From NCBI RefSeq assembly GCF_000235425.2, contig NZ_KI912266.1, forward strand, positions 7,955,130 to 8,019,129: DNA of 64,000 nucleotides, read 5' to 3'. Shown here piece after piece: positions 1 through 64,000 of this stretch. The number at the start of each line of letters is the position of its first letter. Position 1 is the first letter of the stretch. This DNA is from Pseudofrankia saprophytica. Lineage in GTDB: Bacteria > Actinomycetota > Actinomycetes > Frankiales > Frankiaceae. Below the pieces are notes generated by a model, which ran no database searches, was not told where the DNA came from, and worked only from the letters and a program-made list of their open reading frames with translations. The position numbers and the translations under genes were made by a program.

Positions 1-2
1 TC

Positions 3-350
3 GGCGACGCGTTCGGGACGACGTTCTGGCTGCCGGTGATCTTCATGGTGGTCTCGGTGCCGGCGGCCTTCCTGCTGCCCAGGCGCCTCGCCGGCTCCGA
101 GGCCGCCGCGACCGGGCCCTCGGCGACGACCGGGCCCTCGGCGACGACCGAGGCCGCCGGCGTCGGCGCGGCCGTGTCCGTGTCCGTGTCCACGGATGGC
201 GTCGAGATCGTGACCGCCGCTCCCAGCGTGGCGGCGGGCACGCCGGAGGTCGTCGCGATCGAGGAGAACGCGAACGGGCAGGAGCCGTTGTCGTCGCCGG
301 TCCCACGATCGGCCAACGATCAGGCCCAGGGCGCCGCGGTGTTCGACTAG
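3..350 (+). CDS. C-terminal end of a probable membrane transporter (5' end outside window)
   Basis: The frame is open from the window edge to a TAG at 348-350. It begins with a hydrophobic, helix-like stretch (residues such as FWLPVIFMVVSVPAAFLLP) followed by RR. Then comes a long Ala/Thr/Val-rich tail of about 80 residues without structure. One last transmembrane helix plus a low-complexity cytoplasmic tail is what the C-terminus of a 12-14 helix MFS drug exporter usually looks like, but too little is present to name the family firmly. The tail contains short tandem repeats (GPSATT, VSVS). The protein would act in the cytoplasmic membrane. Confidence 0.5.
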   Translation, partial: GDAFGTTFWLPVIFMVVSVPAAFLLPRRLAGSEAAATGPSATTGPSATTEAAGVGAAVSVSVSTDGVEIVTAAPSVAAGTPEVVAIEENANGQEPLSSPVPRSANDQAQGAAVFD

Positions 351-366
351 CGCGGTGTTCGACTAG
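335..366. repeat. 16-bp tandem duplication across a stop codon
   Basis: CGCGGTGTTCGACTAG occurs twice head to tail (335-350 and 351-366), with a third partial copy CGCGGT at 367-372. The first copy carries the stop codon of the upstream reading frame. It looks like a small slippage duplication. Confidence 0.85.
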
Positions 367-442
367 CGCGGTGGTTGCTCGCGAGGCGGCCCGGCGCGGG
401 GACGAGGGTCTTCCTGGAAGCCCTCATCCCCGCGCCCTGCCG

Positions 443-1207
443 TCAGCGCGGGGCCATCCGGATGGCGCCGTCGAGACGGATGACCTCGCCGTTGAGCATC
501 GGGTTGGCGACGATGTGCTCGACCAGGGCGGCGTACTCGTCCGGGTCGCCGAGCCGGCTGGGGTGCGGGGTCTGCTTGCCGAGGGAGTCCTGCGCCTCCT
601 GCGGCAGGCTCGCGAGCAGCGGCGTCGCGAACAGGCCGGGCGCGATCGTGACGACGCGGATCAGCTTGTCGGCGAGGTCGCGGGCGATCGGCAGCGTCAT
701 GCCGACGATGCCGCCCTTGGAGGCGGAGTAGGCCGCCTGACCGATCTGTCCGTCGAACGCGGCGACCGACGCCGTGTTGACGATGACGCCCCGCTCGCCA
801 CCGGGCAGCGGCTCGGTCCGCGCGATCCGCTCCGCGCCGAGGCGGAGCACGTTGAACGTGCCGATCAGGTTGACGCCGACGACCTTGGCGAACAGGTCCA
901 GCGAGTGGACGCCCGCCCGGCCAAGGACCCGGGCCGGCGGGCCGATCCCCGCGCAGCTCACCACCACGCGCAGCGCCCCCAGCTCCTCGGCCACGTCGAG
1001 GGCCGCGGCGACCGCGCCCTCGTCGGTGACGTCGGCCGCGGCGAACCGGGCCCGCTCGCCTAGCTCCGCGGCGGCCCGCTCACCGGCGCTGGTCGGCAGG
1101 TCGAGCAGCACCACGCTCGCCCCGGCCTTGGTCAGCCGCGTCGCCGTCGCGAGCCCAAGGCCCGAGGCACCGCCGGTGACGACGGCTACCGCACCCGCTA
1201 TCTCCAC
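443..1207 (-). CDS. SDR-family 3-hydroxyacyl-CoA dehydrogenase-like oxidoreductase
   Basis: A 254-residue short-chain dehydrogenase. It has the nucleotide-binding TGGASGLG near the N-terminus, the central NTAS serine motif, the catalytic YSASK and a C-terminal segment ending DGAIRMAPR. The overall pattern ([25 protein letters not shown]) is closest to type-2 3-hydroxyacyl-CoA / 17-beta-HSD10-like enzymes, which oxidise 3-hydroxyacyl-CoA with NAD. I chose the GTG at 1207 because GGAGGGG lies about 7 bases upstream; an in-frame start at 1267 adds 20 unlikely residues. It is the last gene of a minus-strand acyl-CoA block (thiolase-like, FadB-like, CaiB-like, SDR). It may supply the dehydrogenase step missing from the FadB-like neighbour; that is inference. 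Confidence 0.85.
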
Positions 1208-1256
1208 GTGTCCTGCCCCTCCACGTCCGCGTTCTCCCGATGGGTCGACGCACGCT

Positions 1257-1294
1257 TGTGTCGACACACGTTCGCGTCCATCCTAATGAGCATT
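1257..1294 (-). promoter_or_regulatory. Palindromic operator-like sites upstream of the SDR gene
   Basis: Two palindromes sit 50-90 bases before the SDR start. One is the perfect 12-mer TGTGTCGACACA (1257-1268). The other is AATGAGCATT (1285-1294), symmetrical except for its centre. Symmetry of this type is typical of TetR-family binding sites at fatty-acid genes. No regulator gene is adjacent, so the link is inference. Confidence 0.4.
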
Positions 1295-1313
1295 CACTCA
1301 CAAATGCGTCGGC

Positions 1314-2549
1314 TCACGCCTGCGCCGGCGCGTCGGTCTCGGCCCCGGCCCCGGCCCCGGCCCCCGCGCCAGCAGCATCATCAGCACCAGCACCAGACGC
1401 GGGCTTCTCGCCAAGCCAGTCGGCCAGGACCTCGTCGGTGTCGGCGCCCTTGAGGCGCGGCGGCGTCGGGGTACCGGGGATGGTGCGCGAGAACCGCGGC
1501 GCCGGGGCCGGCTGCTCGACGCCGTCCACCGTGACCAGCGTGCCGCGGGCGGCCAGGTGCGGATGGGATCCCGCCTCAGCCCAGGTCAGCACCGGGGTGA
1601 CGCAGGCATCGGTGCCGTCGAAGACAGCCGCCCACTCGTCTCGGGTCTTCGACAGGAAGGTCCCCGTGAACCGGGCGCGCAGCTCCGGCCAGCCCGCACG
1701 GTCGTTCTGGCCGGGCAGGCCGGCGTCGGCGAGCCCGAGGCCGGCAAGCAGGGCGGCGTAGAACTGCGGCTCGATCGCGCCCACCGCGACGTACCGGCCG
1801 TCCGCGCAGACGTACGTGTCGTAGTACGGCGCTCCGCCGTCGAGGACGTTGACCCCGCGCACGTCGGACCAGAACCCGCTGCCACGCCAGGCCCACATCA
1901 TCTGGGCCAGCACGCTCGCGCCGTCGACCATCGCCGAGTCCACCACCTGGCCGGCGCCGGACCGCTCCCGCTCCCAGAGCGCGGCGAGGATGCCGGTGAG
2001 CAGGAACATCGAGCCGCCACCGAAGTCACCGACGAGGTTGAGCGGCACTGCCGGCTTGCCGTCCTTCGGCCCGATCGCGTGCAGGACACCGGTGATGGAG
2101 ATGTAGTTCAGGTCGTGACCAGCGGTGTGTGCCCACGGGCCGTCCTGGCCCCAGCCGGTCATCCGGCCATAGACCAGCCGCGGGTTGCGCGCCAGGCACG
2201 CGTCGGGGCCGATTCCGAGCCGCTCGGCCACCCCCGGCCGGTAGCCCTCGATGAGCACGTCGGCCCGCTCGACGAGCGCGAGCAGCCGGTCCCTGCCCGC
2301 GGGGTCCTTGAGGTCGACGACGATCGAACGCCGGCCGCGCAGGAGCTGGTCACCGGCCTCCGGCGCGCCCGCCACGCCGCCGCCGCCGGGCCGGTCCACC
2401 CGGACCACGTCGGCGCCGAGGTCGGCGAGCACCATCGCGGCGTGCGGCCCCGGCCCGATCCCGGCGAGCTCCACCACCCGCAGCCCGGCCAGCGGCCCCG
2501 TCGACGTCGCGGCCCCTCCCGGCGCCATCGCCCCAACGCCTGGTTCCAT
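1314..2549 (-). CDS. CaiB/BaiF family CoA-transferase, AMACR-like
   Basis: 411 residues of the class III CoA-transferase family. The N-terminal block ([23 protein letters not shown], broken here for length) and the RVDRP element resemble 2-methylacyl-CoA racemases, which epimerise branched acyl-CoA before beta-oxidation. The family's Asp nucleophile region is represented by the [11 protein letters not shown] segment. The start at 2549 (MEPGVG) is preceded by GAGGGAG about 11 bases upstream; upstream in-frame residues look non-coding. The last 30 residues are an Ala/Gly-rich tail (AGAGAGAGAG) absent from most relatives. A racemase and a formyl/succinyl-CoA transferase cannot be separated from sequence alone. 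It sits between the FadB-like gene and the SDR on the same strand. Confidence 0.88.
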
Positions 2550-2834
2550 CGGCTCGTCACTCCCTCTTCGGACAGCTCGCTGTGCGGACGGCGCGCGGCG
2601 GCCACGGACCGCGCCCATGCCCGTCACCCGGCTGCGTGGACGTGCGTGGACGTGCTGACTCTCACCGGGTGGCGGATCCTCTGCGCTGAACCGCTCTCGG
2701 CGTCGACCTGGAACCCATTTCGGCGACCGCAGACCGGTCTACCGCTGCGACCCCGCCGCGTCCACCGATCGATCGGCCCTCACCGGCTGCCCGAGCCGCC
2801 CGAGCCGCCCGAGCGTGGCACCTGATCGACTGTC

Positions 2835-2898
2835 TGGACACCACCATCGGCCACGGACTGTGTCGCGGGTCGGTAACCGTGGCCGTTGGTGGTGTCCA
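2835..2898. terminator. Large inverted repeat between FadB-like and CoA-transferase genes
   Basis: Arms of 22 bases at 2835-2856 and 2877-2898 match at 21 of 22 positions (TGGACACCACC...CGG against CCGTGGCC...GTGTCCA), separated by a 20-base loop. A third partial copy (ACCATCGGCCACG) follows near 2908. It lies 39 bases beyond the FadB-like stop on the transcribed strand. It could therefore act as a terminator, attenuator or mRNA-stabilising hairpin separating expression of the two genes. No clear U-run follows on either strand. Confidence 0.6.
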
Positions 2899-2936
2899 TG
2901 GAGTCGACCATCGGCCACGCTTCGCCCTGGCGAGGG

Positions 2937-5048
2937 TCAGGTGTACGGCTCGTCGCGCTCGGCTCGCTCCGCCAGCGACGACGGCGGGGCGAAGCGGCCG
3001 CCGTGACGGGCCGCGAGCACGCGGGCCCGGGCGACGAAGCCGGCCGCACCGCCTGGATAGCCGTCGATGTAACGGAGGGCCCCGCCGGTCCAGGCGGGGA
3101 ACCCGGCTCCGGTCAGCGAGGCGACGTTCGCCGCCGCCGCCGAGCCGACCACGCCCTCGTCGAGGCAGCCGACGGCCCGCAGCGCCACGGCGAACAGCAG
3201 CCGTTCCTTCAGCTCCTCGAAGGCGACCCCGGCCGGGTTCCCGGCCGAGAACTCCGCGCCAGCGCCGGTGCCGCCGTCCGCGCCGAAGTGCTCCCACAGC
3301 CCCTTCCACAGGCCCGTGCGCCGGCCGTCGACGTACTCGTAGAACCCACCCCCGGAAGCGCGGCCAGACCGGCCGAACTCCTCGGTCATCCGGTCGAGCA
3401 CGGCGAGCCCGCCGTCGTCCCGTTCCGTGGCGACGGCCGACCCACTCGCCCCCGCGCCCGCCGGCGCATCGGCGTCGGCGGTGGTGGCGGCGGCGTCGAC
3501 CCCGGCCCCCCGAGCCTCGGCGGCCGCGACGCGGGCGGTGGCGAGCGCGAGCTCATCGCACAGCCGCAGTGGCGACGAGCGGAAGCCTGCCTGCACGCCC
3601 GCCTGCTCGACGGACGGCGCGGGCAGGCCCTCGCCCACCATCGCGGCCGCCTCGGCGAGGTACCCGCCGAGCAGGCGGTCGACGAACGCCTTCGGCGCCT
3701 CGAACCGGGCCCGGCCGCCCGGCCCGTCGGCCGAGGCCGCCCCTTCGGCGACGACCCGGCCCATGTCCACGAAGAACGCCTGGACGAGGTTCCGCGCGGC
3801 CTGGCTGGTCACCAGTTCGGCGAAGTAGCGCGACTCGACGACGCACGCGGTGTCGACGTCGAGCTGAGCGCCCTCGACCGCGGCCGCGAGGATCGCCGGG
3901 CCCGCTACCTGGGCCGCGCCGGGGGCCTGGCGGCGCAGGTTCGCGGTCAGCGAGGCGAGCGCGACGGCGAGCGCCGGGCTCCCCGGGGTGCCACCGGGGA
4001 TCTGGTAGCCCGGGACGTCCCAGCGTGCCACCGGCGCCGGCTTCGCCAGGATCCAGGCCTTCGCCGCCGGCACCAGCTCGTCCCGCGCGGTGACCAGCCC
4101 GTCGACGAGTCCGAGGGCGCGGGCGCGCGCCGCGCTGTACCGCTGGCCCTGCAGCAGGACGTTGACCAGCGCGTTCAGCACCCCGAGCAGGCGGACCGCC
4201 CGGACCACCCCGCCGCCGGACGGCATGAGGCCAAGCGTCGCCTCGGGCAGGCCGAGCTGCGTGCCGGGCGCGTCCAGGGCGATCCGGTGGTGGCAGGCAA
4301 GCGCGATCTCCAGCCCGCCGCCGAGCGCCGCGCCGCCGAGCGCGGCGACCACCGGCCGGCCGAGCGTCTCCAGCCGGCGCAGGGGGTCCTTGCCCGCGGA
4401 GGCCAGCTCGAAGGCGGCCCGCGGGTCGGTCAGGTCGGTCAGCTCGCGCAGATCGGCTCCGGTGGCGAAGGTCGGCTTCGCCGACGTCACCACCACGCCG
4501 GTGAGCGTCGCGCGTTCGCGTTCCAGCCGCTCGACGACGGTGCCGAGCGAGCTTCGGAAGGCCGCGTTGGTGGTGTTCGCCGGTTGGTCCGCGTCGTCCA
4601 GCGTCAGCACGACGATCCCAGCCGCGTCCCGCTCCCACTGGATCACCCCGATCCGTTCGGGCTCGCCCGCCGGCGCGCCGCTCCCCGGGGCTTCGTCCTT
4701 CGGCGAGCCGGGCGCGGGTCGCGGCCCGGGCGGGGGCTCGGACGGGGGCGGTACCGGTGGACGCGCCGCCACGGGCGCGGGCGCCACCTCGGCGGCCGGC
4801 GAGGCTTCGGCGGCCGGCGGCGCTTCGGCGGCCGGCGAGGCTTCGGCGGCCGGCGGCGCTTCGGCGGCCGGCGGCGCTTCGGCGGCCGGCGAGGCTTCGG
4901 CGGCCGGCGGCGCTTCGGCGGCCGGCGGCGCTTCGGCGGCCGGCGGCGCTTCGGACGTCAGCGCCGTCTCGGCGGCCGGCGAGGCTTCGGACGTCAGCGC
5001 CGTCTCGGACGTCAGCGCGGTCGCGGGCGCTGGCGACGGCTCGGGCAT
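2937..5048 (-). CDS. FadB-like protein: enoyl-CoA hydratase plus 3HCDH C-terminal domain, NAD-binding domain missing
   Basis: About 703 residues. After a low-complexity N-terminus (about 130 residues) comes a crotonase domain with both catalytic glutamates recognisable (GGGLEIALAC and GLPEATLGLMP). The C-terminal part matches the 3-hydroxyacyl-CoA dehydrogenase C-terminal domain (MVGEGLPAPSVEQAG, GGGFYEYVDGRR). In complete FadB/FadJ proteins a Rossmann NAD domain of about 180 residues with a GxGxxG loop lies between them. Here AFFVDMGRVV runs almost directly into the C-terminal domain. Hydratase activity is plausible; the dehydrogenase cannot work as usual. Start: ATG at 5048 with GGAG upstream is preferred; a GTG at 5258, closer to the thiolase stop, is possible but adds 70 Arg/Pro-rich residues. 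It is the usual partner of the thiolase gene upstream. Confidence 0.85.
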   Translation of the reverse strand: MPEPSPAPATALTSETALTSEASPAAETALTSEAPPAAEAPPAAEAPPAAEASPAAEAPPAAEAPPAAEASPAAEAPPAAEASPAAEVAPAPVAARPPVPPPSEPPPGPRPAPGSPKDEAPGSGAPAGEPERIGVIQWERDAAGIVVLTLDDADQPANTTNAAFRSSLGTVVERLERERATLTGVVVTSAKPTFATGADLRELTDLTDPRAAFELASAGKDPLRRLETLGRPVVAALGGAALGGGLEIALACHHRIALDAPGTQLGLPEATLGLMPSGGGVVRAVRLLGVLNALVNVLLQGQRYSAARARALGLVDGLVTARDELVPAAKAWILAKPAPVARWDVPGYQIPGGTPGSPALAVALASLTANLRRQAPGAAQVAGPAILAAAVEGAQLDVDTACVVESRYFAELVTSQAARNLVQAFFVDMGRVVAEGAASADGPGGRARFEAPKAFVDRLLGGYLAEAAAMVGEGLPAPSVEQAGVQAGFRSSPLRLCDELALATARVAAAEARGAGVDAAATTADADAPAGAGASGSAVATERDDGGLAVLDRMTEEFGRSGRASGGGFYEYVDGRRTGLWKGLWEHFGADGGTGAGAEFSAGNPAGVAFEELKERLLFAVALRAVGCLDEGVVGSAAAANVASLTGAGFPAWTGGALRYIDGYPGGAAGFVARARVLAARHGGRFAPPSSLAERAERDEPYT
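4791..4950. repeat. 18-bp tandem repeat encoding a hexapeptide array
   Basis: Nine near-identical 18-base units start at 4791, 4809, 4827 and so on to 4935. They encode alternating EAPPAA and EASPAA on the minus strand inside the N-terminus of the FadB-like protein. A second, related degenerate unit (encoding LTSE/TALTSE) continues to about 5028. Units differ mainly at one codon, as expected from slippage or unequal crossing-over. The encoded segment should be a stiff, unfolded linker. Confidence 0.9.
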
Positions 5049-5279
5049 CGGCGTCGTCTCCGGGTCGGAAGGCCGCGGGCGGCGGCGAGGTGGGCGGCGA
5101 AGGCCTGGGCGGCGGAACGGGCTGGTACGGAACGGGTTGGTACGGCAGCGACTGGCACGAAGGCCGCCAGTACGCAACGGCTGGTACGGACGAGCGGAGA
5201 AGGCGGACGGAGAAGCGGACGGAGAAAGGATGGACGAGGCAAGGAGGCGCGTCGCCACCGGCCCTGATCCAGGAGACCG

Positions 5280-6548
5280 TCAGACCCGCTCCAGCAGCGT
5301 CGCCACCCCCATCCCGGCACCCGCGCTGACGCTGACGACCGCTCGGCGCGCGCCGCGGCGCTCCAGCTCGTCGACCGCCGTGATGACGAGTCTCGCGCCG
5401 GTGGCGCCGAGCGGGTGACCCAGGGCGACCGCGCCGCCGTTGACGTTGAGCTTCTCGTCGGGGATGGCCAGGTTCCGCTGGTAGGCGAGCGCGGCGGCCG
5501 CGTAGGCCTCGTCCGTCTCGAACAGGTCGACGTCGTCGACACCCAGCCCGGCGCGGGCGAGCAGCGCGCGGGTCGCCGCCGTCGCGCCGCCGAGCGCGAG
5601 CGTCGGGTCGGACCCCGCCGCCAGGACGTCCACGACCCGCGCCCGCGGCGTCAGCCCCAGGTCGTCGCCGGCCCGCTCATCGCCGACGAGGACGAGCGCC
5701 GCGCCGTCCGCCGGCCCCGCCGAGCTCCCCGCCGTGTGTGCGTGGTCGACGCGTTCGAGCCAGTGGTAGGCGCGGGTCGCCACCGCGTCGAAGCCCGCCT
5801 GCTCGCCGGCCTGGGCGAACGCCGCCGGCAGCCCCGCCAGGTGGCCGGCGGCCGCGGTCAGCCGGGACTGCTCGACGGGGGTGCCCGCCGCGACCGGCCC
5901 GACACGCTCGTCGTGGTCGAGGACGAGCAGGCCGTGGTCGTGGACGGCGGTGACCGAGCGGGTGAGGCGGCCTTCGGCCCACGCGTCCGCGGCCAGCCGG
6001 CGCGACCGCAGCGCGTAGGCGTCCAGATCCGCGCGGGTGAGGCCCATCAGGGTGGCCAGAAGATCGGCCGAGACGCCGGCGGGGACGAAGCCGGTCTGGT
6101 GACTCGTCGCCGGGTCGCTCGCCAGCGGGCCGGTGTCCGCGCCCGCCGGTACCCGGGACATCGACTCGACGCCGCCGGCGAGCAGGAGATCGTCCCAGCC
6201 GGCTCGCACCCGCGCCGCGGCCAGCGCGACCGCGTCCAGTCCCGAGGCGCCGAGCCGGCTGACGACGGCCCCGCAGACGGTGTCCGGCAGGCCGGCGACC
6301 AGGGCCGCGGCTCTGGCCAGGTCCCCGGCCTGGTCACGAGCCGGGCTCGCGGTGCCGAGGATCAGGTCGCGAAGCCGGTCGACGTCCAGCGTCGGGTTCC
6401 GCTTGCGCAGCTCGTCCACCAGGCCGGCCACCAGCGAGACCGGCTTCACCCCCCGCAGCGCGCCGCCCGGCCGCCCGCGCCCCCAGGGCGTGCGTACCGC
6501 GTCGTAGAGGAAGGCCTCGCCCGTCACTGTCCCAGCCAAGCCGGCCAC
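5280..6548 (-). CDS. FadA-like thiolase homologue lacking both catalytic cysteines
   Basis: 422 residues covering a whole thiolase fold: AVRTPWGRGRPGGAL near the N-terminus, LAGGVESMSRVP, and NVNGGAVALGHPLGATGAR with the catalytic His at about residue 378. The nucleophilic Cys of the usual RFCASGL motif is Gly here (SRLGASGLDAV, about residue 100). The second Cys of the usual LCxGGGMG motif is Ser (SVSAGAGMG, about residue 408). The NEAF Asn is Asp (TDEAYA, about residue 346). Family knowledge says these residues carry acyl transfer, so normal thiolysis is not expected. The frame is open and otherwise conserved, so it may be a structural or binding partner of the FadB-like protein downstream. 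Start GTG 6548; GTG 6527 is an alternative. Confidence 0.85.
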   Translation of the reverse strand: MAGLAGTVTGEAFLYDAVRTPWGRGRPGGALRGVKPVSLVAGLVDELRKRNPTLDVDRLRDLILGTASPARDQAGDLARAAALVAGLPDTVCGAVVSRLGASGLDAVALAAARVRAGWDDLLLAGGVESMSRVPAGADTGPLASDPATSHQTGFVPAGVSADLLATLMGLTRADLDAYALRSRRLAADAWAEGRLTRSVTAVHDHGLLVLDHDERVGPVAAGTPVEQSRLTAAAGHLAGLPAAFAQAGEQAGFDAVATRAYHWLERVDHAHTAGSSAGPADGAALVLVGDERAGDDLGLTPRARVVDVLAAGSDPTLALGGATAATRALLARAGLGVDDVDLFETDEAYAAAALAYQRNLAIPDEKLNVNGGAVALGHPLGATGARLVITAVDELERRGARRAVVSVSAGAGMGVATLLERV

Positions 6549-6743
6549 CCCACCCTGGTCAACCCGCCCATCCCGCCATGGTCACCCCTGTATCCCAGCA
6601 GCCCACACCGGGCTCACCGCGAGGTGGTCACACCGACGAACCTGGCGACGCCTCGACGGAACGGAACGCGCGGACGGGTGGACGGACTGGGCGGACGGGC
6701 GGGGCGGACGGGCGGGCCGCCCGCCGAGGCGGCAGGAACCTGG

Positions 6744-7448
6744 CTAAGCCGACCCGGCGGAGACTCCGGTGGCGGAGGCGGTGGCGAGGTCCTCGAGGAA
6801 GGCGATGGTGTGGGCGGCGGTGGCGCGCCAGCTCGTCTCGGTGAGGACCTGATGGCCACCGGGGACCGCGACCAGGCGAGCGCGCGAGGCCGTGCGGGTC
6901 GTCATCCGGACCACCTGCAGGGGGCTGACCTCGTCGTCGACGCCGTGCACGAGCAGGATCGGCAGGTCGGGCAGGGCCCGCGGCGGCGGGTCGGACGGGA
7001 CCTCGCCGGCGACCGGGCGGTAGAGCAGCGGCAGGCCGAGCAGCACGAGCGCGTCGGCGCGCAGCGCCGGCGAGCCGGCGACGGCGAGCGCCCGTAGCGC
7101 GCCGGTGTCCGAGCCGACCAGCGCGAACGGCCGCCCCGGGACCCGGCACTCACCGAGGGCGAGGGTGCTGTCCTCTCCTGGCCCGAGGTAGGTCACCTCG
7201 TAGCCGTCGAGCGCGAGGCGGAACCCCAGCGGCTCGAAGAGCTCGGCGGACTCGCCGCGGCCCGGGAGCACGACGACGGCGCCGCGCGGGTCGCGCTCCG
7301 GTTCGGCGCTCGGCCAGATCCGGGCGTCCCGGCCGCGGGGCTGGCCTGGTGTCTCGTGCTGCCCGGTCCTTGGCGCCGCGGCATCGGTCCACGCTCGCGA
7401 CTCGGGCGGACGGGCCGACGGCACGGCCGGAATGAGCGTTGGGCTCAT
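6744..7448 (-). CDS. Alpha/beta hydrolase fold protein
   Basis: 234 residues. A variable 50-residue N-terminus is followed by a hydrolase core: strand plus oxyanion region VVVLPGRGESAELF, nucleophile elbow VGSDTGALR, acid-loop region LVHGVDDEVSPL and the C-terminal GGHQVL histidine. The elbow reads G-S-D-T-G, so the residue in the nucleophile position is Asp (about 114), as in epoxide hydrolases and haloalkane dehalogenases rather than serine esterases. The substrate is unknown. Start ATG 7448 has AGGAG about 8 bases upstream. It is on the same strand as the acyl-CoA block but 195 bases before it, so it may be transcribed separately. Confidence 0.8.
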   Translation of the reverse strand: MSPTLIPAVPSARPPESRAWTDAAAPRTGQHETPGQPRGRDARIWPSAEPERDPRGAVVVLPGRGESAELFEPLGFRLALDGYEVTYLGPGEDSTLALGECRVPGRPFALVGSDTGALRALAVAGSPALRADALVLLGLPLLYRPVAGEVPSDPPPRALPDLPILLVHGVDDEVSPLQVVRMTTRTASRARLVAVPGGHQVLTETSWRATAAHTIAFLEDLATASATGVSAGSA

Positions 7449-8139
7449 CGAAAACTCCTGGTTTCTGGCCGGCATCATTGCCGGCCGTCATGCCGTGGCG
7501 CGTGGCGGGTGCGAGGCCACGCCCACGAGTGGTCTTACGACACAGACGACGGCGGACGGTACCGCGCCCGTCGCGGTCGGACGCGACGGGGGGACCTGTT
7601 CACGTTGCGCTTCCGAAACCTGGCCGACGGCACAGCGGAATGGCATCGGAGCGAACTCCGAGCGAAAACGGGCCGTGGGCATCGGGACGGCCCTGCCGGA
7701 CGACGAGCGTGTCGGAGAACGGCTCATGGACGAATCTGACGCCCATCCGGGCGCGGCGAGCGCCAAGTGTCGGGAAGGCGTCGTCCTGACCGCGAGGCTG
7801 GTTGGTGCCCTGTCGGGAACGCGCTGGTTGACGGCGTCGAGGGCGCGAGCAGATCTACCCGCCGGCCGACTCGGGTTAGGAGGGCCGCCGTACCGGGCTG
7901 CTCGCCGGACAGCGAGCTGGACACGGCCGCGACGGCGTGACGGCGGCCGTGCGGCGGCCAGACAACGGTCGGGCGTGTTCGGAGAACATGACGCTATGTT
8001 CACCGGATCAGTAGAGATTGTCAACCGGCGAGGCGCCGCCAGAGACCTCGCCAACACGGAAACGAAACATCGCAGATACATAGTGGCACGGCGATGACTG
8101 CCCGGGTACGGCGGGCGGTCAGCCGGGTACGGCAGGCGG
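7449..8139. other. Long intergenic region without a convincing gene
   Basis: About 690 bases. Several long reading frames cross it on both strands, but they give Arg/Pro/Ser-rich translations without recognisable domains or ribosome sites. The right half (about 7980-8090) is noticeably less GC-rich and could hold promoter or control elements. Apart from the 21-bp duplication at its right end nothing is recognisable. Confidence 0.5.
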
Positions 8140-8145
8140 TCAGCC
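8104..8145. repeat. 21-bp tandem duplication at the 3' end of the SGNH gene
   Basis: GGGTACGGCGGGCGGTCAGCC (8104-8124; quoted here as one 21-base unit split GGGTACGGCGG + GCGGTCAGCC) is followed by a copy with one change at 8125-8145. The second copy contains the stop codon of the minus-strand gene, so the repeat extends just beyond the coding end. Confidence 0.8.
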
Positions 8146-9123
8146 GAGCACGCCGTGCGCGATCGCCAGGCCGTAGCGGCGGGCCCCGCTGGAGTACTCC
8201 GCGCAGACGCCGGCCGGCAGCACGGGGCGCGGGCAGAAGTGCACGCCATCGGGAGCCCGCACCACGACCCGGCCGTCCGGCCCGCAGGACTCCCCCGGGT
8301 CGCAGGGCAGCGTGGTCGTGAACCGGCCGTGGTCGGAGACGGCCAGGCCGGCGTGGATCACCCCGGTGTGCGGCGTCGTACTCGCGATCTGCTCCCAGAC
8401 CCGGTCGAGCGCGGTCCGCCCGCCGGCGTCGACGAGCTCGCCGCGGCGCGGCGGCGCGTCGACGATGCGTACCTCGACGCCGTCGGAGGTCAGCTGGTCG
8501 ACCATCGTCGTCACGTCCGTCTGGTAGCCGGCGAGGAAGTCACGGCCGTTCATGCAGGACGGCCGATTGCCGGAGAAGGCGATCACCGCGATCGTCGGGC
8601 GGAAGTCCCGGATCGTGGTCGGCACGTCGCCAAGCCAGTTGCACGGCGCGGTGCCGCTCCACATCTTCATCAGGATGGCGTGCGCGCCGGCGTGGGCCGC
8701 CGCCGCCCGGAAGTCCTCCTGCGCCTCGACCATCAGCGAGTCGCCGTACACGACGATTCGTGGATCCTCCGGCAGGTAGCCGCGCAGGATGACGCCGCCC
8801 GCGAGCGTGGCGACGACCACCGCGAGGATCACGGCGACCCGCCACGACCAGCCCCGGCCCTCGGGCGCGTTCCCGGCCGGCTCGCCGCGCCGGCGCCGCG
8901 TGGCTCGCCGCGCCTCCGGCTCCCCGCCGTCCAACCGCTCGAGCGGGTCGGCCCGCGGGTCGAGCACGGCGAGCCCCGGCGAGGTGCCCGCGGCGCCGGA
9001 CGCGCCGGACCGGTCGGAGCGGTCGGAGCGGTCGGAGCGGTCGGGTGAGCCGGACAGGTAGGGCTGGTCGGACGGACCGGGCGGCGGGACTCGCCCGGCT
9101 CGCTCGGACTGCGCGGTGGACAT
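8140..9123 (-). CDS. Membrane-anchored SGNH/GDSL hydrolase
   Basis: 327 residues. A disordered, charged N-terminus with an SDR tripeptide repeat (about residues 28-38) leads to one transmembrane helix (about 95-112, VAVILAVVVATLAGGVIL). An extracytoplasmic SGNH domain follows: VVYGDSLM gives the block I Ser, FSGNRPSC matches the Asn block, and DGVHFCP near the C-terminus gives the Asp-His pair. Four cysteines in the outer domain could form disulphides. Family members are esterases or acyl-transfer enzymes acting on cell-wall glycans or lipids; the substrate here is unknown. Start ATG 9123 has AGGAG about 6 bases upstream. A strong inverted repeat lies just upstream. Confidence 0.85.
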   Translation of the reverse strand: MSTAQSERAGRVPPPGPSDQPYLSGSPDRSDRSDRSDRSGASGAAGTSPGLAVLDPRADPLERLDGGEPEARRATRRRRGEPAGNAPEGRGWSWRVAVILAVVVATLAGGVILRGYLPEDPRIVVYGDSLMVEAQEDFRAAAAHAGAHAILMKMWSGTAPCNWLGDVPTTIRDFRPTIAVIAFSGNRPSCMNGRDFLAGYQTDVTTMVDQLTSDGVEVRIVDAPPRRGELVDAGGRTALDRVWEQIASTTPHTGVIHAGLAVSDHGRFTTTLPCDPGESCGPDGRVVVRAPDGVHFCPRPVLPAGVCAEYSSGARRYGLAIAHGVLG

Positions 9124-9133
9124 GGCGCTCCTT

Positions 9134-9167
9134 GTCCGTAAGGAAATGCTTTGTCTCCCTTACGGAC
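9134..9167 (-). promoter_or_regulatory. Perfect 10-bp inverted repeat before the SGNH hydrolase start
   Basis: GTCCGTAAGG (9134-9143) and CCTTACGGAC (9158-9167) are exact reverse complements with a 14-base spacer. The inner arm ends immediately before the ribosome-binding region of the gene starting at 9123. It may be a repressor operator or an mRNA hairpin that limits access to the ribosome site. Confidence 0.6.
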
Positions 9168-9278
9168 GCACGACACCCTGGACGCGTTGACGTGTCCGTG
9201 GTCTTTTATGCCACATTGGGTGCCATGGCTCGTCAGGAGTAGCCAGCCGGCGACCTGGCGGTCAGCGTCGGCACCGGG

Positions 9279-10571
9279 TCAATACGGATCCATGCCCTTG
9301 AGCACGCCGCAGAACTGACGCAGATGTTCCTTCTGCCGGTCGGTCAGCGGCCGTGGGTCGAAATGCATGATTTCGTTACGGATCCGCCGGACCTCGTCCA
9401 GGTCATGAAGAAACTGGTGGTGGTCGACCGTCGCCCAGCTGAGCTTCGCCCACTGCCCGGGCGTACGCAGCAGCTTGAGGTACTCCCCGAACATCAGGTT
9501 GCTGACGCTAGTCGCGTCCGGGTTGACCGCCCGCAGGTCCTCGATGCCGAACCTGGGCCCGAGGCAGCGGCGCAGCCGCCGCTCGATCTCGCCGATCAGG
9601 AAGTACGGGTGCGCGAGGCGGTCGTACGCGGTCGCGAGATCGGCGGTCGTGACGATGCCGCAGACCCGGCCGTCGCGCCAGACGATCACGAACCCGCGCT
9701 CGGTGATCCTGGGCAGCGTCGCCAGCAGGTCGTCCGTCACCTGGACGCTCTCCACGTCCGGGTCGGTCGCGTTCTCGAGGGTGTGCTGCCGGCGCGAGCC
9801 CTGCATGGTCGCGATCGAACGCCACGTCACGGCCCCGCGCAGGTTCGACGACCCGTCCAGGACCAGCACCTGCGAGTAGCCCCGCTTCAGCATGAGCGTG
9901 GTCACCCTGGCCAGGGGCGTGCCCGAGGGAACGCTGGACACGCCGCCCTTCGCGCTCGGCAGGTGGCCGACCTTCATCGCGACCCAGGGCGCGGCGCCAT
10001 CCGCGTCGGCGCCCGGCTGCCCGGACGCCACGCCCTTCCTGCGCCGACGTGCGCGCCTGCGCCCACCGTCGGGCGGCGTGCCGTCGAGCTGCCCCGGCCG
10101 CGGCGGTTGCCCGGGCTGCCCCGGCCGCGGCGGCGGCTGCTGTGGCGGCTGCTGCGGCTGCGGCTGCGGCTGCGGCTGCCCCGAAGGTACGGGCCGCTCC
10201 GGCGGTGCCGGCCGTCCCGGCGCCGAGGGGTCCCCGGCGTCCGCGGTGCTCCTGGCCGGGGCCTCGGCCGGCGCGGCCTCGACGGCGTCGCGCTCGTCGT
10301 CTGCCGGGTCGAGGCCGGGCTCGTCGTCGGCCGGGTCGGAGCCGGGCTCCTCGGCGGCCCGTGCGCCGGGCTCCGGCAGCGGCACGACGCGCACGACCGT
10401 GGTCAGCGGCCCGCGGGCGAAGTCCGGCCAGGTGGTGAGCCCGGCGGCCGCCAGATCGCGGCTGATCCGGGGCACCGCGATGTCGTCGCGGACCCGCTGG
10501 CCCCACCTCGCCAGAAGCTGGCCGATCGTGAGCGAGGCGTCCCGCAGCGCCCGGATGTCGTCGGCGTCCAC
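9279..10571 (-). CDS. CBS-pair protein with C-terminal HEPN-like domain
   Basis: 430 residues. The N-terminal 60 residues look folded (IRALRDASLTIGQLLARWG). Then comes a long Pro/Gln/Asp-rich linker (about 65-190), two CBS motifs (about 200-320, ending GRVCGIVTTADLATAY), and a helical C-terminus with RNEIMH (about 398-403). R-N-x3-H is the hallmark of HEPN RNases and related toxins; CBS pairs bind adenine nucleotides. The natural reading is a nucleotide-sensing HEPN effector, which is inference. The GTG at 10571 starts 8 bases after the DUF262 gene stop, with GAGG upstream, so the two are surely co-transcribed. Confidence 0.75.
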   Translation of the reverse strand: MDADDIRALRDASLTIGQLLARWGQRVRDDIAVPRISRDLAAAGLTTWPDFARGPLTTVVRVVPLPEPGARAAEEPGSDPADDEPGLDPADDERDAVEAAPAEAPARSTADAGDPSAPGRPAPPERPVPSGQPQPQPQPQQPPQQPPPRPGQPGQPPRPGQLDGTPPDGGRRRARRRRKGVASGQPGADADGAAPWVAMKVGHLPSAKGGVSSVPSGTPLARVTTLMLKRGYSQVLVLDGSSNLRGAVTWRSIATMQGSRRQHTLENATDPDVESVQVTDDLLATLPRITERGFVIVWRDGRVCGIVTTADLATAYDRLAHPYFLIGEIERRLRRCLGPRFGIEDLRAVNPDATSVSNLMFGEYLKLLRTPGQWAKLSWATVDHHQFLHDLDEVRRIRNEIMHFDPRPLTDRQKEHLRQFCGVLKGMDPY

Positions 10572-10579
10572 CGCGCGCC

Positions 10580-12433
10580 TCAGACGCCGGTCGGGATCGG
10601 ACCGTCGGCCAGGGCCGCCGCCGAGGAGCGCACCGCGCGCTTGCCCATCGCGTCGTCGACCAGGTCGAGCAGCCGGGCCGTGCGGTCGGCGTAGAAGGCG
10701 TCGAAGTCGGCGGCGCGCAGCAGCGCCGGATCGATCAGGTGGGTGGCGACCCGGTCGTCGAGCCAGTCCGCGGGGGCGCCCGCCTCCCTGGCCAGCACGT
10801 CGAGGTACGCGGCCGGCGCGCGGGTACCCATCCGCTGGCCGGCCTGGTAGGACAGGGCGGTCTTGTTGACGATGCTGCCCATCCGGGCGTCCCGGCGCCC
10901 GGCCCGCTGGAACCAGGACTTCGGGAAGACCATTCGGATGTCGACGTCGCGGCCGACGGCGCTCTCGCCGTCGATCGGCGCCTCGGTGAAGTACCAGTCG
11001 TAGGCGCCCTGTTTGACCAACAGCGCGTACAGGCCCTTGTAGGCGGCGCTGCTGCGGGTCGTCAGGGTGGCCAGCCGCTGCTCGTGGAAGGTCGCCTCGA
11101 CGATGGTGTCCGGCTCGGGGCTGTCGGTGGTGATCCAGGCGGCCAGCTGCTCGACGTCGCGCGGGAAGCGGCTCTCGAACGTCCCGCTGTACAGCTCGCC
11201 GAGCACGCCGCACCAGTACCAGCGAGCCAGCCGTTCGCGTACCCGCGGCCTGTCGGCCTGGTCGCCGAGGATCACCCGGATCGCGGCCAGCGGGATGAGC
11301 TGGGTGCGGTACGGCAGGAACCTCGACTGGAACACGCACTGCTCGCGCAGGAACGCGCCGGTCCAGTCGAACGCGTCGGCGACCCGGCCGGCCCATTCCC
11401 GGTAGTCCGGCAGCGGCAGGTCGAGCAGGTCGCGCCGCTTGCAGCCGACGGCCGGCGCGGTGCCCGGCCCCACCGTGCCGGCGGCGCGGCCGGCGAGCCA
11501 GTCACGTTTGCGCAGGTAGGTGACGACGAGGGCGACGGCCTGCAGGAAGTCGATGTTCTCCAGGTCGGCGAGCATCTCGTGCTTCTCGGCCAGCGCGGCG
11601 TGGATCCGCGCCCAGTCGGAGGCGAGGTGGAAGTCCTCGCCGGCCTCCTGGAAGTAGCCGCTGTCGCCGGCGTACATCGCGGTGAGCAGCTCGAAGACGT
11701 TGAGGACGACGCCGCCGGTGTTCACCTTCTCGAAGACCGCGCACACCGCGACCTTGTCCGTCGTCTTCGGCAGCCTGATCATCGGCACCTGGAAGCCGGT
11801 GACCCGGTGCAGGACCCGCTTCTCGAACGCCGACCAGCGGTCCCAGTTCTCGTCGCCGGGCCGGGACCGCACGAAGACCCGCTGCCAGGCCACCACCTTG
11901 TCGTTGTCGAAGGCGATGTTCAGCGGGAACAGGCCAGCCGCGCACTCGGCCTCGGTCGTGGTGAGGTCGAGCCTGACCCTGCGGCCGAAGTCCTCCTTGA
12001 GGACCTTCGTCGCCGGCACCGACAGGATCGCCTCCTCCCGGTCGGCGGCCGGGTCGGTCGCGTGGTCGATGTCGACGTAGTACCAGCGCTCGACCGGCCT
12101 GTGCTGGGAGTCCTCGGTGTCGACCGGCCGGTCGGACAGCAGCGCCTGGTAGAGCGAGGTGAGCCGCTGCTGGCCGTCCAGCAGCAGCTGCTCGGGCTCC
12201 ACGGCGGGCGTCGCGGGCGGCGTGCCGTGCAGGGCCCGGGTGCGAAACCGGGTCACGCCACCGGTCTCCAGCGTCATCACGACGCCGAGCGGATAGTCCA
12301 GCGTCACCGTGGCCAGCAGCGAGCGGATCCGGTCGTCGTCCCACTTCCAGGACCGCTGGAACTCGGGGAGCTGGACCTTGCCCTCGGCGACGAGAACCAG
12401 CAGCTCACCGAGCCTGATGTTGTCGAGCGCCAC
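10580..12433 (-). CDS. DUF262 (GmrS-type) protein with degenerate DUF1524 HNH region
   Basis: 617 residues. The N-terminus has the DUF262/ParB-like signature: VQLPEFQRSW (about 20-29) and LLLDGQQRLTSLYQ (about 83-96). DUF262 binds and hydrolyses nucleotides in GmrSD, BrxU and SspE, which restrict modified DNA. The C-terminus resembles the DUF1524 HNH region (DIRMVFPKSW, about 498-507; SIVNKT, about 520-525). The usual HHIFP histidines read R-M, so nuclease activity is doubtful. It is followed after 8 bases by the CBS-HEPN gene, which could provide the effector function instead. Start GTG 12433 with AAAGGGG about 8 bases upstream. A GAAGCGGAAC direct repeat lies in the 234-base upstream gap. 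Confidence 0.82.
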   Translation of the reverse strand: MALDNIRLGELLVLVAEGKVQLPEFQRSWKWDDDRIRSLLATVTLDYPLGVVMTLETGGVTRFRTRALHGTPPATPAVEPEQLLLDGQQRLTSLYQALLSDRPVDTEDSQHRPVERWYYVDIDHATDPAADREEAILSVPATKVLKEDFGRRVRLDLTTTEAECAAGLFPLNIAFDNDKVVAWQRVFVRSRPGDENWDRWSAFEKRVLHRVTGFQVPMIRLPKTTDKVAVCAVFEKVNTGGVVLNVFELLTAMYAGDSGYFQEAGEDFHLASDWARIHAALAEKHEMLADLENIDFLQAVALVVTYLRKRDWLAGRAAGTVGPGTAPAVGCKRRDLLDLPLPDYREWAGRVADAFDWTGAFLREQCVFQSRFLPYRTQLIPLAAIRVILGDQADRPRVRERLARWYWCGVLGELYSGTFESRFPRDVEQLAAWITTDSPEPDTIVEATFHEQRLATLTTRSSAAYKGLYALLVKQGAYDWYFTEAPIDGESAVGRDVDIRMVFPKSWFQRAGRRDARMGSIVNKTALSYQAGQRMGTRAPAAYLDVLAREAGAPADWLDDRVATHLIDPALLRAADFDAFYADRTARLLDLVDDAMGKRAVRSSAAALADGPIPTGV

Positions 12434-12667
12434 GATTCCCCTTTGTCCGCCCCGCCCGCGCCGCCCCGCCGCGTCACCCCGTTCGCGTCGCCCGCCCCCG
12501 CCGTTCGCCGGCAGGCCGACGAACGGCGCACCGCGCCGGAAAAGGGCGCGCCAACCATACCGAAGCGGAACGAAGCGGAACGGACCGGCCGATCGCGCGC
12601 GTGTCCGATCTGTCCGGGCGCGTGGCCGCGCGAGCCCGCCGCCCAGCCCAGCCCGGTTCGGTCCCGC

Positions 12668-14854
12668 TCAGCGCCGCGGCGCGGGGCCGTCATCGGCGAG
12701 CTGGTGGGCGTAGAGGTGGGCATAGGCGCCGTCGCGGGCGAGCAGCTCCTCATGGGTGCCGGACTCGACGACCTCACCATGGGCCAGGACGTGGATCGCG
12801 TCGGCGTCGACGACCGTGGAGAGCCGGTGGGCGATCACGACGCGGGTCCGGCCGGCGCCGAGCCGGGCGAGCGCCTCCTGCACGACCTGCTCGGTCACCG
12901 AGTCCAGCTGGGAGGTCGCCTCGTCGAGGACCAGCAGCGACGGGTCGGCGAGCAGCACCCGGGCGAGCGCCACCCGCTGGCGCTCGCCGCCGGAGAGCTG
13001 GTAGCCGCGGGCGCCCACGACCGTGTCCAGCCGCTTCGGCAGCTTGTCCAGCAGCGGCCCGAGGCCAGCGTCCAGCGCCGCCGCCTCGGTCGCCGCGTCG
13101 TCGGCGGCGATCCGGCCATAGCGGATGTTCACGCCGATCGTGTCGTGGAACATGAACGGGTCCTGCGGGACGACGCCGACGATCGAGCGCAGCCGGCGCC
13201 AGTCCATCGTCGCGAGGTCCTCGCCGTCGCAGCGGATGTGGCCACGGGTCGGGAGGTAGATGCCGGCGAGCAGGGCGCCGAGCGTGCTCTTGCCCGCGCC
13301 GCTCGACCCGACGATCGCCGTCTTCGCGCCCGCGGCGGCCACCAGGCTCAGGCCACGCAGCGCCCACTCCTGCTCGTCCGGCGCCGCCAGTCCCCGCGCC
13401 GCCCCTCCCTCAGCCGCGCGCCGCGCCCGGGCGGCCTCGGCGAGCTCCCGCTCCTCCCGCGCCGCGGCCGCGGCCTCCTCGCCCTGGACGTCCCACCAGC
13501 GCCGGCCGAGCTCGCGCCCGGCGGCCGACCAGTCCGCGCTCGGGTCTCGTTCGTATCGGAACCACAGGTCCTCGATCCGGATCTCGGGCGCGCTCTGGCC
13601 CGGCCGCGCGGGCCCCGACGGATCGACCGGCTCCGCCGGTTCGGCCGGTCGCGCCGGCCGGGCCCGCTCGGGCCGAGCCTGCCGGGGCACGGCCGTGACG
13701 GGCGGGCGGTCGTCCGGCGTCGCCACCGGCAGGTCACGGACGTCCGGGGAGACGTCCAGCAGGCCGAACACCCGCTCGAAGGCGACGCCCGCGTCGAGCA
13801 GGTCGGAACGGCTCTCGGCGAGCCCGGTCACCGGCCGGTAGGCGTAGAGCAGCGCGCTCGCGAACGCGAGCAGCGTCCCGATCGTCGCCCGTCCCGAGCT
13901 CACCAGCCACGAGCCGAAGCCGACGACGATGACCACCGCGACCGCCGCCCCGGCCGACGACATCAGACCGGCGACGGCGTTCACCCGGTTGCGCCGCTGC
14001 GCCGTCCGGCGCATGTCGGCGGCGATCTCGGCGTATCTCGCCGACTCGTGCCCGGTCCGGCCGAACAGCCGGATGTGCAGCGCGCCGGAGATGCCGATGG
14101 TGTCCCCGATCTGCCCGAAGTGCTTCACCCGCAGCCTGATGAGCTCCACGGACAGGCGACGTCCCTCCCGGCGCCCGACGGCCAGCAGCGCGAACACTCC
14201 AGGCGCGAGCAGCAGTGACACCGCGGCGAGCCGCCAGTCGAGGATCGCGATGGTCGCGACGCCGACGACCGCGCTGATCCCGGTGGTCACCGCGCGCGGC
14301 AGCACCATCGCCACCGACGACTCGATCTCGGCGGTGTCCTGGCCGAACAGGGCGAACAGGTCGCCCTGGCGCTGCCCGGGGAAGAAGGCGAACGGCACCC
14401 GCAGCAGGTGGTCGTGCACCGCCTGCCCGGCCCGCTGCCCGACGAGCTCGCCGAGCCCGGAGCTGAGCACCCGGGAGACGGCGGTCGTCGTGGCCTGGAG
14501 CAGGGCGACGACGAGCAGCGCCGCGACGGACGCGACCAGCGCCGACCGCCCCCGCGGGGCCGTGAGACCGGCGTCGATCAGGTGGCGCAGGATGAACGGC
14601 GCGACGGCGAACGACAGGGCGCCCGCCAGGTCGAGCGCGACGATCCCGACGAGCCGGGGACCGGCGTCCTCGAAGAACCGCACGCTGCGCCGCGCCGCCA
14701 CGCTCCCGGTCAGCCGCCCGAGCAGCCAGGCCGTGAACCACGGGACCAGGGGCACGCGCCGGGAGCCCACCGGCCCCGCCCGCGCCACCGTGGCCGCCGT
14801 TGCCGTGGCCGCCGTTGCCGGCGCGTCCCACTCCGCGCGCTCGTCCTCCGTCAC
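12668..14854 (-). CDS. ABC exporter half-transporter (TMD-NBD fusion)
   Basis: 728 residues. The transmembrane domain with about six helices occupies the first half (VGIVALDLAGALSFAVAPF, SALVASVAALLVVALL and others). The nucleotide-binding domain has Walker A GSSGAGKST, signature LSGGERQR, Walker B LLVLDEATS and the H-loop IAHRLSTV. Between them, about 90 extra Ala/Arg/Glu-rich residues interrupt the start of the NBD (from WFRYERDPSADW to the strand before Walker A). ABC exporters work as dimers, so it should form a homodimer or pair with a partner not seen here. GTG 14854 is favoured as start; GTGs about 9 and 6 codons upstream are alternatives. The substrate is unknown. Confidence 0.88.
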   Translation of the reverse strand: MTEDERAEWDAPATAATATAATVARAGPVGSRRVPLVPWFTAWLLGRLTGSVAARRSVRFFEDAGPRLVGIVALDLAGALSFAVAPFILRHLIDAGLTAPRGRSALVASVAALLVVALLQATTTAVSRVLSSGLGELVGQRAGQAVHDHLLRVPFAFFPGQRQGDLFALFGQDTAEIESSVAMVLPRAVTTGISAVVGVATIAILDWRLAAVSLLLAPGVFALLAVGRREGRRLSVELIRLRVKHFGQIGDTIGISGALHIRLFGRTGHESARYAEIAADMRRTAQRRNRVNAVAGLMSSAGAAVAVVIVVGFGSWLVSSGRATIGTLLAFASALLYAYRPVTGLAESRSDLLDAGVAFERVFGLLDVSPDVRDLPVATPDDRPPVTAVPRQARPERARPARPAEPAEPVDPSGPARPGQSAPEIRIEDLWFRYERDPSADWSAAGRELGRRWWDVQGEEAAAAAREERELAEAARARRAAEGGAARGLAAPDEQEWALRGLSLVAAAGAKTAIVGSSGAGKSTLGALLAGIYLPTRGHIRCDGEDLATMDWRRLRSIVGVVPQDPFMFHDTIGVNIRYGRIAADDAATEAAALDAGLGPLLDKLPKRLDTVVGARGYQLSGGERQRVALARVLLADPSLLVLDEATSQLDSVTEQVVQEALARLGAGRTRVVIAHRLSTVVDADAIHVLAHGEVVESGTHEELLARDGAYAHLYAHQLADDGPAPRR

Positions 14855-14984
14855 TGGAACCGCCCCCGAAACGTGGCTCACCTGACGACACCGGCACGGT
14901 AACCCACAGGTGCGACAAATCTCGCGCCGCGCGATCACCAGCCGTGAGATCAGGATGCGCCGCGCGACCGGGCCAACGCGGTGA

Positions 14985-15040
14985 GATCGGTAGATCGGTA
15001 GATCTGGAGATCTGGAGATCTGGAGAGCTGGAGAGCTGGA
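14985..15040. repeat. 8-bp tandem repeat array
   Basis: Seven consecutive 8-base units: GATCGGTA twice, GATCTGGA three times, GAGCTGGA twice. They lie in the gap between the ABC exporter and the HelD/HelR-like gene, just beyond that gene's upstream neighbour start. The array is in no gene. It looks like a slippage-prone microsatellite. Confidence 0.9.
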
Positions 15041-15073
15041 GCTGGGCGGCCCGGCGTAGATCGGGGGCCGAGA

Positions 15074-17587
15074 TCAGGACTCGAGGCGGGCCAGGACGGG
15101 CGGGAGGTCGCCGGTGTGCAGGACGGTCAGCGAGCGGGTGGCCCGCGTCAGGGCGACGTAGAGGTCCGCGAGGCCCCTGGTCGGCCCGGCGAGCAGCGCC
15201 GACGGCTCGACGAGCAGGACGGCGTCGAACTCCAGCCCCTTGCTGTCGGCGACGGTCAGCACCGCCACCCGCGCGTCCAGGACCTCCGCGCCGTCGCCGG
15301 CACCCGGGCCGGACCCGGCCGCGCCGAGGAGCTCCGGCGCGACCCGGCACAGCGCGCCGCGCACCGAACCGACCGTCTCCGGCGGGCAGATCACCGCGAT
15401 CCGGCCCTCGCCGATGATCCCGGCCGTCCGGATGGTCTCGGCGGCCACCGCGTTCGCGAGCCCGTCGAGCGAGGCCACCCGCACGGCCAGCGGCGGCTCA
15501 CCGGCCGACCGGACCGACTCCGGCGCCGCGGCCGCCGACCCGCTCGCGGCCAGCACGTCCGCGGCGACGTCCATGATCTCTCGCGGGGTGCGGTAGTTCA
15601 CCGTCAGCCGCTCGACCCGGAACCGATCGCCCACGTGCGGCGTGAGGATCTGCGCCCACGTCGCGGGCGCGCCGGGGCGCGCCGCCTGGGCGAGGTCACC
15701 GACCAGGGTCGCGCTGCGCGCCGGGCAGCGCCGCCACAGCAGCCGCCACAGCATCGGCGAGACCTCCTGCGCCTCGTCGACGATGAGGTGGCCGAACGCC
15801 CACTCCCGGTCGGTCGCGCCCTGCTCGGCGGCGCTCGCGCGCCGGCGCGGCCCTCGCCACCGGTCGGCCACGGTGTCCGCGTCGAGCTCGCCGGCGAGTC
15901 CCAGCATCTCCAGCACGTCCTCGGCGTAGCGGCGCTCGGCCGCCCGCTCCCTGGCCGCGCGCGCCTCGGCCGCCTCCCTGCTGCCCTCGTCCGGGTCGCC
16001 GAGCAGCTCGGCCGCCTCGTCGAGCAGCGCCACGTCGGCGATCGTCCAGACCCGCCCGCCTCCTCGACCGGCCCGACCGGCCCGACCGTCGCGGCGGTCG
16101 TCGCGGTCGCGGTCGTGGCCGGCGCCGGTCGCGCCGCCGGGCGCGGGAGCCTCGTCCGCTTCGAGCGCGCTGAACAGATCTTCGTGGCGGGCGGCTGCCT
16201 GCCGACGGACGCCCTGCAGCAGGTCACGCTCGGCCGGGGTCAGGATCCGCGCGGCGGACCTGGCGAGCAGGTCACGGTCGGTGTAGAGGCTCTCAAGCAG
16301 CTGGACGGGGGTGAGCCGGGGCCACAGGTCGCCGAGCGCCCGCCGCACGGCCGGGTCCGCCCACAGCCCCTCGCGGACGTCGGCGCGTTCGTCGTCGTCG
16401 AGCAACCCACCGGAGATCTGGCGCACGACCTGGCCGGTGAGCTCGTCGAGCAGCTCGCGCAGGAACACCCGGCGGGCGCCGTTGTGCGGGCGGCGGCTGC
16501 GCCGCGCCCTGGTCCGCGCGCGGGCCACGGTGTCCCGGTCGAGGCGCAGCGTCCGGTCATCGTCGTGGACGATCTCGATCGTCCGCCGCGGCAGCCGCTG
16601 GTGCTCCCGGACCGCGGCGGCGAGCACGGCCGCCATCCGCTCGTCGCCCTTGAGGCTCCCGAGCGCCACCGGGTCGGTCGTGGTCGCGGCGACGCCGGGG
16701 AAGAGCCGGCCCGGGGTCGCGAACACCACCCCGGTCTCGCCGAGCGAGGGCAGCACCTGGTCGATGTAGCGCAGGAACACCGGGCTGGGACCGACGATCA
16801 GCACGCCGGAGCGCTCCAGCCTGGCCCGCTCGGAGTAGAGCAGGTAGGCAGCCCGGTGCAGCGCCACCGCGGTCTTGCCGGTGCCCGGGCCGCCGTCGAC
16901 GACCAGCACCGAGCGGGCGTCGGCCCGGATGACGCGGTCCTGCTCGGCCTGGAGCGTGGCGATGATGTCGCCCATCCGGCCGGTGCGTGGCGCGGACAGC
17001 GCTTCAAGCAGCATCGTGTCGCCGGTCGGCCGGTCGGCCTCGGCGGCGCTCTCGGTCCCGAAGGCGCCCTCGGTCCCGACGCGCGCCGCGCCCGCTGTTC
17101 CCGCCTCGCTCGCGGCACCGGCGGGGGGCACGGCGCTCTCGGGACCGACGGACAGCAGGTCGTCCGCGACGCCCGTCACCTCGCGGCCCTTGGTGCGCAG
17201 GTGGCGCCGGCGGACCAGGCCGCGCGGCTCGGCGAGCGTCGCCTGGTAGAAGGCGGTCGCGACGGGCGCGCGCCAGTCGACCAGGATCGGCTCCTGCTCG
17301 GCGTCGGAGAGCCCGATCCGGCCGATGTAGGTGCGCGTCCCGTCGACGCGGTGCATCGCGCCGAAGCACAGCCGGCCCTCGGCGGCCTCCAGCCTGGCCA
17401 GCCGCTCGGCGTGGGTCGCGGCGAACACGTCCCGCTCGACGACCGCCTGCGGCGTCCCGGTGCCGACGTCCAGCAGCACCTGCCGCAGCTGGGCACGGGT
17501 CAGGTCGCTGACCTCGTCGAGGCGCGCGTAGAGCAGATCGACGTAGGCCTGCTCGCGGACGAGCCGCGGGTCACGGGTCGGGGACAC
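15074..17587 (-). CDS. HelD/HelR-type UvrD-like ATPase (RNA polymerase recycling family)
   Basis: 837 residues. A helical N-terminus (QAYVDLLYARLDEV) and the conserved YIGRIGL / VDWRAPVATAFYQ block are typical of HelD rather than of DNA helicases. Walker A is GGPGTGKTAVALHRAAYLL, Walker B is LIVDEAQEVSP, and motif VI lies near the C-terminus (YVALTRATRSLTVLH). HelD-family proteins pry nucleic acid from stalled RNA polymerase, and HelR homologues protect against rifamycins. Start GTG 17587 follows GGAGGAG. I looked for the rifamycin-associated inverted repeat upstream and did not find it. The linker around residues 500-520 is Gly/Arg/Asp-rich. Confidence 0.85.
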   Translation of the reverse strand: MSPTRDPRLVREQAYVDLLYARLDEVSDLTRAQLRQVLLDVGTGTPQAVVERDVFAATHAERLARLEAAEGRLCFGAMHRVDGTRTYIGRIGLSDAEQEPILVDWRAPVATAFYQATLAEPRGLVRRRHLRTKGREVTGVADDLLSVGPESAVPPAGAASEAGTAGAARVGTEGAFGTESAAEADRPTGDTMLLEALSAPRTGRMGDIIATLQAEQDRVIRADARSVLVVDGGPGTGKTAVALHRAAYLLYSERARLERSGVLIVGPSPVFLRYIDQVLPSLGETGVVFATPGRLFPGVAATTTDPVALGSLKGDERMAAVLAAAVREHQRLPRRTIEIVHDDDRTLRLDRDTVARARTRARRSRRPHNGARRVFLRELLDELTGQVVRQISGGLLDDDERADVREGLWADPAVRRALGDLWPRLTPVQLLESLYTDRDLLARSAARILTPAERDLLQGVRRQAAARHEDLFSALEADEAPAPGGATGAGHDRDRDDRRDGRAGRAGRGGGRVWTIADVALLDEAAELLGDPDEGSREAAEARAARERAAERRYAEDVLEMLGLAGELDADTVADRWRGPRRRASAAEQGATDREWAFGHLIVDEAQEVSPMLWRLLWRRCPARSATLVGDLAQAARPGAPATWAQILTPHVGDRFRVERLTVNYRTPREIMDVAADVLAASGSAAAAPESVRSAGEPPLAVRVASLDGLANAVAAETIRTAGIIGEGRIAVICPPETVGSVRGALCRVAPELLGAAGSGPGAGDGAEVLDARVAVLTVADSKGLEFDAVLLVEPSALLAGPTRGLADLYVALTRATRSLTVLHTGDLPPVLARLES

Positions 17588-17922
17588 TGCGCTCCTCCGC
17601 GAAACGAACCGGCACAAAAGGGTACATAGCCGATCTGATGTCCTTATCGGCCGGGCCGCTGGGAAACGGCCTCCCACCGACCTGCCCCACCTCGCGCGAC
17701 GCTGAATCCGCGCGTTCGGCGCAGGCACGGCTTGGCGGACAGATCACGGACCAGCCGGGTCGGCACCACCGCCGATCCGGCTGGAACCCACGGGAGACCC
17801 CGGCCCAGCTACAACCAGAACACAGAAGCCTAGCGGGCTGCGCAATCTTCCCGGCGATCTGCCGCACCCGGACCGGCGTGGTCGAGACCAACGCCACGGC
17901 TGCCGGGCAGCGCGGGTCTCCC
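17588..17922. other. Intergenic region upstream of the HelD/HelR-like gene
   Basis: No gene is supported. On the minus strand GGCTATGTACCC about 45 bases before the HelD-like start could be a -10 region, but no good -35 is visible. Confidence 0.4.
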
Positions 17923-17979
17923 GCGCGGCGCCGTCAACAGTGCGCGGCGCCGTCAACAGTGCGTCGCGGCGTCAACGGT
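17923..17979. repeat. Triplicated 19-bp repeat at the 3' end of the HhH gene
   Basis: GCGCGGCGCCGTCAACAGT is present at 17923-17941 and 17942-17960, with a diverged copy at 17961-17979 and a partial fourth beyond it. The last copies overlap the stop and final codons of the minus-strand gene. Confidence 0.85.
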
Positions 17980-18637
17980 GCGCGGCGGCGTCGATCACCT
18001 GGTCGATGTCGTGCTCCAGGCGGCCGCGGACCAACGCGGCGACCAGCAGCGGGAAGTCCTCCCGCTCGACCAGCTCGAGCAGGCGGCGCGGGTCGCCGGG
18101 CAGGCCGAGATCCCGGGCGGTCTGGCGGGTGCGGGCGTCGACGTACGGGACGAGCTCGTCCCAGCCGGCCTGCGCCTCGCGCAGGAAGATGTCGGCGCCG
18201 ACCGGCCCGATCCCCTTGATCTGCACGAGCAGCGTGTGCTCCCGGCCGGCGTGGTAGTCAGCCGCGTCCCGCACGCCCCGGACGTCGCCGTCGTAGGTGT
18301 CGAGCAGGTAGTGGCACGCATCGCCGAGGACGCGGGCCGTGCTCTCGTCGTATCGGGCGTAGCCGTGCTCGTGGAGCACGCGGACCCGCTGCTCCCACGT
18401 GGTGTCGGCCATCGCGGCGGGGTTCGTCCACCCTTCCGCGAACATCGCCTTCGACGCCTCCAGCGCCGCCGATGACCGAATCCGCGCGCTGGCCAGCGAC
18501 GCGAAGACCAGCAGCCGGAACATCGCCTCCGCGGTGTCGGCGGCGACGTCGGCCTCGATGTCCTCGGCGAACGTTCGACCGTGCCGGGTCATCAACTCGG
18601 CCAGGACGTCCATCGGATCGGCTCCAGCCATTTCCAC
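17972..18637 (-). CDS. HhH (endonuclease III-like) domain protein
   Basis: 221 residues, mostly helical. The segment LLVQIKGIGPVGADIFLRE (about 137-155) is a helix-hairpin-helix of the type used by HhH-GPD base-excision glycosylases. It is followed by DARTRQTARDLGLP. I do not see the usual catalytic Lys/Asp signature clearly or the four-cysteine iron-sulphur motif, so it may bind DNA without glycosylase activity. The start is GTG 18637 or ATG 18631; neither has a strong ribosome site. It is divergent from the kinase gene to the right. Confidence 0.65.
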   Translation of the reverse strand: MEMAGADPMDVLAELMTRHGRTFAEDIEADVAADTAEAMFRLLVFASLASARIRSSAALEASKAMFAEGWTNPAAMADTTWEQRVRVLHEHGYARYDESTARVLGDACHYLLDTYDGDVRGVRDAADYHAGREHTLLVQIKGIGPVGADIFLREAQAGWDELVPYVDARTRQTARDLGLPGDPRRLLELVEREDFPLLVAALVRGRLEHDIDQVIDAAAHR

Positions 18638-18808
18638 GAACTACCCACGGCCACGTCGAGTCACTCAGCACACGCACCACGGTGAGCCGCTACCGGCGCG
18701 CGTGGGTCGCTCTGCAAGGATTTCGCACGACGATGTTCCCCACCGTGACAGGCCGAAGGTCCGGTCGGGTTCGGTAGCGCGAGAGGGTTGATCACGGGTG
18801 GGACCGGC

Positions 18809-20935
18809 GTGCTGACTCCGTTAGGCCCGACGGACCGCCGCGCGGTGGGCAACTACCGGCTGTGCGGCCGGCTGGGCACCGGCGGGATGGGGACCGTCTT
18901 CCTGGGTGTGGACGACGACAGCCGGCCGGCCGCGGTGAAGGTCATCCGCTCCGATCTGCTCGACGAGCCACAGTTCCGCGAACGCTTCAGCCGGGAGGTC
19001 ACGGCCGCGCGCCGGGTACGCGGCACCCGCGTCGCCCAGGTGCTCGACGCCGACCCGGACGCCGACGAGCCGTGGATGGCCACCGAGTACGTCGAGGGCA
19101 CCGACCTGCTCACCGCGGTCACCCAGCACGGCCCGCTGCGCGGAGCGAACCTGACCACGCTCGCCACCGGGCTCGCCGAGGGCCTGGTCGCCATACACGC
19201 CGCCGGCGTCGTACACCGCGACCTGAAACCCGCGAACATCCTGCTCGCCCGGGAAGGCCCGAAGATCATCGACTTCGGGCTCGCCAGGGCCGACGACCTC
19301 ACCGCCAACACCAGCAGCGGAAGCGTCATCGGCACCGTCGCGTGGATGGCGCCCGAACAGCTCAACGGCGACCCCGCCACGACCGCGACCGACATCTTCA
19401 ACTGGGGGATGTGCGTCGCGTTCGCCGCCCGCGGCCACCACCCGTTCGAGGCACAGACCCCGGCCGCCACCGCGATGCGGATCCTGTCCAACCCACCGGG
19501 CCTGGACGGCGTGCCGGCCGACCTGCTGCCGATGGTCACCGCCGCCCTCGACAGCGACCCAGGCCGCAGACCCGGCGCCATCAGACTTCTCGCCGCTCTT
19601 GCCGCCCCACAGCAGGCGTGCCCCACAGCCGCGGGCGCGACCCGCCCACCGCTCGCGGACTGGATCCCTCCGGCCGCGATGCCACCGCGAGGCGCGCCCG
19701 AGGACCCGGCCAGCGCGCCGGCCTCCCGCGGGTCGGCCACGCCGGTCGCGATGGCCTCGGACACGAGGGACGGCGGCGCCCACGCGGCTGGTTTGCAGCA
19801 GACACCGCCCACCGCGCCCACGGCCGGTGCCTGGCCGCGGTCCGTGGCTGAAGCCGACGCGGCCGCGCCAGTCGCCGACTGGGACGACGCGGCACAAGCC
19901 CTTCGCCAGCCGGCCCGAGAACCCGCGGCCGTCAGCCAGGACGACACGCACGACCTCGCCGCACCCGACGGCCCCACAGCGGGCGGGCCTGGCGCCGCCG
20001 CGCGCCGCCCGCCCCGTCGACGGCGGCTGCCGCTCCTGCTCGCGCTGCTGGCGGTCCTTCTGCTGGCCAGCACCGCGCTCATCCATTCGCTGTTGCGCGA
20101 CGACCACCGGGACGAAACCGCGGGAGGCTCACCTCGCGCGGCCGGCGCCGGCAGGGGCAGCACGGCCGGCGCCGCGCCCGACACGCGCCTGGCAAGCGCG
20201 GTCGGCACGGTCGGCTCCGACCCCGCGCCGGGGGCCAGCGACGGGCCAGGCGCGCCGGGCGCTACCGGCTCCGCCGCGTCCCTTGCCGGGACGGACGGCC
20301 CGGCGGCCGGCGTCGACCCGGCGACGTTGCCCCGCGCCGCCACCACCGGGCGACCGCTCGACGAGACCGCGGCCAGCAGGACCACCGTCCTGGGCAACGA
20401 CGGCGCCGCCGTACTCGCCTACCGGGGCCCGTCGACGGGTGGCCTGTTCGGCGGCCAGCGCGGCACCGTGCCCAACGGCTCACCCGTCGACATCTACTGC
20501 GGCCTGTACGCCCAGCAGGTCAGCGGGACCACGAGCACCTCGCGGCTGTGGGTCTACACCGACTCCGGCTGGATCCCGGCCGGCTACATCCAGACCGGCA
20601 GCCCAGCGCCCGTCAGCCCGCCCGCCTGCATCGCGACGGTCGGCTCACCGACGCCGGGTTCGAACGCCCCCCAACCGGACACCGGGCCATTCCCACTCAC
20701 CCAGGACGTGTCCATACTCCGGGTCGTCGGGCAGAGCGACTCCAGCCTGACCAGCGGGCGGCTGCGCAACGCCGAGCCGATCGGGCAGTTGCACGGTGGC
20801 GACCTCGTCGTACTTCGCTGCCAGGCACGCGTGAAGGACACGGGCGAGGTCTGGGACCAGATGGCCTCCGGTGGCTGGATCCAGCACGCCTACGTCTACA
20901 GCGGCACCTCAGACTCCCCCGCCCCCGCCTGCTGA
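18809..20935 (+). CDS. Membrane Ser/Thr protein kinase with extracellular SH3-like region (copy 1)
   Basis: 708 residues. The kinase domain is complete: glycine loop GRLGTGGMGTV, AAVKVI lysine, HRDLKPANIL catalytic loop, DFGLA, APEQL. A Pro/Ala-rich juxtamembrane region follows, then one transmembrane helix (LPLLLALLAVLLLASTALI) and an outer part with a repeated module around GLFGGQRGTVPNGSPVDIYC and ILRVVGQ, possibly two SH3-like folds with paired cysteines. The GTG at 18809 (VLTPLGP) has GGTGGGA six bases upstream; a TTG at 18788 also opens the frame. It is paralogous to the next gene, with near-identical leader DNA. The targets are unknown. Confidence 0.92.
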   Translation: MLTPLGPTDRRAVGNYRLCGRLGTGGMGTVFLGVDDDSRPAAVKVIRSDLLDEPQFRERFSREVTAARRVRGTRVAQVLDADPDADEPWMATEYVEGTDLLTAVTQHGPLRGANLTTLATGLAEGLVAIHAAGVVHRDLKPANILLAREGPKIIDFGLARADDLTANTSSGSVIGTVAWMAPEQLNGDPATTATDIFNWGMCVAFAARGHHPFEAQTPAATAMRILSNPPGLDGVPADLLPMVTAALDSDPGRRPGAIRLLAALAAPQQACPTAAGATRPPLADWIPPAAMPPRGAPEDPASAPASRGSATPVAMASDTRDGGAHAAGLQQTPPTAPTAGAWPRSVAEADAAAPVADWDDAAQALRQPAREPAAVSQDDTHDLAAPDGPTAGGPGAAARRPPRRRRLPLLLALLAVLLLASTALIHSLLRDDHRDETAGGSPRAAGAGRGSTAGAAPDTRLASAVGTVGSDPAPGASDGPGAPGATGSAASLAGTDGPAAGVDPATLPRAATTGRPLDETAASRTTVLGNDGAAVLAYRGPSTGGLFGGQRGTVPNGSPVDIYCGLYAQQVSGTTSTSRLWVYTDSGWIPAGYIQTGSPAPVSPPACIATVGSPTPGSNAPQPDTGPFPLTQDVSILRVVGQSDSSLTSGRLRNAEPIGQLHGGDLVVLRCQARVKDTGEVWDQMASGGWIQHAYVYSGTSDSPAPAC

Positions 20936-21158
20936 CCGGCCCGCCGAGCCAGCCTCACCATCGGGCTTACGGCCTTGGCCGGACGGTCTTGCGTAGCACC
21001 GCGCCGACCTGGCCGCGATACACCCACCGCAGTGGGCCACCATTAGCACACTTGGGCCTCTCTGGGAGGATTCCACGGGACGATGGGCCCTACCGTGACA
21101 AGTCGAAGGTCCGGTCGGGTTCGGTAGCGCGAGAGGGTTGATCACGGGTGGGACCGGC

Positions 21159-23471
21159 GTGCTGACTCCGTTGGGCCCCGCGGACCGCCGCGTCGTGGGC
21201 AGCTACCGGCTGCGTGGACGGCTGGGCGCCGGCGGGATGGGGACCGTGTTCCTCGGCGTGGACCCGGATGGGCAGCCGGCCGCGGTGAAGGTCATCCGCT
21301 CCGATCTGCTCGACGAGCCGCAGTTCCGCGAACGCTTCAGCCGGGAGATCACGGCCGCGCGCCGGGTACGCGGCACCCGCGTCGCCCAGGTGCTCGACGC
21401 CGATCCGGACGCCGACGAGCCGTGGATGGCCACCGAGTACGTCGAGGGCGTCAACCTGCTCACCGCCGTCGCCCGGCACGGCGCGCTGAGCGGGCCGAAC
21501 CTGACCGCGCTGGCCACCGGGCTCGCCGAGGGCCTGGTCGCGGTGCACGCCGCCGGCGTCGTGCACCGCGACCTGAAGCCCGCGAACATCCTGCTCACCT
21601 GGGAAGGCCCGAAGATCATCGACTTCGGGCTCGCCAGGGCCGACGACCTCACCGGCAACACCAGCGGCGGAAGCGTGATCGGCACCGTCGCGTGGATGGC
21701 GCCCGAACAGCTCAACGGCGACCCGGCCACGACCGCGACCGACATCTTCAACTGGGGGATGTGCGTCGCGTTCGCCGCCCGCGGCGAACACCCGTTCGAC
21801 GCGCAGACGCCGGCCGCGACCGCGATGCGGATCCTGTCCAACCCACCGGGCCTGGACGGCGTGCCGGCCGACCTGCTGCCGATGGTCACCGCCGCTCTGG
21901 ACCGCGACCCGAACCGACGGCCCGGCGCCATTCGGCTCCTCGCCACCATCAACGACCAGCCGAAGGCCAGGCCGACCGGAGTGGGCGCGCCGGCCCGCGG
22001 ACCGGTCGCGGGTGCGGTCCCTCCGGCCGCGGCGCCGGCGCCCGACGCGCCGCCCGCCACGGCCCGCACGGCTGACACCACGGAGAGCGGTGGCCCGGGC
22101 GGCACAGCCCGCGCGGTCGGCCTGGCCGGCGCGGTCGGCATCGTCGGCGCGGCAGGCATGGCGGGCGCGGCCGGCGCGGCCCGCCTGATGGGCACGGCCG
22201 GCCTGACCCGCACAGCCGGCACGGTTGGCAGCGCCGGCACGGTGGGCGGTGCTGGCACGGTGGGCGCGCTGGCCGACGGTGGGTCGACCGCGCCGGTCGC
22301 GACGACCATCGACGCGGCGGATGCCGGCGTGGCCGCGCCGGTCGTCCTGGCTGACCGGGACGACGAGGACGCGGCCCCGCGCCAGCCGGGCGGTGAGCCG
22401 ACGGGCGGCCTGGACGGCGAGCACGATCTGATCCCCTTGGACGGCCCCGTCGACGGCGGACCGGGCGCCGCCGAGCGTCATCGCCGCCGGCGTCGCCCCC
22501 GACGCCGGCTGCTGGTCCTGCTGGCGCTGCTCGCGGTCCTGCTGCTGGCCAGCACCGCTCTCGTCCATTCCCTGTTGAGCGGCAGCGACCGGGGTGATAC
22601 CGCGGGTGGCTCGTCGCGCCCGGCGGGCGGCGGCGCCCGCGCGGGTAACGGGGGCCAGGCGACCGCCCCCGGTGCCGACGGCGCGGCCGCGGCCGGAGCG
22701 GGAGCCGGGACCGGGCCTGGAGCCGGGACTGGAACTGGAGCCGGAGGCGGGGCTGGCGACCCGTCCGGGGGGCCGAGCGCCTCGGCGGGGCCGGGCGTCA
22801 CCGGCTCCGCTTCGCCCCTCCCCGGCGAAGCCGGACCGTCGGGCGGGCCGCCCGCGGCGACGTTGCCGCGCGCCACGACCACCGGGCGGCCGCTCGACGA
22901 GGCCGCGGCCAGCAGGACCACGGTCCAGGGCGACGGCGGCGCCGCGGTGGCGGCCTACCGGGGCCCGTCGACGGGCGGTCTGTTCGGCGGCCAGCGCGGC
23001 ACCGTGCCCAACGGCTCACCCGTCGACATCTACTGCGGCCTGTACGCCCAGCAGGTCAGCGGGACCACGAGCACCTCGCGGCTGTGGGTCTACACCGACT
23101 CCGGCTGGATCCCAGCCGGCTACATCCAGAGCGGCAGTTCGGAGCCCCTCAGCCCGCCGGCCTGCGTCGGGACGGTCAGCTCGCCGAAACTGGGTTCGAA
23201 CCCCCCTCGGTCGGACACCGGGCCGTTCCCGCTCACGCAGGAGGTGTCGGTGCTGGGGGTCGTCGGACAGGTGGTCTCCGGCCTGACCGGCGCGCTGCTG
23301 GGCCAGGCCGACCCGATCGGCCGACTGCTCAGCGGCGACCTCGTCGTGCTGCGTTGCCAGGCGCGCGCGGCGGACACGGGCGAGATCTGGGACCAGTTGA
23401 CCTCGGGCGGTTGGATCCAGCACGCCTACGTCTACAGCGGCACCTCCGGTTCCCCGGCGCCCGCCTGCTGA
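21159..23471 (+). CDS. Membrane Ser/Thr protein kinase with extracellular SH3-like region (copy 2)
   Basis: 770 residues, a tandem duplicate of the gene before it. The kinase motifs (GRLGAGGMGTV, AAVKVI, HRDLKPANIL, DFGLA) and the outer module are almost identical. The juxtamembrane linker has diverged into Ala/Gly/Val repeats (for example AGTVGSAGTVGGAGTVGA). A transmembrane helix lies at LLVLLALLAVLLLASTALV and a Gly/Ala/Pro-rich stalk follows it. GTG 21159 is chosen by the same argument as for copy 1. The two copies share about 60 bases of leader without a change, so they may be co-regulated; their different linkers and stalks suggest different sensing or partners (inference). Confidence 0.92.
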   Translation: MLTPLGPADRRVVGSYRLRGRLGAGGMGTVFLGVDPDGQPAAVKVIRSDLLDEPQFRERFSREITAARRVRGTRVAQVLDADPDADEPWMATEYVEGVNLLTAVARHGALSGPNLTALATGLAEGLVAVHAAGVVHRDLKPANILLTWEGPKIIDFGLARADDLTGNTSGGSVIGTVAWMAPEQLNGDPATTATDIFNWGMCVAFAARGEHPFDAQTPAATAMRILSNPPGLDGVPADLLPMVTAALDRDPNRRPGAIRLLATINDQPKARPTGVGAPARGPVAGAVPPAAAPAPDAPPATARTADTTESGGPGGTARAVGLAGAVGIVGAAGMAGAAGAARLMGTAGLTRTAGTVGSAGTVGGAGTVGALADGGSTAPVATTIDAADAGVAAPVVLADRDDEDAAPRQPGGEPTGGLDGEHDLIPLDGPVDGGPGAAERHRRRRRPRRRLLVLLALLAVLLLASTALVHSLLSGSDRGDTAGGSSRPAGGGARAGNGGQATAPGADGAAAAGAGAGTGPGAGTGTGAGGGAGDPSGGPSASAGPGVTGSASPLPGEAGPSGGPPAATLPRATTTGRPLDEAAASRTTVQGDGGAAVAAYRGPSTGGLFGGQRGTVPNGSPVDIYCGLYAQQVSGTTSTSRLWVYTDSGWIPAGYIQSGSSEPLSPPACVGTVSSPKLGSNPPRSDTGPFPLTQEVSVLGVVGQVVSGLTGALLGQADPIGRLLSGDLVVLRCQARAADTGEIWDQLTSGGWIQHAYVYSGTSGSPAPAC

Positions 23472-23716
23472 CCGCTCCAGGTCCCGGCTTCGCCGCCCGG
23501 ACGTCCTTCTCCTCATCCGCTTCCCCATCCGCATCCCACGGTCCTGGGTAATGGCCCCCAAGCCTGGGTCGCCAGGCCGGTCGGAGTGACCATCACGGTG
23601 ACTTCGGCCCTTGATGGGGACGACCCGGCCGAGGTGGGGTAGGGGGAGGGAAGGATGGGCTCGGAGGCAAGGACGGGCCCGGGCGCGGGGTGCCGTCGTC
23701 GGACGAGGAGACGACC

Positions 23717-24784
23717 ATGGTCACGCAGGGCACGACACTCTCGGTCGAGCAGGTGTACGGGGCGGTCGAGGCCGCGGGCCTGGCGCCGTCGATCCACAAC
23801 ACCCAGCCCTGGAGATGGCGGTTCCGCGACGAGACGCTGGAACTGTTCGCCGACCTGTCCCGGGCCGTGCCCGTCATCGACCCGGACCATCGCCAGCTGC
23901 TGGTCAGCTGCGGGGCGGCGTTGCTGAACGGCTGGGTGTCGCTGCGCGCCGCGGGCCTGGACGTCGAGGTCGGCGAGCTCCCCGACGGCCCCGACCTCGC
24001 CACCGGGCGGCTGGCCACACTGACGATCATCGGTCATCGCCCGCCGACCGAGGACGAGACCCGGCTCGCCGCCGCCATCACCCGCCGGCACACCGACCGC
24101 CGCCCGTTCACCCCGGCCGCCCTGCCCGCGGGCGAGGTCCGCACGCTACGCCGGGCCGCCGAGGCGGAGGGCTGCTGGCTCGCGTCGCTGACCGGCGAGG
24201 ACGCCCGCCTGGAGCTCTCGGTGCTGCTGGGCCGGGCCGACTGGATCGAGCACAACGACCCCGCCTACCGGGCCGAGCTAGCCTCCTGGGTCCGCGACGA
24301 CCCCGAGGCCACCGACGGCATCCCGCGCCCGGCAGCGCTGTCGAGCGCCCAGCCACGGCCCACGGAGTTCCCCGTGCGCGACTTCACCGGCGGCACCAGC
24401 GAACAGGGTGGTGGTACGGGTGGCGCAGGCGGCGAGCCGGCCAGCGCGGACGAGGCCGGCGAGCGGATGCGGACCGCCCGGGTCGAGCACCCCAACGCGC
24501 TGGTCCTCGGCACCGACGCGGACGGCCCGGCGGACCGGCTGCGCGCCGGCCGGGCACTGGGCCGGGTGCTCCTGACGGCCACCGCCGAGGGCCTCGCGAC
24601 GTCCCCGCTCGGCCAGGCCGTCGACATCGAGGCGACTCGCGCGCTGGTCCGCGCCGCGACCGGCGGCACCGGCCACACTCAGATGATCATGCGTGTCGGC
24701 TACCCCGACACGTCCGCTCCCCCGTGGGCCCCCACCAGGCGCCGACCCGTGTCGGACGTCCTCGAGCACCTCACCGGCGCCTGA
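23717..24784 (+). CDS. Acg-like nitroreductase-family FMN protein
   Basis: 355 residues. LAPSIHNTQPWRWRF near the N-terminus is the diagnostic motif of the Acg/Rv2032 branch, which has two divergent nitroreductase half-domains in one chain. HRPPTEDETR and RRHTDRRPF are also typical. In mycobacteria Acg belongs to the DosR dormancy regulon and seems to sequester FMN; no DosR-type box was recognised here. Start ATG 23717 (MVTQG) follows GAGGAG. A Gly-rich insertion (GGTSEQGGGTGGAGG) lies at about residue 230. A 24-bp perfect palindrome follows 12 bases after the stop and may end transcription. Confidence 0.82.
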   Translation: MVTQGTTLSVEQVYGAVEAAGLAPSIHNTQPWRWRFRDETLELFADLSRAVPVIDPDHRQLLVSCGAALLNGWVSLRAAGLDVEVGELPDGPDLATGRLATLTIIGHRPPTEDETRLAAAITRRHTDRRPFTPAALPAGEVRTLRRAAEAEGCWLASLTGEDARLELSVLLGRADWIEHNDPAYRAELASWVRDDPEATDGIPRPAALSSAQPRPTEFPVRDFTGGTSEQGGGTGGAGGEPASADEAGERMRTARVEHPNALVLGTDADGPADRLRAGRALGRVLLTATAEGLATSPLGQAVDIEATRALVRAATGGTGHTQMIMRVGYPDTSAPPWAPTRRRPVSDVLEHLTGA

Positions 24785-24796
24785 CGAGACGTTCGA

Positions 24797-24820
24797 CCCG
24801 TGCCCGCGCGCGGGCACGGG
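24797..24820. terminator. Perfect 24-bp palindrome after the nitroreductase gene
   Basis: CCCGTGCCCGCG (24797-24808) is followed directly by its reverse complement CGCGGGCACGGG (24809-24820) with no loop, 12 bases after the stop. It may be a terminator without a U-run or a dimer-binding site. Confidence 0.6.
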
Positions 24821-24847
24821 CACATCCTGTCCGACGTCACGGGGAAT

Positions 24848-24904
24848 CCTGTCAGACACCAGAGCCACGACCAGCACCGTTTCGTGACCCTCACGTCTGA
24901 CAGG
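24848..24904. promoter_or_regulatory. Spaced 10-bp inverted repeat in the intergenic region
   Basis: CCTGTCAGAC (24848-24857) and GTCTGACAGG (24895-24904) are exact reverse complements 37 bases apart. A related ATCCTGTCCGAC precedes the left arm. It lies between the nitroreductase 3' end and the 3' end of the convergent PPOX gene, so it may be a bidirectional terminator or a decayed mobile-element end. Confidence 0.45.
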
Positions 24905-25025
24905 ACGCCCGGGATCCCCCAAAGGACAGGGAGGAGTCGCGTGGACGGGGATCCGCCTGGCGATCGACGGGGCAGACGTCGCCTGAGGCAGCACCAGCCT
25001 GCGAAGATCCGCCGCAAGCGGCTGG

Positions 25026-25526
25026 CTACTGGTATGACCAGCCGGTCCAGCGGGTCACGGTGACCACGATGGCTGGGCCGGCGGGCGGATGGTCGCGATA
25101 TTGGTGGTAGCGCTCGGCGAGCGCGCTGGCCGCCACCGCGTGCGCGGGATCGGGTGGCTCGACGACGCGGGCGGTCCCGGCGGCCCGCGCCCACCACAAC
25201 CGGCTCCAGTCGTCGTCATACTCGTCGGCGAGCAGGCTGACGCGCTCATCGCGGGCGATGTCGTCGAGCCGGCGCAGCCGGGTGGTCCGCTTCGGCTTGT
25301 GGTCGACGGCGGTGACGACCGTCCCGAGGCCACCTGCCACGAAGCCGTGGCCCGGTGCCAGCCCGGCCAGCACGGCGAACGTGACAGGGACGAGCCGGGG
25401 CGTGCCGTCGGGCGCGATGGTGGCCAACCGAGCGACTCTGGCGGCGGCGAACCGTGCCCGCGCCTCGTCCTCGGAGAGGTTCACGACCCTCCCCCAGTCC
25501 CCGGCCAGACCCGACGCCATCCTCAC
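25026..25526 (-). CDS. PPOX-class F420-dependent oxidoreductase
   Basis: 166 residues of the split-barrel flavin-binding fold. [21 protein letters not shown] is the classic first strand pair (quoted to 20 residues at most in the family logo). [16 protein letters not shown] and [17 protein letters not shown] match the actinobacterial TIGR03668-type group, whose members use coenzyme F420. The substrate is unknown. The start is uncertain: GTG 25526, ATG 25520 and GTG 25484 (behind GGGGGAGGG but close to it) are all possible; the last removes 14 weak residues. It is divergent from the acyl-CoA dehydrogenase, with a 325-base gap holding a repeat array and an operator. Confidence 0.85.
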
Positions 25527-25559
25527 ACGCCCGCGTCATTCCACCCACTCGGCGCCGAA

Positions 25560-25638
25560 CCACTCGGCGATCGCCCCACTCAGCGATCGCCCCACTCAGC
25601 GTCCCGCCACCCGGCGATCGCACCACCCGGCGATCGCG
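25560..25638. repeat. Five 16-bp tandem units carrying GCGATCGC palindromes
   Basis: Units CCACTCGGCGATCGCC, CCACTCAGCGATCGCC, a 15-base variant, CCACCCGGCGATCGCA and CCACCCGGCGATCGCG lie head to tail. Four of the five hold the palindrome GCGATCGC or a near match. The array is in the gap between two divergent genes, where it could bind a protein cooperatively, or it may simply be slippage. Confidence 0.85.
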
Positions 25639-25782
25639 CGCCCACCAGGCGTTGATCGCCGTCCGCGCCCTCCCGCGGTCACGATCCGTCCCTGTCGACG
25701 ACCACCGAAGGGCCGAAACGGCGATCAACGCCCAGCGGGACACCACCTACCGGACCCCGCCCAGACGGCTTCCGCCGGAAGT

Positions 25783-25810
25783 TACCGGTCGGTATACTTA
25801 CCGAGCGGTA
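25783..25810 (+). promoter_or_regulatory. Promoter with paired TACCGnnCGGTA operators for the acyl-CoA dehydrogenase
   Basis: TACCGGTCGGTA (25783-25794) and TACCGAGCGGTA (25799-25810) are two palindromes, 16 bases centre to centre. A good -10 hexamer TATACT (25793-25798) sits exactly between them and TTCCGC (25770-25775) is a weak -35 at 17 bases. A further half-site TACCGACCG follows near 25820. Binding of a repressor, most likely TetR-family, would block RNA polymerase. The regulator is not in the vicinity. Confidence 0.7.
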
Positions 25811-25851
25811 TCGACCTCTACCGACCGAACCCAGCTGGGGGATCGACCGAG

Positions 25852-27066
25852 ATGAGCGGCTTCAGCCTCGACCTCTCCGACGAGCAGCGCGAGCTGCGCG
25901 ACTGGGCGCACGGCTTCGCCGCGGACGTGGTGCGCCCGGCCGCGTCCGAGTGGGACGAACGAGAAGAGACCCCCTGGCCCGTCATCCAGGAGGCCGCCAA
26001 GATTGGCCTCTACGGTTTCGAGTCGATCGCGACGATGTTCGCCGACGAGACCGGACTGTCGCTGCCGGTGGTGTGCGAGGAACTGTTCTGGGGCGACGCC
26101 GGCATCGGCATGGCGTTGATGGGCACGGGGCTGGCCGCCGCCGCGATCTCGTCGGCCGGAACCGTCGAGCAGCTGCTCGAGTGGGTTCCCCAGTGCTACG
26201 GCGACGCCGCCGATCCGAAGGTCGGCGCGTTCTGCGTCTCCGAACCCGGCGCCGGCTCCGACGTCTCCTCGCTGCGCACCCGTGCCCGGTACGACGAGGC
26301 CAAGGACGAGTGGGTGATCAACGGCCAGAAGGCCTGGATCACCAACGGCGGCATCGCCAACATCCACGTCGTCGTCGCCTCCGTCGACCCGGCGCTGAAG
26401 TCCCGCGGCCAGGCCACCTTCGTCATCCCGCCGAACACCCCCGGCCTCGAGGGCAACAAGAAGATCAAGAAGCTCGGCCTGCGCGCCTCGCACACCGCCG
26501 ATGTCTTCCTCGACGAGGTACGGATTCCCGGCAGCTGCCTGCTCGGCGGCAAGGACAAGCTCGACGCCCGCCTCGCCAAGGCCCGGGAGGGCACCAGCTC
26601 CAAGGGCCAGGCCGCGATGGCGACGTTCGAGCGGACCAGGCCCACCGTCGGCGCCCAGGCGATCGGCATCGCCCGCGCCGCCTACGAGTACGCGCTCGAG
26701 TACGCCAAGACCCGGGAGGCCTTCGGCCGGGCCATCATCGAGAACCAGGCGATCGCGTTCGCGCTGGCCGACATGCGCATGGAGATCGACGCCGCCCGCC
26801 TGCTCATCTGGCGGGCCGCCTGGATGGGCAAGCAGAACAGGACGTTCGAGGCCGGTGAGGGCTCGATGTCGAAGCTCAAGGCCGGCGAGGTCGCCGTAGC
26901 GGTCACCGAGAAGGCCGTCCAGATCCTCGGCGGCGCCGGCTACAGCCGCGACCACCCCGTCGAGCGCATGTACCGCGACTCCAAGATCTACACCATCTTC
27001 GAGGGCACGAGCGAAATCCAGCGCCTGGTGATCGCCCGCGCCATCTCTGGCGTGCACATTCGCTGA
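25852..27066 (+). CDS. Acyl-CoA dehydrogenase
   Basis: 404 residues with the full family pattern. It has helical N-domain [12 protein letters not shown], flavin/substrate segment [15 protein letters not shown] and [13 protein letters not shown], then C-domain [12 protein letters not shown] and [21 protein letters not shown]. The catalytic base Glu is present in [12 protein letters not shown] (about residue 384). It oxidises an acyl-CoA to the enoyl-CoA with FAD and passes electrons to ETF. Chain-length preference cannot be told. ATG 25852 follows GGGGGA. Frame continues upstream without stop for 198 codons but that part lacks homology. It is controlled by the paired palindromic operator just upstream (inference). 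Confidence 0.93.
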
Positions 27067-27489
27067 TCGCCAGTTAGCGGTCACTCACCGCCCCGCGTCG
27101 TGGTCGTGCGACCTCATCCATTCCTCATCCACGTCGATCTTGAGAGCGCGATCCGCTCCAGCCGCGCGCCCCTGCTTCCCGTCCTGACCCAGATCTCCGG
27201 CTCGGGAGGCGTGCGGGCGTCGGCGCCGCCGACGTATCAGTTGCCCGCTGACCCGCTCGCCCGGAAACTCACGGCAGCCACCGCGATCGATGATCCGAGC
27301 AGCCGGGCGCAAGGGGACGGCTCGGGCACCTACCGAAGGCGCCGGCCGTTCCACGCCTGGCAACGACCACCAGCCTGCGGGCCTCGCGGCGTCCGATGAC
27401 CGCGCGTCTCCTGGATGGCTCGGATCCGATCAGCTTTCCCATTTCTGGACGTCTGCGGAGGAGCGGGTTCGCGTCCGCGGCGGCTGTGC
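27067..27489. other. Intergenic region without a recognised gene
   Basis: About 420 bases after the acyl-CoA dehydrogenase. No domain-bearing frame, hairpin or repeat stands out; the base composition falls slightly towards the right, where the island of broken genes begins. Confidence 0.45.
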
Positions 27490-27705
27490 TGGCTGGGTGA
27501 CCAGCTCGTTGTTCTGGGGTGTCGAGGACAGGTAGGTCGCGGGCGTTCTGGATCTGGTCCCAGGCTGTTTCCGGGTGGGTGCCGGCCAGGATGAGGATGA
27601 CGGCGACGAGCAGGGTGGAGCGGCCGACGCCTGCGCGGCAGTGGATCGCGAGGTGTGCGCCGCGTTGGACCTCGTCGGTGTTCAGTTCGGCCAGTACGAT
27701 GATCT
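27490..27705 (-). pseudogene. Protein tyrosine/dual-specificity phosphatase remnant
   Basis: The minus strand encodes AHLAIHCRAGVGRSTLL, a textbook HCx5R phosphatase P-loop, followed by ETAWDQIQNARDLPVLDTPEQ, which also fits the family. The N-terminal half of the domain is missing: to the right the frame runs into the 5' end of a plus-strand gene. After LDTPEQR the frame no longer looks like phosphatase. Only the active-site half remains, so it is called a truncated pseudogene. A short, functional P-loop-only protein is very unlikely. Confidence 0.65.
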
Positions 27706-28553
27706 TCGTGAAAAGTAAGGACGCCGACGAGTGGTTGGCCTGCGCGACGTTGCAAGCCGCGCTCGGCGTCAAGGTCGTGCGCAACGACGACCAGTCCCCG
27801 CAGCCCCGCAGGTCCCGCCAGCCCCGGCCCAACGGGCGACACGACCTGACCATCACGTATGCCGATGGGCGACGCGCGGCCGTCGAGGTCGTGTCCACAC
27901 GGGACGAGACGGCAATGGGATTCTCAGCGGCGTCAACCAGCTACACAACCGTCTCCCGCCTGACCCGAACATGGGTCCTCGTAGTGAGCCCAGAGGCACG
28001 GATCAAAGACCTCAAGCGAGAGGCGCCGGCAGCGTTGGCCCGCCTTGAGGAGAACGGCACTACGTCGCTGGAAGGCCGAGGAATATCCGACCGGCGACCC
28101 CAGGAACTGCGACGCCTCCGCGTAGTGTCGTGCGTATCCACCCCACCCGCCGAAGGAAACAAGGCTGGCTTCTACCTCGTCCAGGACTTCACAGCAGGTT
28201 GGAGCGGGGGCAGCAGTGACCACGGCGATCTCGTGGTACAGAGGTGCAACGAGCTGTTGGCCTCCGCCGAGAAGGCCGACGTCCCGAGGAAGCTACTCGC
28301 GTCCGGCCTGTCCGAAAGACACGCGGTAGTGGTGGTCACCTTCGACTGGCTGGACTCGCTCGGCTCGATTGAGTCGGGGGCGCTGCCGAGGATCGCACCG
28401 ACGCTGCCCAAGGGCGTGGATCGCCTCTGGCTGGTGATCCCACGGGAGCCAGGACCGATCCGCGCTATCTACTGGCTCGGTGATGGCCGGTGGCGCGACG
28501 TCGTCCTAACCGAGGAGCAGCTTGAAGCCCCTCGCGGGCTGTTTTCAGGGTAA
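27699..28553 (+). CDS. Protein of unknown function
   Basis: 284 residues, no family recognised. The N-terminal part KDADEWLACATLQAALG, then HDLTITYADGRRAAVEVVSTRD, has the look of a restriction-endonuclease-like core (an acidic residue after a strand, then E-V-V), but no firm motif can be claimed. The C-terminal half contains VVVTFDWLDSLGS and AIYWLGDGRWRDVVL. The start may be ATG 27699 or GTG 27708; neither has a good ribosome site. Its 5' end overlaps the phosphatase remnant on the other strand, marking an insertion or recombination joint. Base composition is lower in GC than the core genes. Confidence 0.6.
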   Translation: MIFVKSKDADEWLACATLQAALGVKVVRNDDQSPQPRRSRQPRPNGRHDLTITYADGRRAAVEVVSTRDETAMGFSAASTSYTTVSRLTRTWVLVVSPEARIKDLKREAPAALARLEENGTTSLEGRGISDRRPQELRRLRVVSCVSTPPAEGNKAGFYLVQDFTAGWSGGSSDHGDLVVQRCNELLASAEKADVPRKLLASGLSERHAVVVVTFDWLDSLGSIESGALPRIAPTLPKGVDRLWLVIPREPGPIRAIYWLGDGRWRDVVLTEEQLEAPRGLFSG

Positions 28554-28876
28554 GTCGGTCGAGGCCGAGAACGATTAGGGATTGACAGGGTTCTTGCCCG
28601 TGGAAGGACGCATGGGCTCAGCGACCAGGAGATTATGAGAAAGCTCCACCGGGAGTCCTCTGCAGCTGTTTCGGTGTCGTTGGATGCCGTCCGAAGCCGT
28701 TTTCTCCTGCGCCGTATGAGGTTTTCGAACACCATACGATCGGGCGGCCGTCGCTCGTGTCGTCTGGTGCCGGGGTGGATCGTTCACTGCCGTGCAGTTC
28801 GTCTCCGGTCTGTCCCCGAACGAGGGCGGGGTTCTGGTAACTGAACGTCATGCGCCATCGGGCCAGCCGTTCTGGA
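28554..28876. other. Intergenic region without a recognised gene
   Basis: About 320 bases between an unknown gene and a TPR gene remnant. No reading frame here has recognisable homology and no hairpin was seen. Confidence 0.4.
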
Positions 28877-29298
28877 CTATGTGGTTGGTGCGCCGTCATC
28901 TGACTGCTCGCGGAGTTCGGCCAGGTTTGCTTCGCTGTCTCTGGTAAGGCCGTGGGAAGGTCCGAGGAGGCGAGCGGCGTCGGTGATGAGCATCTGCCAC
29001 ATCTCCATGGCGCGGGTGGGCTCGCCGCATTCGGCGGTCCATATGGCGACCTCGAAGCGGCTGCGGAGTGCGACGAAGTGTGTCTCGCCCAGGTCGGCAT
29101 GTGCGATGGACTCGACCTCTTGAGCGATTCGGAGCGCTGCAGTTGGCTGGCCGGTGCCGCCTGTCCGCCGGGCGACGTCGAGGCGGGCTCGAAGCGTCTG
29201 GGGATCACGCTCACCGAAGGCCGTGGACGTATCTGCGGCGACCTTCTCGGTGAGTACCAGGGCGGTTCCGGCGTCGCCCTGTGCTGCATAGCCCTCTG
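28877..29298 (-). pseudogene. C-terminal TPR fragment cut off by an IS element
   Basis: Read on the minus strand from the IS boundary: GYAAQGDAGTALVLTEKVA, then SRFEVAIWTAECGEPTRAM and LGPSHGLTRDSEANLAELRE, ending at TAG 28877-28879. There is no start codon at a sensible place. The segment closely resembles the C-terminal TPR units of the gene at 32380-34311 (SRFEIAIWTDAAGDQAGAI). It lies just beyond the IS element that truncates that gene and in the same orientation. It is therefore the severed C-terminus of the same gene. It may still be transcribed but is unlikely to be translated. Confidence 0.8.
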
Positions 29299-29364
29299 TG
29301 TCAGTCTCGGGTGAGACACCTGCTGGAGGCGAGTTGGCTGCAGGGGGCGTGATCGGAGATCCTT

Positions 29365-29754
29365 GTGCTCGTGGAGTCAGAGTCCCCCGAAGGGCCGGGT
29401 GGGTCGTCGCGGCGTGATCCGGCGCCGCGTCCGTCGCGGCGGGTGTTCAGTGCGGCGTACAAGCTGCGGATTCTTGCGGAGTATGAGAACGCGCCGCATG
29501 GCGAGAAAGGCGCGGTGCTGCGTCGGGAGGGGTTGTTCTCGTCGCATGTGATCGAGTGGGCGCGGGCGCGTGACGCGGGCGTATTGAGTGCGAGACCCGA
29601 GGTGGCGCGCGGTTCGGAGAAGAAATCGGCGAAGTCGGCGGAGCAGGTCGAGTTGGAGAAGCTCCGTCGGGAGAACGAGCGGTTGAAGTCCCGGCTCGCG
29701 ACGACCGAGACCGCGCTGGATATCATGGGAAAAGCACACGCGCTCTTGGCTTGA
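29365..29754 (+). pseudogene. IS3-family transposase OrfA, interrupted by nested IS
   Basis: 129 residues as now read. RRVFSAAYKLRILAEYE and LRREGLFSSHVIEWARARD are the helix-turn-helix of IS3-family OrfA, and LEKLRRENERLKSRLATTE is its leucine-zipper-like coiled coil. The frame reaches TALDIMGKAHALL and then enters the left inverted repeat of the nested element, where it stops. Joining to the far side at CTTGG continues in frame as EQISESADNERP and a TAG, the expected OrfA end. orfB follows in another frame, as in elements that use programmed frameshifting. Interrupted, hence inactive. Confidence 0.85.
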
Positions 29755-31318
29755 GATTTAACCATCTCATGATCGAGTTCGGGTTGGGTTGGCGATCTAC
29801 TGGACAGCTGGCACCCTTCACGTGATCGTGTCTCTTTACTGAGACCAATCCGAGTCGCGTGAAGGTCGTAGAGGTGAGTTTGCTGCGCGAGAACGCCAAT
29901 GTTGAATTGTTTTTCGCATTGACCCGTTTCCGTGATGGGTTCTACGACTGCCTGGACGCTCGGGCCGACACGCTCTTCGAGCTGACGGACGCGGTGATCT
30001 GCACTGAAGCTCCGGTGACCTCCCTGGTCGAGTTGTCACTTGCTTCGGTATTCCGCCGCGGCCACGGAGCCCTGTATGACGCGTTGGCGCAAGGCGCCAT
30101 CGACGAGGAACGGCTGCGGGATCTGCTGGCCGACCAGCTCCCACCCGACAGCCCACCGATCTTCGGTGTGGACGTGACGACCTTCCCCAGGCCGAACGCC
30201 GAGTGCTCACCCGACCGGGGCCTGCACTACGCGCCGTGCCGCTGCGACGGCGACCGCAAGGTCGTACCGGGCTGGGAGTTCCAGTGGGTGACCGCCCTGG
30301 AATGGGGCCGCTCCTCGTGGACGCTGCCGGTCGACGCCCGCCGCCTGCCGCAGGGAGCCTGCCCGGTGACCGCCACCGCCGAGCAGATCCGCGACCTCAC
30401 CCGACGGCTGGGCACCCAGCCCCCGACACCACAGCCCGCACCGATGTTCGTGCTGGACCAGGGATACGCAGCCGCCGCACTGACCCACGCCCTGGGAGAC
30501 CTTCCGGTCCAGACCCTCGTAAGGATCGCCGGCGACCGTGTCTTCTACGACGGTCGGCCCGGCCCCCGCAAACCCGGCCCCGGCCGCAACGGCATCCACG
30601 GCCAGCGGTTCGCCCTCGCCGCGCCGATGAACCTGCGCCGCCCCGACCAGATGCTGATCGTGCCCGACACGACCAACTACGGCCGGGTCGAGGTCCGGGC
30701 CTGGCAGCGCATGCACCAGAGGGTGGCACGCTCGGGCTACTTCGCCCGCCTGGGAGACGAGCTGTTCACCCGGCTACCCATCATCGAGGGCACCGTCCTG
30801 GAAGTGCGGGTGGAACGTCTGCCCGACGGCCGCAGCCCGCACCGCACCATGTGGCTGTGGCACTCCGGCCCCCATGCACCCGACCTGGACGTGTGCTGGC
30901 GGGCCTACCTGCGCCGCTTCGACATGGAACACACCTTCAAGATGATGAAGTCCCAGCTCGGATGGACCGCGGCACGGCTACGCCATCCTGAGCAGGCCGT
31001 CCGCTGGACCTGGCTGCTCATCGCCGCCTACACCCAACTCCGCCTCGCCCGTGACCTGGCCAACGACCTGCGTCGCCCCTGGGAACGACGGCCCCGCCCA
31101 GGCAAGCCGCTCACCCCCTACCGGGTCCGCCGCGCATTTCGACATCTGCGCGACCGGCTGGGCACCCCGACGCGTCTACCGAAAACCAGCCACCCCGGCC
31201 CAGGACGTCCACCCGGAGGCAGAAACACCCCAGCCCGACGCCACCGTCTCGGCTCAGAAATGCGCAAAACAGACATACCCGCGAAGCCGGGAGGCAAGAA
31301 GAAAGGTTAAATCTCAAG
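29750..31318 (+). mobile_element. Nested IS with perfect 14-bp inverted repeats and 5-bp target duplication
   Basis: The left end CTTGAGATTTAACC (29750-29763) is the exact reverse complement of the right end GGTTAAATCTCAAG (31305-31318). The direct repeat CTTGG flanks it at 29745-29749 and 31319-31323. Length 1569 bp with a single transposase gene. Perfect ends and duplication indicate a recent and perhaps still mobile insertion, younger than the IS3 element it interrupts. Confidence 0.95.
29859..31310 (+). CDS. DDE transposase of the nested IS (IS701/IS4-like)
   Basis: 483 residues. The acidic residues fit an RNase H-fold transposase: GVDVTTFPRP (about 110), FVLDQGYAAAAL (about 205), and the C-terminal RRFDMEHTFKMMKSQLGW, whose Glu matches the YREK/E region of IS4/IS701-like enzymes. 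The LLIAAYTQLRLARDLAND segment that follows is also typical. The stop TAA lies inside the right inverted repeat. GTG 29859 is the likely start, about 110 bases from the left end. It appears intact. Confidence 0.88.
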   Translation: MKVVEVSLLRENANVELFFALTRFRDGFYDCLDARADTLFELTDAVICTEAPVTSLVELSLASVFRRGHGALYDALAQGAIDEERLRDLLADQLPPDSPPIFGVDVTTFPRPNAECSPDRGLHYAPCRCDGDRKVVPGWEFQWVTALEWGRSSWTLPVDARRLPQGACPVTATAEQIRDLTRRLGTQPPTPQPAPMFVLDQGYAAAALTHALGDLPVQTLVRIAGDRVFYDGRPGPRKPGPGRNGIHGQRFALAAPMNLRRPDQMLIVPDTTNYGRVEVRAWQRMHQRVARSGYFARLGDELFTRLPIIEGTVLEVRVERLPDGRSPHRTMWLWHSGPHAPDLDVCWRAYLRRFDMEHTFKMMKSQLGWTAARLRHPEQAVRWTWLLIAAYTQLRLARDLANDLRRPWERRPRPGKPLTPYRVRRAFRHLRDRLGTPTRLPKTSHPGPGRPPGGRNTPARRHRLGSEMRKTDIPAKPGGKKKG

Positions 31319-31396
31319 CTTGGAACAGATCTCCGAGAGCGCGGACAACGAGAGGCCGTAGACCGTCTGCTCGGCGAGGCCTTTGACGAGCTTCGG

Positions 31397-32392
31397 TTGG
31401 CGGGGGTTCCGGTGAAGCGGGCGTGTGCCTTGGCGGGCCGATCGCGGGCGACGCATTATCGGCACGCCGCGCCGGGCGGGCCTCGGCACGGACCGTGGCT
31501 TCCGCGGACCGCGCCGCCGGCGGCGCTGCGCGACGCCGAACGTGCGCAGGTGCTGGGCGTGCTGAACAGCTCGGCGTACGCGGATCTTGCGATCCCGCAG
31601 GTCTGGGCCCGGGAGCTGGACGCGGGCCGGTACTGGTGCTCGCTGTCGACGATGTACCGGATCGCCCGCTCTGCAGGCCAGAGCAGGGAACGCCGCGCCC
31701 AGGCGTCGCATCCGCCGCGGGTCCGTCCCGAGCTGGCCGCAACCGGACCAGGCGAGGTGTGGACCTGGGACATCACCGCGCTGAAAGGACCGGTGAAAGG
31801 AACCTGGTACAAGCTCTACGTCATCCTCGATATCTACTCCCGGTATGTGACCGGTTGGCTCGTCGCGGCCGCCGAGGACGCCGTCGTCGCGAAGGACTTC
31901 CTTGCCGACGCGATCGCGCGCAACGGTATCCCGCCCGTGGCGATCCACGCCGACCGCGGCGGCGCGATGGTCTCGAAACCCGTATCCGAGCTCCTCGTCG
32001 ACCTGGGCGTCGCCCGGTCGCATTCCCGGCCACGGACCTCGAACGACAACCCCTACTCGGAGGCCCAGTTCAAAACTCTCAAATACAGCTACGACTTTCC
32101 CGACAGGTTCGGCTCGCTCGCCGACGCGCGGTCATTCTGTGACGGGTTCTTTACCGCCTACAACCATGACCATCGCCACTCCGGGATCGGGTTCCACACC
32201 CCAGCCTCGGTCCACTTCGGGACCGCCGACCAGGTTCGGACCCACCGGCAGGCCACCCTCGACGCCGCCCACGCGGCGCACCCCGAGCGGTTCGCCCGCC
32301 GACCCAGGCCGCCGCGGCTACCCGACACCGTCTGGATCAACAAGCCAGTTCCAAGCCAACCAACCGAAGATCCACTGTCTCATTTGACTTGA
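31397..32392 (+). CDS. IS3-family transposase OrfB
   Basis: 331 residues with the rve integrase core: TWDITALKGP (first Asp), IHADRGGAMVSKPV (second Asp) and NPYSEAQFKTLKY (Glu), spaced as in IS3-family DDE proteins. The N-terminus VKRACALAGRSRATHYR is the usual HTH-like start. The frame is open further upstream (about to 31340, DRLLGEAFDELRL), consistent with expression as an OrfAB fusion by -1 frameshifting from orfA rather than from the TTG at 31397. With orfA now interrupted it cannot be fused in cis, so the IS3 element is probably immobile. Confidence 0.88.
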   Translation: MAGVPVKRACALAGRSRATHYRHAAPGGPRHGPWLPRTAPPAALRDAERAQVLGVLNSSAYADLAIPQVWARELDAGRYWCSLSTMYRIARSAGQSRERRAQASHPPRVRPELAATGPGEVWTWDITALKGPVKGTWYKLYVILDIYSRYVTGWLVAAAEDAVVAKDFLADAIARNGIPPVAIHADRGGAMVSKPVSELLVDLGVARSHSRPRTSNDNPYSEAQFKTLKYSYDFPDRFGSLADARSFCDGFFTAYNHDHRHSGIGFHTPASVHFGTADQVRTHRQATLDAAHAAHPERFARRPRPPRLPDTVWINKPVPSQPTEDPLSHLT

Positions 32393-34311
32393 CATCTACC
32401 GTAGAGGGCGGCGAGATTGCCGCGGACATCGATGGTGAGTCTGTCCTGGTCGCCCCACCTGTCGGCGGATTCCGCCTCAAGCTCGCGGAGAAGCTGTATT
32501 GCGCCAGCCTGGTCGCCCGCTGCGTCAGTCCAGATCGCGATCTCGAAACGGCTGGATGCGGACATGAAGTCGTCGTCGCCGAATTCTCGCTGGTAGCCGG
32601 CGTTCGCGTCGCGGGCGATCTGCAATGCGCGCTGTGGGTCGCCGGACTCTCCGGCCCAGCGGGCCAGGTTTAGCTGGCTGTCCAGACTGATGCGGTGGGC
32701 CGGACCGAAGAGCGCGGTCGCTTCGACTGCTTGCTCTTCGGCAAGCCGAAGCGCCTCGTCAACGTGGCCGGCGTTCCCGGTCCACCACGCGAGCTCATAG
32801 CGAAGGTTATGGAGTTCGGCGCGGTCGAGCCGAGATGGGCTGCGCCGTGCCTCCTCGACAGCGGTGCGCAACACGTCGATGGCCTGATCTTCCTGGAATG
32901 AGTAGCCGAGGCAGCGAGCGAGGCCGGCGGCCGCAGGCAGGTGACCGCCATCGACGGCCTGGCGAAACGCGAGGGCTGCGAAGCCTACGCGTCCCCGCCC
33001 CCAGGCGGCCCTTCCGATGCCCGCCGCGTCGTCGGGACCGGCCCAGCGCAGCAGCCTCGTCCACGTGGTCTCGGGGACCGGACCCGCCTGCTGGTCGAGG
33101 TCCACCGCATCCAAGAGATAGTCGAACGCGCTGTAGCGGTCGGTGCCGTCGCTGGCGAGCAGGCTCGCGGTGGCAAGGATCGTCTCCAGGGCCCACGCGA
33201 CGGCCTGCTCCCAAGGCTCGGGACGCAGGCGTGCACCGCCATGTTCCGCCAGGTAGTCCTCGTGGAGCTCCTGCAGTACCGCCAGCGGTACCCCGGCGCT
33301 GCATCCGGCCCGTCTGGCGTCCACGGCCGCCGCGACGAGCGCGGCACCACGCGGGTGCGTCCCTGGGGCCCATCCGTTCAGCCATCGAGCGAGCAGGTCC
33401 GGACCTGCTGCCAGATACTCCGCCACTCCATACCGGTCGGCGTGCGCCAGCGCCGAGGCGATCTCCGGGTCATCCCTGATCTGTGCGGCGCGAGCGAGCT
33501 CCGTGGACGTCCACGCCCGGGCCAGCCGAATCTCGGTCACAAGACCAAGAACCTCCCGGCCGGCGACCGCTTCCTCATTGCCGCCCCGGTTCATCGAGGA
33601 CTCCGCCCGCCCGCGAAACCGGGCGTGCTCCTGAGCCCGCATCGTGGCCAACACCACCCGATCCGCAGCGATCTGACCTGTCTGATCGGACCGGGGCCCG
33701 GGTTGGCCGAGAAGTTCATGCAGGTGGTGGACGGACAGACCTCCCGAGCCTAGGTAGCGTTCTAGATCGTCCAGCCACAGGACACATCGCCGCTCGTCAC
33801 GCGCGGCCGCCACCGCACTGCGAATGGATCCAGGCTGGTGGTCAGGGAAGACAAACGCATGATCGGGGAGACAGCGGCGCGTCGCTTCGAACGCGGCTCG
33901 CGTCTTCCCAGCGGTCGAGTCCCCCACCACCAGGACGAAACCACCGCGACGGACCGCCGCCTCCAACGCGTCGCTGCGATCGCGCCGTACGAACGTCGGC
34001 ACGTAGCCCGATGAGGACGACACCCGCGCGGCGCGATGTACCCCGACGAACAGCGGCTCGGCCACGTCGCGAACCCGGGGAACTCGGCCTCGCCGATCCA
34101 CCCAGACGTTCTCGAGGAGCCGCCGGCCAGCTGCCGCGTCCAACGCCTGGCTGCCCCTGCTCGACAGGACCGCCCCCACCGCTCCGACCACCGCGACAGC
34201 CAGCGACGCCACGACCCCCGGCAACACGTCCGCCAGCGCCGCCGCCCCCGACCCAAGCAAGGCCGAACCGGCCACCAGAGACCAGGCCGCGAGCGACCGA
34301 CTCATCCGCAC
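32380..34311 (-). pseudogene. Membrane P-loop NTPase with TPR repeats, truncated by IS3 element
   Basis: 643 residues remain. Two N-terminal transmembrane helices (about 8-28 and 33-50) lead to VPTFVRRD and a P-loop GDSTAGKT (about 130-137), with Walker B CVLWLDDLE (about 176-184). The C-terminal part is TPR-like (LRLAEEQAVEATALFGPAHR). It ends abnormally in YGRCQVK inside the IS end. The missing piece lies at 28877-29298. The family resembles STAND-type NTPases that sense invaders, but its role is unproven. GTG 34311 or ATG 34305 may start it. It could still be expressed as a shortened protein. Confidence 0.75.
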
Positions 34312-34469
34312 ATCGCACTATCACCACAAAGATCCCGAGCATCGAGCCAATCTCAAAGATCAACTCTCGGATTCCCTCCGCTGTCTGCTGTCCGGGATCC
34401 CTGGACGGTTACCGCGCGTCAGGCCCGGCGCGGCGTGCGCCAGCCCGGCCCGGCCGGGTCTCACGGAGC

Positions 34470-34619
34470 GTGAACATCCGTCGCGTCGACGATCGACCTC
34501 CGCGTCGGGGTGAAGGTCGTCGTCCGGCTCCAGACCAGGCCGGTGTCGCGGCCTACGCCGAAGAGCTCGACGCGGCCTGGCAGCGAGAGGAGGCCTGGCT
34601 CGACGCCACCGGCCAGTAG
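34470..34619 (+). CDS. Small charged protein of unknown function
   Basis: 49 residues: Arg-rich N-terminus (NIRRVDDRPPRRGEGRR), then a helix-like AYAEELDAAWQREEAWLDAT ending GQ. It is followed 25 bases later by a near-ideal terminator hairpin, which supports a transcribed gene ending here. The GTG start is only weakly supported because GGAG lies too close to it. It could instead be the tail of a degraded gene. No family is recognised. Confidence 0.4.
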   Translation: MNIRRVDDRPPRRGEGRRPAPDQAGVAAYAEELDAAWQREEAWLDATGQ

Positions 34620-34644
34620 CTTAAGATCCACGACGTGTGCCCTC

Positions 34645-34677
34645 GATGGCCCCGACCACGACCTGGTCGGGGCCATC
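34645..34677 (+). terminator. Strong stem-loop with 14-bp perfect stem
   Basis: GATGGCCCCGACCA (34645-34658), loop CGACC, TGGTCGGGGCCATC (34664-34677). The stem is perfect and GC-rich. It lies directly after the small reading frame ending at 34619; no T-run follows. Confidence 0.75.
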
Positions 34678-34936
34678 GCGCGTCCTGGCCCGGCGCGGGG
34701 GCTCGCCAGCGCCCTGGCCCTGCCGACCCGCGCCTGTATAGGAACCGGATGAGGATGCCCACGCCAAGCAGGCAGGTCACGGTAGTTGGCCAGCGCACGC
34801 GCGCCGATCGGCGTCGTTGTTGGCCAGGGCTGGGGGTAGGCGCATAAGCCTGCTGCGGGGCGGCCCGCGGTGGGCGCTTGGCCCCTCGCCTGCGTGCACC
34901 GCCCTGTTCGAGCGACCAGCTGACGGTTCGCGCTGG

Positions 34937-35284
34937 TCAACGGCGCTGGCGCAGGGCGGTCAGGCGGTCGCGCAGCGCGGGTTCGTCGGCCGGCGACGCG
35001 ACGATCTCCACGAGCTTCGTGCGGCTCGTGGCGCCGCGTACGAGACACACGTCGGCACGGCGCAGGCCGAGCGCGTCGGCGAGCGCCCGTAGCGCCGCCT
35101 CGGTCGCCTTCCCGTCGACGGCGCGCGCTGAGACGCGCACCACCAGGCTCGGCTCGCCGTCCGGGCCGGCCAGCTCACCGCCGACGGCGGTCCTGCCGGC
35201 CCCCGGTCGCACCCTGATTGTCACCCGCACGCACCCCATCGTCGACGATGCAGGCCCCCGGCCGGTTGGGACGTCTGTCGACAT
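34937..35284 (-). CDS. DUF167 (YggU-type) family protein
   Basis: 115 residues. VRVTIRVRPGAGRTAVGGE at the N-terminus, VVRVSARAVDGKATEAALRALADALG in the middle (here divided: VVRVSARAVDGKATE and AALRALADALG) and the RGATSRTKLVEI segment match the small DUF167 alpha/beta fold, whose role is unknown. The start may be ATG 35284, ATG 35239 or a GTG nearby; the domain itself begins close to 35230. It lies alone between an IS-damaged region and a WD40 remnant. Confidence 0.85.
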   Translation of the reverse strand: MSTDVPTGRGPASSTMGCVRVTIRVRPGAGRTAVGGELAGPDGEPSLVVRVSARAVDGKATEAALRALADALGLRRADVCLVRGATSRTKLVEIVASPADEPALRDRLTALRQRR

Positions 35285-35389
35285 CGATTTTCGACGCGGG
35301 TTGTTGACGCCTCCCGAGGGCGCTACGGGTGGTCGTCGGCGGGTGTCGGCGGACGACCGTTTACCGACAAGATCGAATGGCGTCTCTGT

Positions 35390-35810
35390 CTATGGGGCGC
35401 TGTTCGGGCAGATCTCCCGGTACGGCTCGTCGGGTAGGTATCGATTCCGTTCCTCCTCAGTCAGGCTGCGGCGGGCTCGTTGGCAGGCAACTTGGATGGG
35501 GTTGTTTCGGAGGCTTTGGAGCGCGCTGACGTCCCATAGTTCCACCGTGCCGTCGAAGCCAAGGCTGGCAAGCAACCCGTTTGGGCCGAATGTGACCGAC
35601 GAGACCTCGGAGTTGATGGTGAGCGGCGCGCCGAGTGGGCGGGGGCACGGGCGGGTCGCTGACGTCCCACAGCCGCACTGTGCGGTCCATGCTGCCGCTG
35701 GCGAGCAGCCCGTTCCGGCCGAAAGCCACTGAGAAGACGCTGGAGTTGCCGGCGAGCGACTCACCAAGTGACCGGAAGATGCAGCCAGAGCAACCTGAAG
35801 AGACCACAGT
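35390..35810 (-). pseudogene. Frameshifted C-terminal WD40-repeat remnant
   Basis: Two minus-strand frames carry successive WD40 blades. The first reads SVAFGRNGLLASGSMDRTVRLWDVSD; it is quoted here as VAFGRNGLLASGS and DRTVRLWDVSD. The second, in another frame from about 35645, reads VTFGPNGLLASLGFDGTVELWDV. The tail EERNRYLPDEPYREICPN is typical for the end of NACHT/TIR-WD40 proteins. The N-terminal effector and most blades are missing. A single frameshift near 35635-35655 separates the halves. It is the residue of a large, probably defence- or signalling-type protein. Confidence 0.7.
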
Positions 35811-35974
35811 AGGAACACGACCGTCGACACCACGCCGTCATGATCTCTGCCGCGCTGGTCGCCCAGCTCGGCGCCCCCCGACCGTCCAGTTGCACCCAAC
35901 AGGCGAAATACGACCCGCCCAGGATGACCTCGGCCGAGCGCTGGCGAACTCGCGAACCGCGAGCTCCACCGGAC

Positions 35975-38218
35975 TCAGCCCGGTAGTTGACCTCGGAACG
36001 GTCTGGGTTGTGGCCAGGAAATTCGCCCGGTACATAGATCCGCGAATCTGCCTATACCTAATCTTCCCGCCCTGACCCGAAGAGGAGAATGTTGCCGGAG
36101 CAGCCGCTCCACGTTGGCGAACGAATCAATCGGTGAATACGAGTACCCCAATGATCGACGAAGCTCGTTAATCCTGTTCCAGGAAAGCGCCGGCGCCACC
36201 GCCAGCTCTTGGCGGCAGATGCCGAGGGTGTCCACTACCGATCTTTCCTGGCTGTCTAGCGCGCCCAGATTGTCAGCACTGAAGTAGTCGACAATCGTCG
36301 CGGCGAAATAGAGGTAGCACGCGAGCGTACTAGCCTCGGCCACACGCTCTCTACCAGGTTTACCTTGCGCAAGAACCGCCAGTTCCGAGGCGGCCGCCAC
36401 GAGTTCTCCCGAAGACCCGAGCGCGATACTGTCGACTATCTCCGCCAACCAGTTCACGCCCCCATCGCCTGGGTTCGCAACCGGCAGATAGCGATAGGCG
36501 TCTATCTTTTCGCGGACATCAAGGGCAACGATGTAGCGCGCGACTTCGGCGAGCTCGCTGCCGCCATCCGGCCAGATAGTCGGCATTTTTCGCATCATTC
36601 TGATCGCGTCGCGTGCCAATCCTCCTGACATCGCGTGCGCGAGTGCGATGAACGGGACAGGTATTCCCAGAGTCCTCCGCTCGATGACGCCTCTGGTCTC
36701 CCTGAAGTTCAGGTAGGGTAGCTGTATAACATCGTCAAACGAGCTATCTATGGCATCCCGAGCGGGCATGCCGCGGCGCTTGAAGGAAAGCAGCGCGTCG
36801 GTGCTCACGGAAAGCAGGAAATAGCACCCTTCGATACCAAAGATTCCCTTGATATCGTTAAGGAACTGGCTGGCGTGCACGCCGTCTTCCATCTTGTCCA
36901 TCTCGTCGATGACAATGAAGACCCGCCCGCATTCTTTGGCCACTCTTTGAATGAAGTCCCTGAAAGATCGCACCGTCTCCGGGTGGGTAGAGTCATGGCG
37001 AGTCCAGGTCTCCCCGCTGGTGCTCTTTCCCTCGATGATGGGGATTTTGAGTGACAGTGAGGTGTCTGAAGTCTGCGCTTGCTGGAAGCGTAGATGCTTC
37101 AGCTTCTCCTCAGCCTGCTCTTTTATGGGTAAAGTGCGATTGGAAGTACCTGGGCCGGCGGCGCGGAATATTGTTGCCCTGCCCGTTTTCCAGATGACCA
37201 GCGCGACGGATCCGCAGAATCCAAACGCCAGGTAGAAGGTTCCGAGTCCAATAGACATATTCCCTGTGACGACGTGCGCAATGCCTGCGGCAATAGCTAT
37301 AAAGACGGTACAGAGCCCGAGCCAGAATCTGCGAAGCGAGGGTGGGCTTTGTTCACAGGCCGTCACTCTACCGAAATCATGATCCTGGCCTAGGACGGCC
37401 ATGCAAAGGCGGATATAAATATGTTGAATAAATTGCATCGCGTCATAGCTAACCGGGGCGGATACCTCAACACGGATCGGTCTAGATCGCGATCCCTCCG
37501 CATTGCTGGTCGCAGCGTGGAGTAACGTGGTCTTCCCGACGCCTCGTGGCCCCGCGACCCCGATACTTCCTCCGTCGATTGATGACACAACTCTATTCAC
37601 GCGGTCCAGCGCCTCGGTGGAAACTTCGAACCGCGGGTTGAAGATCTCGCTCAACCCCGAGGCGTCGTCGAAACTGAAGATTTTTGAAAACGATGGCGTG
37701 GCCTTGTTGACCAGATGCCTCAACCGGGGAACAAGTACCTCCTGGCGAAGTGCATCTCGCAGCGCCTCCTGGGCCGAACTATACCTGTCCTGCGCCAACC
37801 GAGCTCGCTTCCACCGGGTGTCCGGCCTGTACCTTATCAGGAAATACAGTCCGGCGAGACTAAGAAGAAGACCGTTGCCGATCTGAATTACTGCGATATA
37901 CACCGCCTGCGACCGGCCCGTCGAGCTGAGAAATAGGTACAGAATCCCGGCCGCGGCCATCACCGGACCCATAGCTAAGGCCAATGCGGCAAATGTCCGC
38001 CGAAGTTTTCGCTGATGATCTATTTTGCCTTTTCTTTCCCGTGCATACTCCACCTCTCGCACTTCTTCGTCGACATCATCCCACAATATTTCCGCGTCCG
38101 CCTCGCAGATGTCTCGGAATCTACGTTCTATAATTGGGCCAAGACGCCCACTGGACTGCACCTTGTCGTCTTTCAGTGCATTTTCCATCTCCTGCTCGAT
38201 AATCGACGAATCGGGCAT
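35975..38218 (-). CDS. KAP-type membrane P-loop NTPase
   Basis: 747 residues. Two pairs of transmembrane helices (about 74-97, 105-127, 299-318, 322-343) flank a Walker A GPRGVGKTT (about 223-231). Walker B VFIVIDEMDK lies at about 433-442, followed by LLSVSTDALLSFKRRG. The pattern of a P-loop with transmembrane helices inserted between Walker A and B is the signature of KAP NTPases, some of which are linked to phage exclusion. ATG 38218 has GGGAGGGG upstream. The gene is far lower in GC than its surroundings, a sign of horizontal transfer. No partner gene is adjacent, so its function is open. Confidence 0.8.
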   Translation of the reverse strand: MPDSSIIEQEMENALKDDKVQSSGRLGPIIERRFRDICEADAEILWDDVDEEVREVEYARERKGKIDHQRKLRRTFAALALAMGPVMAAAGILYLFLSSTGRSQAVYIAVIQIGNGLLLSLAGLYFLIRYRPDTRWKRARLAQDRYSSAQEALRDALRQEVLVPRLRHLVNKATPSFSKIFSFDDASGLSEIFNPRFEVSTEALDRVNRVVSSIDGGSIGVAGPRGVGKTTLLHAATSNAEGSRSRPIRVEVSAPVSYDAMQFIQHIYIRLCMAVLGQDHDFGRVTACEQSPPSLRRFWLGLCTVFIAIAAGIAHVVTGNMSIGLGTFYLAFGFCGSVALVIWKTGRATIFRAAGPGTSNRTLPIKEQAEEKLKHLRFQQAQTSDTSLSLKIPIIEGKSTSGETWTRHDSTHPETVRSFRDFIQRVAKECGRVFIVIDEMDKMEDGVHASQFLNDIKGIFGIEGCYFLLSVSTDALLSFKRRGMPARDAIDSSFDDVIQLPYLNFRETRGVIERRTLGIPVPFIALAHAMSGGLARDAIRMMRKMPTIWPDGGSELAEVARYIVALDVREKIDAYRYLPVANPGDGGVNWLAEIVDSIALGSSGELVAAASELAVLAQGKPGRERVAEASTLACYLYFAATIVDYFSADNLGALDSQERSVVDTLGICRQELAVAPALSWNRINELRRSLGYSYSPIDSFANVERLLRQHSPLRVRAGRLGIGRFADLCTGRISWPQPRPFRGQLPG

Positions 38219-38236
38219 GGTCCCCTCCCTTGACAC

Positions 38237-39544
38237 TAGCTGCTCGACAGGTTCCCGGTATGGGCGCCGTGAAACAGAGCGGACGTGACAGACCTGTTTG
38301 AAACCAGCAATATAACTGATGTTGGGTACTCGCGATGGACTCGCCTCCAGGAGTAGAACTCAATATTTCGTCGGAACCGCACGCACCCGTCCCATAAACC
38401 AGTGCCCGCGAAGGTCCGTCGGCGAGCCAGGGCAACACATATCCGCCTATTGGCGATTGTTCTGGCGACTGTTATCAGAGTGATTTTCGATGGCGCTGTC
38501 GCAGCCGACGATCCGGTTGTCCACTCGGGCACCGTTCTAAGCGCGTATCCAGGGTTCTGCGCGCAACCCGGGTGAGATCACCAGGCGAGAGGTCGTGTTG
38601 ACACCGGCCCGCCGGTGGTTGGATCGAGGTTGCACCCACTCGTCCTCCACCGGCGAGGTCGTGGTCAGTATGCGCCCGCCCATCGTGTTCGCCAACCGCC
38701 CCACCAGCCACGTCGAGCAGCTGCGCGGTGATCTGCGCGGCCGGCGGCGTGTGGCGGTGCGGGCGGTGATGGTGCCGCTGTCCTGCACGGGCTGACGGCG
38801 GCCGAGATCGGCAATGAGTGGAACACCGTAATGCCCGAAATCGTCATATGTGCAAACATGCCGACGAAGCGCACGTCTCGCACTTGCAGTTGAAAGAATT
38901 TGGCCAGAGTTGACGGTCGGAGATTCCCGGAGCGGACGTAGCCCGCATTACGCATTGGGCACAGTGTCAAACGGAATGGGTGTCGGGACGGTTAATATGG
39001 TTCTGCGCCCTTTGGTGGCGCCACGTTCGAAGGCGTCTCACGCCCACAACCGAGTACTTTATGGCACGCGATGGGTCGCAGATTCCTTGGGGGTGGCGGC
39101 GCAGCCGCCACCCTCATAGGTGCCGGAGCGTCGCGGTGACCCCGGGGGGGGGGTGCAGTTGCCCTGACCTCGGGTCGCGCTCGCCACCGGCACTGGGGCG
39201 ACGCTGGGCGGTGTGGGCGAGTCTTGGGCGGTCTGGTTCGAGGCTGCCGGTAGATGCTTTCAATACAAGATCTACAGCACTACGGCACCATTTCATGATC
39301 TTCGTTTCCGCCATTGGACGAGTGGCCGTCGAACGGGATTCTGGTGCTGCGGGAAGGGCCTGGCACGCGAGGTGCACTCGGCCGCCGGTTGCTGGGGCGG
39401 CGAGAACCATCCGGGCGTTGCGCTCTGCTGGAGTCGCGGATCGGGACGTGTACGAGCCGGACGACTGGCTCCGTGCCTGTCCAGATGGCCGATATCGCGC
39501 CTCGGTCGAACCAGGGTCGCCCGCACGCCGGGCCCATCAGCGGA
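38237..39544. other. Gene-poor region between the KAP NTPase and the relaxase
   Basis: About 1.3 kb. Only one short plus-strand frame (38595-38795, 66 residues, GTG start behind GAGAGG, ending AVMVPLSCTG) has a plausible start; it has no recognisable family. A run of ten G lies at 39144-39153. The base composition is mixed. The rest shows no supported gene and may hold the promoter of the NTPase and decayed sequence. Confidence 0.45.
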
Positions 39545-42500
39545 TTACAGCGGTAGTTGCGGGTGGAGGTCGGGTCCGAGTTGGCAGGCCTGGTCGTAGG
39601 CCGCGGCGGCGCGTGGGTCGGGTGGGCAGTTTCCGAGCGCTGCGTGGGCGGGGTTGGCGTCTCCTGGGATGGCGGGGGTGCCGTGGGGCAGGCCGAGGTG
39701 GCGGTGGCGGTAGTCCTCGACGCGCTGGGCGGCGTCGTCCCACGCGGTCGTGTGCTGGCCGGTGGGGCGGGGGCCGAGCAGCGCGACGAGGTAACCAGGC
39801 GGTTCGGCTTGGGCGCGTAGGAGGGCGTGGCTGGTCTGGCGGTCGAGCGCGGCGTCGAGCCGGGCCAGCCGGGTCTGTGCCAGGGCCCGGTCTGGCGGCG
39901 GCAGCTCCACCGCGTCGGCGTCGTTCGCCGTGCTGAGTTGTTCGTCGAGGGTGCGGCGTTCGGAGGCCAAGCCGCCGGTGGGTCGGGTGGCGAGGTGCCC
40001 GATCTCGGCCGTCTCCAGGAGGCGCGTGGCCTGGTTCCACTCGTCCTGGGCAGTGCGTGGCACGGGGAGGTCGTAGAGCAACGGGTCGAGTCCGGCCTGC
40101 GTGCACAGGTCGGCGACGCGGTGTGCCAGGACCGCGGCGGCCGCCTGTGCGTCGGTGACGGGCTGGCGGGTGAGCGCGGTGTGGATCTGGTCGGCGGGGT
40201 GGCCGTGGTCGAGCAGGGCGTGCAGGCCGGCGATCGCCTGATCGCGTGGCACGCTTTCGCGCGGGCTGTGGAATCGGGCCCGGGCTGGTTCCGGGAGGGT
40301 GCTGGCCCAGGTGGTGGCGAGGTGTATGGCCTGGTCGTGGTGGCGTAGCCACGGGTCGCGGCGCCGGTCGTCAGGGCTGGCGCCAGGTGGCGGGCCTGGG
40401 TCGTGGGCGGGGGCGGCCGGTTGGTGGCGGGCTTGATAGATCGCCAGCGCGGCGACCGCGTCCTCCCAGCCGGCCTGCTGGGAACCGGTCGTGGGCCGTG
40501 GGCCGATCCGAGCCAGCAGCGCGGCCGGTGGGGCTGCGAGCGCGGCGGCGCGGAGCGTGGCTTCGGCGGCGAGTTCGGCGCGCCGGAGCGCTACCTGGTG
40601 TGGGAGACCGGCGCGGGTCGGCGCGAACGGTGCCTCGTCCGGCGCGGACGGCGGAGTGTCCGGCGCGTCGGCGGCCGCCGACGGCGCGTGGCGTGGCGCG
40701 TCTGGCTCGCGATTCGGCGCGGCGGCGCCGACGCGGTCCCTCTTCGCGCCGATGGGCTGGTGTGCCGGTCCGGTAGCCAGGCGCAGGGCGGCGAGTTCGG
40801 CGAGGCTGTGGCGTAGGCGGAGTTGGTGGATGGCGGCGGCGTCGGGGTCGTGGTCGGTGGCGAGGCGTTCGGTCCGGGTGCGGGCGAGCTGGTCGGCGAG
40901 TCGGTCGAGCGGCCCGTCGGCCTCGGCATCGGCGATCTGGGGTAGCCAGTTCTCGTCGTCGTCGCGGTCGCTCAGTTGGTCGCGGCGTAGGACGTAGGCG
41001 TGTAGGTCGGTGCGGGCGCGCGAGAGCATGACGTAGAGCGCGGGGCGGGTGGTGTCGTCGGGGACGATGGCGCGGGCGGTGTCCAGGGTGGCGCCTTGGG
41101 CCTTGGCGGCGGTGATGGCGTAGGCGTGGCCGAGGCCGCCGTCGCGGCCGTCGTCGAACCGGTGCGTGAGGTACTCCCAGGGGACGCGCACGGTGCCTTT
41201 GCTCGGGAAGTACACGTCGAGTGTCTGCTCGTGGGTGGTGTCGGCGAGGTGGACGGCGGTGATGATGCCGACGGTGCCGGTGCGGATGTAGGCCGATGCT
41301 GGCCGGCCGGTGGGGATGAGGGTGTGGCCGGCCTGGGTGAGGGTGATGACCTCGTCGCCGGCCTGGAACTGCCGTCCTGCGGCGGTCATGACCGGGCCGG
41401 TCAGGGTTCCGTCTGCGGCGAGTAGGGCACGGGCGTTGGTGTTGAGGGTGTCGACGTCGCGTTGCCGCTCAGCCATCAAGCGCACCATCACCGGCTGCGC
41501 CGGCGCGGCGTGGGCCGGCGCCCGCTCCGGCGCGCTCATCTGGTTCGCGCCGCCTGCGCGGCGCGTGTCCGCGCCGTTCGCGCCGTCGGGTTCGGCGCGA
41601 TCTGGCGCGCCGCTCGCGGGTGTGTCGCCAGCCGCGGCGGCGAGGGTGTGGCAGCGTTCGGTGTACCAGTCGGCCACGGCGCGCTCGAGCAGCGCGTCGG
41701 CGGTGTCCGCGAGGGCGACGTGGCCGGCGTCGGCGAGCCGGGTCAGGGCGGCGCGGGTCGCCGGCGCGGCCTCGACGCGCAGGGCGGCGAGCGCGGCGCG
41801 GATCGGTGCCATCTCGGCGCCGGCCTGGCGGTGCACGGCCGTGAGGGTCGGGAGGTCGAGGGTGTGGGTGGCCAGGTGGGTGAACCAGCCGCCGGCGTCG
41901 ACGGAGCCAAGCTGGGCGGGATCGCCGAGCAGGATCACCACGGTGCCGGTGCGGGTGGCGTGACGCAGAAGGCGTTCGGCGTGGCGGGTGGAAACCTGGG
42001 TCGCCTCGTCCACGATCAGCACCGAGCCCGGCGGCCACACATCGGCCGGGTCGTCGACGTTGTCCAGCAGCGTCAGCCAACTGGTGACAACCCGAGCGGG
42101 GATCCCGATCCGTTCGGCGAGCTCCTCGGCCTGGCGACCGCCGTGCGCGGTGGCGAACACCTGGCGCCCTGCGGCGGTGACGAGGTCGGTCAGGGCGCGC
42201 ATGGCCTCGGTCTTGCCCGTCCCGGCCGCGCCGACAACGGGGCGGACCAGGTCGCCGCTGGCCAGCAGCCGGAGGACCAGTTTGATCTGCTCGTCAGACA
42301 GCGCCGGCCGCGCCTCAATGGCGCTTGCCGTGGTGGCTGGGCGGGCGAGAGCGGCCAGCTGGGTGTCGAGCCGTGCCGGGTCGGTGAGCAGGCGGGGTGG
42401 GGCGCCGGCGGCGACCTGGCCCTGGCGGATAAGGGCGAACACGGTGTCCTCGGCGGCGAGCAGGCTTTCGACGGTGTAGAGGGTCTCGGGTTGATGCCGG

Positions 42501-44089
42501 CGCCGGGTGCGCCCGGTGTCGTGTAGGACGACGACCCGCTGGTCGGCGAGGAACCGGTCGGCGAGCTGCTCGATGCCGTCCGCGGCGAGCCGGTCTCCCG
42601 CGAACGTGGCGACGTGCTGGACGACGTCGCGGCGGGTGAAGGTCGTGGCGTGCTCGGTCAGCCCGAACGGCCCTGCCAGCCGAGTGAACAGCCCGGCGAC
42701 CGTCTCCTCGTCCAGGACGGCCGTGTGGCCCGGCTCGGGCCGCGCCGGGGCGAGGCCGCGGATCTGCTCGACCGTGAAACCCGCAGCAGCCAGGCGTTCG
42801 ATCTGCAACGCCTGCACCCTGGCGTCGGCGAGCACCCGCTTGGCCGCACGGGAACCACGCTGCGCCGCGGCCTCGGTCGCGGCGGACGGCTCGAAACCGG
42901 CCGCGACGAGCTGAGCGAACTCCTCAACGACCTCGCCATGCCGCGTCGAGAACGCCGCCAACAGCCCGGCCGGAAACGACGCGATCTCGGCGACCCCGTT
43001 ACGCGCCGGCTCCCACACGACCCCACGGCGCGCGGACAGCTCGTGGCGCAGCACCGCCGCGCCGACGTGCCCGGCGGTCTTGACCTCGGCGAGGAACAGC
43101 TCCCCGTCGAGCGCCCGCCACTCCCAACCCGCCCTCCCCGCTTGCTGCGGGTCGTCGGTCTCCGTGGGGACGACTACCGCGTTGATCACAATGTTATGGA
43201 TGTGCAGGTGCGCCTCGACACTGCGCGAGACGTCGTGCAGGTAGGACGCCACCGCCAGGCCCAACGCGTGCCGGCTCTCGCCCTGTACGACCCCGAACGC
43301 GCCGTGGCGCTCCAGATAGCCGATCGCCGCGTCCACCGCCGCGTCCAACGCGTCGGCGACATCGGCGCGCAGCGCGTCGTCGCCGAACGCCCACAGCAGA
43401 CTCACCGACTTCGGCGCCGCACACACCACGTCGTAACCGATCACGGTCGCCGGCGGCGTCCGCGCCGCGCACCACCGCTCCAACTCCCCCCGCCGGACCA
43501 GCCACCGCCCGCCGGGCCCTCGCACCCCGGCCAGTTGCTCCGCCGGCTGCTGGACCGTCCGCTGGCCAGCGGGCGGCGCCGCCTGGCTGACGCTGCCGTC
43601 GGCGGGCATGCCGGCCGGGGCGGAGGTCTCCATCGTCGGTAGCGGGGGCGCCGTAGGCACCGGGCCGGCACGGCTGACCAGGCGGCGTAGGTAGGTGGCA
43701 CCGACCCCGGCCAACGTTGCTGCCTGCGCCAACGTCAACAGATCATCGGGCCGGGGATCGGTCGTCGGAGCCTTGCCGTCCGCCGGCGGGATGCGCATCA
43801 CCCGGCCCGCGGAACCGGTCGCGGCGAGCAACGGCCGGCCGGTGACCGCGTGCTCGCCCCGCAACAGCCGCTCCAACGCCAACCCGGACACCTCACCCCG
43901 CAGCCCGACCAGCCCGGCCGCCGACCCACGCGCCCGCCCCTGCGCCTGGCCCCGCCCGTAGTACCGCGCCAACGGGTCGACCGCCTGCGGCTGCCCACCC
44001 TGGACATAGTTCACGACCGCCCGCGCCGCCCTCGCGACCTGCCCGCTATCCCGCGCGTGAACCCGCAACACCTTCGCCGTCGCGATCAC
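39545..44089 (-). CDS. MobF-family relaxase/helicase (TraA-like)
   Basis: 1514 residues. The N-terminal TrwC-type relaxase domain has a tyrosine pair in LARYYGRG (about 41-47) and the histidine cluster AHLHIHNIVIN, which bind the metal and nick oriT. A RecD-like helicase follows: Walker A VVGAAGTGKTEAM, Walker B VLIVDEATQVS, and a UvrD-type C-terminal motif HAYAITAAKAQGATLD. It would nick and unwind DNA for conjugation. Start GTG 44089 is chosen because GGTGGG lies upstream and the first domain begins there. Neighbours (DUF2637, excisionase-like HTH) indicate an actinomycete mobilisable element. No type IV secretion genes or FtsK-like Tra protein lie in the window. Confidence 0.9.
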   Translation of the reverse strand: MIATAKVLRVHARDSGQVARAARAVVNYVQGGQPQAVDPLARYYGRGQAQGRARGSAAGLVGLRGEVSGLALERLLRGEHAVTGRPLLAATGSAGRVMRIPPADGKAPTTDPRPDDLLTLAQAATLAGVGATYLRRLVSRAGPVPTAPPLPTMETSAPAGMPADGSVSQAAPPAGQRTVQQPAEQLAGVRGPGGRWLVRRGELERWCAARTPPATVIGYDVVCAAPKSVSLLWAFGDDALRADVADALDAAVDAAIGYLERHGAFGVVQGESRHALGLAVASYLHDVSRSVEAHLHIHNIVINAVVVPTETDDPQQAGRAGWEWRALDGELFLAEVKTAGHVGAAVLRHELSARRGVVWEPARNGVAEIASFPAGLLAAFSTRHGEVVEEFAQLVAAGFEPSAATEAAAQRGSRAAKRVLADARVQALQIERLAAAGFTVEQIRGLAPARPEPGHTAVLDEETVAGLFTRLAGPFGLTEHATTFTRRDVVQHVATFAGDRLAADGIEQLADRFLADQRVVVLHDTGRTRRRHQPETLYTVESLLAAEDTVFALIRQGQVAAGAPPRLLTDPARLDTQLAALARPATTASAIEARPALSDEQIKLVLRLLASGDLVRPVVGAAGTGKTEAMRALTDLVTAAGRQVFATAHGGRQAEELAERIGIPARVVTSWLTLLDNVDDPADVWPPGSVLIVDEATQVSTRHAERLLRHATRTGTVVILLGDPAQLGSVDAGGWFTHLATHTLDLPTLTAVHRQAGAEMAPIRAALAALRVEAAPATRAALTRLADAGHVALADTADALLERAVADWYTERCHTLAAAAGDTPASGAPDRAEPDGANGADTRRAGGANQMSAPERAPAHAAPAQPVMVRLMAERQRDVDTLNTNARALLAADGTLTGPVMTAAGRQFQAGDEVITLTQAGHTLIPTGRPASAYIRTGTVGIITAVHLADTTHEQTLDVYFPSKGTVRVPWEYLTHRFDDGRDGGLGHAYAITAAKAQGATLDTARAIVPDDTTRPALYVMLSRARTDLHAYVLRRDQLSDRDDDENWLPQIADAEADGPLDRLADQLARTRTERLATDHDPDAAAIHQLRLRHSLAELAALRLATGPAHQPIGAKRDRVGAAAPNREPDAPRHAPSAAADAPDTPPSAPDEAPFAPTRAGLPHQVALRRAELAAEATLRAAALAAPPAALLARIGPRPTTGSQQAGWEDAVAALAIYQARHQPAAPAHDPGPPPGASPDDRRRDPWLRHHDQAIHLATTWASTLPEPARARFHSPRESVPRDQAIAGLHALLDHGHPADQIHTALTRQPVTDAQAAAAVLAHRVADLCTQAGLDPLLYDLPVPRTAQDEWNQATRLLETAEIGHLATRPTGGLASERRTLDEQLSTANDADAVELPPPDRALAQTRLARLDAALDRQTSHALLRAQAEPPGYLVALLGPRPTGQHTTAWDDAAQRVEDYRHRHLGLPHGTPAIPGDANPAHAALGNCPPDPRAAAAYDQACQLGPDLHPQLPL

Positions 44090-44290
44090 CGGCGGCCCAC
44101 CTCGCCGGGTCGGACCCTGGCCAGCCACGCCGGCCGGCCGTCGACGTCTGGTGTCTGCTGTGGCCTGGTGCGGCGGACCGGGCCGGGTTCGGGCCGCGCC
44201 ATGTCGCCTCCCGCTCGCCAGGGCGGCACCCGCGCGGCCCAGACCCGGGCAGCACGGATACCCGAAAACCCCGACGCTGCCGCCCGCTGT

Positions 44291-44338
44291 CACCGCGGAC
44301 GACACCGCAAGAGACACCGCGAACGACACCGCGACGTA
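44291..44338. repeat. Four 12-bp direct repeats next to the relaxase gene (possible oriT or iterons)
   Basis: CACCGCGGACGA, CACCGCAAGAGA, CACCGCGAACGA and CACCGCGACGTA lie head to tail, followed by another GACACCGC around 44377. The array is in the 440-base gap between the relaxase start (44089) and the DUF2637 stop (44531); no gene is supported in that gap. Position next to a relaxase fits an oriT or a protein-binding iteron set. Confidence 0.55.
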
Positions 44339-44530
44339 CTGGCCTCAGCGCGCGCATCGCGCAGGACATCGCGGGCGACACCGCAGGCTGCGGGTCCTGT
44401 CGCGCCACGGGGAAGCGGCGAGCGGCCGGCCCAGGGCAGCGCGTCAGCCGGCGCGCGCTACCACCAGCCCGGCGCCGGTCGTCGCCGCGTCGTCCTGCGC
44501 GTTGCCCGCGGCGCTGCCGGCGGTGTTGTC

Positions 44531-45625
44531 TCAGGCAGCCGCAGGTCGGGCGGTGGCCTGGCGGCGCCATTCGGACAGGTAGCGGCGGGCGGTACCCGCA
44601 TGGAGGTTGACGACGGGCGCGAGGTCGCGGGCGAGGGCATAGTCGCTGCGCGGGTCGTCGGGGCCGACGTCGTACAGGAGGACGGCGGCCAGGCGGGCGC
44701 GTTTGCTGCCACGCCGAGCCGTGCGCAGAGCCCGGGTAAGCACAGCCGGCGGGATCCGCTCCGGCGCCGCGACGCACTCGATGGCGCCGTCTGGCCAGAC
44801 CACGTCGCGCTCGCCCAGCCGCTGCGCCGTGCTGGTCTCGGCTCGTGACGCCGGTTCTGGGCGCGACGGATCGGAGGCGGTCGAGCGGCCAGCACCATCG
44901 GCGGCCACGGCGTTCGGCTCCGGACACTGACAACCGACGAAACAGACTCGGTCGTCTACACCACGCCCCTCGGCACCGCCGGGGCTGTCGTGCCCGCTGG
45001 GGCCAGCTGGGTGCACGCGGGTGAGCGTGGAGCGCGGGGCGCCATCCGGGCCGGGCCGACCGGAGTCGGCAGTGCCTGCCGGCCGACGACGGGCTCCGCG
45101 GATCTGGCTCACGAGCATTTCATAGGAACCGATCAACGCGGCCGACGGCCACGCGGCAATCACCCGGGCGGCAATGTCTGGCTGGGCGTGCATCACGTTC
45201 GCCGCGACGCTCGCGGCCGAAGCCAGGGCGAGCAGCGCGTAGGGCAGTGGCGAGCGGCGGCGGCCGGCGCGGCTGTCGGCGAGCAGGGTCAGACTCGCCG
45301 CGACGATCAGCCCATCGACCGAGATCGGCACAATCGCCGCCGTCACCCGATCCTCACCATGCTCCCGGGCAACGCCAGCCATGTGCATGTAGGACACCGC
45401 GCCAGCGATCAACGCGACGGTCACGACAGCGACGACCGTCGCCAATCGGGTCCACAGCTCCCCACTCCCCCACCGCGACCCATGCCGCCCGCTCGCGGTC
45501 GGGATGACGGCTACGTCGCGCGGCCCGGCTGTCGGGACGGCGGCGGTGTCGGTCGTCGTGGCCGTCGGAGTGGCTGCGGCGGGTCGCGCCTGGCTGGCGG
45601 TGGGCTGGACAGCGAGAGCGGTCAT
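44531..45625 (-). CDS. DUF2637 domain membrane protein
   Basis: 364 residues. After a Thr/Pro/Ala-rich N-terminus there are about four transmembrane segments (LATVVAVVTVALIAGAVSY, AAIVPISVDGLIVAASLTLL, PYALLALASAASVAANVM, VIAAWPSAALIGSYEML), the classic DUF2637 arrangement. The C-terminal half is a soluble, helical region (ARLAAVLLYDVGPDDP, AGTARRYLSEWRRQ), which resembles a small HTH-like DNA-binding tail. DUF2637 proteins occur almost only in actinomycete plasmids and integrative elements; their function is not known. ATG 45625 follows GGTAGG. It belongs with the relaxase. Confidence 0.85.
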   Translation of the reverse strand: MTALAVQPTASQARPAAATPTATTTDTAAVPTAGPRDVAVIPTASGRHGSRWGSGELWTRLATVVAVVTVALIAGAVSYMHMAGVAREHGEDRVTAAIVPISVDGLIVAASLTLLADSRAGRRRSPLPYALLALASAASVAANVMHAQPDIAARVIAAWPSAALIGSYEMLVSQIRGARRRPAGTADSGRPGPDGAPRSTLTRVHPAGPSGHDSPGGAEGRGVDDRVCFVGCQCPEPNAVAADGAGRSTASDPSRPEPASRAETSTAQRLGERDVVWPDGAIECVAAPERIPPAVLTRALRTARRGSKRARLAAVLLYDVGPDDPRSDYALARDLAPVVNLHAGTARRYLSEWRRQATARPAAA

Positions 45626-45879
45626 GGCGACCTACCAGGGGTGTAGGGGTTCCTACTAGGCAGTGCGAATCTGCGGGCCGGTTCCGGAAGCTCGCGTCGG
45701 AGCCGAGGGCGAAGGTCCCGGCCGAGGCCCCACAGCGCACTGCCATCGCCGACGTCACCGTGGATGTCATCCCGAGCTACATCGCGCCAAGTTGGGTCAT
45801 CGCCGGGGCCACCCGCACAGGCATCGCCGATCCCGCCGGAGTGCGCGGCGCCCGGGGTCCGGGGTCCGATGGCCTCGGA

Positions 45880-46842
45880 TCAGGCCGCGCGGGTACGGGC
45901 CCGGCGCAGAAGGCTGCTGATGGTGAGGGCGCGGTCGGCAGTCTGGGTCGCAAGCCACGCCAGAACGTGCTCGTCCTGCGGGCCCAGCGGCACGCCGTCG
46001 AGCGCCGCGTGCAGCCGGTCGGCGAGATCGTCGACGGTGAGGCCGACCAGCTCGCGGCTGACCGGGCCAGATGGGCCGGTCGGGGCCACGCGCGCGAAGG
46101 GCACCAGGTCACCGTGTGGCCCGGAGCCTTCGGTCGGCAGCGGGATGGGCACGAAGACGAGCGTCATCTCGACATCGCCCAGAGCCTCGACAAAGCGAGC
46201 GGCCGCGGGGACCTGACGCAGCGTCGCGACCACGCCGGCCACGTCGTCATCCGGCTCGACCGTCACCTCGAACCGACCCTCCGCGGTCAGCCGCACCCGG
46301 CCCGCACCGGCCACGGGTCCCAGGCCGGCATCGGCAGCCACAGCCGGCGCCCCCACGTCAACCGCCAAGGACAGCGCCGCTGCCGGGCGGGCGTCGAGCG
46401 CGCAGATCTCGGTCACGACGGTCGTGAACCGCTCGGCGAACGTCTCGCCGCCAGCCCGAGCGGTCGGCACGTGCGACAGGTCCGGGACGAGCAGCAACGC
46501 CTCGGGATGACGCGCGATCTCGTCGACAGCGAGCTGCAACCCGGGCCGGGCGCTCTCGGCGGCGTCGGACGGACGGTCGACGTACACCTCGACCAGCTCC
46601 AGGCCTGCGCGCGCCGCGTAAGCGGTCAGCCGCCCGTGCAGGCCGTTGACGAGGTCCTCGTCGTCCGAGACACACACATAGCCAACCGCCAGCCGTCGCT
46701 GGGCCGCCGGCGAGGCCGGGCGCGTCGCGTTGGCCAGCGTCACCGGTTCGGCCGGCACCGTCAGGGCCGACAGCGCGCTGGGTTCGACGGCCGCCGCCGC
46801 CGGGACGGGGACGGGCAGGGGGCGTGGCACTGACTCGGCCAT
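45880..46842 (-). CDS. Resolvase-like (serine recombinase fold) protein
   Basis: 320 residues. The segment RLAVGYVCVSDDEDLVNGL (about 50-68), then VEVYVDRPSDAAESARPGLQ and PEALLLVPDLSHVP, copies the N-terminal catalytic fold of serine recombinases (usual start GYVRVSTxxQ, later YxDRxxSg..RPgl..ll). The Ser is kept (about 59) but the usual nearby Arg is Cys, and the DNA-binding C-terminus is replaced by an unrelated segment ending SLLRRARTRAA. It may regulate or bind DNA without recombining. ATG 46842 has GGAGGAA upstream. It is divergent from the excisionase-like gene; the 153-base gap carries direct repeats. Confidence 0.65.
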   Translation of the reverse strand: MAESVPRPLPVPVPAAAAVEPSALSALTVPAEPVTLANATRPASPAAQRRLAVGYVCVSDDEDLVNGLHGRLTAYAARAGLELVEVYVDRPSDAAESARPGLQLAVDEIARHPEALLLVPDLSHVPTARAGGETFAERFTTVVTEICALDARPAAALSLAVDVGAPAVAADAGLGPVAGAGRVRLTAEGRFEVTVEPDDDVAGVVATLRQVPAAARFVEALGDVEMTLVFVPIPLPTEGSGPHGDLVPFARVAPTGPSGPVSRELVGLTVDDLADRLHAALDGVPLGPQDEHVLAWLATQTADRALTISSLLRRARTRAA

Positions 46843-46959
46843 CGCTTCCTCCAAAGCACGGGACCACGGGTGGCGGGCGGTACGCCCAGGGCCGGTTGGC
46901 TCGAGGCCACGAACTCCGCGCGGTCCATCCGCGCGGCCATGTCCGATCACTTGTCATTC

Positions 46960-46980
46960 TGACTTGGCTAGTTGACTTGG
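46960..46980. promoter_or_regulatory. Direct TGACTTGG repeats in a divergent promoter gap
   Basis: TGACTTGG occurs at 46960-46967 and 46973-46980, 13 bases apart, just upstream of the excisionase-like gene. GGATAAGAGT, which follows, resembles a -10 element. These could be operators for the neighbouring HTH protein. Confidence 0.4.
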
Positions 46981-46995
46981 ATAAGAGTAGCTGAC

Positions 46996-47205
46996 GTGAG
47001 CGCAGCGACCAACCGGCCAGAGGTCGTGACGATCACCGGCGTCGCCGAGCTCCTCGGCGTCTCCCGCCAGTGGGCAGACGTCCTGTCCCGCGGCAAGGAC
47101 TTCCCCGACCCCCTGCCCATGGGCGCTGGGAGCGAACGCACCCGGGTCTGGCTCGCCGCCGACATCACCGCCTACAAGGCCAGACGCGACCAGCAGCCGA
47201 CGTAG
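46996..47205 (+). CDS. Small AlpA/excisionase-like HTH protein
   Basis: 69 residues from GTG 46996. EVVTITGVAELLGVSRQWADVLSR is the winged HTH recognition unit (the ITGVAELLGVSRQWADVL part is diagnostic), and GSERTRVWLAADITAYKARR is the wing and last helix, as in MerR-like excisionases. A TTG at 46972 would add 8 residues. Such proteins direct excision or regulate the tra genes of integrative elements. It is divergent from the resolvase-like gene. No integrase gene accompanies it in the window. Confidence 0.75.
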   Translation: MSAATNRPEVVTITGVAELLGVSRQWADVLSRGKDFPDPLPMGAGSERTRVWLAADITAYKARRDQQPT

Positions 47206-47277
47206 CCGCCCGCAGCCGTCACCGGCCCACGTCCAGCGCCGTACTCTGCGCGACGCCGCCGATCTACGCTGCGAGCC

Positions 47278-47837
47278 GTGCCACCATCCCCGGACTCGGA
47301 CCGGCTGCCGTCGCTCGTCGTCCTGCGCGGTCCGTCCTGCAGCGGTAAGACGACGACCGCGCTCGCCGTCCGCCAGGCGGTCGGCCGTGGGGTGGCGGTC
47401 GTGCAGCAGGACGTCATCCGTCGGGAGCTGCTCCGCGAGCGGGACGTGCCCGGCGCGCTGAACATCGACCTGATCGCCATGATCGTGGCGCGGTGTCTGG
47501 CCGGGGGCTACGACGTCATCCTCGAAGGCATCCTCGACGCCACCCGCTATGGCACCGCAGTGAAGTCGCTCATCGCGGCGCACCCCGGTCCGGCCCACGT
47601 CTACTACTTCAGCCTCCCGTTCGAGGAGACGCTCCGCCGGCAGCGGCGAAGCCCAACGCCGACGGCTACGGGAAGCGCGAGCTGGCCGAGTGGTACGTCC
47701 TCGACGACCTGCTCGGCGTTCCCGGCGAGCAGATCCTCAGCCCGGCCGAGTCCCAGGTGGAGATCGTGGCCCGCATCGTCGCCGAGGCCTTACCGCCACG
47801 GATCCGACCAGGTGCCGAACCGATGCCGTCAGCCTGA
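47278..47837 (+). pseudogene. Frameshifted AAA-type small-molecule kinase (zeta-toxin-like P-loop)
   Basis: The first frame encodes VVLRGPSCSGKTTTALAV (Walker A), QQDVIRRELLRE and VYYFSLPFEETLRR. The family match then jumps to another frame near 47641-47650 and continues KPNADGYGKRELAEWYVLDDL (here kept within 20 as KPNADGYGKRELAEW) to a stop at 47837. About one base is missing relative to an intact gene. It is either a real pseudogene or a sequencing error. Without the shift the protein would be about 186 residues and probably phosphorylate a small molecule. Confidence 0.7.
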
Positions 47838-47878
47838 ACGGTGGACGCGACGCTCAGCGAGTTGTCGGATAGGAGGAC

Positions 47879-48487
47879 ATGGGTCCTGTCGACGGCGTTG
47901 CCGGGTCTGGGGTTGGTGACATGTCCACGGTTGCGGAGCTCCAGCGTTCTGGACCCGAGACGGCCCAGGCCCGCATCGATGATCTTCTCGCTGTGTACGC
48001 CGATGCCTATGGCGCGGAGGTCGGCGATCGGAAAGTGACCGCGTTCGCGGACCGGCTCGCGCGGGCAGTGCGACGCCCGGGCTTCGAGGTCGCGTTCGCG
48101 TCGGTCGGCGACGCCGGGCTGGTCGGTTTCGTGTTCGGCTATCCACTGCCGGCCGGTGACACGCACTGGTGGGCGGGGCTACGTCCCGAGCCCGCCGCCG
48201 GGTTCGCGGTCGAGACCGGATCGCGGACGTTCGTGCTCGCGGAGATCGAGGTGCGCCGCGCGTTTCAGGGCAGCGGCGTGGGCCGCCAGCTGCACGACCT
48301 GCTGCTGACCGGGCGCCCGGAGGAACGGGCGACATTGGCGGTGAATCCGACGGCCGACCGGTCGCACGCGATCTACCGAAGCTGGGGCTGGGAGCTGGCC
48401 GGGCAGGTTCCGGGCAGCTCGGGCGACTACTTCGACGCCTACGACCTGTTCGTGATCTCGCTGGGCAGCCTGGCAGGGCGACGGTAG
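47879..48487 (+). CDS. GNAT-family N-acetyltransferase
   Basis: 202 residues. FVLAEIEVRRAFQGSGVGRQ (about 118-137) is the acetyl-CoA pyrophosphate-binding motif (R-x-x-G-x-G type, here Q-G-S-G-V-G). AIYRSWGWELAGQVPGS gives the C-terminal strand with the Tyr often acting as acid. The target is unknown; the YFDAYDLFVISL end resembles small-molecule or antibiotic acetylases only generally. ATG 47879 has AGGAGGAC seven bases upstream. The 3' end overlaps the convergent HTH-TPR regulator by 49 bases. Confidence 0.85.
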   Translation: MGPVDGVAGSGVGDMSTVAELQRSGPETAQARIDDLLAVYADAYGAEVGDRKVTAFADRLARAVRRPGFEVAFASVGDAGLVGFVFGYPLPAGDTHWWAGLRPEPAAGFAVETGSRTFVLAEIEVRRAFQGSGVGRQLHDLLLTGRPEERATLAVNPTADRSHAIYRSWGWELAGQVPGSSGDYFDAYDLFVISLGSLAGRR

Positions 48488-49995
48488 AGGCGGAGCTGTT
48501 CGTCGAGGTCCCGGACGGCCGCGGTGCGCTTCCAGGGCTCGAGGGCCCGGCGCAGGTGGACGATGCGGTCGTTGATGCGCCCGCTGCTGTGGGCCACGGT
48601 CGCCTTCGCGATCTCGGCGATGTGCGGGCAGGCTGCGGGGCCGTCGCCGTGGCGGATGACTGCCTCGGCCTGCATCGTCTGGGTCATGACCCGGTTGTGC
48701 AGGTTGGCCGGGTCGATGAGGGGCAGCGAGCGGCTGGCGGCGTCGAGGGCGGCGGCGGGCCGGCCGAGCAGGAGGCTCGCCTCGGCCTCGGTGCCCAGGC
48801 GGAACGACTCGTCGAAGAAGTACCAGCGATCGGCGGCCGGATCGTCGTCGCCGATCATCGCGGTAGCGGCGTGCTCCAGGGCGAGCGCCTCGTCGCAGCC
48901 GCTGTGCTGGTCGTCGTCCTGGGCATAGGCCCGAGCGGCGACATCGGCGGCGTACGCCACCGCCCGGGGGTTGCTGGTGCGTCGAGCCCAGGTCTGCGCG
49001 GCGACGGCGTGGTCGATACCGACACGAGGCTGACCGGTCCAGGTCGCGAGGTGGCTCATCGTGCACAGGACGTAGGTGACCAGGTCGGTGTCCTGGGCCG
49101 CGTGCGCGACGGCCCTGGCCTCGTCGTAGTAGTGGCTCGCCGTGCGGTAGTCACCGAGGTTGAACGTCAGCCACCCGGCCAGCTGGGTCAGCTCCGCGTA
49201 GGCGGACCGTGCCCGGCGAGCCTGCGCGGCCGCAGGCAGGCCGCGCAAGATCGTGGCGAGCATGTCGCGCTCGGCCATGACGCACTGGAGAGCGACCGCC
49301 GGCCCGAGTACGTCGCCATGCCGCCGGCAGTCCGCGATGACGGCCTCCGCCCGGTCAAGGGTGGCCGCGTCGAGCCGGCCCGGGTCGTCGAGCACCCGCG
49401 CGAGCCGCTGCTGGTCGTCGGTGATGCGTTCGAACACCGGCGCCGCCGCGGCGAGCGCGAACGCACCGCTGAGCTGGAACAGCAGCGCCCGGCGGTCGAC
49501 GTCCGCGCTTAGCCGCTCTCCCCACATGGTCACCGCCTGCGCGAGTTCGGTGAGGTCCGTGTACGCGAGCGTGTGGGACGACCACATCAGCCCGGCTAGT
49601 TCGGACTCTACGTCGACCGGCGTCCCGCTGATCGACACGTCGACGGCCGGCCGGAAATCGCCCAGGTCGGCGAGCAAATCGCCGACGGCGCACTGGTAGA
49701 GGCGGGCCAGGTTGGCGAGGACGCCGAGGCTCGGTTCGTGGCCTGTGGTGGCTGGCCACGTCTCCCAGTAGGAGATGTGTTTCAGCGTTTTCGGGTCGTC
49801 GGGCCAGCACGCGGTCCAGCGGTCCGCGACTTCCCGTTGGCTCCAGCCGCGGGCCAGCCGCATCGCCACCCTGGCGTTGATGCGGTAGCGAGAGCGGAAC
49901 ACCTCCGCGATCTCGTGCCATGTCCTCCCGTCCGCCCGCATCCGGGCGGACAGCTCCGCGCGCTCCTGGCGCTGGCTATGCGACATGGGCGGCAT
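48439..49995 (-). CDS. XRE-type HTH regulator with TPR repeats
   Basis: 518 residues. The N-terminal HTH is WSQREVADRWTACWP with a following YWETWPATTG and LANLARLYQCAVGDLLADLG, as in Xre/Cro-type proteins. The rest is helical with TPR-like spacing (AYAELTQLAGWLTFNLGDY, AASHYYDEARAVAHAAQD). Such HTH-TPR proteins often control nearby biosynthetic or conjugative genes, sometimes under a peptide or small-molecule signal. It is divergent from the queD operon across a 214-base gap, which makes it the best candidate for the operon's regulator (inference). ATG 49995 or the second ATG at 49986 may start it. Confidence 0.82.
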   Translation of the reverse strand: MPPMSHSQRQERAELSARMRADGRTWHEIAEVFRSRYRINARVAMRLARGWSQREVADRWTACWPDDPKTLKHISYWETWPATTGHEPSLGVLANLARLYQCAVGDLLADLGDFRPAVDVSISGTPVDVESELAGLMWSSHTLAYTDLTELAQAVTMWGERLSADVDRRALLFQLSGAFALAAAAPVFERITDDQQRLARVLDDPGRLDAATLDRAEAVIADCRRHGDVLGPAVALQCVMAERDMLATILRGLPAAAQARRARSAYAELTQLAGWLTFNLGDYRTASHYYDEARAVAHAAQDTDLVTYVLCTMSHLATWTGQPRVGIDHAVAAQTWARRTSNPRAVAYAADVAARAYAQDDDQHSGCDEALALEHAATAMIGDDDPAADRWYFFDESFRLGTEAEASLLLGRPAAALDAASRSLPLIDPANLHNRVMTQTMQAEAVIRHGDGPAACPHIAEIAKATVAHSSGRINDRIVHLRRALEPWKRTAAVRDLDEQLRLYRRPARLPSEITNRS

Positions 49996-50209
49996 CCCGT
50001 CTTCCAGTGCCCCCTAGCTTCTCCCAGCATCGCGGATCGCGGCGACTCACTCACTACCCGTGGGCAATGTTCCCGGTCTGAGAGGGATCTTTCCGCGCCG
50101 CAGTTCCCCGTCCGAGTGGATGGCCGCGACGCCGGACCGCGAGCGATCGTGATCGGGCAGACGCGGGCCGTGCAGGCGGCCCGCTGCGGCTCTTCACTGG
50201 AGGTGCACG

Positions 50210-50674
50210 GTGCGCACTCCCACGACGGGCGACAGACACGATCCGCGCCCACAGACGGAAACCGCCACAAGACCCGAGGTGACCCCGCCGGCCGGCCACT
50301 TTCGGGTCGGGAAACGTTTCAGCTTCGACGCCTCCCACCAGCTGCCCGGCCTGCTGGACGGGCACAAGTGCGCTCGGTTACACGGTCACACCTACACGGT
50401 GGAGATCGTGGTGGCGGCCGACATGCTGACCGATCCGGGATTCGTCACCGACTTCGGTGACCTGGCACCGTTGCGGGCCTACCTCGACGACGAATTCGAC
50501 CACCGACACCTCAACGAAGTCCTGGCCGCGCCGCCGACCGCCGAGAACCTGGCCGCCCACCTGGCCAGGTGGTGCCACGTTCACCTGGAGCCGTTGATCC
50601 CGGGCCAGGTTGTCGCGGTCCGGGTCAGCGAGACGCCCACGAGCTGGGCGATCTGGGAAGCGGACCCGCGATGA
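50210..50674 (+). CDS. queD: 6-carboxytetrahydropterin synthase (QueD)
   Basis: 154 residues. FSFDASHQL (His 43), HKCARLHGH (catalytic Cys 54; zinc His 58 and 60) and RVSETPTSWAIWE near the end are the full QueD/PTPS signature. QueD makes 6-carboxy-5,6,7,8-tetrahydropterin from dihydroneopterin triphosphate, the second step to 7-deazaguanines. It is about 30 residues longer at the N-terminus than usual; GTG 50210 has GGAGG seven bases upstream. It is the first gene of an operon, its stop overlapping the queE start (ATGA). GTP cyclohydrolase is not in the window, so the substrate comes from elsewhere. Confidence 0.92.
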   Translation: MRTPTTGDRHDPRPQTETATRPEVTPPAGHFRVGKRFSFDASHQLPGLLDGHKCARLHGHTYTVEIVVAADMLTDPGFVTDFGDLAPLRAYLDDEFDHRHLNEVLAAPPTAENLAAHLARWCHVHLEPLIPGQVVAVRVSETPTSWAIWEADPR

Positions 50675-51402
50675 CCGCCTCGGTGTCGCTGCTGGCCGCC
50701 GACGCGGAGACGACCCGGACGCTGCAGATCGTCGAGATGTTCGGGCCGACCTTCCAGGGGGAGGGACCGCACGCCGGTCAGCTCGCGCTGTTCGTACGGC
50801 TCGCCCAGTGCAACCTGTCCTGCCGCTGGTGCGACAGCCGCTTCAGCTGGGACTGGACACGTTTCGACCCACGTACCGAAACCCGACGGCTGCCCGTTGC
50901 GGAGATCGCGGACTGGGTGCTTGGTCAACCGGCACCCCTGGTGGTCATCACGGGCGGAGAACCGCTGCTGCAGCAACAGGCGCTAGTACCGCTGGCCGAG
51001 GCGCTGACGAGCGCTGGTCGGCGGGTCGAGGTGGAGACGAACGGGACGATCGCCCCGACCGCCGAGTTGGCCGGCGCGATCAGCGCGTTCATGGTGTCCC
51101 CGAAACTCGCCCACGCGGGTGGGCGGACCGCTCGCCGGCTCGATCCGGCCGCGTTGCACGCGTTCGCGGCCAGCGGGAAGGCCGCGTTCAAGTTCGTCGT
51201 CACCGGGCCGGACGACCTCGACGAGGTGGCCGCCGTGGTCGACCGGTTCGCGCTCGCTCCGGTGTGGGTCATGCCAGAAGCCACGAGCAGCGCCCAGCTC
51301 ATCACCGCGCTGCGGGAGCTCGCCGATGCGGCGCTGATCCGTGGCTGGAATCTGTCCACCCGACTGCATGTGCTCCTGTGGGAGGACACCCGTGGACGTT
51401 GA
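50671..51402 (+). CDS. queE: 7-carboxy-7-deazaguanine synthase (QueE)
   Basis: 243 residues. The radical SAM cluster is CNLSCRWC (Cys 47, 51, 54; CX3CX2C), preceded by FGPTFQGEGPHAGQ, which is typical of QueE. VVITGGEPLLQQQ and VEVETNGT complete the SAM-binding part. QueE rearranges carboxytetrahydropterin to 7-carboxy-7-deazaguanine. The start ATG 50671 overlaps queD stop by four bases and the stop overlaps the next gene. QueC, which would make preQ0, is absent from the window. Confidence 0.92.
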   Translation: MTASVSLLAADAETTRTLQIVEMFGPTFQGEGPHAGQLALFVRLAQCNLSCRWCDSRFSWDWTRFDPRTETRRLPVAEIADWVLGQPAPLVVITGGEPLLQQQALVPLAEALTSAGRRVEVETNGTIAPTAELAGAISAFMVSPKLAHAGGRTARRLDPAALHAFAASGKAAFKFVVTGPDDLDEVAAVVDRFALAPVWVMPEATSSAQLITALRELADAALIRGWNLSTRLHVLLWEDTRGR

Positions 51403-51889
51403 CCGTCTGACCTGGACCGAGGTCGCCGGGATCGCGGCGACGCTGGCCGACGCTGTGGCAGCCGACGGGATTCCCGACGTGATCATTGGCATCGCGCGCG
51501 GCGGGCTGGTGCCCGCGGTGCTGCTCGCTCATCTCCTGGGCCTTCGGGACGTGCGGGCGCTGGAGATCGCGCACACCGAGTCGGACGCGGTGAACGCCGC
51601 GAAGATCGACCTGCCGGTGCTCAGGAATTCCATGTCCCTTGGCCACCTGGCTGGCGGCAACGCGCTCGTCGTCGACGACATCGCCGGTAGCGGTGACACT
51701 CTCGTCGCCGCGCGGGAGCAGGTCGTTCTCGGCGGCGCCGCGTCGGTCCGCACCGCCGTGTGCCTGCTGAACCTGGCCAACTGGCCGGCCTGCCGGGAGG
51801 TTGCTGGCGACCGTGCCGGCGAGCAGGAACCTACGTACGTCGGCCGGCGAACCTCGCGGTGGGTGGTCTTTCCCTGGGAGCGGTCATGA
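51392..51889 (+). CDS. Type I phosphoribosyltransferase
   Basis: 165 residues. VIIGIARGGLVPAVLLAHLLG and ALVVDDIAGSGDTLVAA (the PRPP-binding D-D-x-A-G-S-G-D-T motif) identify a purine-type phosphoribosyltransferase (first quoted segment spans 20 residues up to HLL). The family moves ribose-5-phosphate from PRPP to a base; in pathways such as toyocamycin a similar enzyme converts the 7-deazapurine to its nucleotide. GTG 51392 has GGGAGG upstream and overlaps the end of queE. The stop overlaps the glycosyltransferase start (ATGA). The base used here is unknown. Confidence 0.85.
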   Translation: MDVDRLTWTEVAGIAATLADAVAADGIPDVIIGIARGGLVPAVLLAHLLGLRDVRALEIAHTESDAVNAAKIDLPVLRNSMSLGHLAGGNALVVDDIAGSGDTLVAAREQVVLGGAASVRTAVCLLNLANWPACREVAGDRAGEQEPTYVGRRTSRWVVFPWERS

Positions 51890-53004
51890 CGGTCGTCGTG
51901 TTCTGCCTGCTGACCTACCGGCCGGACCATCCGTCGGGCATCGAACGGAGCATCGCGGCGCTGGCCGCCGGGCTGCGCGGCCTTGGCCACACGGTCGCGA
52001 TCATCGCCGCGGGGCCGGCAGAGCCCACCGACGCCGTCGAGTCGGGCCTCGTCCGGCTGACGTCGGTGCGGCTGCCCCGGCCGGCGCGGAACGACGACGT
52101 CCTCGCCGCGCTCGCCGACCCACGACCGGTCGTGTCCGAGATGTCTGAAGTGCTGCGGCGACTGCGTGCCGATGTCGTGTGCTGGGGCGCACCGGTCTGG
52201 GGCTTGGGCTACCTGAACCCGGCGCCTCCTGGCGTGCGGACGGCGTTGATGGTGCACAACAGGATCCGGGCGAGTTCCACCGAGACGTGGTCGGCGGCGC
52301 TGGCCGCCGCCGACGCGGTGCTGCCGGCCAGCCCGTACCTCGTCACGGCCGCGGCGCAGGACGGCTGGGACACCAGCGCCTGGACGGTGGTCCCGAACGC
52401 GGTTCTCGTCCGTCCTCGGCCTCCGGACTATGACCAGCGGGAACAGCTTCGCCGGTCGGGTCCGCTGCGGCTGGTGTCACGAGCCGTTCCGGTCAAGGGC
52501 CAGGCACGACTCCTCGCGGCGATGCCGACGGCTTGGCGCCGCCAGGTTCAGGTGGTTCTCGCCGAGGCCGATTTCGAATTCGAGCAGGGCGAGCAGTCAG
52601 CCGCACTCGCCGCGTGCCGCGAGCAGGCCGCGCGGCGCCCCGAGCTGATCCAGATCCGGCCGGCGCTGTCCTGGCGGGACGTCCCGCCGTTCTTCGCGGG
52701 CGCGGCCGCCACCGTCATCTCGTCGCTCGAACCGGAGACGTTCAGCCACACGGCCGCCGAGGCGCTGTCCGCTGGAACTCCCGTGATCGCCTTCGATCAC
52801 GGCTATGTGCCCTCTCTCGCCGGCCCGGCAGGGCGCGCCGTGCCCCTGGAGGCTGGCTTCCCGGCGATCTGGCAGGCGTTGGACGACCTGCTCGCCAGTC
52901 ACGACGACTACCACGCCGCCAGCCAGGCAGCGCCCGCCCGGATCGACCCGCACACATCCGAAAAGGCGGCCGAGATCTTCCTCGCCGCGACAGTCTCCCG
53001 CTGA
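51886..53004 (+). CDS. GT4-type glycosyltransferase
   Basis: 372 residues. A GT-B fold: the N-half starts FCLLTYRPDHPSGIERSIAAL, the C-half has RAVPVKGQARLLAAM (nucleotide-sugar loop) and ISSLEPETFSHTAAEALSAG (E-x7-E GT4 motif). It transfers a sugar from a nucleotide donor to an unknown acceptor. With the next gene, a PIG-L deacetylase, it mirrors the MshA-MshB pair of mycothiol synthesis, where GlcNAc is attached and then deacetylated. The acceptor could be the deazaguanine nucleoside (inference). The ATG overlaps the previous stop. Confidence 0.85.
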   Translation: MTVVVFCLLTYRPDHPSGIERSIAALAAGLRGLGHTVAIIAAGPAEPTDAVESGLVRLTSVRLPRPARNDDVLAALADPRPVVSEMSEVLRRLRADVVCWGAPVWGLGYLNPAPPGVRTALMVHNRIRASSTETWSAALAAADAVLPASPYLVTAAAQDGWDTSAWTVVPNAVLVRPRPPDYDQREQLRRSGPLRLVSRAVPVKGQARLLAAMPTAWRRQVQVVLAEADFEFEQGEQSAALAACREQAARRPELIQIRPALSWRDVPPFFAGAAATVISSLEPETFSHTAAEALSAGTPVIAFDHGYVPSLAGPAGRAVPLEAGFPAIWQALDDLLASHDDYHAASQAAPARIDPHTSEKAAEIFLAATVSR

Positions 53005-53101
53005 TCTGTCCGACGTACCCCGCCGCCCGGTTTCCGGCACCGCCTACGGACCTGTCCGTACGGCCCCGTCCATTCCCTTCCACGGACAAGAGGAGGGTCC
53101 C

Positions 53102-53800
53102 ATGTTTGGGCTCCATTCCGGCGAACGTGCGCTCGTCGTGGGCACGCATCCTGATGACGAGACCGTCGGCATGGCCGGCACGATCGCCGCCATGACGGCC
53201 TGTGGCATTCACGTCGACGTGCTCGCCGTGACGTGCACGACCGCTCCTATGTACGGCGGCCACTCCGAGGTGCGCACCCGCCTGGATGAATTCCACGAAG
53301 CCTGCGACGTCCTCGGAGTGGGACAACGGCGGGTCGCCTGGTTAGACGACGAACGCGCGGCAAGCCCGGAGGCGTTCTTCCCCGATCTGGTGGCGCTCAT
53401 CGAGTCGGGCGAGCAGGTGTCCCTCGGCGCGTCCCGCCCGGCCGCGCTGTTCCTGCCCGCCGGCGGCCACCACCAGGACCATCGCGCCGTGCACTTGGCC
53501 GGCCTGGCGGCGGTCCGCCCGGGCTTCCGGGACGGCCGGCCGCTGCCTCGCATGGTTCTCGGCTACGACGGCCCGGAGGATCGGGCGTGGTTGGCCGGGC
53601 CGATGCCACGGCCGGCGATCGTCGACATCACACCCATGGTCGAAACCAAGGCCAAGGCGCTCAGCTGCTACGGCAGCCAGCTGCGAGCGAATCCGCACCC
53701 GCGCAGCGTCGAGAAGATCCAGGCGCAGGACTGCGCCGCCGGCGCCGAGCTAGGCACCCAGGCCGCCGAGCGGTTCGCCGTCTACCGGATGGCGTTCTGA
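53102..53800 (+). CDS. PIG-L family deacetylase
   Basis: 232 residues. VVGTHPDDETVGMAGTI is the diagnostic HPDDE zinc motif, and PAGGHHQDHRAVHLAGL carries the later zinc His (H-x-D-H-R). Family members remove acetyl from GlcNAc-type sugars. ATG 53102 has GAGGAGG upstream. A 97-base gap separates it from the glycosyltransferase; its stop overlaps the next start (TGATG). Order GT4 then PIG-L suggests it unmasks an amino sugar made by the preceding enzyme. Confidence 0.88.
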   Translation: MFGLHSGERALVVGTHPDDETVGMAGTIAAMTACGIHVDVLAVTCTTAPMYGGHSEVRTRLDEFHEACDVLGVGQRRVAWLDDERAASPEAFFPDLVALIESGEQVSLGASRPAALFLPAGGHHQDHRAVHLAGLAAVRPGFRDGRPLPRMVLGYDGPEDRAWLAGPMPRPAIVDITPMVETKAKALSCYGSQLRANPHPRSVEKIQAQDCAAGAELGTQAAERFAVYRMAF

Positions 53801-54552
53801 TGAGCGAAGCGACCCGCGTGGGCGGCCACGTACTTGTCGCGCACCAGCCCGGCTACCTGCCGTGGCCGGGCTACTTCTCCCGCCTTCTGGACGTCGACCG
53901 ATTCCTCTTCCTCGACCACGTCCAGTTCAGCTCCGGAAGCTGGCAGCAGCGCAACTACATCGCCGGCCACGACGGCCACCCCCGTCTGGTCACCGTCCCT
54001 GTCCGCCGTCCGCATCACCAGCCCATCACCGACGTCCGCATCAACGGCGATGAATGGCGCCAGCGCCACTGGAGCATCCTGCGCGAGGCGTACCGACGAA
54101 CCCGGTTCTGGCCGAGCTGGGAACCGCGCCTGGCCGCTATCTACGACTATCCCTGGCAGCGGCTCGCCGCGTTGAACGAGGCTCTCCTACGGCTTCTGCT
54201 GGACGGATTCGGCCTGCGCGTCGAGATCCTGCGGTCCAGCGACTTGCTCCCCACTGGGCGCCGGACCGACATGTTGATCGACCTGTGCCGGATCACCGGC
54301 GCCCAGGCGTTACGGGTCGGTACCGGGGCGACCGGCTACCTCGACGCCGACCGCCTCGCCACCGCGGGTGTGAACGTTGAAATAGCCGGTTACAGCCACC
54401 CGCCCTACGACCAGGGACGCCCCGGCTTCACCAGCGGGCTGTCTGCCCTGGATCTCCTGTTGCACCTCGGGCCTGCGGCCAGAGACGTCCTGGCCGTCGG
54501 CGCCACGACCGGCCCCTGGGTACCCGCCACGATGACAGGAAGTGCCCGATGA
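53800..54552 (+). CDS. WbqC-like family protein
   Basis: 250 residues. VAHQPGYLPWPGYFSRLLDVD and FLFLDHVQFSSGSWQQRNYI are the WbqC-family blocks (first block begins HQPGYLPWPGYF). WbqC-like proteins occur in O-antigen and other glycan clusters and often beside aminotransferases; their reaction is uncertain, sometimes proposed to be acyl or amino-acyl transfer to an amino sugar. That fits a substrate from the PIG-L step and an amine from the DegT enzyme downstream (inference). The start overlaps the PIG-L stop; the stop overlaps the kinase start. Confidence 0.85.
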   Translation: MSEATRVGGHVLVAHQPGYLPWPGYFSRLLDVDRFLFLDHVQFSSGSWQQRNYIAGHDGHPRLVTVPVRRPHHQPITDVRINGDEWRQRHWSILREAYRRTRFWPSWEPRLAAIYDYPWQRLAALNEALLRLLLDGFGLRVEILRSSDLLPTGRRTDMLIDLCRITGAQALRVGTGATGYLDADRLATAGVNVEIAGYSHPPYDQGRPGFTSGLSALDLLLHLGPAARDVLAVGATTGPWVPATMTGSAR

Positions 54553-55217
54553 CAGGCGCCTTGCCCTGGATAACCCTCGAAGGGGTCAATGGCGTGGGGA
54601 AGAGCTACCTGGCTCGCCGCGCCGCCACGGAGCTCGGTGACCGGTGTGTTCCGCTCGTCGAGCTCTCCGACAGCCATCCCGGTCTGCTTCCGGGCCGGAT
54701 CATCGACGCCCTGCTTGCCGGGGGCGACCCGTTCCTGCGTACCGGCTGTCCGCAAACCGAGACGCTGCTGCTGGCCGCCCTCCAGGTCCACCGGTACGAG
54801 ACCACCACCGTCCGCGCGGGCCAGGTCGTCCTGGAGGACCGCGGCCCGCACAGCGTCGCCGTGTACCAGGCGGCTGTCCTCGGAGGCGACGCCGCGAGCG
54901 ACGACGAGACGTTCACCGAGGCTCAGGGGCTTCTTGACCTGATGGCGCGGTGGCGACCGCTGCCTGGCCGGACGATCCTGGTCCTCGACGATCCGGCCAG
55001 CTGCCGGCGGCGCTTCGAGGAACGGCTGGGCCGGCCGGCTCTCCCCGGCGAGATCGGTCTCATGGAGCGCGTCACCCGGCTCTACGGCCGATTCGCCGCC
55101 GCGCTGCCTCACCGGTTCGAGGTGCTCGACCGCCGCCGTCTCGACGCCAATGCCTGCGCCGACTCGATCGTCGCGGTCTGCCGACAGGCAGCCGGCGTGT
55201 CCAGGTGGCCACGGTGA
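54549..55217 (+). CDS. Thymidylate-kinase-like nucleotide kinase
   Basis: 222 residues. TLEGVNGVGKSYLARRAA is the P-loop, EDRGPHSVAVYQ the DRx motif, and LDDPASCRRRFEERLGR the later Arg/lid region, as in thymidylate kinases. It probably phosphorylates a nucleotide. Being inside this operon and weakly related to housekeeping Tmk, it may act on a pathway intermediate. The ATG overlaps the previous stop; the stop overlaps the radical SAM GTG (GTGA). Confidence 0.8.
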   Translation: MTGALPWITLEGVNGVGKSYLARRAATELGDRCVPLVELSDSHPGLLPGRIIDALLAGGDPFLRTGCPQTETLLLAALQVHRYETTTVRAGQVVLEDRGPHSVAVYQAAVLGGDAASDDETFTEAQGLLDLMARWRPLPGRTILVLDDPASCRRRFEERLGRPALPGEIGLMERVTRLYGRFAAALPHRFEVLDRRRLDANACADSIVAVCRQAAGVSRWPR

Positions 55218-56260
55218 CGCCGCGCGGCGCGGCGGCGGTGACGCTGCTCTGGGCACTGCGCAGCCCGTGTCCGCTGTCGTGCCGGTACTGCTACTTCGGC
55301 ACCATCGAGGAGCACAGGCAGACGCCCGTCACCGGTCCGGGCACGCTCTCGCACCTGTCCCGCACCGACCTCACCGCCGCCGAGGTCCTCGCGTTCGCCC
55401 GAACGGTGGCCGGGTCCGCGGTGAGACGGGTGTTCCTCGCCGGCGGCGAGCCACTCGTCTGGCCGCCCGTCTTCCAAGTGATCGAGACCCTCAAGCGCGC
55501 CGACGTGCAGGTGGTCGTGTGCACCAACGGCCTTCCGCTGAACCGGCCGGACATCGTCTCCACGTTGCTCGATCTCGACGTGGATGCCGTATCGGTCTCC
55601 GTGGACTCCGCAGATCCCGCTCATCACGACGCCTGGCGTCCGTCGCGCAACGGCAAGGACGGCTGGCGGCAGGTGGTCACCGGAATCAGGTCCCTCGTCG
55701 CCGCACGCGCCGCCGGCGCCTCGCCCCGCGTCGGCGTGTACATGGTCGTCACCCGGCAGAACGTCACTGCCATGGCCGAGACCGCGCGGCTGGCCGCGGA
55801 CCTCAGCTGTGACTACTTCGTCCCGCAGCCCATAGCGCTCGACCAAAGCCACCAGCTCCATCACCAGCTGTCCCTCACCGTCGCGGACCTCCCCGACCTC
55901 CGGGGACAGTTCGCGGCGCTCGCCGAGGCCGGGCTGCCGCTGAGAATGCCCACCGCTGCATATCCCGAGCAGGTCGCCTCGTCGGTCCGCGAGCCGGTCG
56001 GCGTCGCCTATGGCTGCTTTGGCGGGTCGTCCCTCTTCTTCGTCGAGCCTGACGGGTCGGTCTGGGACTGCCCGTCGTCCCTGCGCATCGCGGCCACCCC
56101 CACCATTCGGCATCGCACCATCCGCGGCGCCAACGCCACCGAGGTCTTCGCGGGCACCGACGACTGCAACGACTGCCCGCTGTTCTCGGTCGACTGCGTG
56201 AACATGTGGCCGCTCCTGGATTTCGACCGGTTCCTGACGCCGATCGGGAGCCAGCCGTGA
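55214..56260 (+). CDS. Radical SAM enzyme with SPASM-like C-terminal cysteines
   Basis: 348 residues. The cluster motif is CPLSCRYC (Cys 19, 23, 26). VFLAGGEPLVWP and VCTNGLPLNRPD are the usual SAM-binding strands. The C-terminal region adds several cysteines (YGCFGGSS, VWDCPSS, CNDCPLFSVDC) of the spacing seen in SPASM/twitch domains, which hold auxiliary iron-sulphur clusters. Such enzymes modify peptides or sugars, including oxidation, C-C and epimerisation steps. GTG 55214 overlaps the preceding stop; the stop overlaps the aminotransferase start. The substrate is unknown. Confidence 0.87.
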   Translation: MTPRGAAAVTLLWALRSPCPLSCRYCYFGTIEEHRQTPVTGPGTLSHLSRTDLTAAEVLAFARTVAGSAVRRVFLAGGEPLVWPPVFQVIETLKRADVQVVVCTNGLPLNRPDIVSTLLDLDVDAVSVSVDSADPAHHDAWRPSRNGKDGWRQVVTGIRSLVAARAAGASPRVGVYMVVTRQNVTAMAETARLAADLSCDYFVPQPIALDQSHQLHHQLSLTVADLPDLRGQFAALAEAGLPLRMPTAAYPEQVASSVREPVGVAYGCFGGSSLFFVEPDGSVWDCPSSLRIAATPTIRHRTIRGANATEVFAGTDDCNDCPLFSVDCVNMWPLLDFDRFLTPIGSQP

Positions 56261-57348
56261 ACGTGGCCCGCGAGACGCTGTCGCCCATGGCCTTGCTGGC
56301 GCAGGTCGTCGCCTCCATGCCGGATCCGACCAGCCGCGAGCAAGCGGCGTTACTCGAAGCCGAGCTGGCCACCGCCCACAACGTCGCTCACGCGATCACG
56401 GTCTCGTCCGGAACGGCGGCGCTGCACACCGCGCTCGTCGCCTGCGGCATCGGCCCCGGCGACGAGGTCCTCCTTCCCGCAGCCACTGTGATCATGACCG
56501 TGGCCGCGGTCGTCCAGGCAGGCGCGCGGCCGGTGTTCGTCGACGCCGGCCCCGACGGCGGACTGCTCGACCTGGCCGACGCCGCCCCGAAGATCACGGC
56601 CAGGACGCGGGCTGTCGTCCCGGTCCATCTCGCCGGCCGCTGCGGAGACCTCGACGCGCTCACCGATCTGGCTGTCCGCGCCGGCCTGGACGTCATCGAA
56701 GACGCCTGCCAGGCACACGGCAGCCGTTACCGAGGACGCCTGCTCGGCACCGTCGGCACGGTCGGCTGCTTCTCCCTCAAGGACGGCAAGCTCGTGTCCT
56801 GCGGTGAAGGCGGCTACCTCGTCACCGACAACCCGGACCTCGCCGCCCGCGCCGCCGCCTTCCGCACCCACTGGCAGACGCCGGCGCCGGGCCAGCCCGC
56901 GCTGTCCCGCCTCGGCACCAACTACCGGCTCGCGGAGCCCCTCGCCGCCCTCGCCCGCTGCAGCCTCGCCCGCCTCGACGACACGCTCACCCATCGCCAG
57001 CAGGTCGCCAGACACCTGGTCGAGCTGGTCGGCGACCTGCCCGGTCTGGCCCACATCCCGGCCACGGCCGATGAACAGCCGAACGGCTACTGTGCCCTGT
57101 GGCGAATCTTGCTGCCCGACCCACGCGGACTGTGCCGCCGCCTCGCCGACGTCGGCATCGTCAACAGCGTCGGTACGTTCGGGCTCCGCGCCGCCCACCT
57201 GCACCCCGCCTGCCAAGAGCTCCATCCCGCGCCCTGTCCGCGAGCCGAGCGAGACATCGACACGCTGCTGGCCGTCCTGACACCAGAGGACGACCAGCGG
57301 GTCGACCAGATCGCGGCCTTGATCAGGAACGAGGTCCAGGCATGGTGA
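56257..57348 (+). CDS. DegT/DnrJ/EryC1/StrS-type aminotransferase
   Basis: 363 residues. VSSGTAALHTALVACGI binds PLP phosphate, VIEDACQAHGSRYRGR is the Asp-containing strand, and CFSLKDGKLVSCGEGGYL carries the Schiff-base lysine (usual FSxxxxKxxxxGEGG). These enzymes transfer an amino group to a keto-sugar. Together with the radical SAM gene before it (possible sugar oxidation), a deoxy-amino sugar could be built (inference). GTG 56257 overlaps the previous stop; the end overlaps the exonuclease gene. Confidence 0.88.
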   Translation: MNVARETLSPMALLAQVVASMPDPTSREQAALLEAELATAHNVAHAITVSSGTAALHTALVACGIGPGDEVLLPAATVIMTVAAVVQAGARPVFVDAGPDGGLLDLADAAPKITARTRAVVPVHLAGRCGDLDALTDLAVRAGLDVIEDACQAHGSRYRGRLLGTVGTVGCFSLKDGKLVSCGEGGYLVTDNPDLAARAAAFRTHWQTPAPGQPALSRLGTNYRLAEPLAALARCSLARLDDTLTHRQQVARHLVELVGDLPGLAHIPATADEQPNGYCALWRILLPDPRGLCRRLADVGIVNSVGTFGLRAAHLHPACQELHPAPCPRAERDIDTLLAVLTPEDDQRVDQIAALIRNEVQAW

Positions 57349-58010
57349 TCCTGGAGGACCCGGATTTCCGGGACCACACCTTCGTGGTCATCGACTTCGA
57401 GGCACTCACCCCGAAAGGCCGCCCCGCAGAACCCGTCGAAGTCGCGGCCGTCGCCGGGTCGTTCCGTGGCGGGCAGTGGGCCGAGTCGGGACGGTTCAGC
57501 TCCCTGATCCGGCCGCCCGACGACGTTCCAGTTACCCCGTTCGACATCGCCCAGACCGGCCTGAACGCCACGGTACTTCGCGCCCAGCGGCCAGCCGCGC
57601 TGGTCATGGCGTCCCTCGACGCTCGGCTGACCGCACCGCCCTATCGGCTGGTTGCCCATCATGCCCCCACCGAAGCCGGGCTCATCGCCGGCCAGCGCGA
57701 GCACTGCCCGACGCTCGCGGCCACCTCGCTGCTGTGCACCGTCCGGCTCGCGCGCGCCGCCTACCCCGATCTTCCTTCCCACAGCCTGAACGCGGTGCTC
57801 CACCATCTCCGCATCCCGCTCCCCGCCGACCGGCACCGCGCCCTGCCGGACGTCGAACTCACGGTGCAGGTGTTCGCACGCGTTCTCGCTGACGGCGCCG
57901 CTGCCGGCCGCTGGTGCAGCCTGCGCGACCTCGACCAGGTCGCCGGCATTCCGCCCAAATCGGCAAGACAAGAGCCAGCGAATGCCCCCGCCCAGCCGAC
58001 CCTGTTCTAG
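57342..58010 (+). CDS. DEDD-type 3'-5' exonuclease-like protein
   Basis: 222 residues with a DnaQ-like fold: VVIDFEALTPKGRPAEPVEV (D-x-E), VAHHAPTEAGLI in the middle, SHSLNAVLHHLRIPL, and HRALPDVELT (H-x4-D) near the end. The C-terminal KSARQEPANAPAQPTLF includes a QxxLF-like sliding-clamp motif end. It overlaps the aminotransferase stop by seven bases and is surely co-transcribed. Its role in a biosynthetic operon is not clear; it might process a modified nucleotide. Its stop overlaps the convergent Nudix stop by four bases (CTAG). Confidence 0.78.
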   Translation: MVILEDPDFRDHTFVVIDFEALTPKGRPAEPVEVAAVAGSFRGGQWAESGRFSSLIRPPDDVPVTPFDIAQTGLNATVLRAQRPAALVMASLDARLTAPPYRLVAHHAPTEAGLIAGQREHCPTLAATSLLCTVRLARAAYPDLPSHSLNAVLHHLRIPLPADRHRALPDVELTVQVFARVLADGAAAGRWCSLRDLDQVAGIPPKSARQEPANAPAQPTLF

Positions 58011-58507
58011 ACCGAACCACCCGCCGCGGCCCGCGCCGCTATCTCGTCGATCCCGGCGAACAACTCCTTGGCCTGCAAGCGCGAATCCTCAGCCACGTCC
58101 GCCCCCTCAGCCAACTCCCCCGCGCTGAACCACCGCACCCGGGTCTCTGGCGGCGCAACCTCACCAGCGAACAGGCCCACGAACACGTGGTCGACATGAA
58201 CGTGCCGCTCGACTGTGTGGTTGTCCGGACTCGCCGCCATCTCCACGATCCACCACGGCGCGACAACAGGCTCATGCGGAAACCCGTCAGGCAGCGGCGT
58301 CGTCGGACCGCCGAGCAGCCACACCCGGCAACCCACCTCCTCGGCAACCTCGCGCACGGCGGCCTCCGCCGCGCTCTCGGCCGGCTCCACGTGCCCACCG
58401 GGCGGAATCCAGCCGGCGAAGCGCCGATGCCACACCATCGCGACCCGCCAGACCTCGTCCTCCGACCGCCGGAAGACGAAAACCGTCGCCGTCGCCTCCT
58501 TGATCAC
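58007..58507 (-). CDS. Nudix hydrolase
   Basis: 166 residues from GTG 58507, chosen because GGGAG lies about 7 bases upstream. The Nudix box is complete: GGHVEPAESAAEAAVREVAEEVG (positions G...E, REvaEEvG). It hydrolyses nucleoside diphosphates linked to other groups. An ATG at 58621 would extend the protein by 38 residues. It is convergent with the exonuclease-like gene, and the strand change marks the end of the tight operon. It could still serve the same pathway. Confidence 0.85.
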   Translation of the reverse strand: MIKEATATVFVFRRSEDEVWRVAMVWHRRFAGWIPPGGHVEPAESAAEAAVREVAEEVGCRVWLLGGPTTPLPDGFPHEPVVAPWWIVEMAASPDNHTVERHVHVDHVFVGLFAGEVAPPETRVRWFSAGELAEGADVAEDSRLQAKELFAGIDEIAARAAAGGSV

Positions 58508-58669
58508 CGCTGTTCTCCCGCCCGTCCCGAACGCCGCCGACAGCCCGTGCTCGAACGCCACGAGCCTCCCATGTCGGACGCGACATTCCCGTCGCGACAC
58601 CACCCGTGGACCACCAGGCATGGCCGTTGACACGCCCCGCCGCCCAGCCATGACCCCAGAGAGGTAAGC

Positions 58670-59506
58670 ATGGAGCCCGTCTGGAACGGGATGCTGACCT
58701 GCGACTACGAACGCACCCGCCCTCAAGCCACCCCGTTCGAATGGGATCTCTACACCCGATCCCTGACTCGATGGCCGCTGATCCTCATGAACGACCCGGA
58801 ATCCTATGGCCGGCTGCGCCGGTCCGGGATCGTCGACATCCCCGAACTGGTCCACCACACCATCACCGGCCGCTGGCACGCGCGCCTTCGCAACCTGGAC
58901 TACGTCGCCGACCTGATTTCCCGGACAGTGGCCGACCGGCGGGCCGTCGCCCTCGTCCTCGACGCGTGCGACGCCGCCAGACGAGAAAACGACCTGGCCG
59001 GCCTCACCGCAGCTCTGGCAACGGCGACCACGGCATTCCTGCGCGTCAACGCGACCCACGTCGTCAACTGGCTGCTCCCAGAAGACCGATGGGAACGACT
59101 CCTCATCGACCTACTCGGCTCGCGGGAGAGCGCGCTCACCTGCCTGTCAGCACTCCAACTGCCCACCGAACCGGGCCACATCCTCGCCACGGCGACAGCC
59201 GAAACCGACGTTCTCGCCCGGCGCGCGTCCGCCGCCGCCCGACGCGAAGCCTGGACGGCCGCGGCCCTCGTCGCCGCGGCCGGCAACGACCCGACGCTCA
59301 CCGAGGTCCGCGCCCTGGCGGCGGTGCTCGGCTGGGCCGCCGACAGCGAAGAACGCCGCAAAGAACTCCGCGAACGCCTCCTGGCCACCGCTCGAGCCTG
59401 GTGCGAGGTCACCAACGCCAACCCCGACCGGATCACCATTGAGGATCTGCTGGGAGAAGACCACCATGGCCCGCACCAAGACGATCAACCTTCGGGACGC
59501 GTCTGA
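58670..59506 (+). CDS. Helical protein of unknown function
   Basis: 278 residues, no family recognised. The N-terminus (MEPVWNGMLTCDYERTRPQ) resembles the start of some Frankia/Streptomyces unknowns; most of the chain is Ala/Arg-rich helix (DACDAARRENDLAGL, LIDLLGSRESALTCL). ATG 58670 follows AGAGAGG. The 3' end overlaps the PEP-synthase-like gene by 41 bases, so the two are coupled. It may be a partner or linker protein of that phosphotransferase. Confidence 0.65.
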   Translation: MEPVWNGMLTCDYERTRPQATPFEWDLYTRSLTRWPLILMNDPESYGRLRRSGIVDIPELVHHTITGRWHARLRNLDYVADLISRTVADRRAVALVLDACDAARRENDLAGLTAALATATTAFLRVNATHVVNWLLPEDRWERLLIDLLGSRESALTCLSALQLPTEPGHILATATAETDVLARRASAAARREAWTAAALVAAAGNDPTLTEVRALAAVLGWAADSEERRKELRERLLATARAWCEVTNANPDRITIEDLLGEDHHGPHQDDQPSGRV

Positions 59507-60752
59507 CCCCGCCCAGCACGGTGGGAAGGCAGCGGCGCTTGCCGCCCTGATCCGCCGCGGACTGCCCGTACCGGACGGACTCGTCCTGTCCGCCGATCTC
59601 ACCGACGGCCAGGTCGCCGAGGCGGCCACCGAGGTTCTCCGCTGGGCGACGTCGACAAACACTTTCCACGGCCTCGTCGCCCGATCCAGCGCACCCGCGG
59701 AAGACGGAGCGCAAGCGTCGTTCGCCGGTCTCTACGCCTCCCGCTTCTCCCCGGCCAGCTCTGAGGCGCTCCGCGACGCCATCCGGGACGTCCGCGCAAC
59801 GGCGGCCACGCCCGCCATCCGCGCCTACGCCGCTCTCCGGAACATCACGACACCGCCGGGCGTCGCAGTACTCGTCCAGCGCGCTATCCGGCCCTACGCC
59901 AGCGGCGTCCTCGCCGCCGAAATCGACCAGGGAACCATCCGCCGATGGACCCTCGAAGCCGTCCACGGCCTCGCGATCCCCGTCGTCAGCGGCACCCAGC
60001 GCGGCGAATGTCACTACAGCGACAGCAAGACCCCGTCCGCCGGCGCTCAAACAGAGATCATCCTGCCAGGCACCGCGACCGAACTGAGCCAGCCACCCGG
60101 CGAATGGATCACCCTCCCAGGCCTCGACAACCGCCCCGGGCAGCGCACCAAGATCCGAACCTCCGACGCCGGGCTGCTCCATCTCTACCCACCCGACGCT
60201 GACCAGCGCCGCCCGATCCTCATCGCAGCGCTACGCGATCAGCTTGTCGAGACCGCAGCGATCGTCGCGGCCGTCCTCCACCACACGAGCATCGACATCG
60301 AATGGGCCGTGACTCCAGACCGCGCCGTCCACATCCTCCAGGCCCGTCCCCTCACCAGCCCGATCCCCGAAGCGCCCAAGCTGACGCATAGCGCCGGCAC
60401 AATCTGGCGGGGCCTCCCCGCAGCACCAGGACGCGGCACAGGACCCGCCCATCACCTCACCACCGGGGCCTCACCAGCGATCGGCCCGGGAAGCGACCAG
60501 GTCGTCATCCTCTGCGACAACCTCGACACGAATGCACTCGACGCCTTGCTGTGCAACCCGGCCGGGATCGCCGCGACCCGCGGCGGCCCGCTGTCCCACG
60601 CCGCCATCGTCGCCCGCGAACTCGGCATCCCCTGCACCACCGCCCTACCCGACGACCTCCTCACCATCCGAGCGAGAACCCCCATCACGATCGACGGAAC
60701 AATCGGCACCGCGGAGATCATCAAGAGCATCGAAAGATCACCCCAACAGTGA
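59466..60752 (+). CDS. Two-domain PEP-synthase-like protein (ATP-grasp plus phosphohistidine domain)
   Basis: 428 residues. The N-terminus GGKAAALAALIRRGLPVPDG and VARSSAPAEDGAQASFAG are the ATP-grasp part of PPDK/PEP synthase. Near the C-terminus ATRGGPLSHAAIVARELGIP carries the mobile-domain phosphohistidine (about 378). The PEP/pyruvate TIM barrel is absent and no rifampicin-type acceptor domain lies between them, so the acceptor must be a small molecule or another protein. ATG 59466 has GGGAGAA upstream. Rifampin phosphotransferases share the two end domains, which suggests phosphotransfer to a product (inference). Confidence 0.82.
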   Translation: MARTKTINLRDASDPAQHGGKAAALAALIRRGLPVPDGLVLSADLTDGQVAEAATEVLRWATSTNTFHGLVARSSAPAEDGAQASFAGLYASRFSPASSEALRDAIRDVRATAATPAIRAYAALRNITTPPGVAVLVQRAIRPYASGVLAAEIDQGTIRRWTLEAVHGLAIPVVSGTQRGECHYSDSKTPSAGAQTEIILPGTATELSQPPGEWITLPGLDNRPGQRTKIRTSDAGLLHLYPPDADQRRPILIAALRDQLVETAAIVAAVLHHTSIDIEWAVTPDRAVHILQARPLTSPIPEAPKLTHSAGTIWRGLPAAPGRGTGPAHHLTTGASPAIGPGSDQVVILCDNLDTNALDALLCNPAGIAATRGGPLSHAAIVARELGIPCTTALPDDLLTIRARTPITIDGTIGTAEIIKSIERSPQQ

Positions 60753-60983
60753 CGCAGAAACCGCAGCGTTCCACGTGCAGCAACATCGAGCGACCCCGAG
60801 ACCAGCGCCCAACCCACTGTTACCCGCCGCCGGGCCTAGGCGCGGCTCTTCGGCACCTCCATTTCTTGAGATGATCACACAACCCGATACCGGGAGTAGA
60901 GGAATATTCGTTCGTCGCTGCCAGGAGCAGAACCTGATTTCCTTGAGTTCTCGATACGCCAAGACAGGCTCGGACGACGCCCT

Positions 60984-63900
60984 CTACAGCGGACTTCTCC
61001 AATCCGCAAGACCAAAGGCCAGCGTGACGCCGCCGCTCTTCTCGATCACTTCCCGAAACCGCGGCTTGGGCCCAAATATTTCGTCACGTCGCATCGGACT
61101 ATTCAGGAAGAAGTCAAAACCGTACAGCACTGCGATTCGTCCAGCCGTACGCGCACGCTCGATCCACCGCATATCCGGCACGTTATCTGCAATAGCTAGG
61201 AGCATGCCGTCTTCGTCGCGAAGACAAAATCGCCCGCCTTCGACGAACGCCGAAACTCCGGTGCTCTCTGGGATAGCCGAGACGTCGCCAAGCACCCGTC
61301 GGAAGCCAGCTGAGGCGAGCCGATAGACTTTGAGCTCAACGGGTTGGAGCTTAGGATCTAGCGTGACGAGCACTGGTTGACGAGGCTCTAGGATGGCAAT
61401 CGGAAAAATTGACGACGATGATGAATCGCCCCGAAGTATATCTGAATTCGCGATCAGCTGAATCCAGAGAGTGGTCGCGCTTGAGTTCTCAAGGTAGTAA
61501 CCGTAGGATTTAGGATCTTCAAAGAGCTCCCACACCGGTGATCTGCGCGGAATTTTTGCGACGATCTCCGATATTCTGGCCTGCTCACGGTCGTGATAGT
61601 CCTTCAGGAGAAGCGTTCGAACCTTCTTCTCGAAACCAAAAAATACCCTCTCCCACCTGACGGCTGTTTCTTCCTCATCGGCAAAAGATCTGTCTGAAAT
61701 CAGCTTCAGCTTCTCAATCGCGCCTGCAAAATCGGCACGGGTGGCGCGCTCCACGGCGCGCAGGAATTCGAGCTGCACAAGTTCATGTCCAGCAGGTTTG
61801 AGAACCTCGTCGGATCCGCATTTTTCAAGGAGGCGGCCGAGGAATGGGGCGGCCGACTCGTCGGCGAACAGCCAGTTTAGCGTCGCGGTGAAACCGGCGT
61901 TGTGAATCAACATCCGGATCGAGAAATGATGGAGAGAGTTGGGAACTACGTGGCGGGAAAAAGCATCGAGTTCCGCCATTGCCGCATCCCATTTTCGCTG
62001 CGCAGCGAGGGCCTCGATGAGTAGTCGCCGTATTTCCATCACAGGGGCGACACGCGAGCTCTCCGGCCTAACCAAGAGCGCTCGTGCCGACTTTTCAGCC
62101 TCGGCCGGCCGACCGCTCTGTATCAGCCGGTTAATCGCCGATATCGCGAGTGCTATCTCAGCGACCGGCGTCGTCGGCAGACCTTCCACGAGCCGGCCAT
62201 AGAGCCCATGAACGGACCGGATCTCGGGCTCGTTTGGAGTAAGCTCCAGCTGTATGTTAAGAAGCGCGTAGGCCTGCGCGGCAAGATCGGCAGCCAGCAT
62301 CGAATTCTCTAAGACTAGACCCTCGACGTACGCATACACCTCACCACCGAGCTGCTCCGACAAGATGGCCGCCGTGGCAGACGTCTGCTCGGCGGCGTGA
62401 ACTGTAGCAAGCGTGATTCGGGTCTGGGTTGTAAGCAGTCCACGCGGGCCCTCAATTTCATTGAGCCATCGTAGTTCAAGTTCCAATAGATCGACTGCGT
62501 CGTGGCTCCTGCCCGTCGAGAAATAGAAGCCCGCGAGGTTCCCTAAGAGAGCAGCCGTCCCTCCGTTACGAACGTTCAGACGGCGAATATTGGAGACCAA
62601 CTCCGATGCGTGCTGTGCGACCTGCCACGTCCACTCGGACTCGTCGTGGTCCATTCCGGCCCCCAGCCACCTCGTCGTGTGAAAAGCAGCTCGTGTCAGC
62701 GGAGCGTCTGGGGATATCGTCGCCTCGAACTCCCGGCGGAGGACGGTCTGCAAAACGGTATTCAATGAAACCGTCTCATTTTGCAGAGAGTCAAAATTGA
62801 AGGCCGACGGCAATGGCTCCGATCGGTGCACAAACGAGATATTGACGAGCTCTCGAAGGGTTTCACGTACCAACCCGTCGGATTCGTCGAGGACAGCCGG
62901 TCCGATCAAATCTTGCGGAACCTCCAACGGAGATATACACGCAGAAGCCATCGCCAGGTGCAAGGGAATTCCGACGGCGCCGAAGAAACTCATGTAGCCG
63001 AGAACTTCCACGGCGACGGCCGAAGCCACTCGATTCACCTTCGCGCCTTGCCTAAGTCTCTCTAGGCTCGTACGTATTGCAGATACGAGGGTGCGGGGAT
63101 ACCCCTGAGGCACTGAGAGATGGTCATCCATCGCGCGATCTTTGATCAGATCACGGTACTCGGTTATACGGTCTGGCGGAAGCCCACAGGAGACTATGTA
63201 ACCACTCGCGAGCTCGATTGCCAGCGGCCACGCGTCGAGCGTCTCGACCAGCGAGAGAAGCGAGTTCTGATGTCTCTCTGTTTCCGTGCCATCGAGCCGG
63301 AGTCGGCGGACAAGAAGGTTGAGAGCTTCCTCGGAGTTCATCCTCTCAACGAGAATCCTGGTCTGTGCGTATGACCATCCTGCCGATGCTGTCGACGTCA
63401 CAATGACGTCGCCTCTGCCGAACCTCGGTAGCCACGCCTTTACAGAGTCAGGTATGACATCGTCAAAAACAATTAGCCATCGGCCTGATATCCGCTGAAG
63501 GAGTGCATGCACCTTTTCCCGGAGGTAGTCGAGGCCTCGGGATGTTGCCGATTCTCCCTCGCTTTGAGTGCCAAGGTGGCTAAGTACACGAGTAAATGAG
63601 GCCGCCAGAGCGTCACTTGTTGTTCCATCGACCCATAGAATCTGATCATACAGGTGAGAGTGTTCGGCGATGTAGGCGACTGCGAGACTAGACTTTCCGA
63701 TCCCGGATAGTCCGGTGATCGCGCATAACACCGTTCCGACGCGCGACTCTGTCGACGTTTCGAATGTCGCCGCCACCTGCCCGACAAGTGTGGATCTTGG
63801 AATGTCGGGGATAGGTGGAACTGGCCCCGTAATCACGCCCCAGTCTTGGCGCCCGAGCGCAGCGCTGAGACTCTCATTGCTGATATTTAGATCGGCCAAG

Positions 63901-64000
63901 AACTCCGTAATGGTCCACACCGACAATTTAGGATCGGCGGCGCGCTGAAGGGTCTTGGCGACGAGGTGGTTGAGCACGAGGCCGCTGGATCCCTCTCCAC
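60984..64000 (-). CDS. NB-ARC-type STAND NTPase with TPR-like repeats (5' end may lie outside)
   Basis: At least 997 residues (GTG 63977), and the frame stays open to the window edge. The P-loop is GLSGIGKSSLAVAY (about 89-102), Walker B RWLIVFDDV, and WPLAIELASGY gives the GxP-like motif of NB-ARC proteins. The rest is helical with repeats of TPR type (AGFYFSTGRSHDAVDLLE). The family senses a ligand through its repeats and oligomerises; many bacterial members are anti-phage (Avs-like). No effector domain is recognised in the visible part, so it may be N-terminal of the window. Lower GC than the operon next to it. Confidence 0.82.
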   Translation of the reverse strand, partial: GEGSSGLVLNHLVAKTLQRAADPKLSVWTITEFLADLNISNESLSAALGRQDWGVITGPVPPIPDIPRSTLVGQVAATFETSTESRVGTVLCAITGLSGIGKSSLAVAYIAEHSHLYDQILWVDGTTSDALAASFTRVLSHLGTQSEGESATSRGLDYLREKVHALLQRISGRWLIVFDDVIPDSVKAWLPRFGRGDVIVTSTASAGWSYAQTRILVERMNSEEALNLLVRRLRLDGTETERHQNSLLSLVETLDAWPLAIELASGYIVSCGLPPDRITEYRDLIKDRAMDDHLSVPQGYPRTLVSAIRTSLERLRQGAKVNRVASAVAVEVLGYMSFFGAVGIPLHLAMASACISPLEVPQDLIGPAVLDESDGLVRETLRELVNISFVHRSEPLPSAFNFDSLQNETVSLNTVLQTVLRREFEATISPDAPLTRAAFHTTRWLGAGMDHDESEWTWQVAQHASELVSNIRRLNVRNGGTAALLGNLAGFYFSTGRSHDAVDLLELELRWLNEIEGPRGLLTTQTRITLATVHAAEQTSATAAILSEQLGGEVYAYVEGLVLENSMLAADLAAQAYALLNIQLELTPNEPEIRSVHGLYGRLVEGLPTTPVAEIALAISAINRLIQSGRPAEAEKSARALLVRPESSRVAPVMEIRRLLIEALAAQRKWDAAMAELDAFSRHVVPNSLHHFSIRMLIHNAGFTATLNWLFADESAAPFLGRLLEKCGSDEVLKPAGHELVQLEFLRAVERATRADFAGAIEKLKLISDRSFADEEETAVRWERVFFGFEKKVRTLLLKDYHDREQARISEIVAKIPRRSPVWELFEDPKSYGYYLENSSATTLWIQLIANSDILRGDSSSSSIFPIAILEPRQPVLVTLDPKLQPVELKVYRLASAGFRRVLGDVSAIPESTGVSAFVEGGRFCLRDEDGMLLAIADNVPDMRWIERARTAGRIAVLYGFDFFLNSPMRRDEIFGPKPRFREVIEKSGGVTLAFGLADWRSPL

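Follow-up and report, generated by a model that had tools for sequence, protein, structure and literature searches.

Among the described systems closest to the present locus is the tubercidin cluster, in which TubE is a demonstrated CDG–PRPP transferase that ribosylates 7-carboxy-7-deazaguanine (CDG) directly, and in which TubA–TubI include a Nudix protein (TubG) and no listed QueC (PMC6112128). With this cluster the locus shares a CPH4 synthase, a CDG synthase, a Nudix protein, the lack of QueC and a phosphoribosyltransferase, whose use of CDG is demonstrated there and predicted here. The toyocamycin/sangivamycin and huimycin pathways also start from a deazaguanine, and huimycin has a glycosyltransferase and GlcNAc in addition. 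However, a QueC homologue (ToyM/HuiB) is present in each of the two clusters, making them weaker comparators for a genome that has none, and huiA–huiG contain neither a DegT aminotransferase nor a second radical SAM gene (literature also drawn on: PMC7439116, PMC12648386, PMC11888242, PMC13144596, PMC3715490, PMC4549789 and PMC10421592).

Gene content of the locus

The window, by which we mean the whole 64,000-nucleotide stretch analysed, comes from Pseudofrankia saprophytica, a soil bacterium and relative of Frankia. The operon genes from QueD through the exonuclease occupy positions 50210–58010, all on the plus strand, and Pfam and NCBIfam profile matches bear out the genes, and their order, that a first-pass annotation had named:

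47278–48487: flanking AAA_33 and GNAT genes
48439–49995, minus: divergent regulator-like protein, 518 aa (sub-cut-off HTH_23; profile from related loci)
50210–50674, plus: QueD-like 6-carboxytetrahydropterin synthase (PTPS, E 8.9e-29)
50671–51402, plus: QueE-like 7-carboxy-7-deazaguanine synthase (NCBIfam QueE, 2.5e-28, below curated cut-off)
51392–51889, plus: purine-type phosphoribosyltransferase, proposed CDG–PRPP transferase (Pribosyltran, 3.5e-13)
51886–53004, plus: GT4 glycosyltransferase, clade A accessory (Pfam)
53102–53800, plus: PIG-L deacetylase, BshB1-like, clade A accessory (Pfam; NCBIfam scores below cut-off)
53800–54552, plus: WbqC-family protein, clade A accessory (PF08889, E 2e-59)
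54549–55217, plus: thymidylate-kinase-like nucleotide kinase, core (weak, under Pfam cut-off; P-loop conserved)
55205–56260, plus: radical SAM protein, SPASM/twitch-like C terminus, core (Pfam; conserved cysteines)
56257–57348, plus: DegT/DnrJ-family aminotransferase, core (PF01041, E 4.2e-74)
57342–58010, plus: DEDDh-type exonuclease, core (RNase_T, 1.9e-12)
57993–58007, plus: C-terminal QPTLF of the exonuclease, putative sliding-clamp-binding motif (QxxLF in 30/32 rows)
58007–58621, minus: Nudix hydrolase, convergent with the operon (PF00293, 2e-14)
58670–59506, plus: x278, mostly helical, no recognised family, clade A accessory (ORF; Pfam scan)
59466–60752, plus: PEP-synthase-like phosphotransferase with ATP-binding and phosphohistidine domains, clade A accessory (PPDK_N, 1.9e-21; PEP-utilizers, 5e-15)
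60984–63977: flanking NB-ARC gene

That annotation's phrase ‘four-base overlaps through most junctions’ slightly exaggerates, as eight of the nine junctions overlap (by 1–13 bases) but only four do so by exactly four bases, and a 97-bp gap between the GT4 and PIG-L genes is the sole junction without overlap. The Nudix and PEP-synthase-like enzymes that it placed after the operon are both present, with the Nudix gene on the opposite strand, whereas the 278-residue protein encoded just before the PEP-synthase-like gene (x278) was absent from it. Compared with tubercidin, the window's operon lacks GMP reductase and UbiD decarboxylase (no Pfam match to either among its proteins) and adds a second radical SAM protein, a DegT aminotransferase, the thymidylate-kinase-like enzyme, the exonuclease and clade-specific decoration genes. 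No transporter was identified in it.

The assignment of QueD and QueE as CDG-forming enzymes, whose chemistry is established elsewhere, is supported by their conserved motifs: CxxxHGH and other conserved residues of QueD are present in 32–33 of 33 rows of related sequences, and CxxxCxxC and GGEP of QueE are invariant in 32, so that the loss of active sites considered in the first-pass annotation was not found. The absence of QueC and of a tRNA-guanine transglycosylase (TGT), noted earlier for the window, extends to the whole genome, in which neither QueC (positive control found in 12/14) nor the TGT family (14/14) gave a match, while folE was found outside the cluster. QueC would be dispensable here because the phosphoribosyltransferase would join CDG itself to PRPP, as TubE does.

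Recurrence across related loci

A scan with a radical SAM profile recovered 34 related loci, of which 33 are actinobacterial and one is from Ktedonobacteria; the operon is thus a real, recurrent gene set rather than a chance grouping. Presence was scored over these loci and the window (35 rows) with profiles built from the same loci, at a threshold of 40 bits and over fetched flanks of at most 10 kb, shorter where a contig ended. Radical SAM and DegT genes and a kinase-profile match occur in every row; in three loci (L012, L015 and L018) the kinase match and the radical SAM gene are 3–10 kb apart, and the match may represent another kinase. The phosphoribosyltransferase is present in 34 rows, QueD in 33 (both misses lying at contig ends), and QueE and the exonuclease in 32 each. 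No QueE was found in the 21 kb of the Ktedonobacteria locus, and the low-GC locus L038 was annotated from its ORF list and Pfam matches. Three Micromonospora loci carry the core with a QueC-like gene and no exonuclease in the fetched stretch, which in one of them (L015) extends 3.6 kb beyond the radical SAM gene.

Around this core the accessory genes vary by clade. The window's clade (clade A) is marked by the GT4, PIG-L, WbqC, x278 and PPDK-like genes, the largest sister clade (clade B) by a SAICAR-synthetase-like ligase, and HAD or inositol-monophosphatase-like enzymes occur in other clades. The clades of the radical SAM tree match this gene content, the groups together needing three changes, compared with an average of 12.0 after shuffling, which gave so low a count in 0 of 200 cases (groups of 11 for A, 19 for B and 3 for C, two rows ungrouped); the clade lists of the presence table were fixed after the tree had been seen, L014 and L039 being moved to the Micromonosporaceae group. 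Among 396 sampled genomes of the phylum, each scored on no more than five candidates, the cluster was found in one, that of P. saprophytica itself. The clades would be natural variants of one core, GT4/PIG-L-decorated, SAICAR-ligase-decorated or QueC-like, and many of the carrier strains have culture-collection numbers.

A QueC match at E 0.001 was obtained in 18 of the 34 cluster genomes. These comprise seven full-length matches (188–252 bits) in five genomes (L012, L013, L037, L038 and L040), a partial QueC-like gene (41–48 bits) in the three Micromonospora genomes (L012, which also has a full-length match, L015 and L018), and eleven genomes with fragments only (21–25 bits over 53–76 positions), which we take to be unrelated. 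A TGT-family gene is present in only three of the 35 cluster genomes, and the operon is therefore not a constant companion of a tRNA or DNA modification enzyme of this family.

The exonuclease and its C-terminal tail

Four catalytic-motif residues of the exonuclease (D18, E20, H165 and D170) are conserved in all 32 rows and a fifth, E111, in 31. The second-motif acidic residue of DEDDh enzymes is canonically Asp, whereas position 111 is Glu. The protein ends in QxxLF in 30 of the 32 rows despite a variable linker before the tail, the two remaining rows being L030, whose end has GLF without the Gln, and L038, with QTTLW. This conserved tail is a new observation, absent from the first-pass annotation. 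Of the 684 predicted proteins of the loci, 30 carry Q..[LM]F in their last 45 residues, 27 of them exonucleases and three others. A search of 16 genomes for the corresponding DNA pattern was uninformative because every genome gave several matches. Outside the clusters the exonuclease itself is rare, occurring in three of 295 other sampled genomes of the phylum at 32–36% identity.

The sequence of the tail resembles a sliding-clamp-binding motif. The published consensus is Q-L-x-L-F and often C-terminal; the five-residue motif found here differs in that its second position is Leu in none of the 30 tails, versus Leu in the consensus. The DnaE polymerase of the same genome carries QESLF, and peptide 947–954 of Mycobacterium smegmatis DnaE1 is predicted to contact the clamp; another polymerase-III-alpha-like protein encoded in the genome (L052) lacks a motif of this kind. 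The exonuclease seems built to travel with the replication machinery, a hint that DNA copying is what the product of the cluster attacks and that the exonuclease protects the producer. We tentatively suggest, as a possibility rather than an expectation, that DNA polymerase builds the nucleotide form of a deazaguanine aminonucleoside into the strand, terminating or poisoning it, and that the producer survives because the DEDDh exonuclease, docked on the clamp via its polymerase-like QxxLF, excises the misincorporated product.

DNA-repair enzymes tied to an antibiotic cluster are reported to give self-resistance in the case of trioxacarcin (PMC8934636). The trioxacarcin enzymes are glycosylases that remove adducts, whereas a clamp-docked, proofreading-type exonuclease is proposed here, and add-on clamp-tethered proofreading as antibiotic self-resistance is not described among the literature matches listed. 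If the proposal holds, this would be a self-protection strategy without counterpart among those matches, and the sequence of a resistance gene would have pointed to a target, DNA replication.

Proposed pathway and competing readings

We regard it as an even prospect that the cluster directs the biosynthesis of an amino-modified 7-deazaguanine nucleoside, with self-protection by a clamp-docked exonuclease. In this proposal, QueD and QueE would form CDG, which the phosphoribosyltransferase (nearest solved relative the purine phosphoribosyltransferase 1vdm, E 3.7e-16) would combine with PRPP to give the CDG ribonucleotide in the manner of TubE, and the thymidylate-kinase-like enzyme, whose best PDB relatives are thymidylate kinases at E 0.02, would raise the phosphorylation state. 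The radical SAM protein would then oxidise a sugar hydroxyl, the 3′ position being a guess, and DegT would convert the resulting ketone to an amine, giving an amino-deoxy-deazaguanine nucleoside. Phosphates would be stripped by the Nudix enzyme, or in other clades by the HAD or inositol-monophosphatase-like enzymes, and the core would be decorated by the clade genes, here GT4, PIG-L, WbqC, x278 and the PPDK-like enzyme. The SAICAR-synthetase-like ligase of clade B would be suited to amidating the CDG carboxylate.

In all 35 rows the radical SAM protein has an invariant CxxxCxxC, four further cysteines (C271, C289, C324 and C331) and G284, a pattern from which we take its C terminus to be SPASM/twitch-like. 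The four cysteines are candidate ligands of an auxiliary cluster of the kind expected in BtrN-like radical SAM sugar dehydrogenases. DegT has K178 in 35/35 rows, presumably the PLP lysine, and perosamine synthetase and further sugar aminotransferases are among its top PDB relatives. A radical SAM enzyme working on a sugar alongside an aminotransferase is reportedly found in butirosin (BtrN/BtrS) and blasticidin S (BlsE and an aminotransferase) biosynthesis, and in the puromycin pathway, too, a nucleotide is oxidised and transaminated and a nucleotide pyrophosphohydrolase takes part; its adenine nucleotide and different oxidase set it apart. BlsE is the nearest solved sequence to the radical SAM protein and acts on a nucleoside sugar, but is a decarboxylase, unlike the dehydrogenase proposed here. 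Fold neighbours are sactipeptide maturases (ranks 1–3) and PqqE (rank 4), with BlsE, MoaA, viperin and DesII among the others, and because this match is generic, the dehydrogenase chemistry is deduced from the pairing with DegT. The first-pass annotation's glycosylated and aminated deazapurine metabolite is sustained in its CDG origin, its amination and its setting in an actinobacterial, secondary-metabolite-like operon with a DegT aminotransferase, although sugar decoration by GT4 and PIG-L no longer stands at its centre.

A product closer to that annotation would be a huimycin-like, sugar-decorated base, in which GT4 adds GlcNAc to CDG, PIG-L deacetylates it and the phosphoribosyltransferase is incidental. 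The adjacency of GT4 and PIG-L in clade A, and the GlcNAc carried by the deazapurine in huimycin, speak for this reading, which we nevertheless consider unlikely: PIG-L is found in the window's clade only and GT4 outside it once, 8 kb away in L035, whereas the phosphoribosyltransferase is near-universal, and the huimycin cluster, unlike this genome, has a QueC homologue. The TubE precedent likewise makes a nucleoside or nucleotide likelier. The supposed mimicry of MshA/MshB is accordingly an accessory feature rather than the heart of the system, and PIG-L lies nearer BshB1 (62.2 bits, cut-off 182.5) than MshB (20.2 bits, cut-off 224), below both cut-offs.

It is rather improbable that the locus is a viperin-like antiviral system, in which the radical SAM protein and kinase would yield a chain-terminating nucleotide against phages while the exonuclease spares the host. 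The two genes do adjoin, PADLOC pVip profiles reach 62 bits on the radical SAM protein, viperins are among its fold neighbours, and an NB-ARC gene lies next door. Yet its NCBIfam score is higher for ScmF (67.8 bits) than for the viperin model (53.9 bits, cut-off 180), placing it outside the viperin family; among nine proteins PADLOC matched only the radical SAM protein, QueE and the exonuclease, all to generic families; the clade-specific tailoring sets resemble secondary metabolism; and the NB-ARC gene has no tblastn match in the 52 loci searched. Neither it nor the AAA_33 and GNAT genes gave a match there at E 1e-5, whether the complexity filter was on or off and with positive controls included, and all three were therefore placed outside the cluster.

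It is very improbable that BshA/BshB-like steps turn CDG into a redox cofactor or low-molecular-weight thiol conjugate, for the BshB1-like PIG-L and the Rv2466c-like mycothiol-dependent proteins (15 of 18 clade B loci) that recommend this reading belong to different clades, no cysteine-adding enzyme was recognised in the operon by Pfam, and the sporadic distribution better suits a secondary metabolite. Equally remote is a role in modifying DNA or tRNA with bases derived from CDG, which the presence of a nucleotide kinase and an exonuclease beside QueD and QueE might suggest, and which we rejected because the genome has no TGT or QueC match, the search for DpdA/dpd having run through PF01702 only, which a very divergent DpdA could escape.

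If the amino-modified nucleoside is indeed the product, the small set of deazapurine antibiotics known so far would gain a whole nucleoside family. Ji et al. (JACS 2025, ‘Deazapurine amide-bond synthetases’) reportedly describe peptidyl deazapurines, and their coverage may overlap the SAICAR-synthetase-like enzymes of the sister clade B. As for the remaining genes of the window, the divergent regulator was confirmed as divergent but not as ‘HTH-TPR’: Pfam gave only the sub-cut-off HTH_23 (E 0.0087) and no TPR match, and a profile built on the regulator-like proteins encoded at related loci, two of whose members gave no Pfam family, matched it at E 7.8e-30 with high composition bias. For the WbqC protein no relative of solved structure was found up to E 1, and no work on its function was found among the matches of a literature search. 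x278 has no Pfam family over cut-off, and its model, which is of good confidence (pLDDT 87.8), matches no PDB fold at better than E 0.23. In the PPDK-like phosphotransferase, the GGPLSH histidine H378 is conserved in 9/9 rows.

Operon architecture and occurrence of the gene set

We regard the window's cluster as a probable tubercidin-like 7-carboxy-7-deazaguanine (CDG) nucleoside cluster whose proposed sugar-modifying core is new and which probably also carries a new means of self-protection. The gene set is not described among the matches listed in the open-licence literature searched. Relatives in clade B, the largest sister clade of the window's own clade A, could be the subject of a JACS paper from 2025 that deals with deazapurine amide-bond synthetases and peptidyl deazapurines. 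The genes concerned are as follows.

47278-48487, + strand: AAA_33/zeta-toxin-like ATPase overlapping a GNAT acetyltransferase, adjoining the regulator
48439-49995, - strand: regulator-like gene, divergent from the operon
50210-58010, + strand: operon, queD to the exonuclease gene (gene calls and Pfam)
58007-58621, - strand: Nudix gene, convergent with the operon
58670-60752, + strand: pair downstream of the operon, encoding a 278-residue protein of no recognised family (x278) and a PPDK-like protein
60984-63977, - strand: NB-ARC/TPR-like protein, 997 aa

Eight of the nine operon junctions overlap, by 1-13 bases, and the GT4/PIG-L junction, a 97-bp gap, is the sole exception; the four-base overlaps reported for most junctions by the first-pass annotation are borne out as overlaps, but are exactly four bases long at only four of the nine. 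The x278 and PPDK-like proteins, present in an identical nine rows of the presence table (34 related loci plus the window), may be the two halves of a split phosphotransferase, x278 being the one that binds the substrate; a PDB fold search with the x278 model gave no match better than E 0.23. The NB-ARC/TPR-like gene is probably foreign and outside the cluster, because its G+C content is 57% versus ~71% in its surroundings and tblastn against 52 loci gave no match. The GNAT gene, as an N-acetyltransferase adjoining a cluster that would make an amine, could be a resistance gene, but neither it nor the AAA_33 gene was matched in the loci searched by tblastn.

The radical SAM protein is rare: within the order it occurs in 4 of 35 genomes, counting its own, and of 396 genomes sampled from the whole phylum only its own has it (no more than five candidates being scored in each). 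Scanning the genome collection with a profile gave 71 stretches; 37 of these encode a relative, and they amount to 34 distinct loci. Because the scan used two peptide patterns, this number is a lower bound. They come from Frankia, Actinomadura, Micromonospora, Spongiactinospora, Nonomuraea, Streptomyces, Nocardiopsis, Nocardia, Amycolatopsis and others, with one (L038) from Ktedonobacteria. Among the 35 rows, the radical SAM protein (by construction, as loci were chosen by its profile), the kinase profile and DegT occur in 35, the phosphoribosyltransferase (PRT) in 34, QueD in 33, and QueE and the exonuclease in 32 each. Two incomplete loci end at contig ends: L027, which misses QueD and QueE, and L040, which also misses PRT. 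In L038, QueE was not recognised within the 21 kb stretch; QueD, PRT, kinase, radical SAM, DegT and exonuclease lie together there, alongside a methyltransferase and an additional kinase.

Proposed CDG ribosylation and sugar amination

The active-site motifs of QueD and QueE, on which the first-pass annotation had made its proposal depend, are preserved: CxxxHGH and other conserved residues of QueD are kept in 32-33 of 33 rows, and CxxxCxxC and GGEP of QueE in 32/32. Both are divergent family members, since they score below the curated cut-offs of their best NCBIfam models (QueD by <1 bit, QueE by ~107 bits). The DD-x-x-G-x-G motif of PRT is kept in 34/34 rows and K178 of DegT in 35/35.

A tRNA or DNA modification set is very unlikely, given the absence of QueC and TGT (tRNA-guanine transglycosylase family) matches in the own 10 Mb genome (controls positive in 12/14 and 14/14, respectively). 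The lack of QueC and TGT noted for the window by the first-pass annotation, which took such modification as not indicated, holds genome-wide; TGT occurs in only three of the 35 cluster genomes (those of L025, L036 and L038), and FolE, which it suggested seeking together with queC, is single-copy and away from the operon.

CDG ribosylation is the most economical reading of QueD-QueE-PRT, because PRT resembles the purine PRTs (nearest solved relative 1vdm, E 3.7e-16) and TubE of tubercidin biosynthesis was shown to use PRPP and CDG, not deazaguanine (PMC6112128). The same paper identifies TubG as a Nudix hydrolase. PRT would ribosylate CDG directly, with no need for QueC. As Pfam finds no UbiD or GMP reductase match among the window's operon proteins, tubercidin is unlikely to be the product and the CDG carboxylate is probably kept.

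Ribose oxidation by the radical SAM protein followed by DegT transamination is proposed mainly because a sugar-type DegT is paired with it in 35/35 rows; the 3' position would be our guess for the site. Four C-terminal cysteines in a SPASM/twitch-like arrangement are invariant in 35 rows, and a fifth, C321, is kept in 32. By sequence, the closest solved protein is BlsE (E 2.4e-06), an enzyme that acts on a nucleoside sugar. BlsE, MoaA, viperin-like enzymes and DesII are among the Foldseek neighbours of the predicted model (pLDDT 87.9), but sactipeptide maturases and PqqE rank first, so the chemistry cannot be read from the fold alone.

Clades and accessory genes

Gene content follows the clades of a maximum-likelihood tree built from the radical SAM protein. 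Clade A, in which ten further loci join the window (support 91/93, not starred), carries GT4 (11/11), PIG-L and WbqC (10/11 each), and x278 and the PPDK-like protein (9/11 each), with no SAICAR-synthetase-like gene in its 11 rows. Clade B (eighteen rows, 100/99) carries HAD (18/18), two kinase-profile matches in every row, SAICAR-synthetase-like (16/18) and Rv2466c-like (15/18) genes, GT4 once, and PIG-L, WbqC, x278 or PPDK in 0/18. Its SAICAR-synthetase-like enzyme would be suited to amidating the CDG carboxylate. The Rv2466c-like gene encodes a mycothiol-dependent nitroreductase/DsbA-like protein (e.g., L025:15396-16136). The Micromonosporaceae clade (five rows, 97/98) has FolE in 5/5, QueC-like in 3/5 and SAICAR-like in 1/5; the Ktedonobacteria row sits on a long branch of unsure placement. 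Frankia-named records are split between A (L009, L010) and B (L035), a pattern suggestive of horizontal transfer.

The QueC-like genes (partial 41-48-bit matches) belong to three Micromonospora loci, L012, L015 and L018, and perhaps encode an amide-forming QueC relative acting on CDG. No exonuclease was found in the stretches examined of these loci, and that of L015 is cut off 3.6 kb past its radical SAM gene.

The clustered exonuclease and its QxxLF tail

The exonuclease keeps D18, E20, H165 and D170 in 32/32 rows and Glu at position 111 in 31 (Asp in L038). Beyond the domain, a linker varying in length and sequence leads to a QxxLF tail in 30/32 rows (QPTLF, QQSLF, QESLF, QDELF, QSGLF, QGELF and others), in which position 2 is never Leu. 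Of the 684 predicted proteins of the loci, 30 have Q..[LM]F within their last 45 residues, namely 27 exonucleases and three others. The published clamp-binding consensus, Q-L-x-L-F, is described as weak and, in transposases, as sitting at the C-terminus in nearly every case. In the own genome's DnaE polymerase (L051, a frame of 1220 codons) QESLF lies around position 985, and peptide 947-954 of M. smegmatis DnaE1 is an AlphaFold-predicted clamp contact. Such a motif is absent from the genome's second polymerase-III-alpha-like protein (L052) and from the frames read of its two other RNase_T genes (L053, L054) and of three weak homologues (L044-L046).

Within the sample, the exonuclease is almost confined to clusters: of 296 phylum genomes four have it, the window's own among them, and the other matches show 32-36% identity. 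We read these observations as pointing to a putative cluster-dedicated enzyme directed to the replisome, which would protect the producer from a product that finds its way into DNA. In Streptomyces sp. H27-H5 (L024) the clustered exonuclease is present twice (6532-7728 and 9890-10906), both copies ending in QxxLF, the second being counted among the 27.
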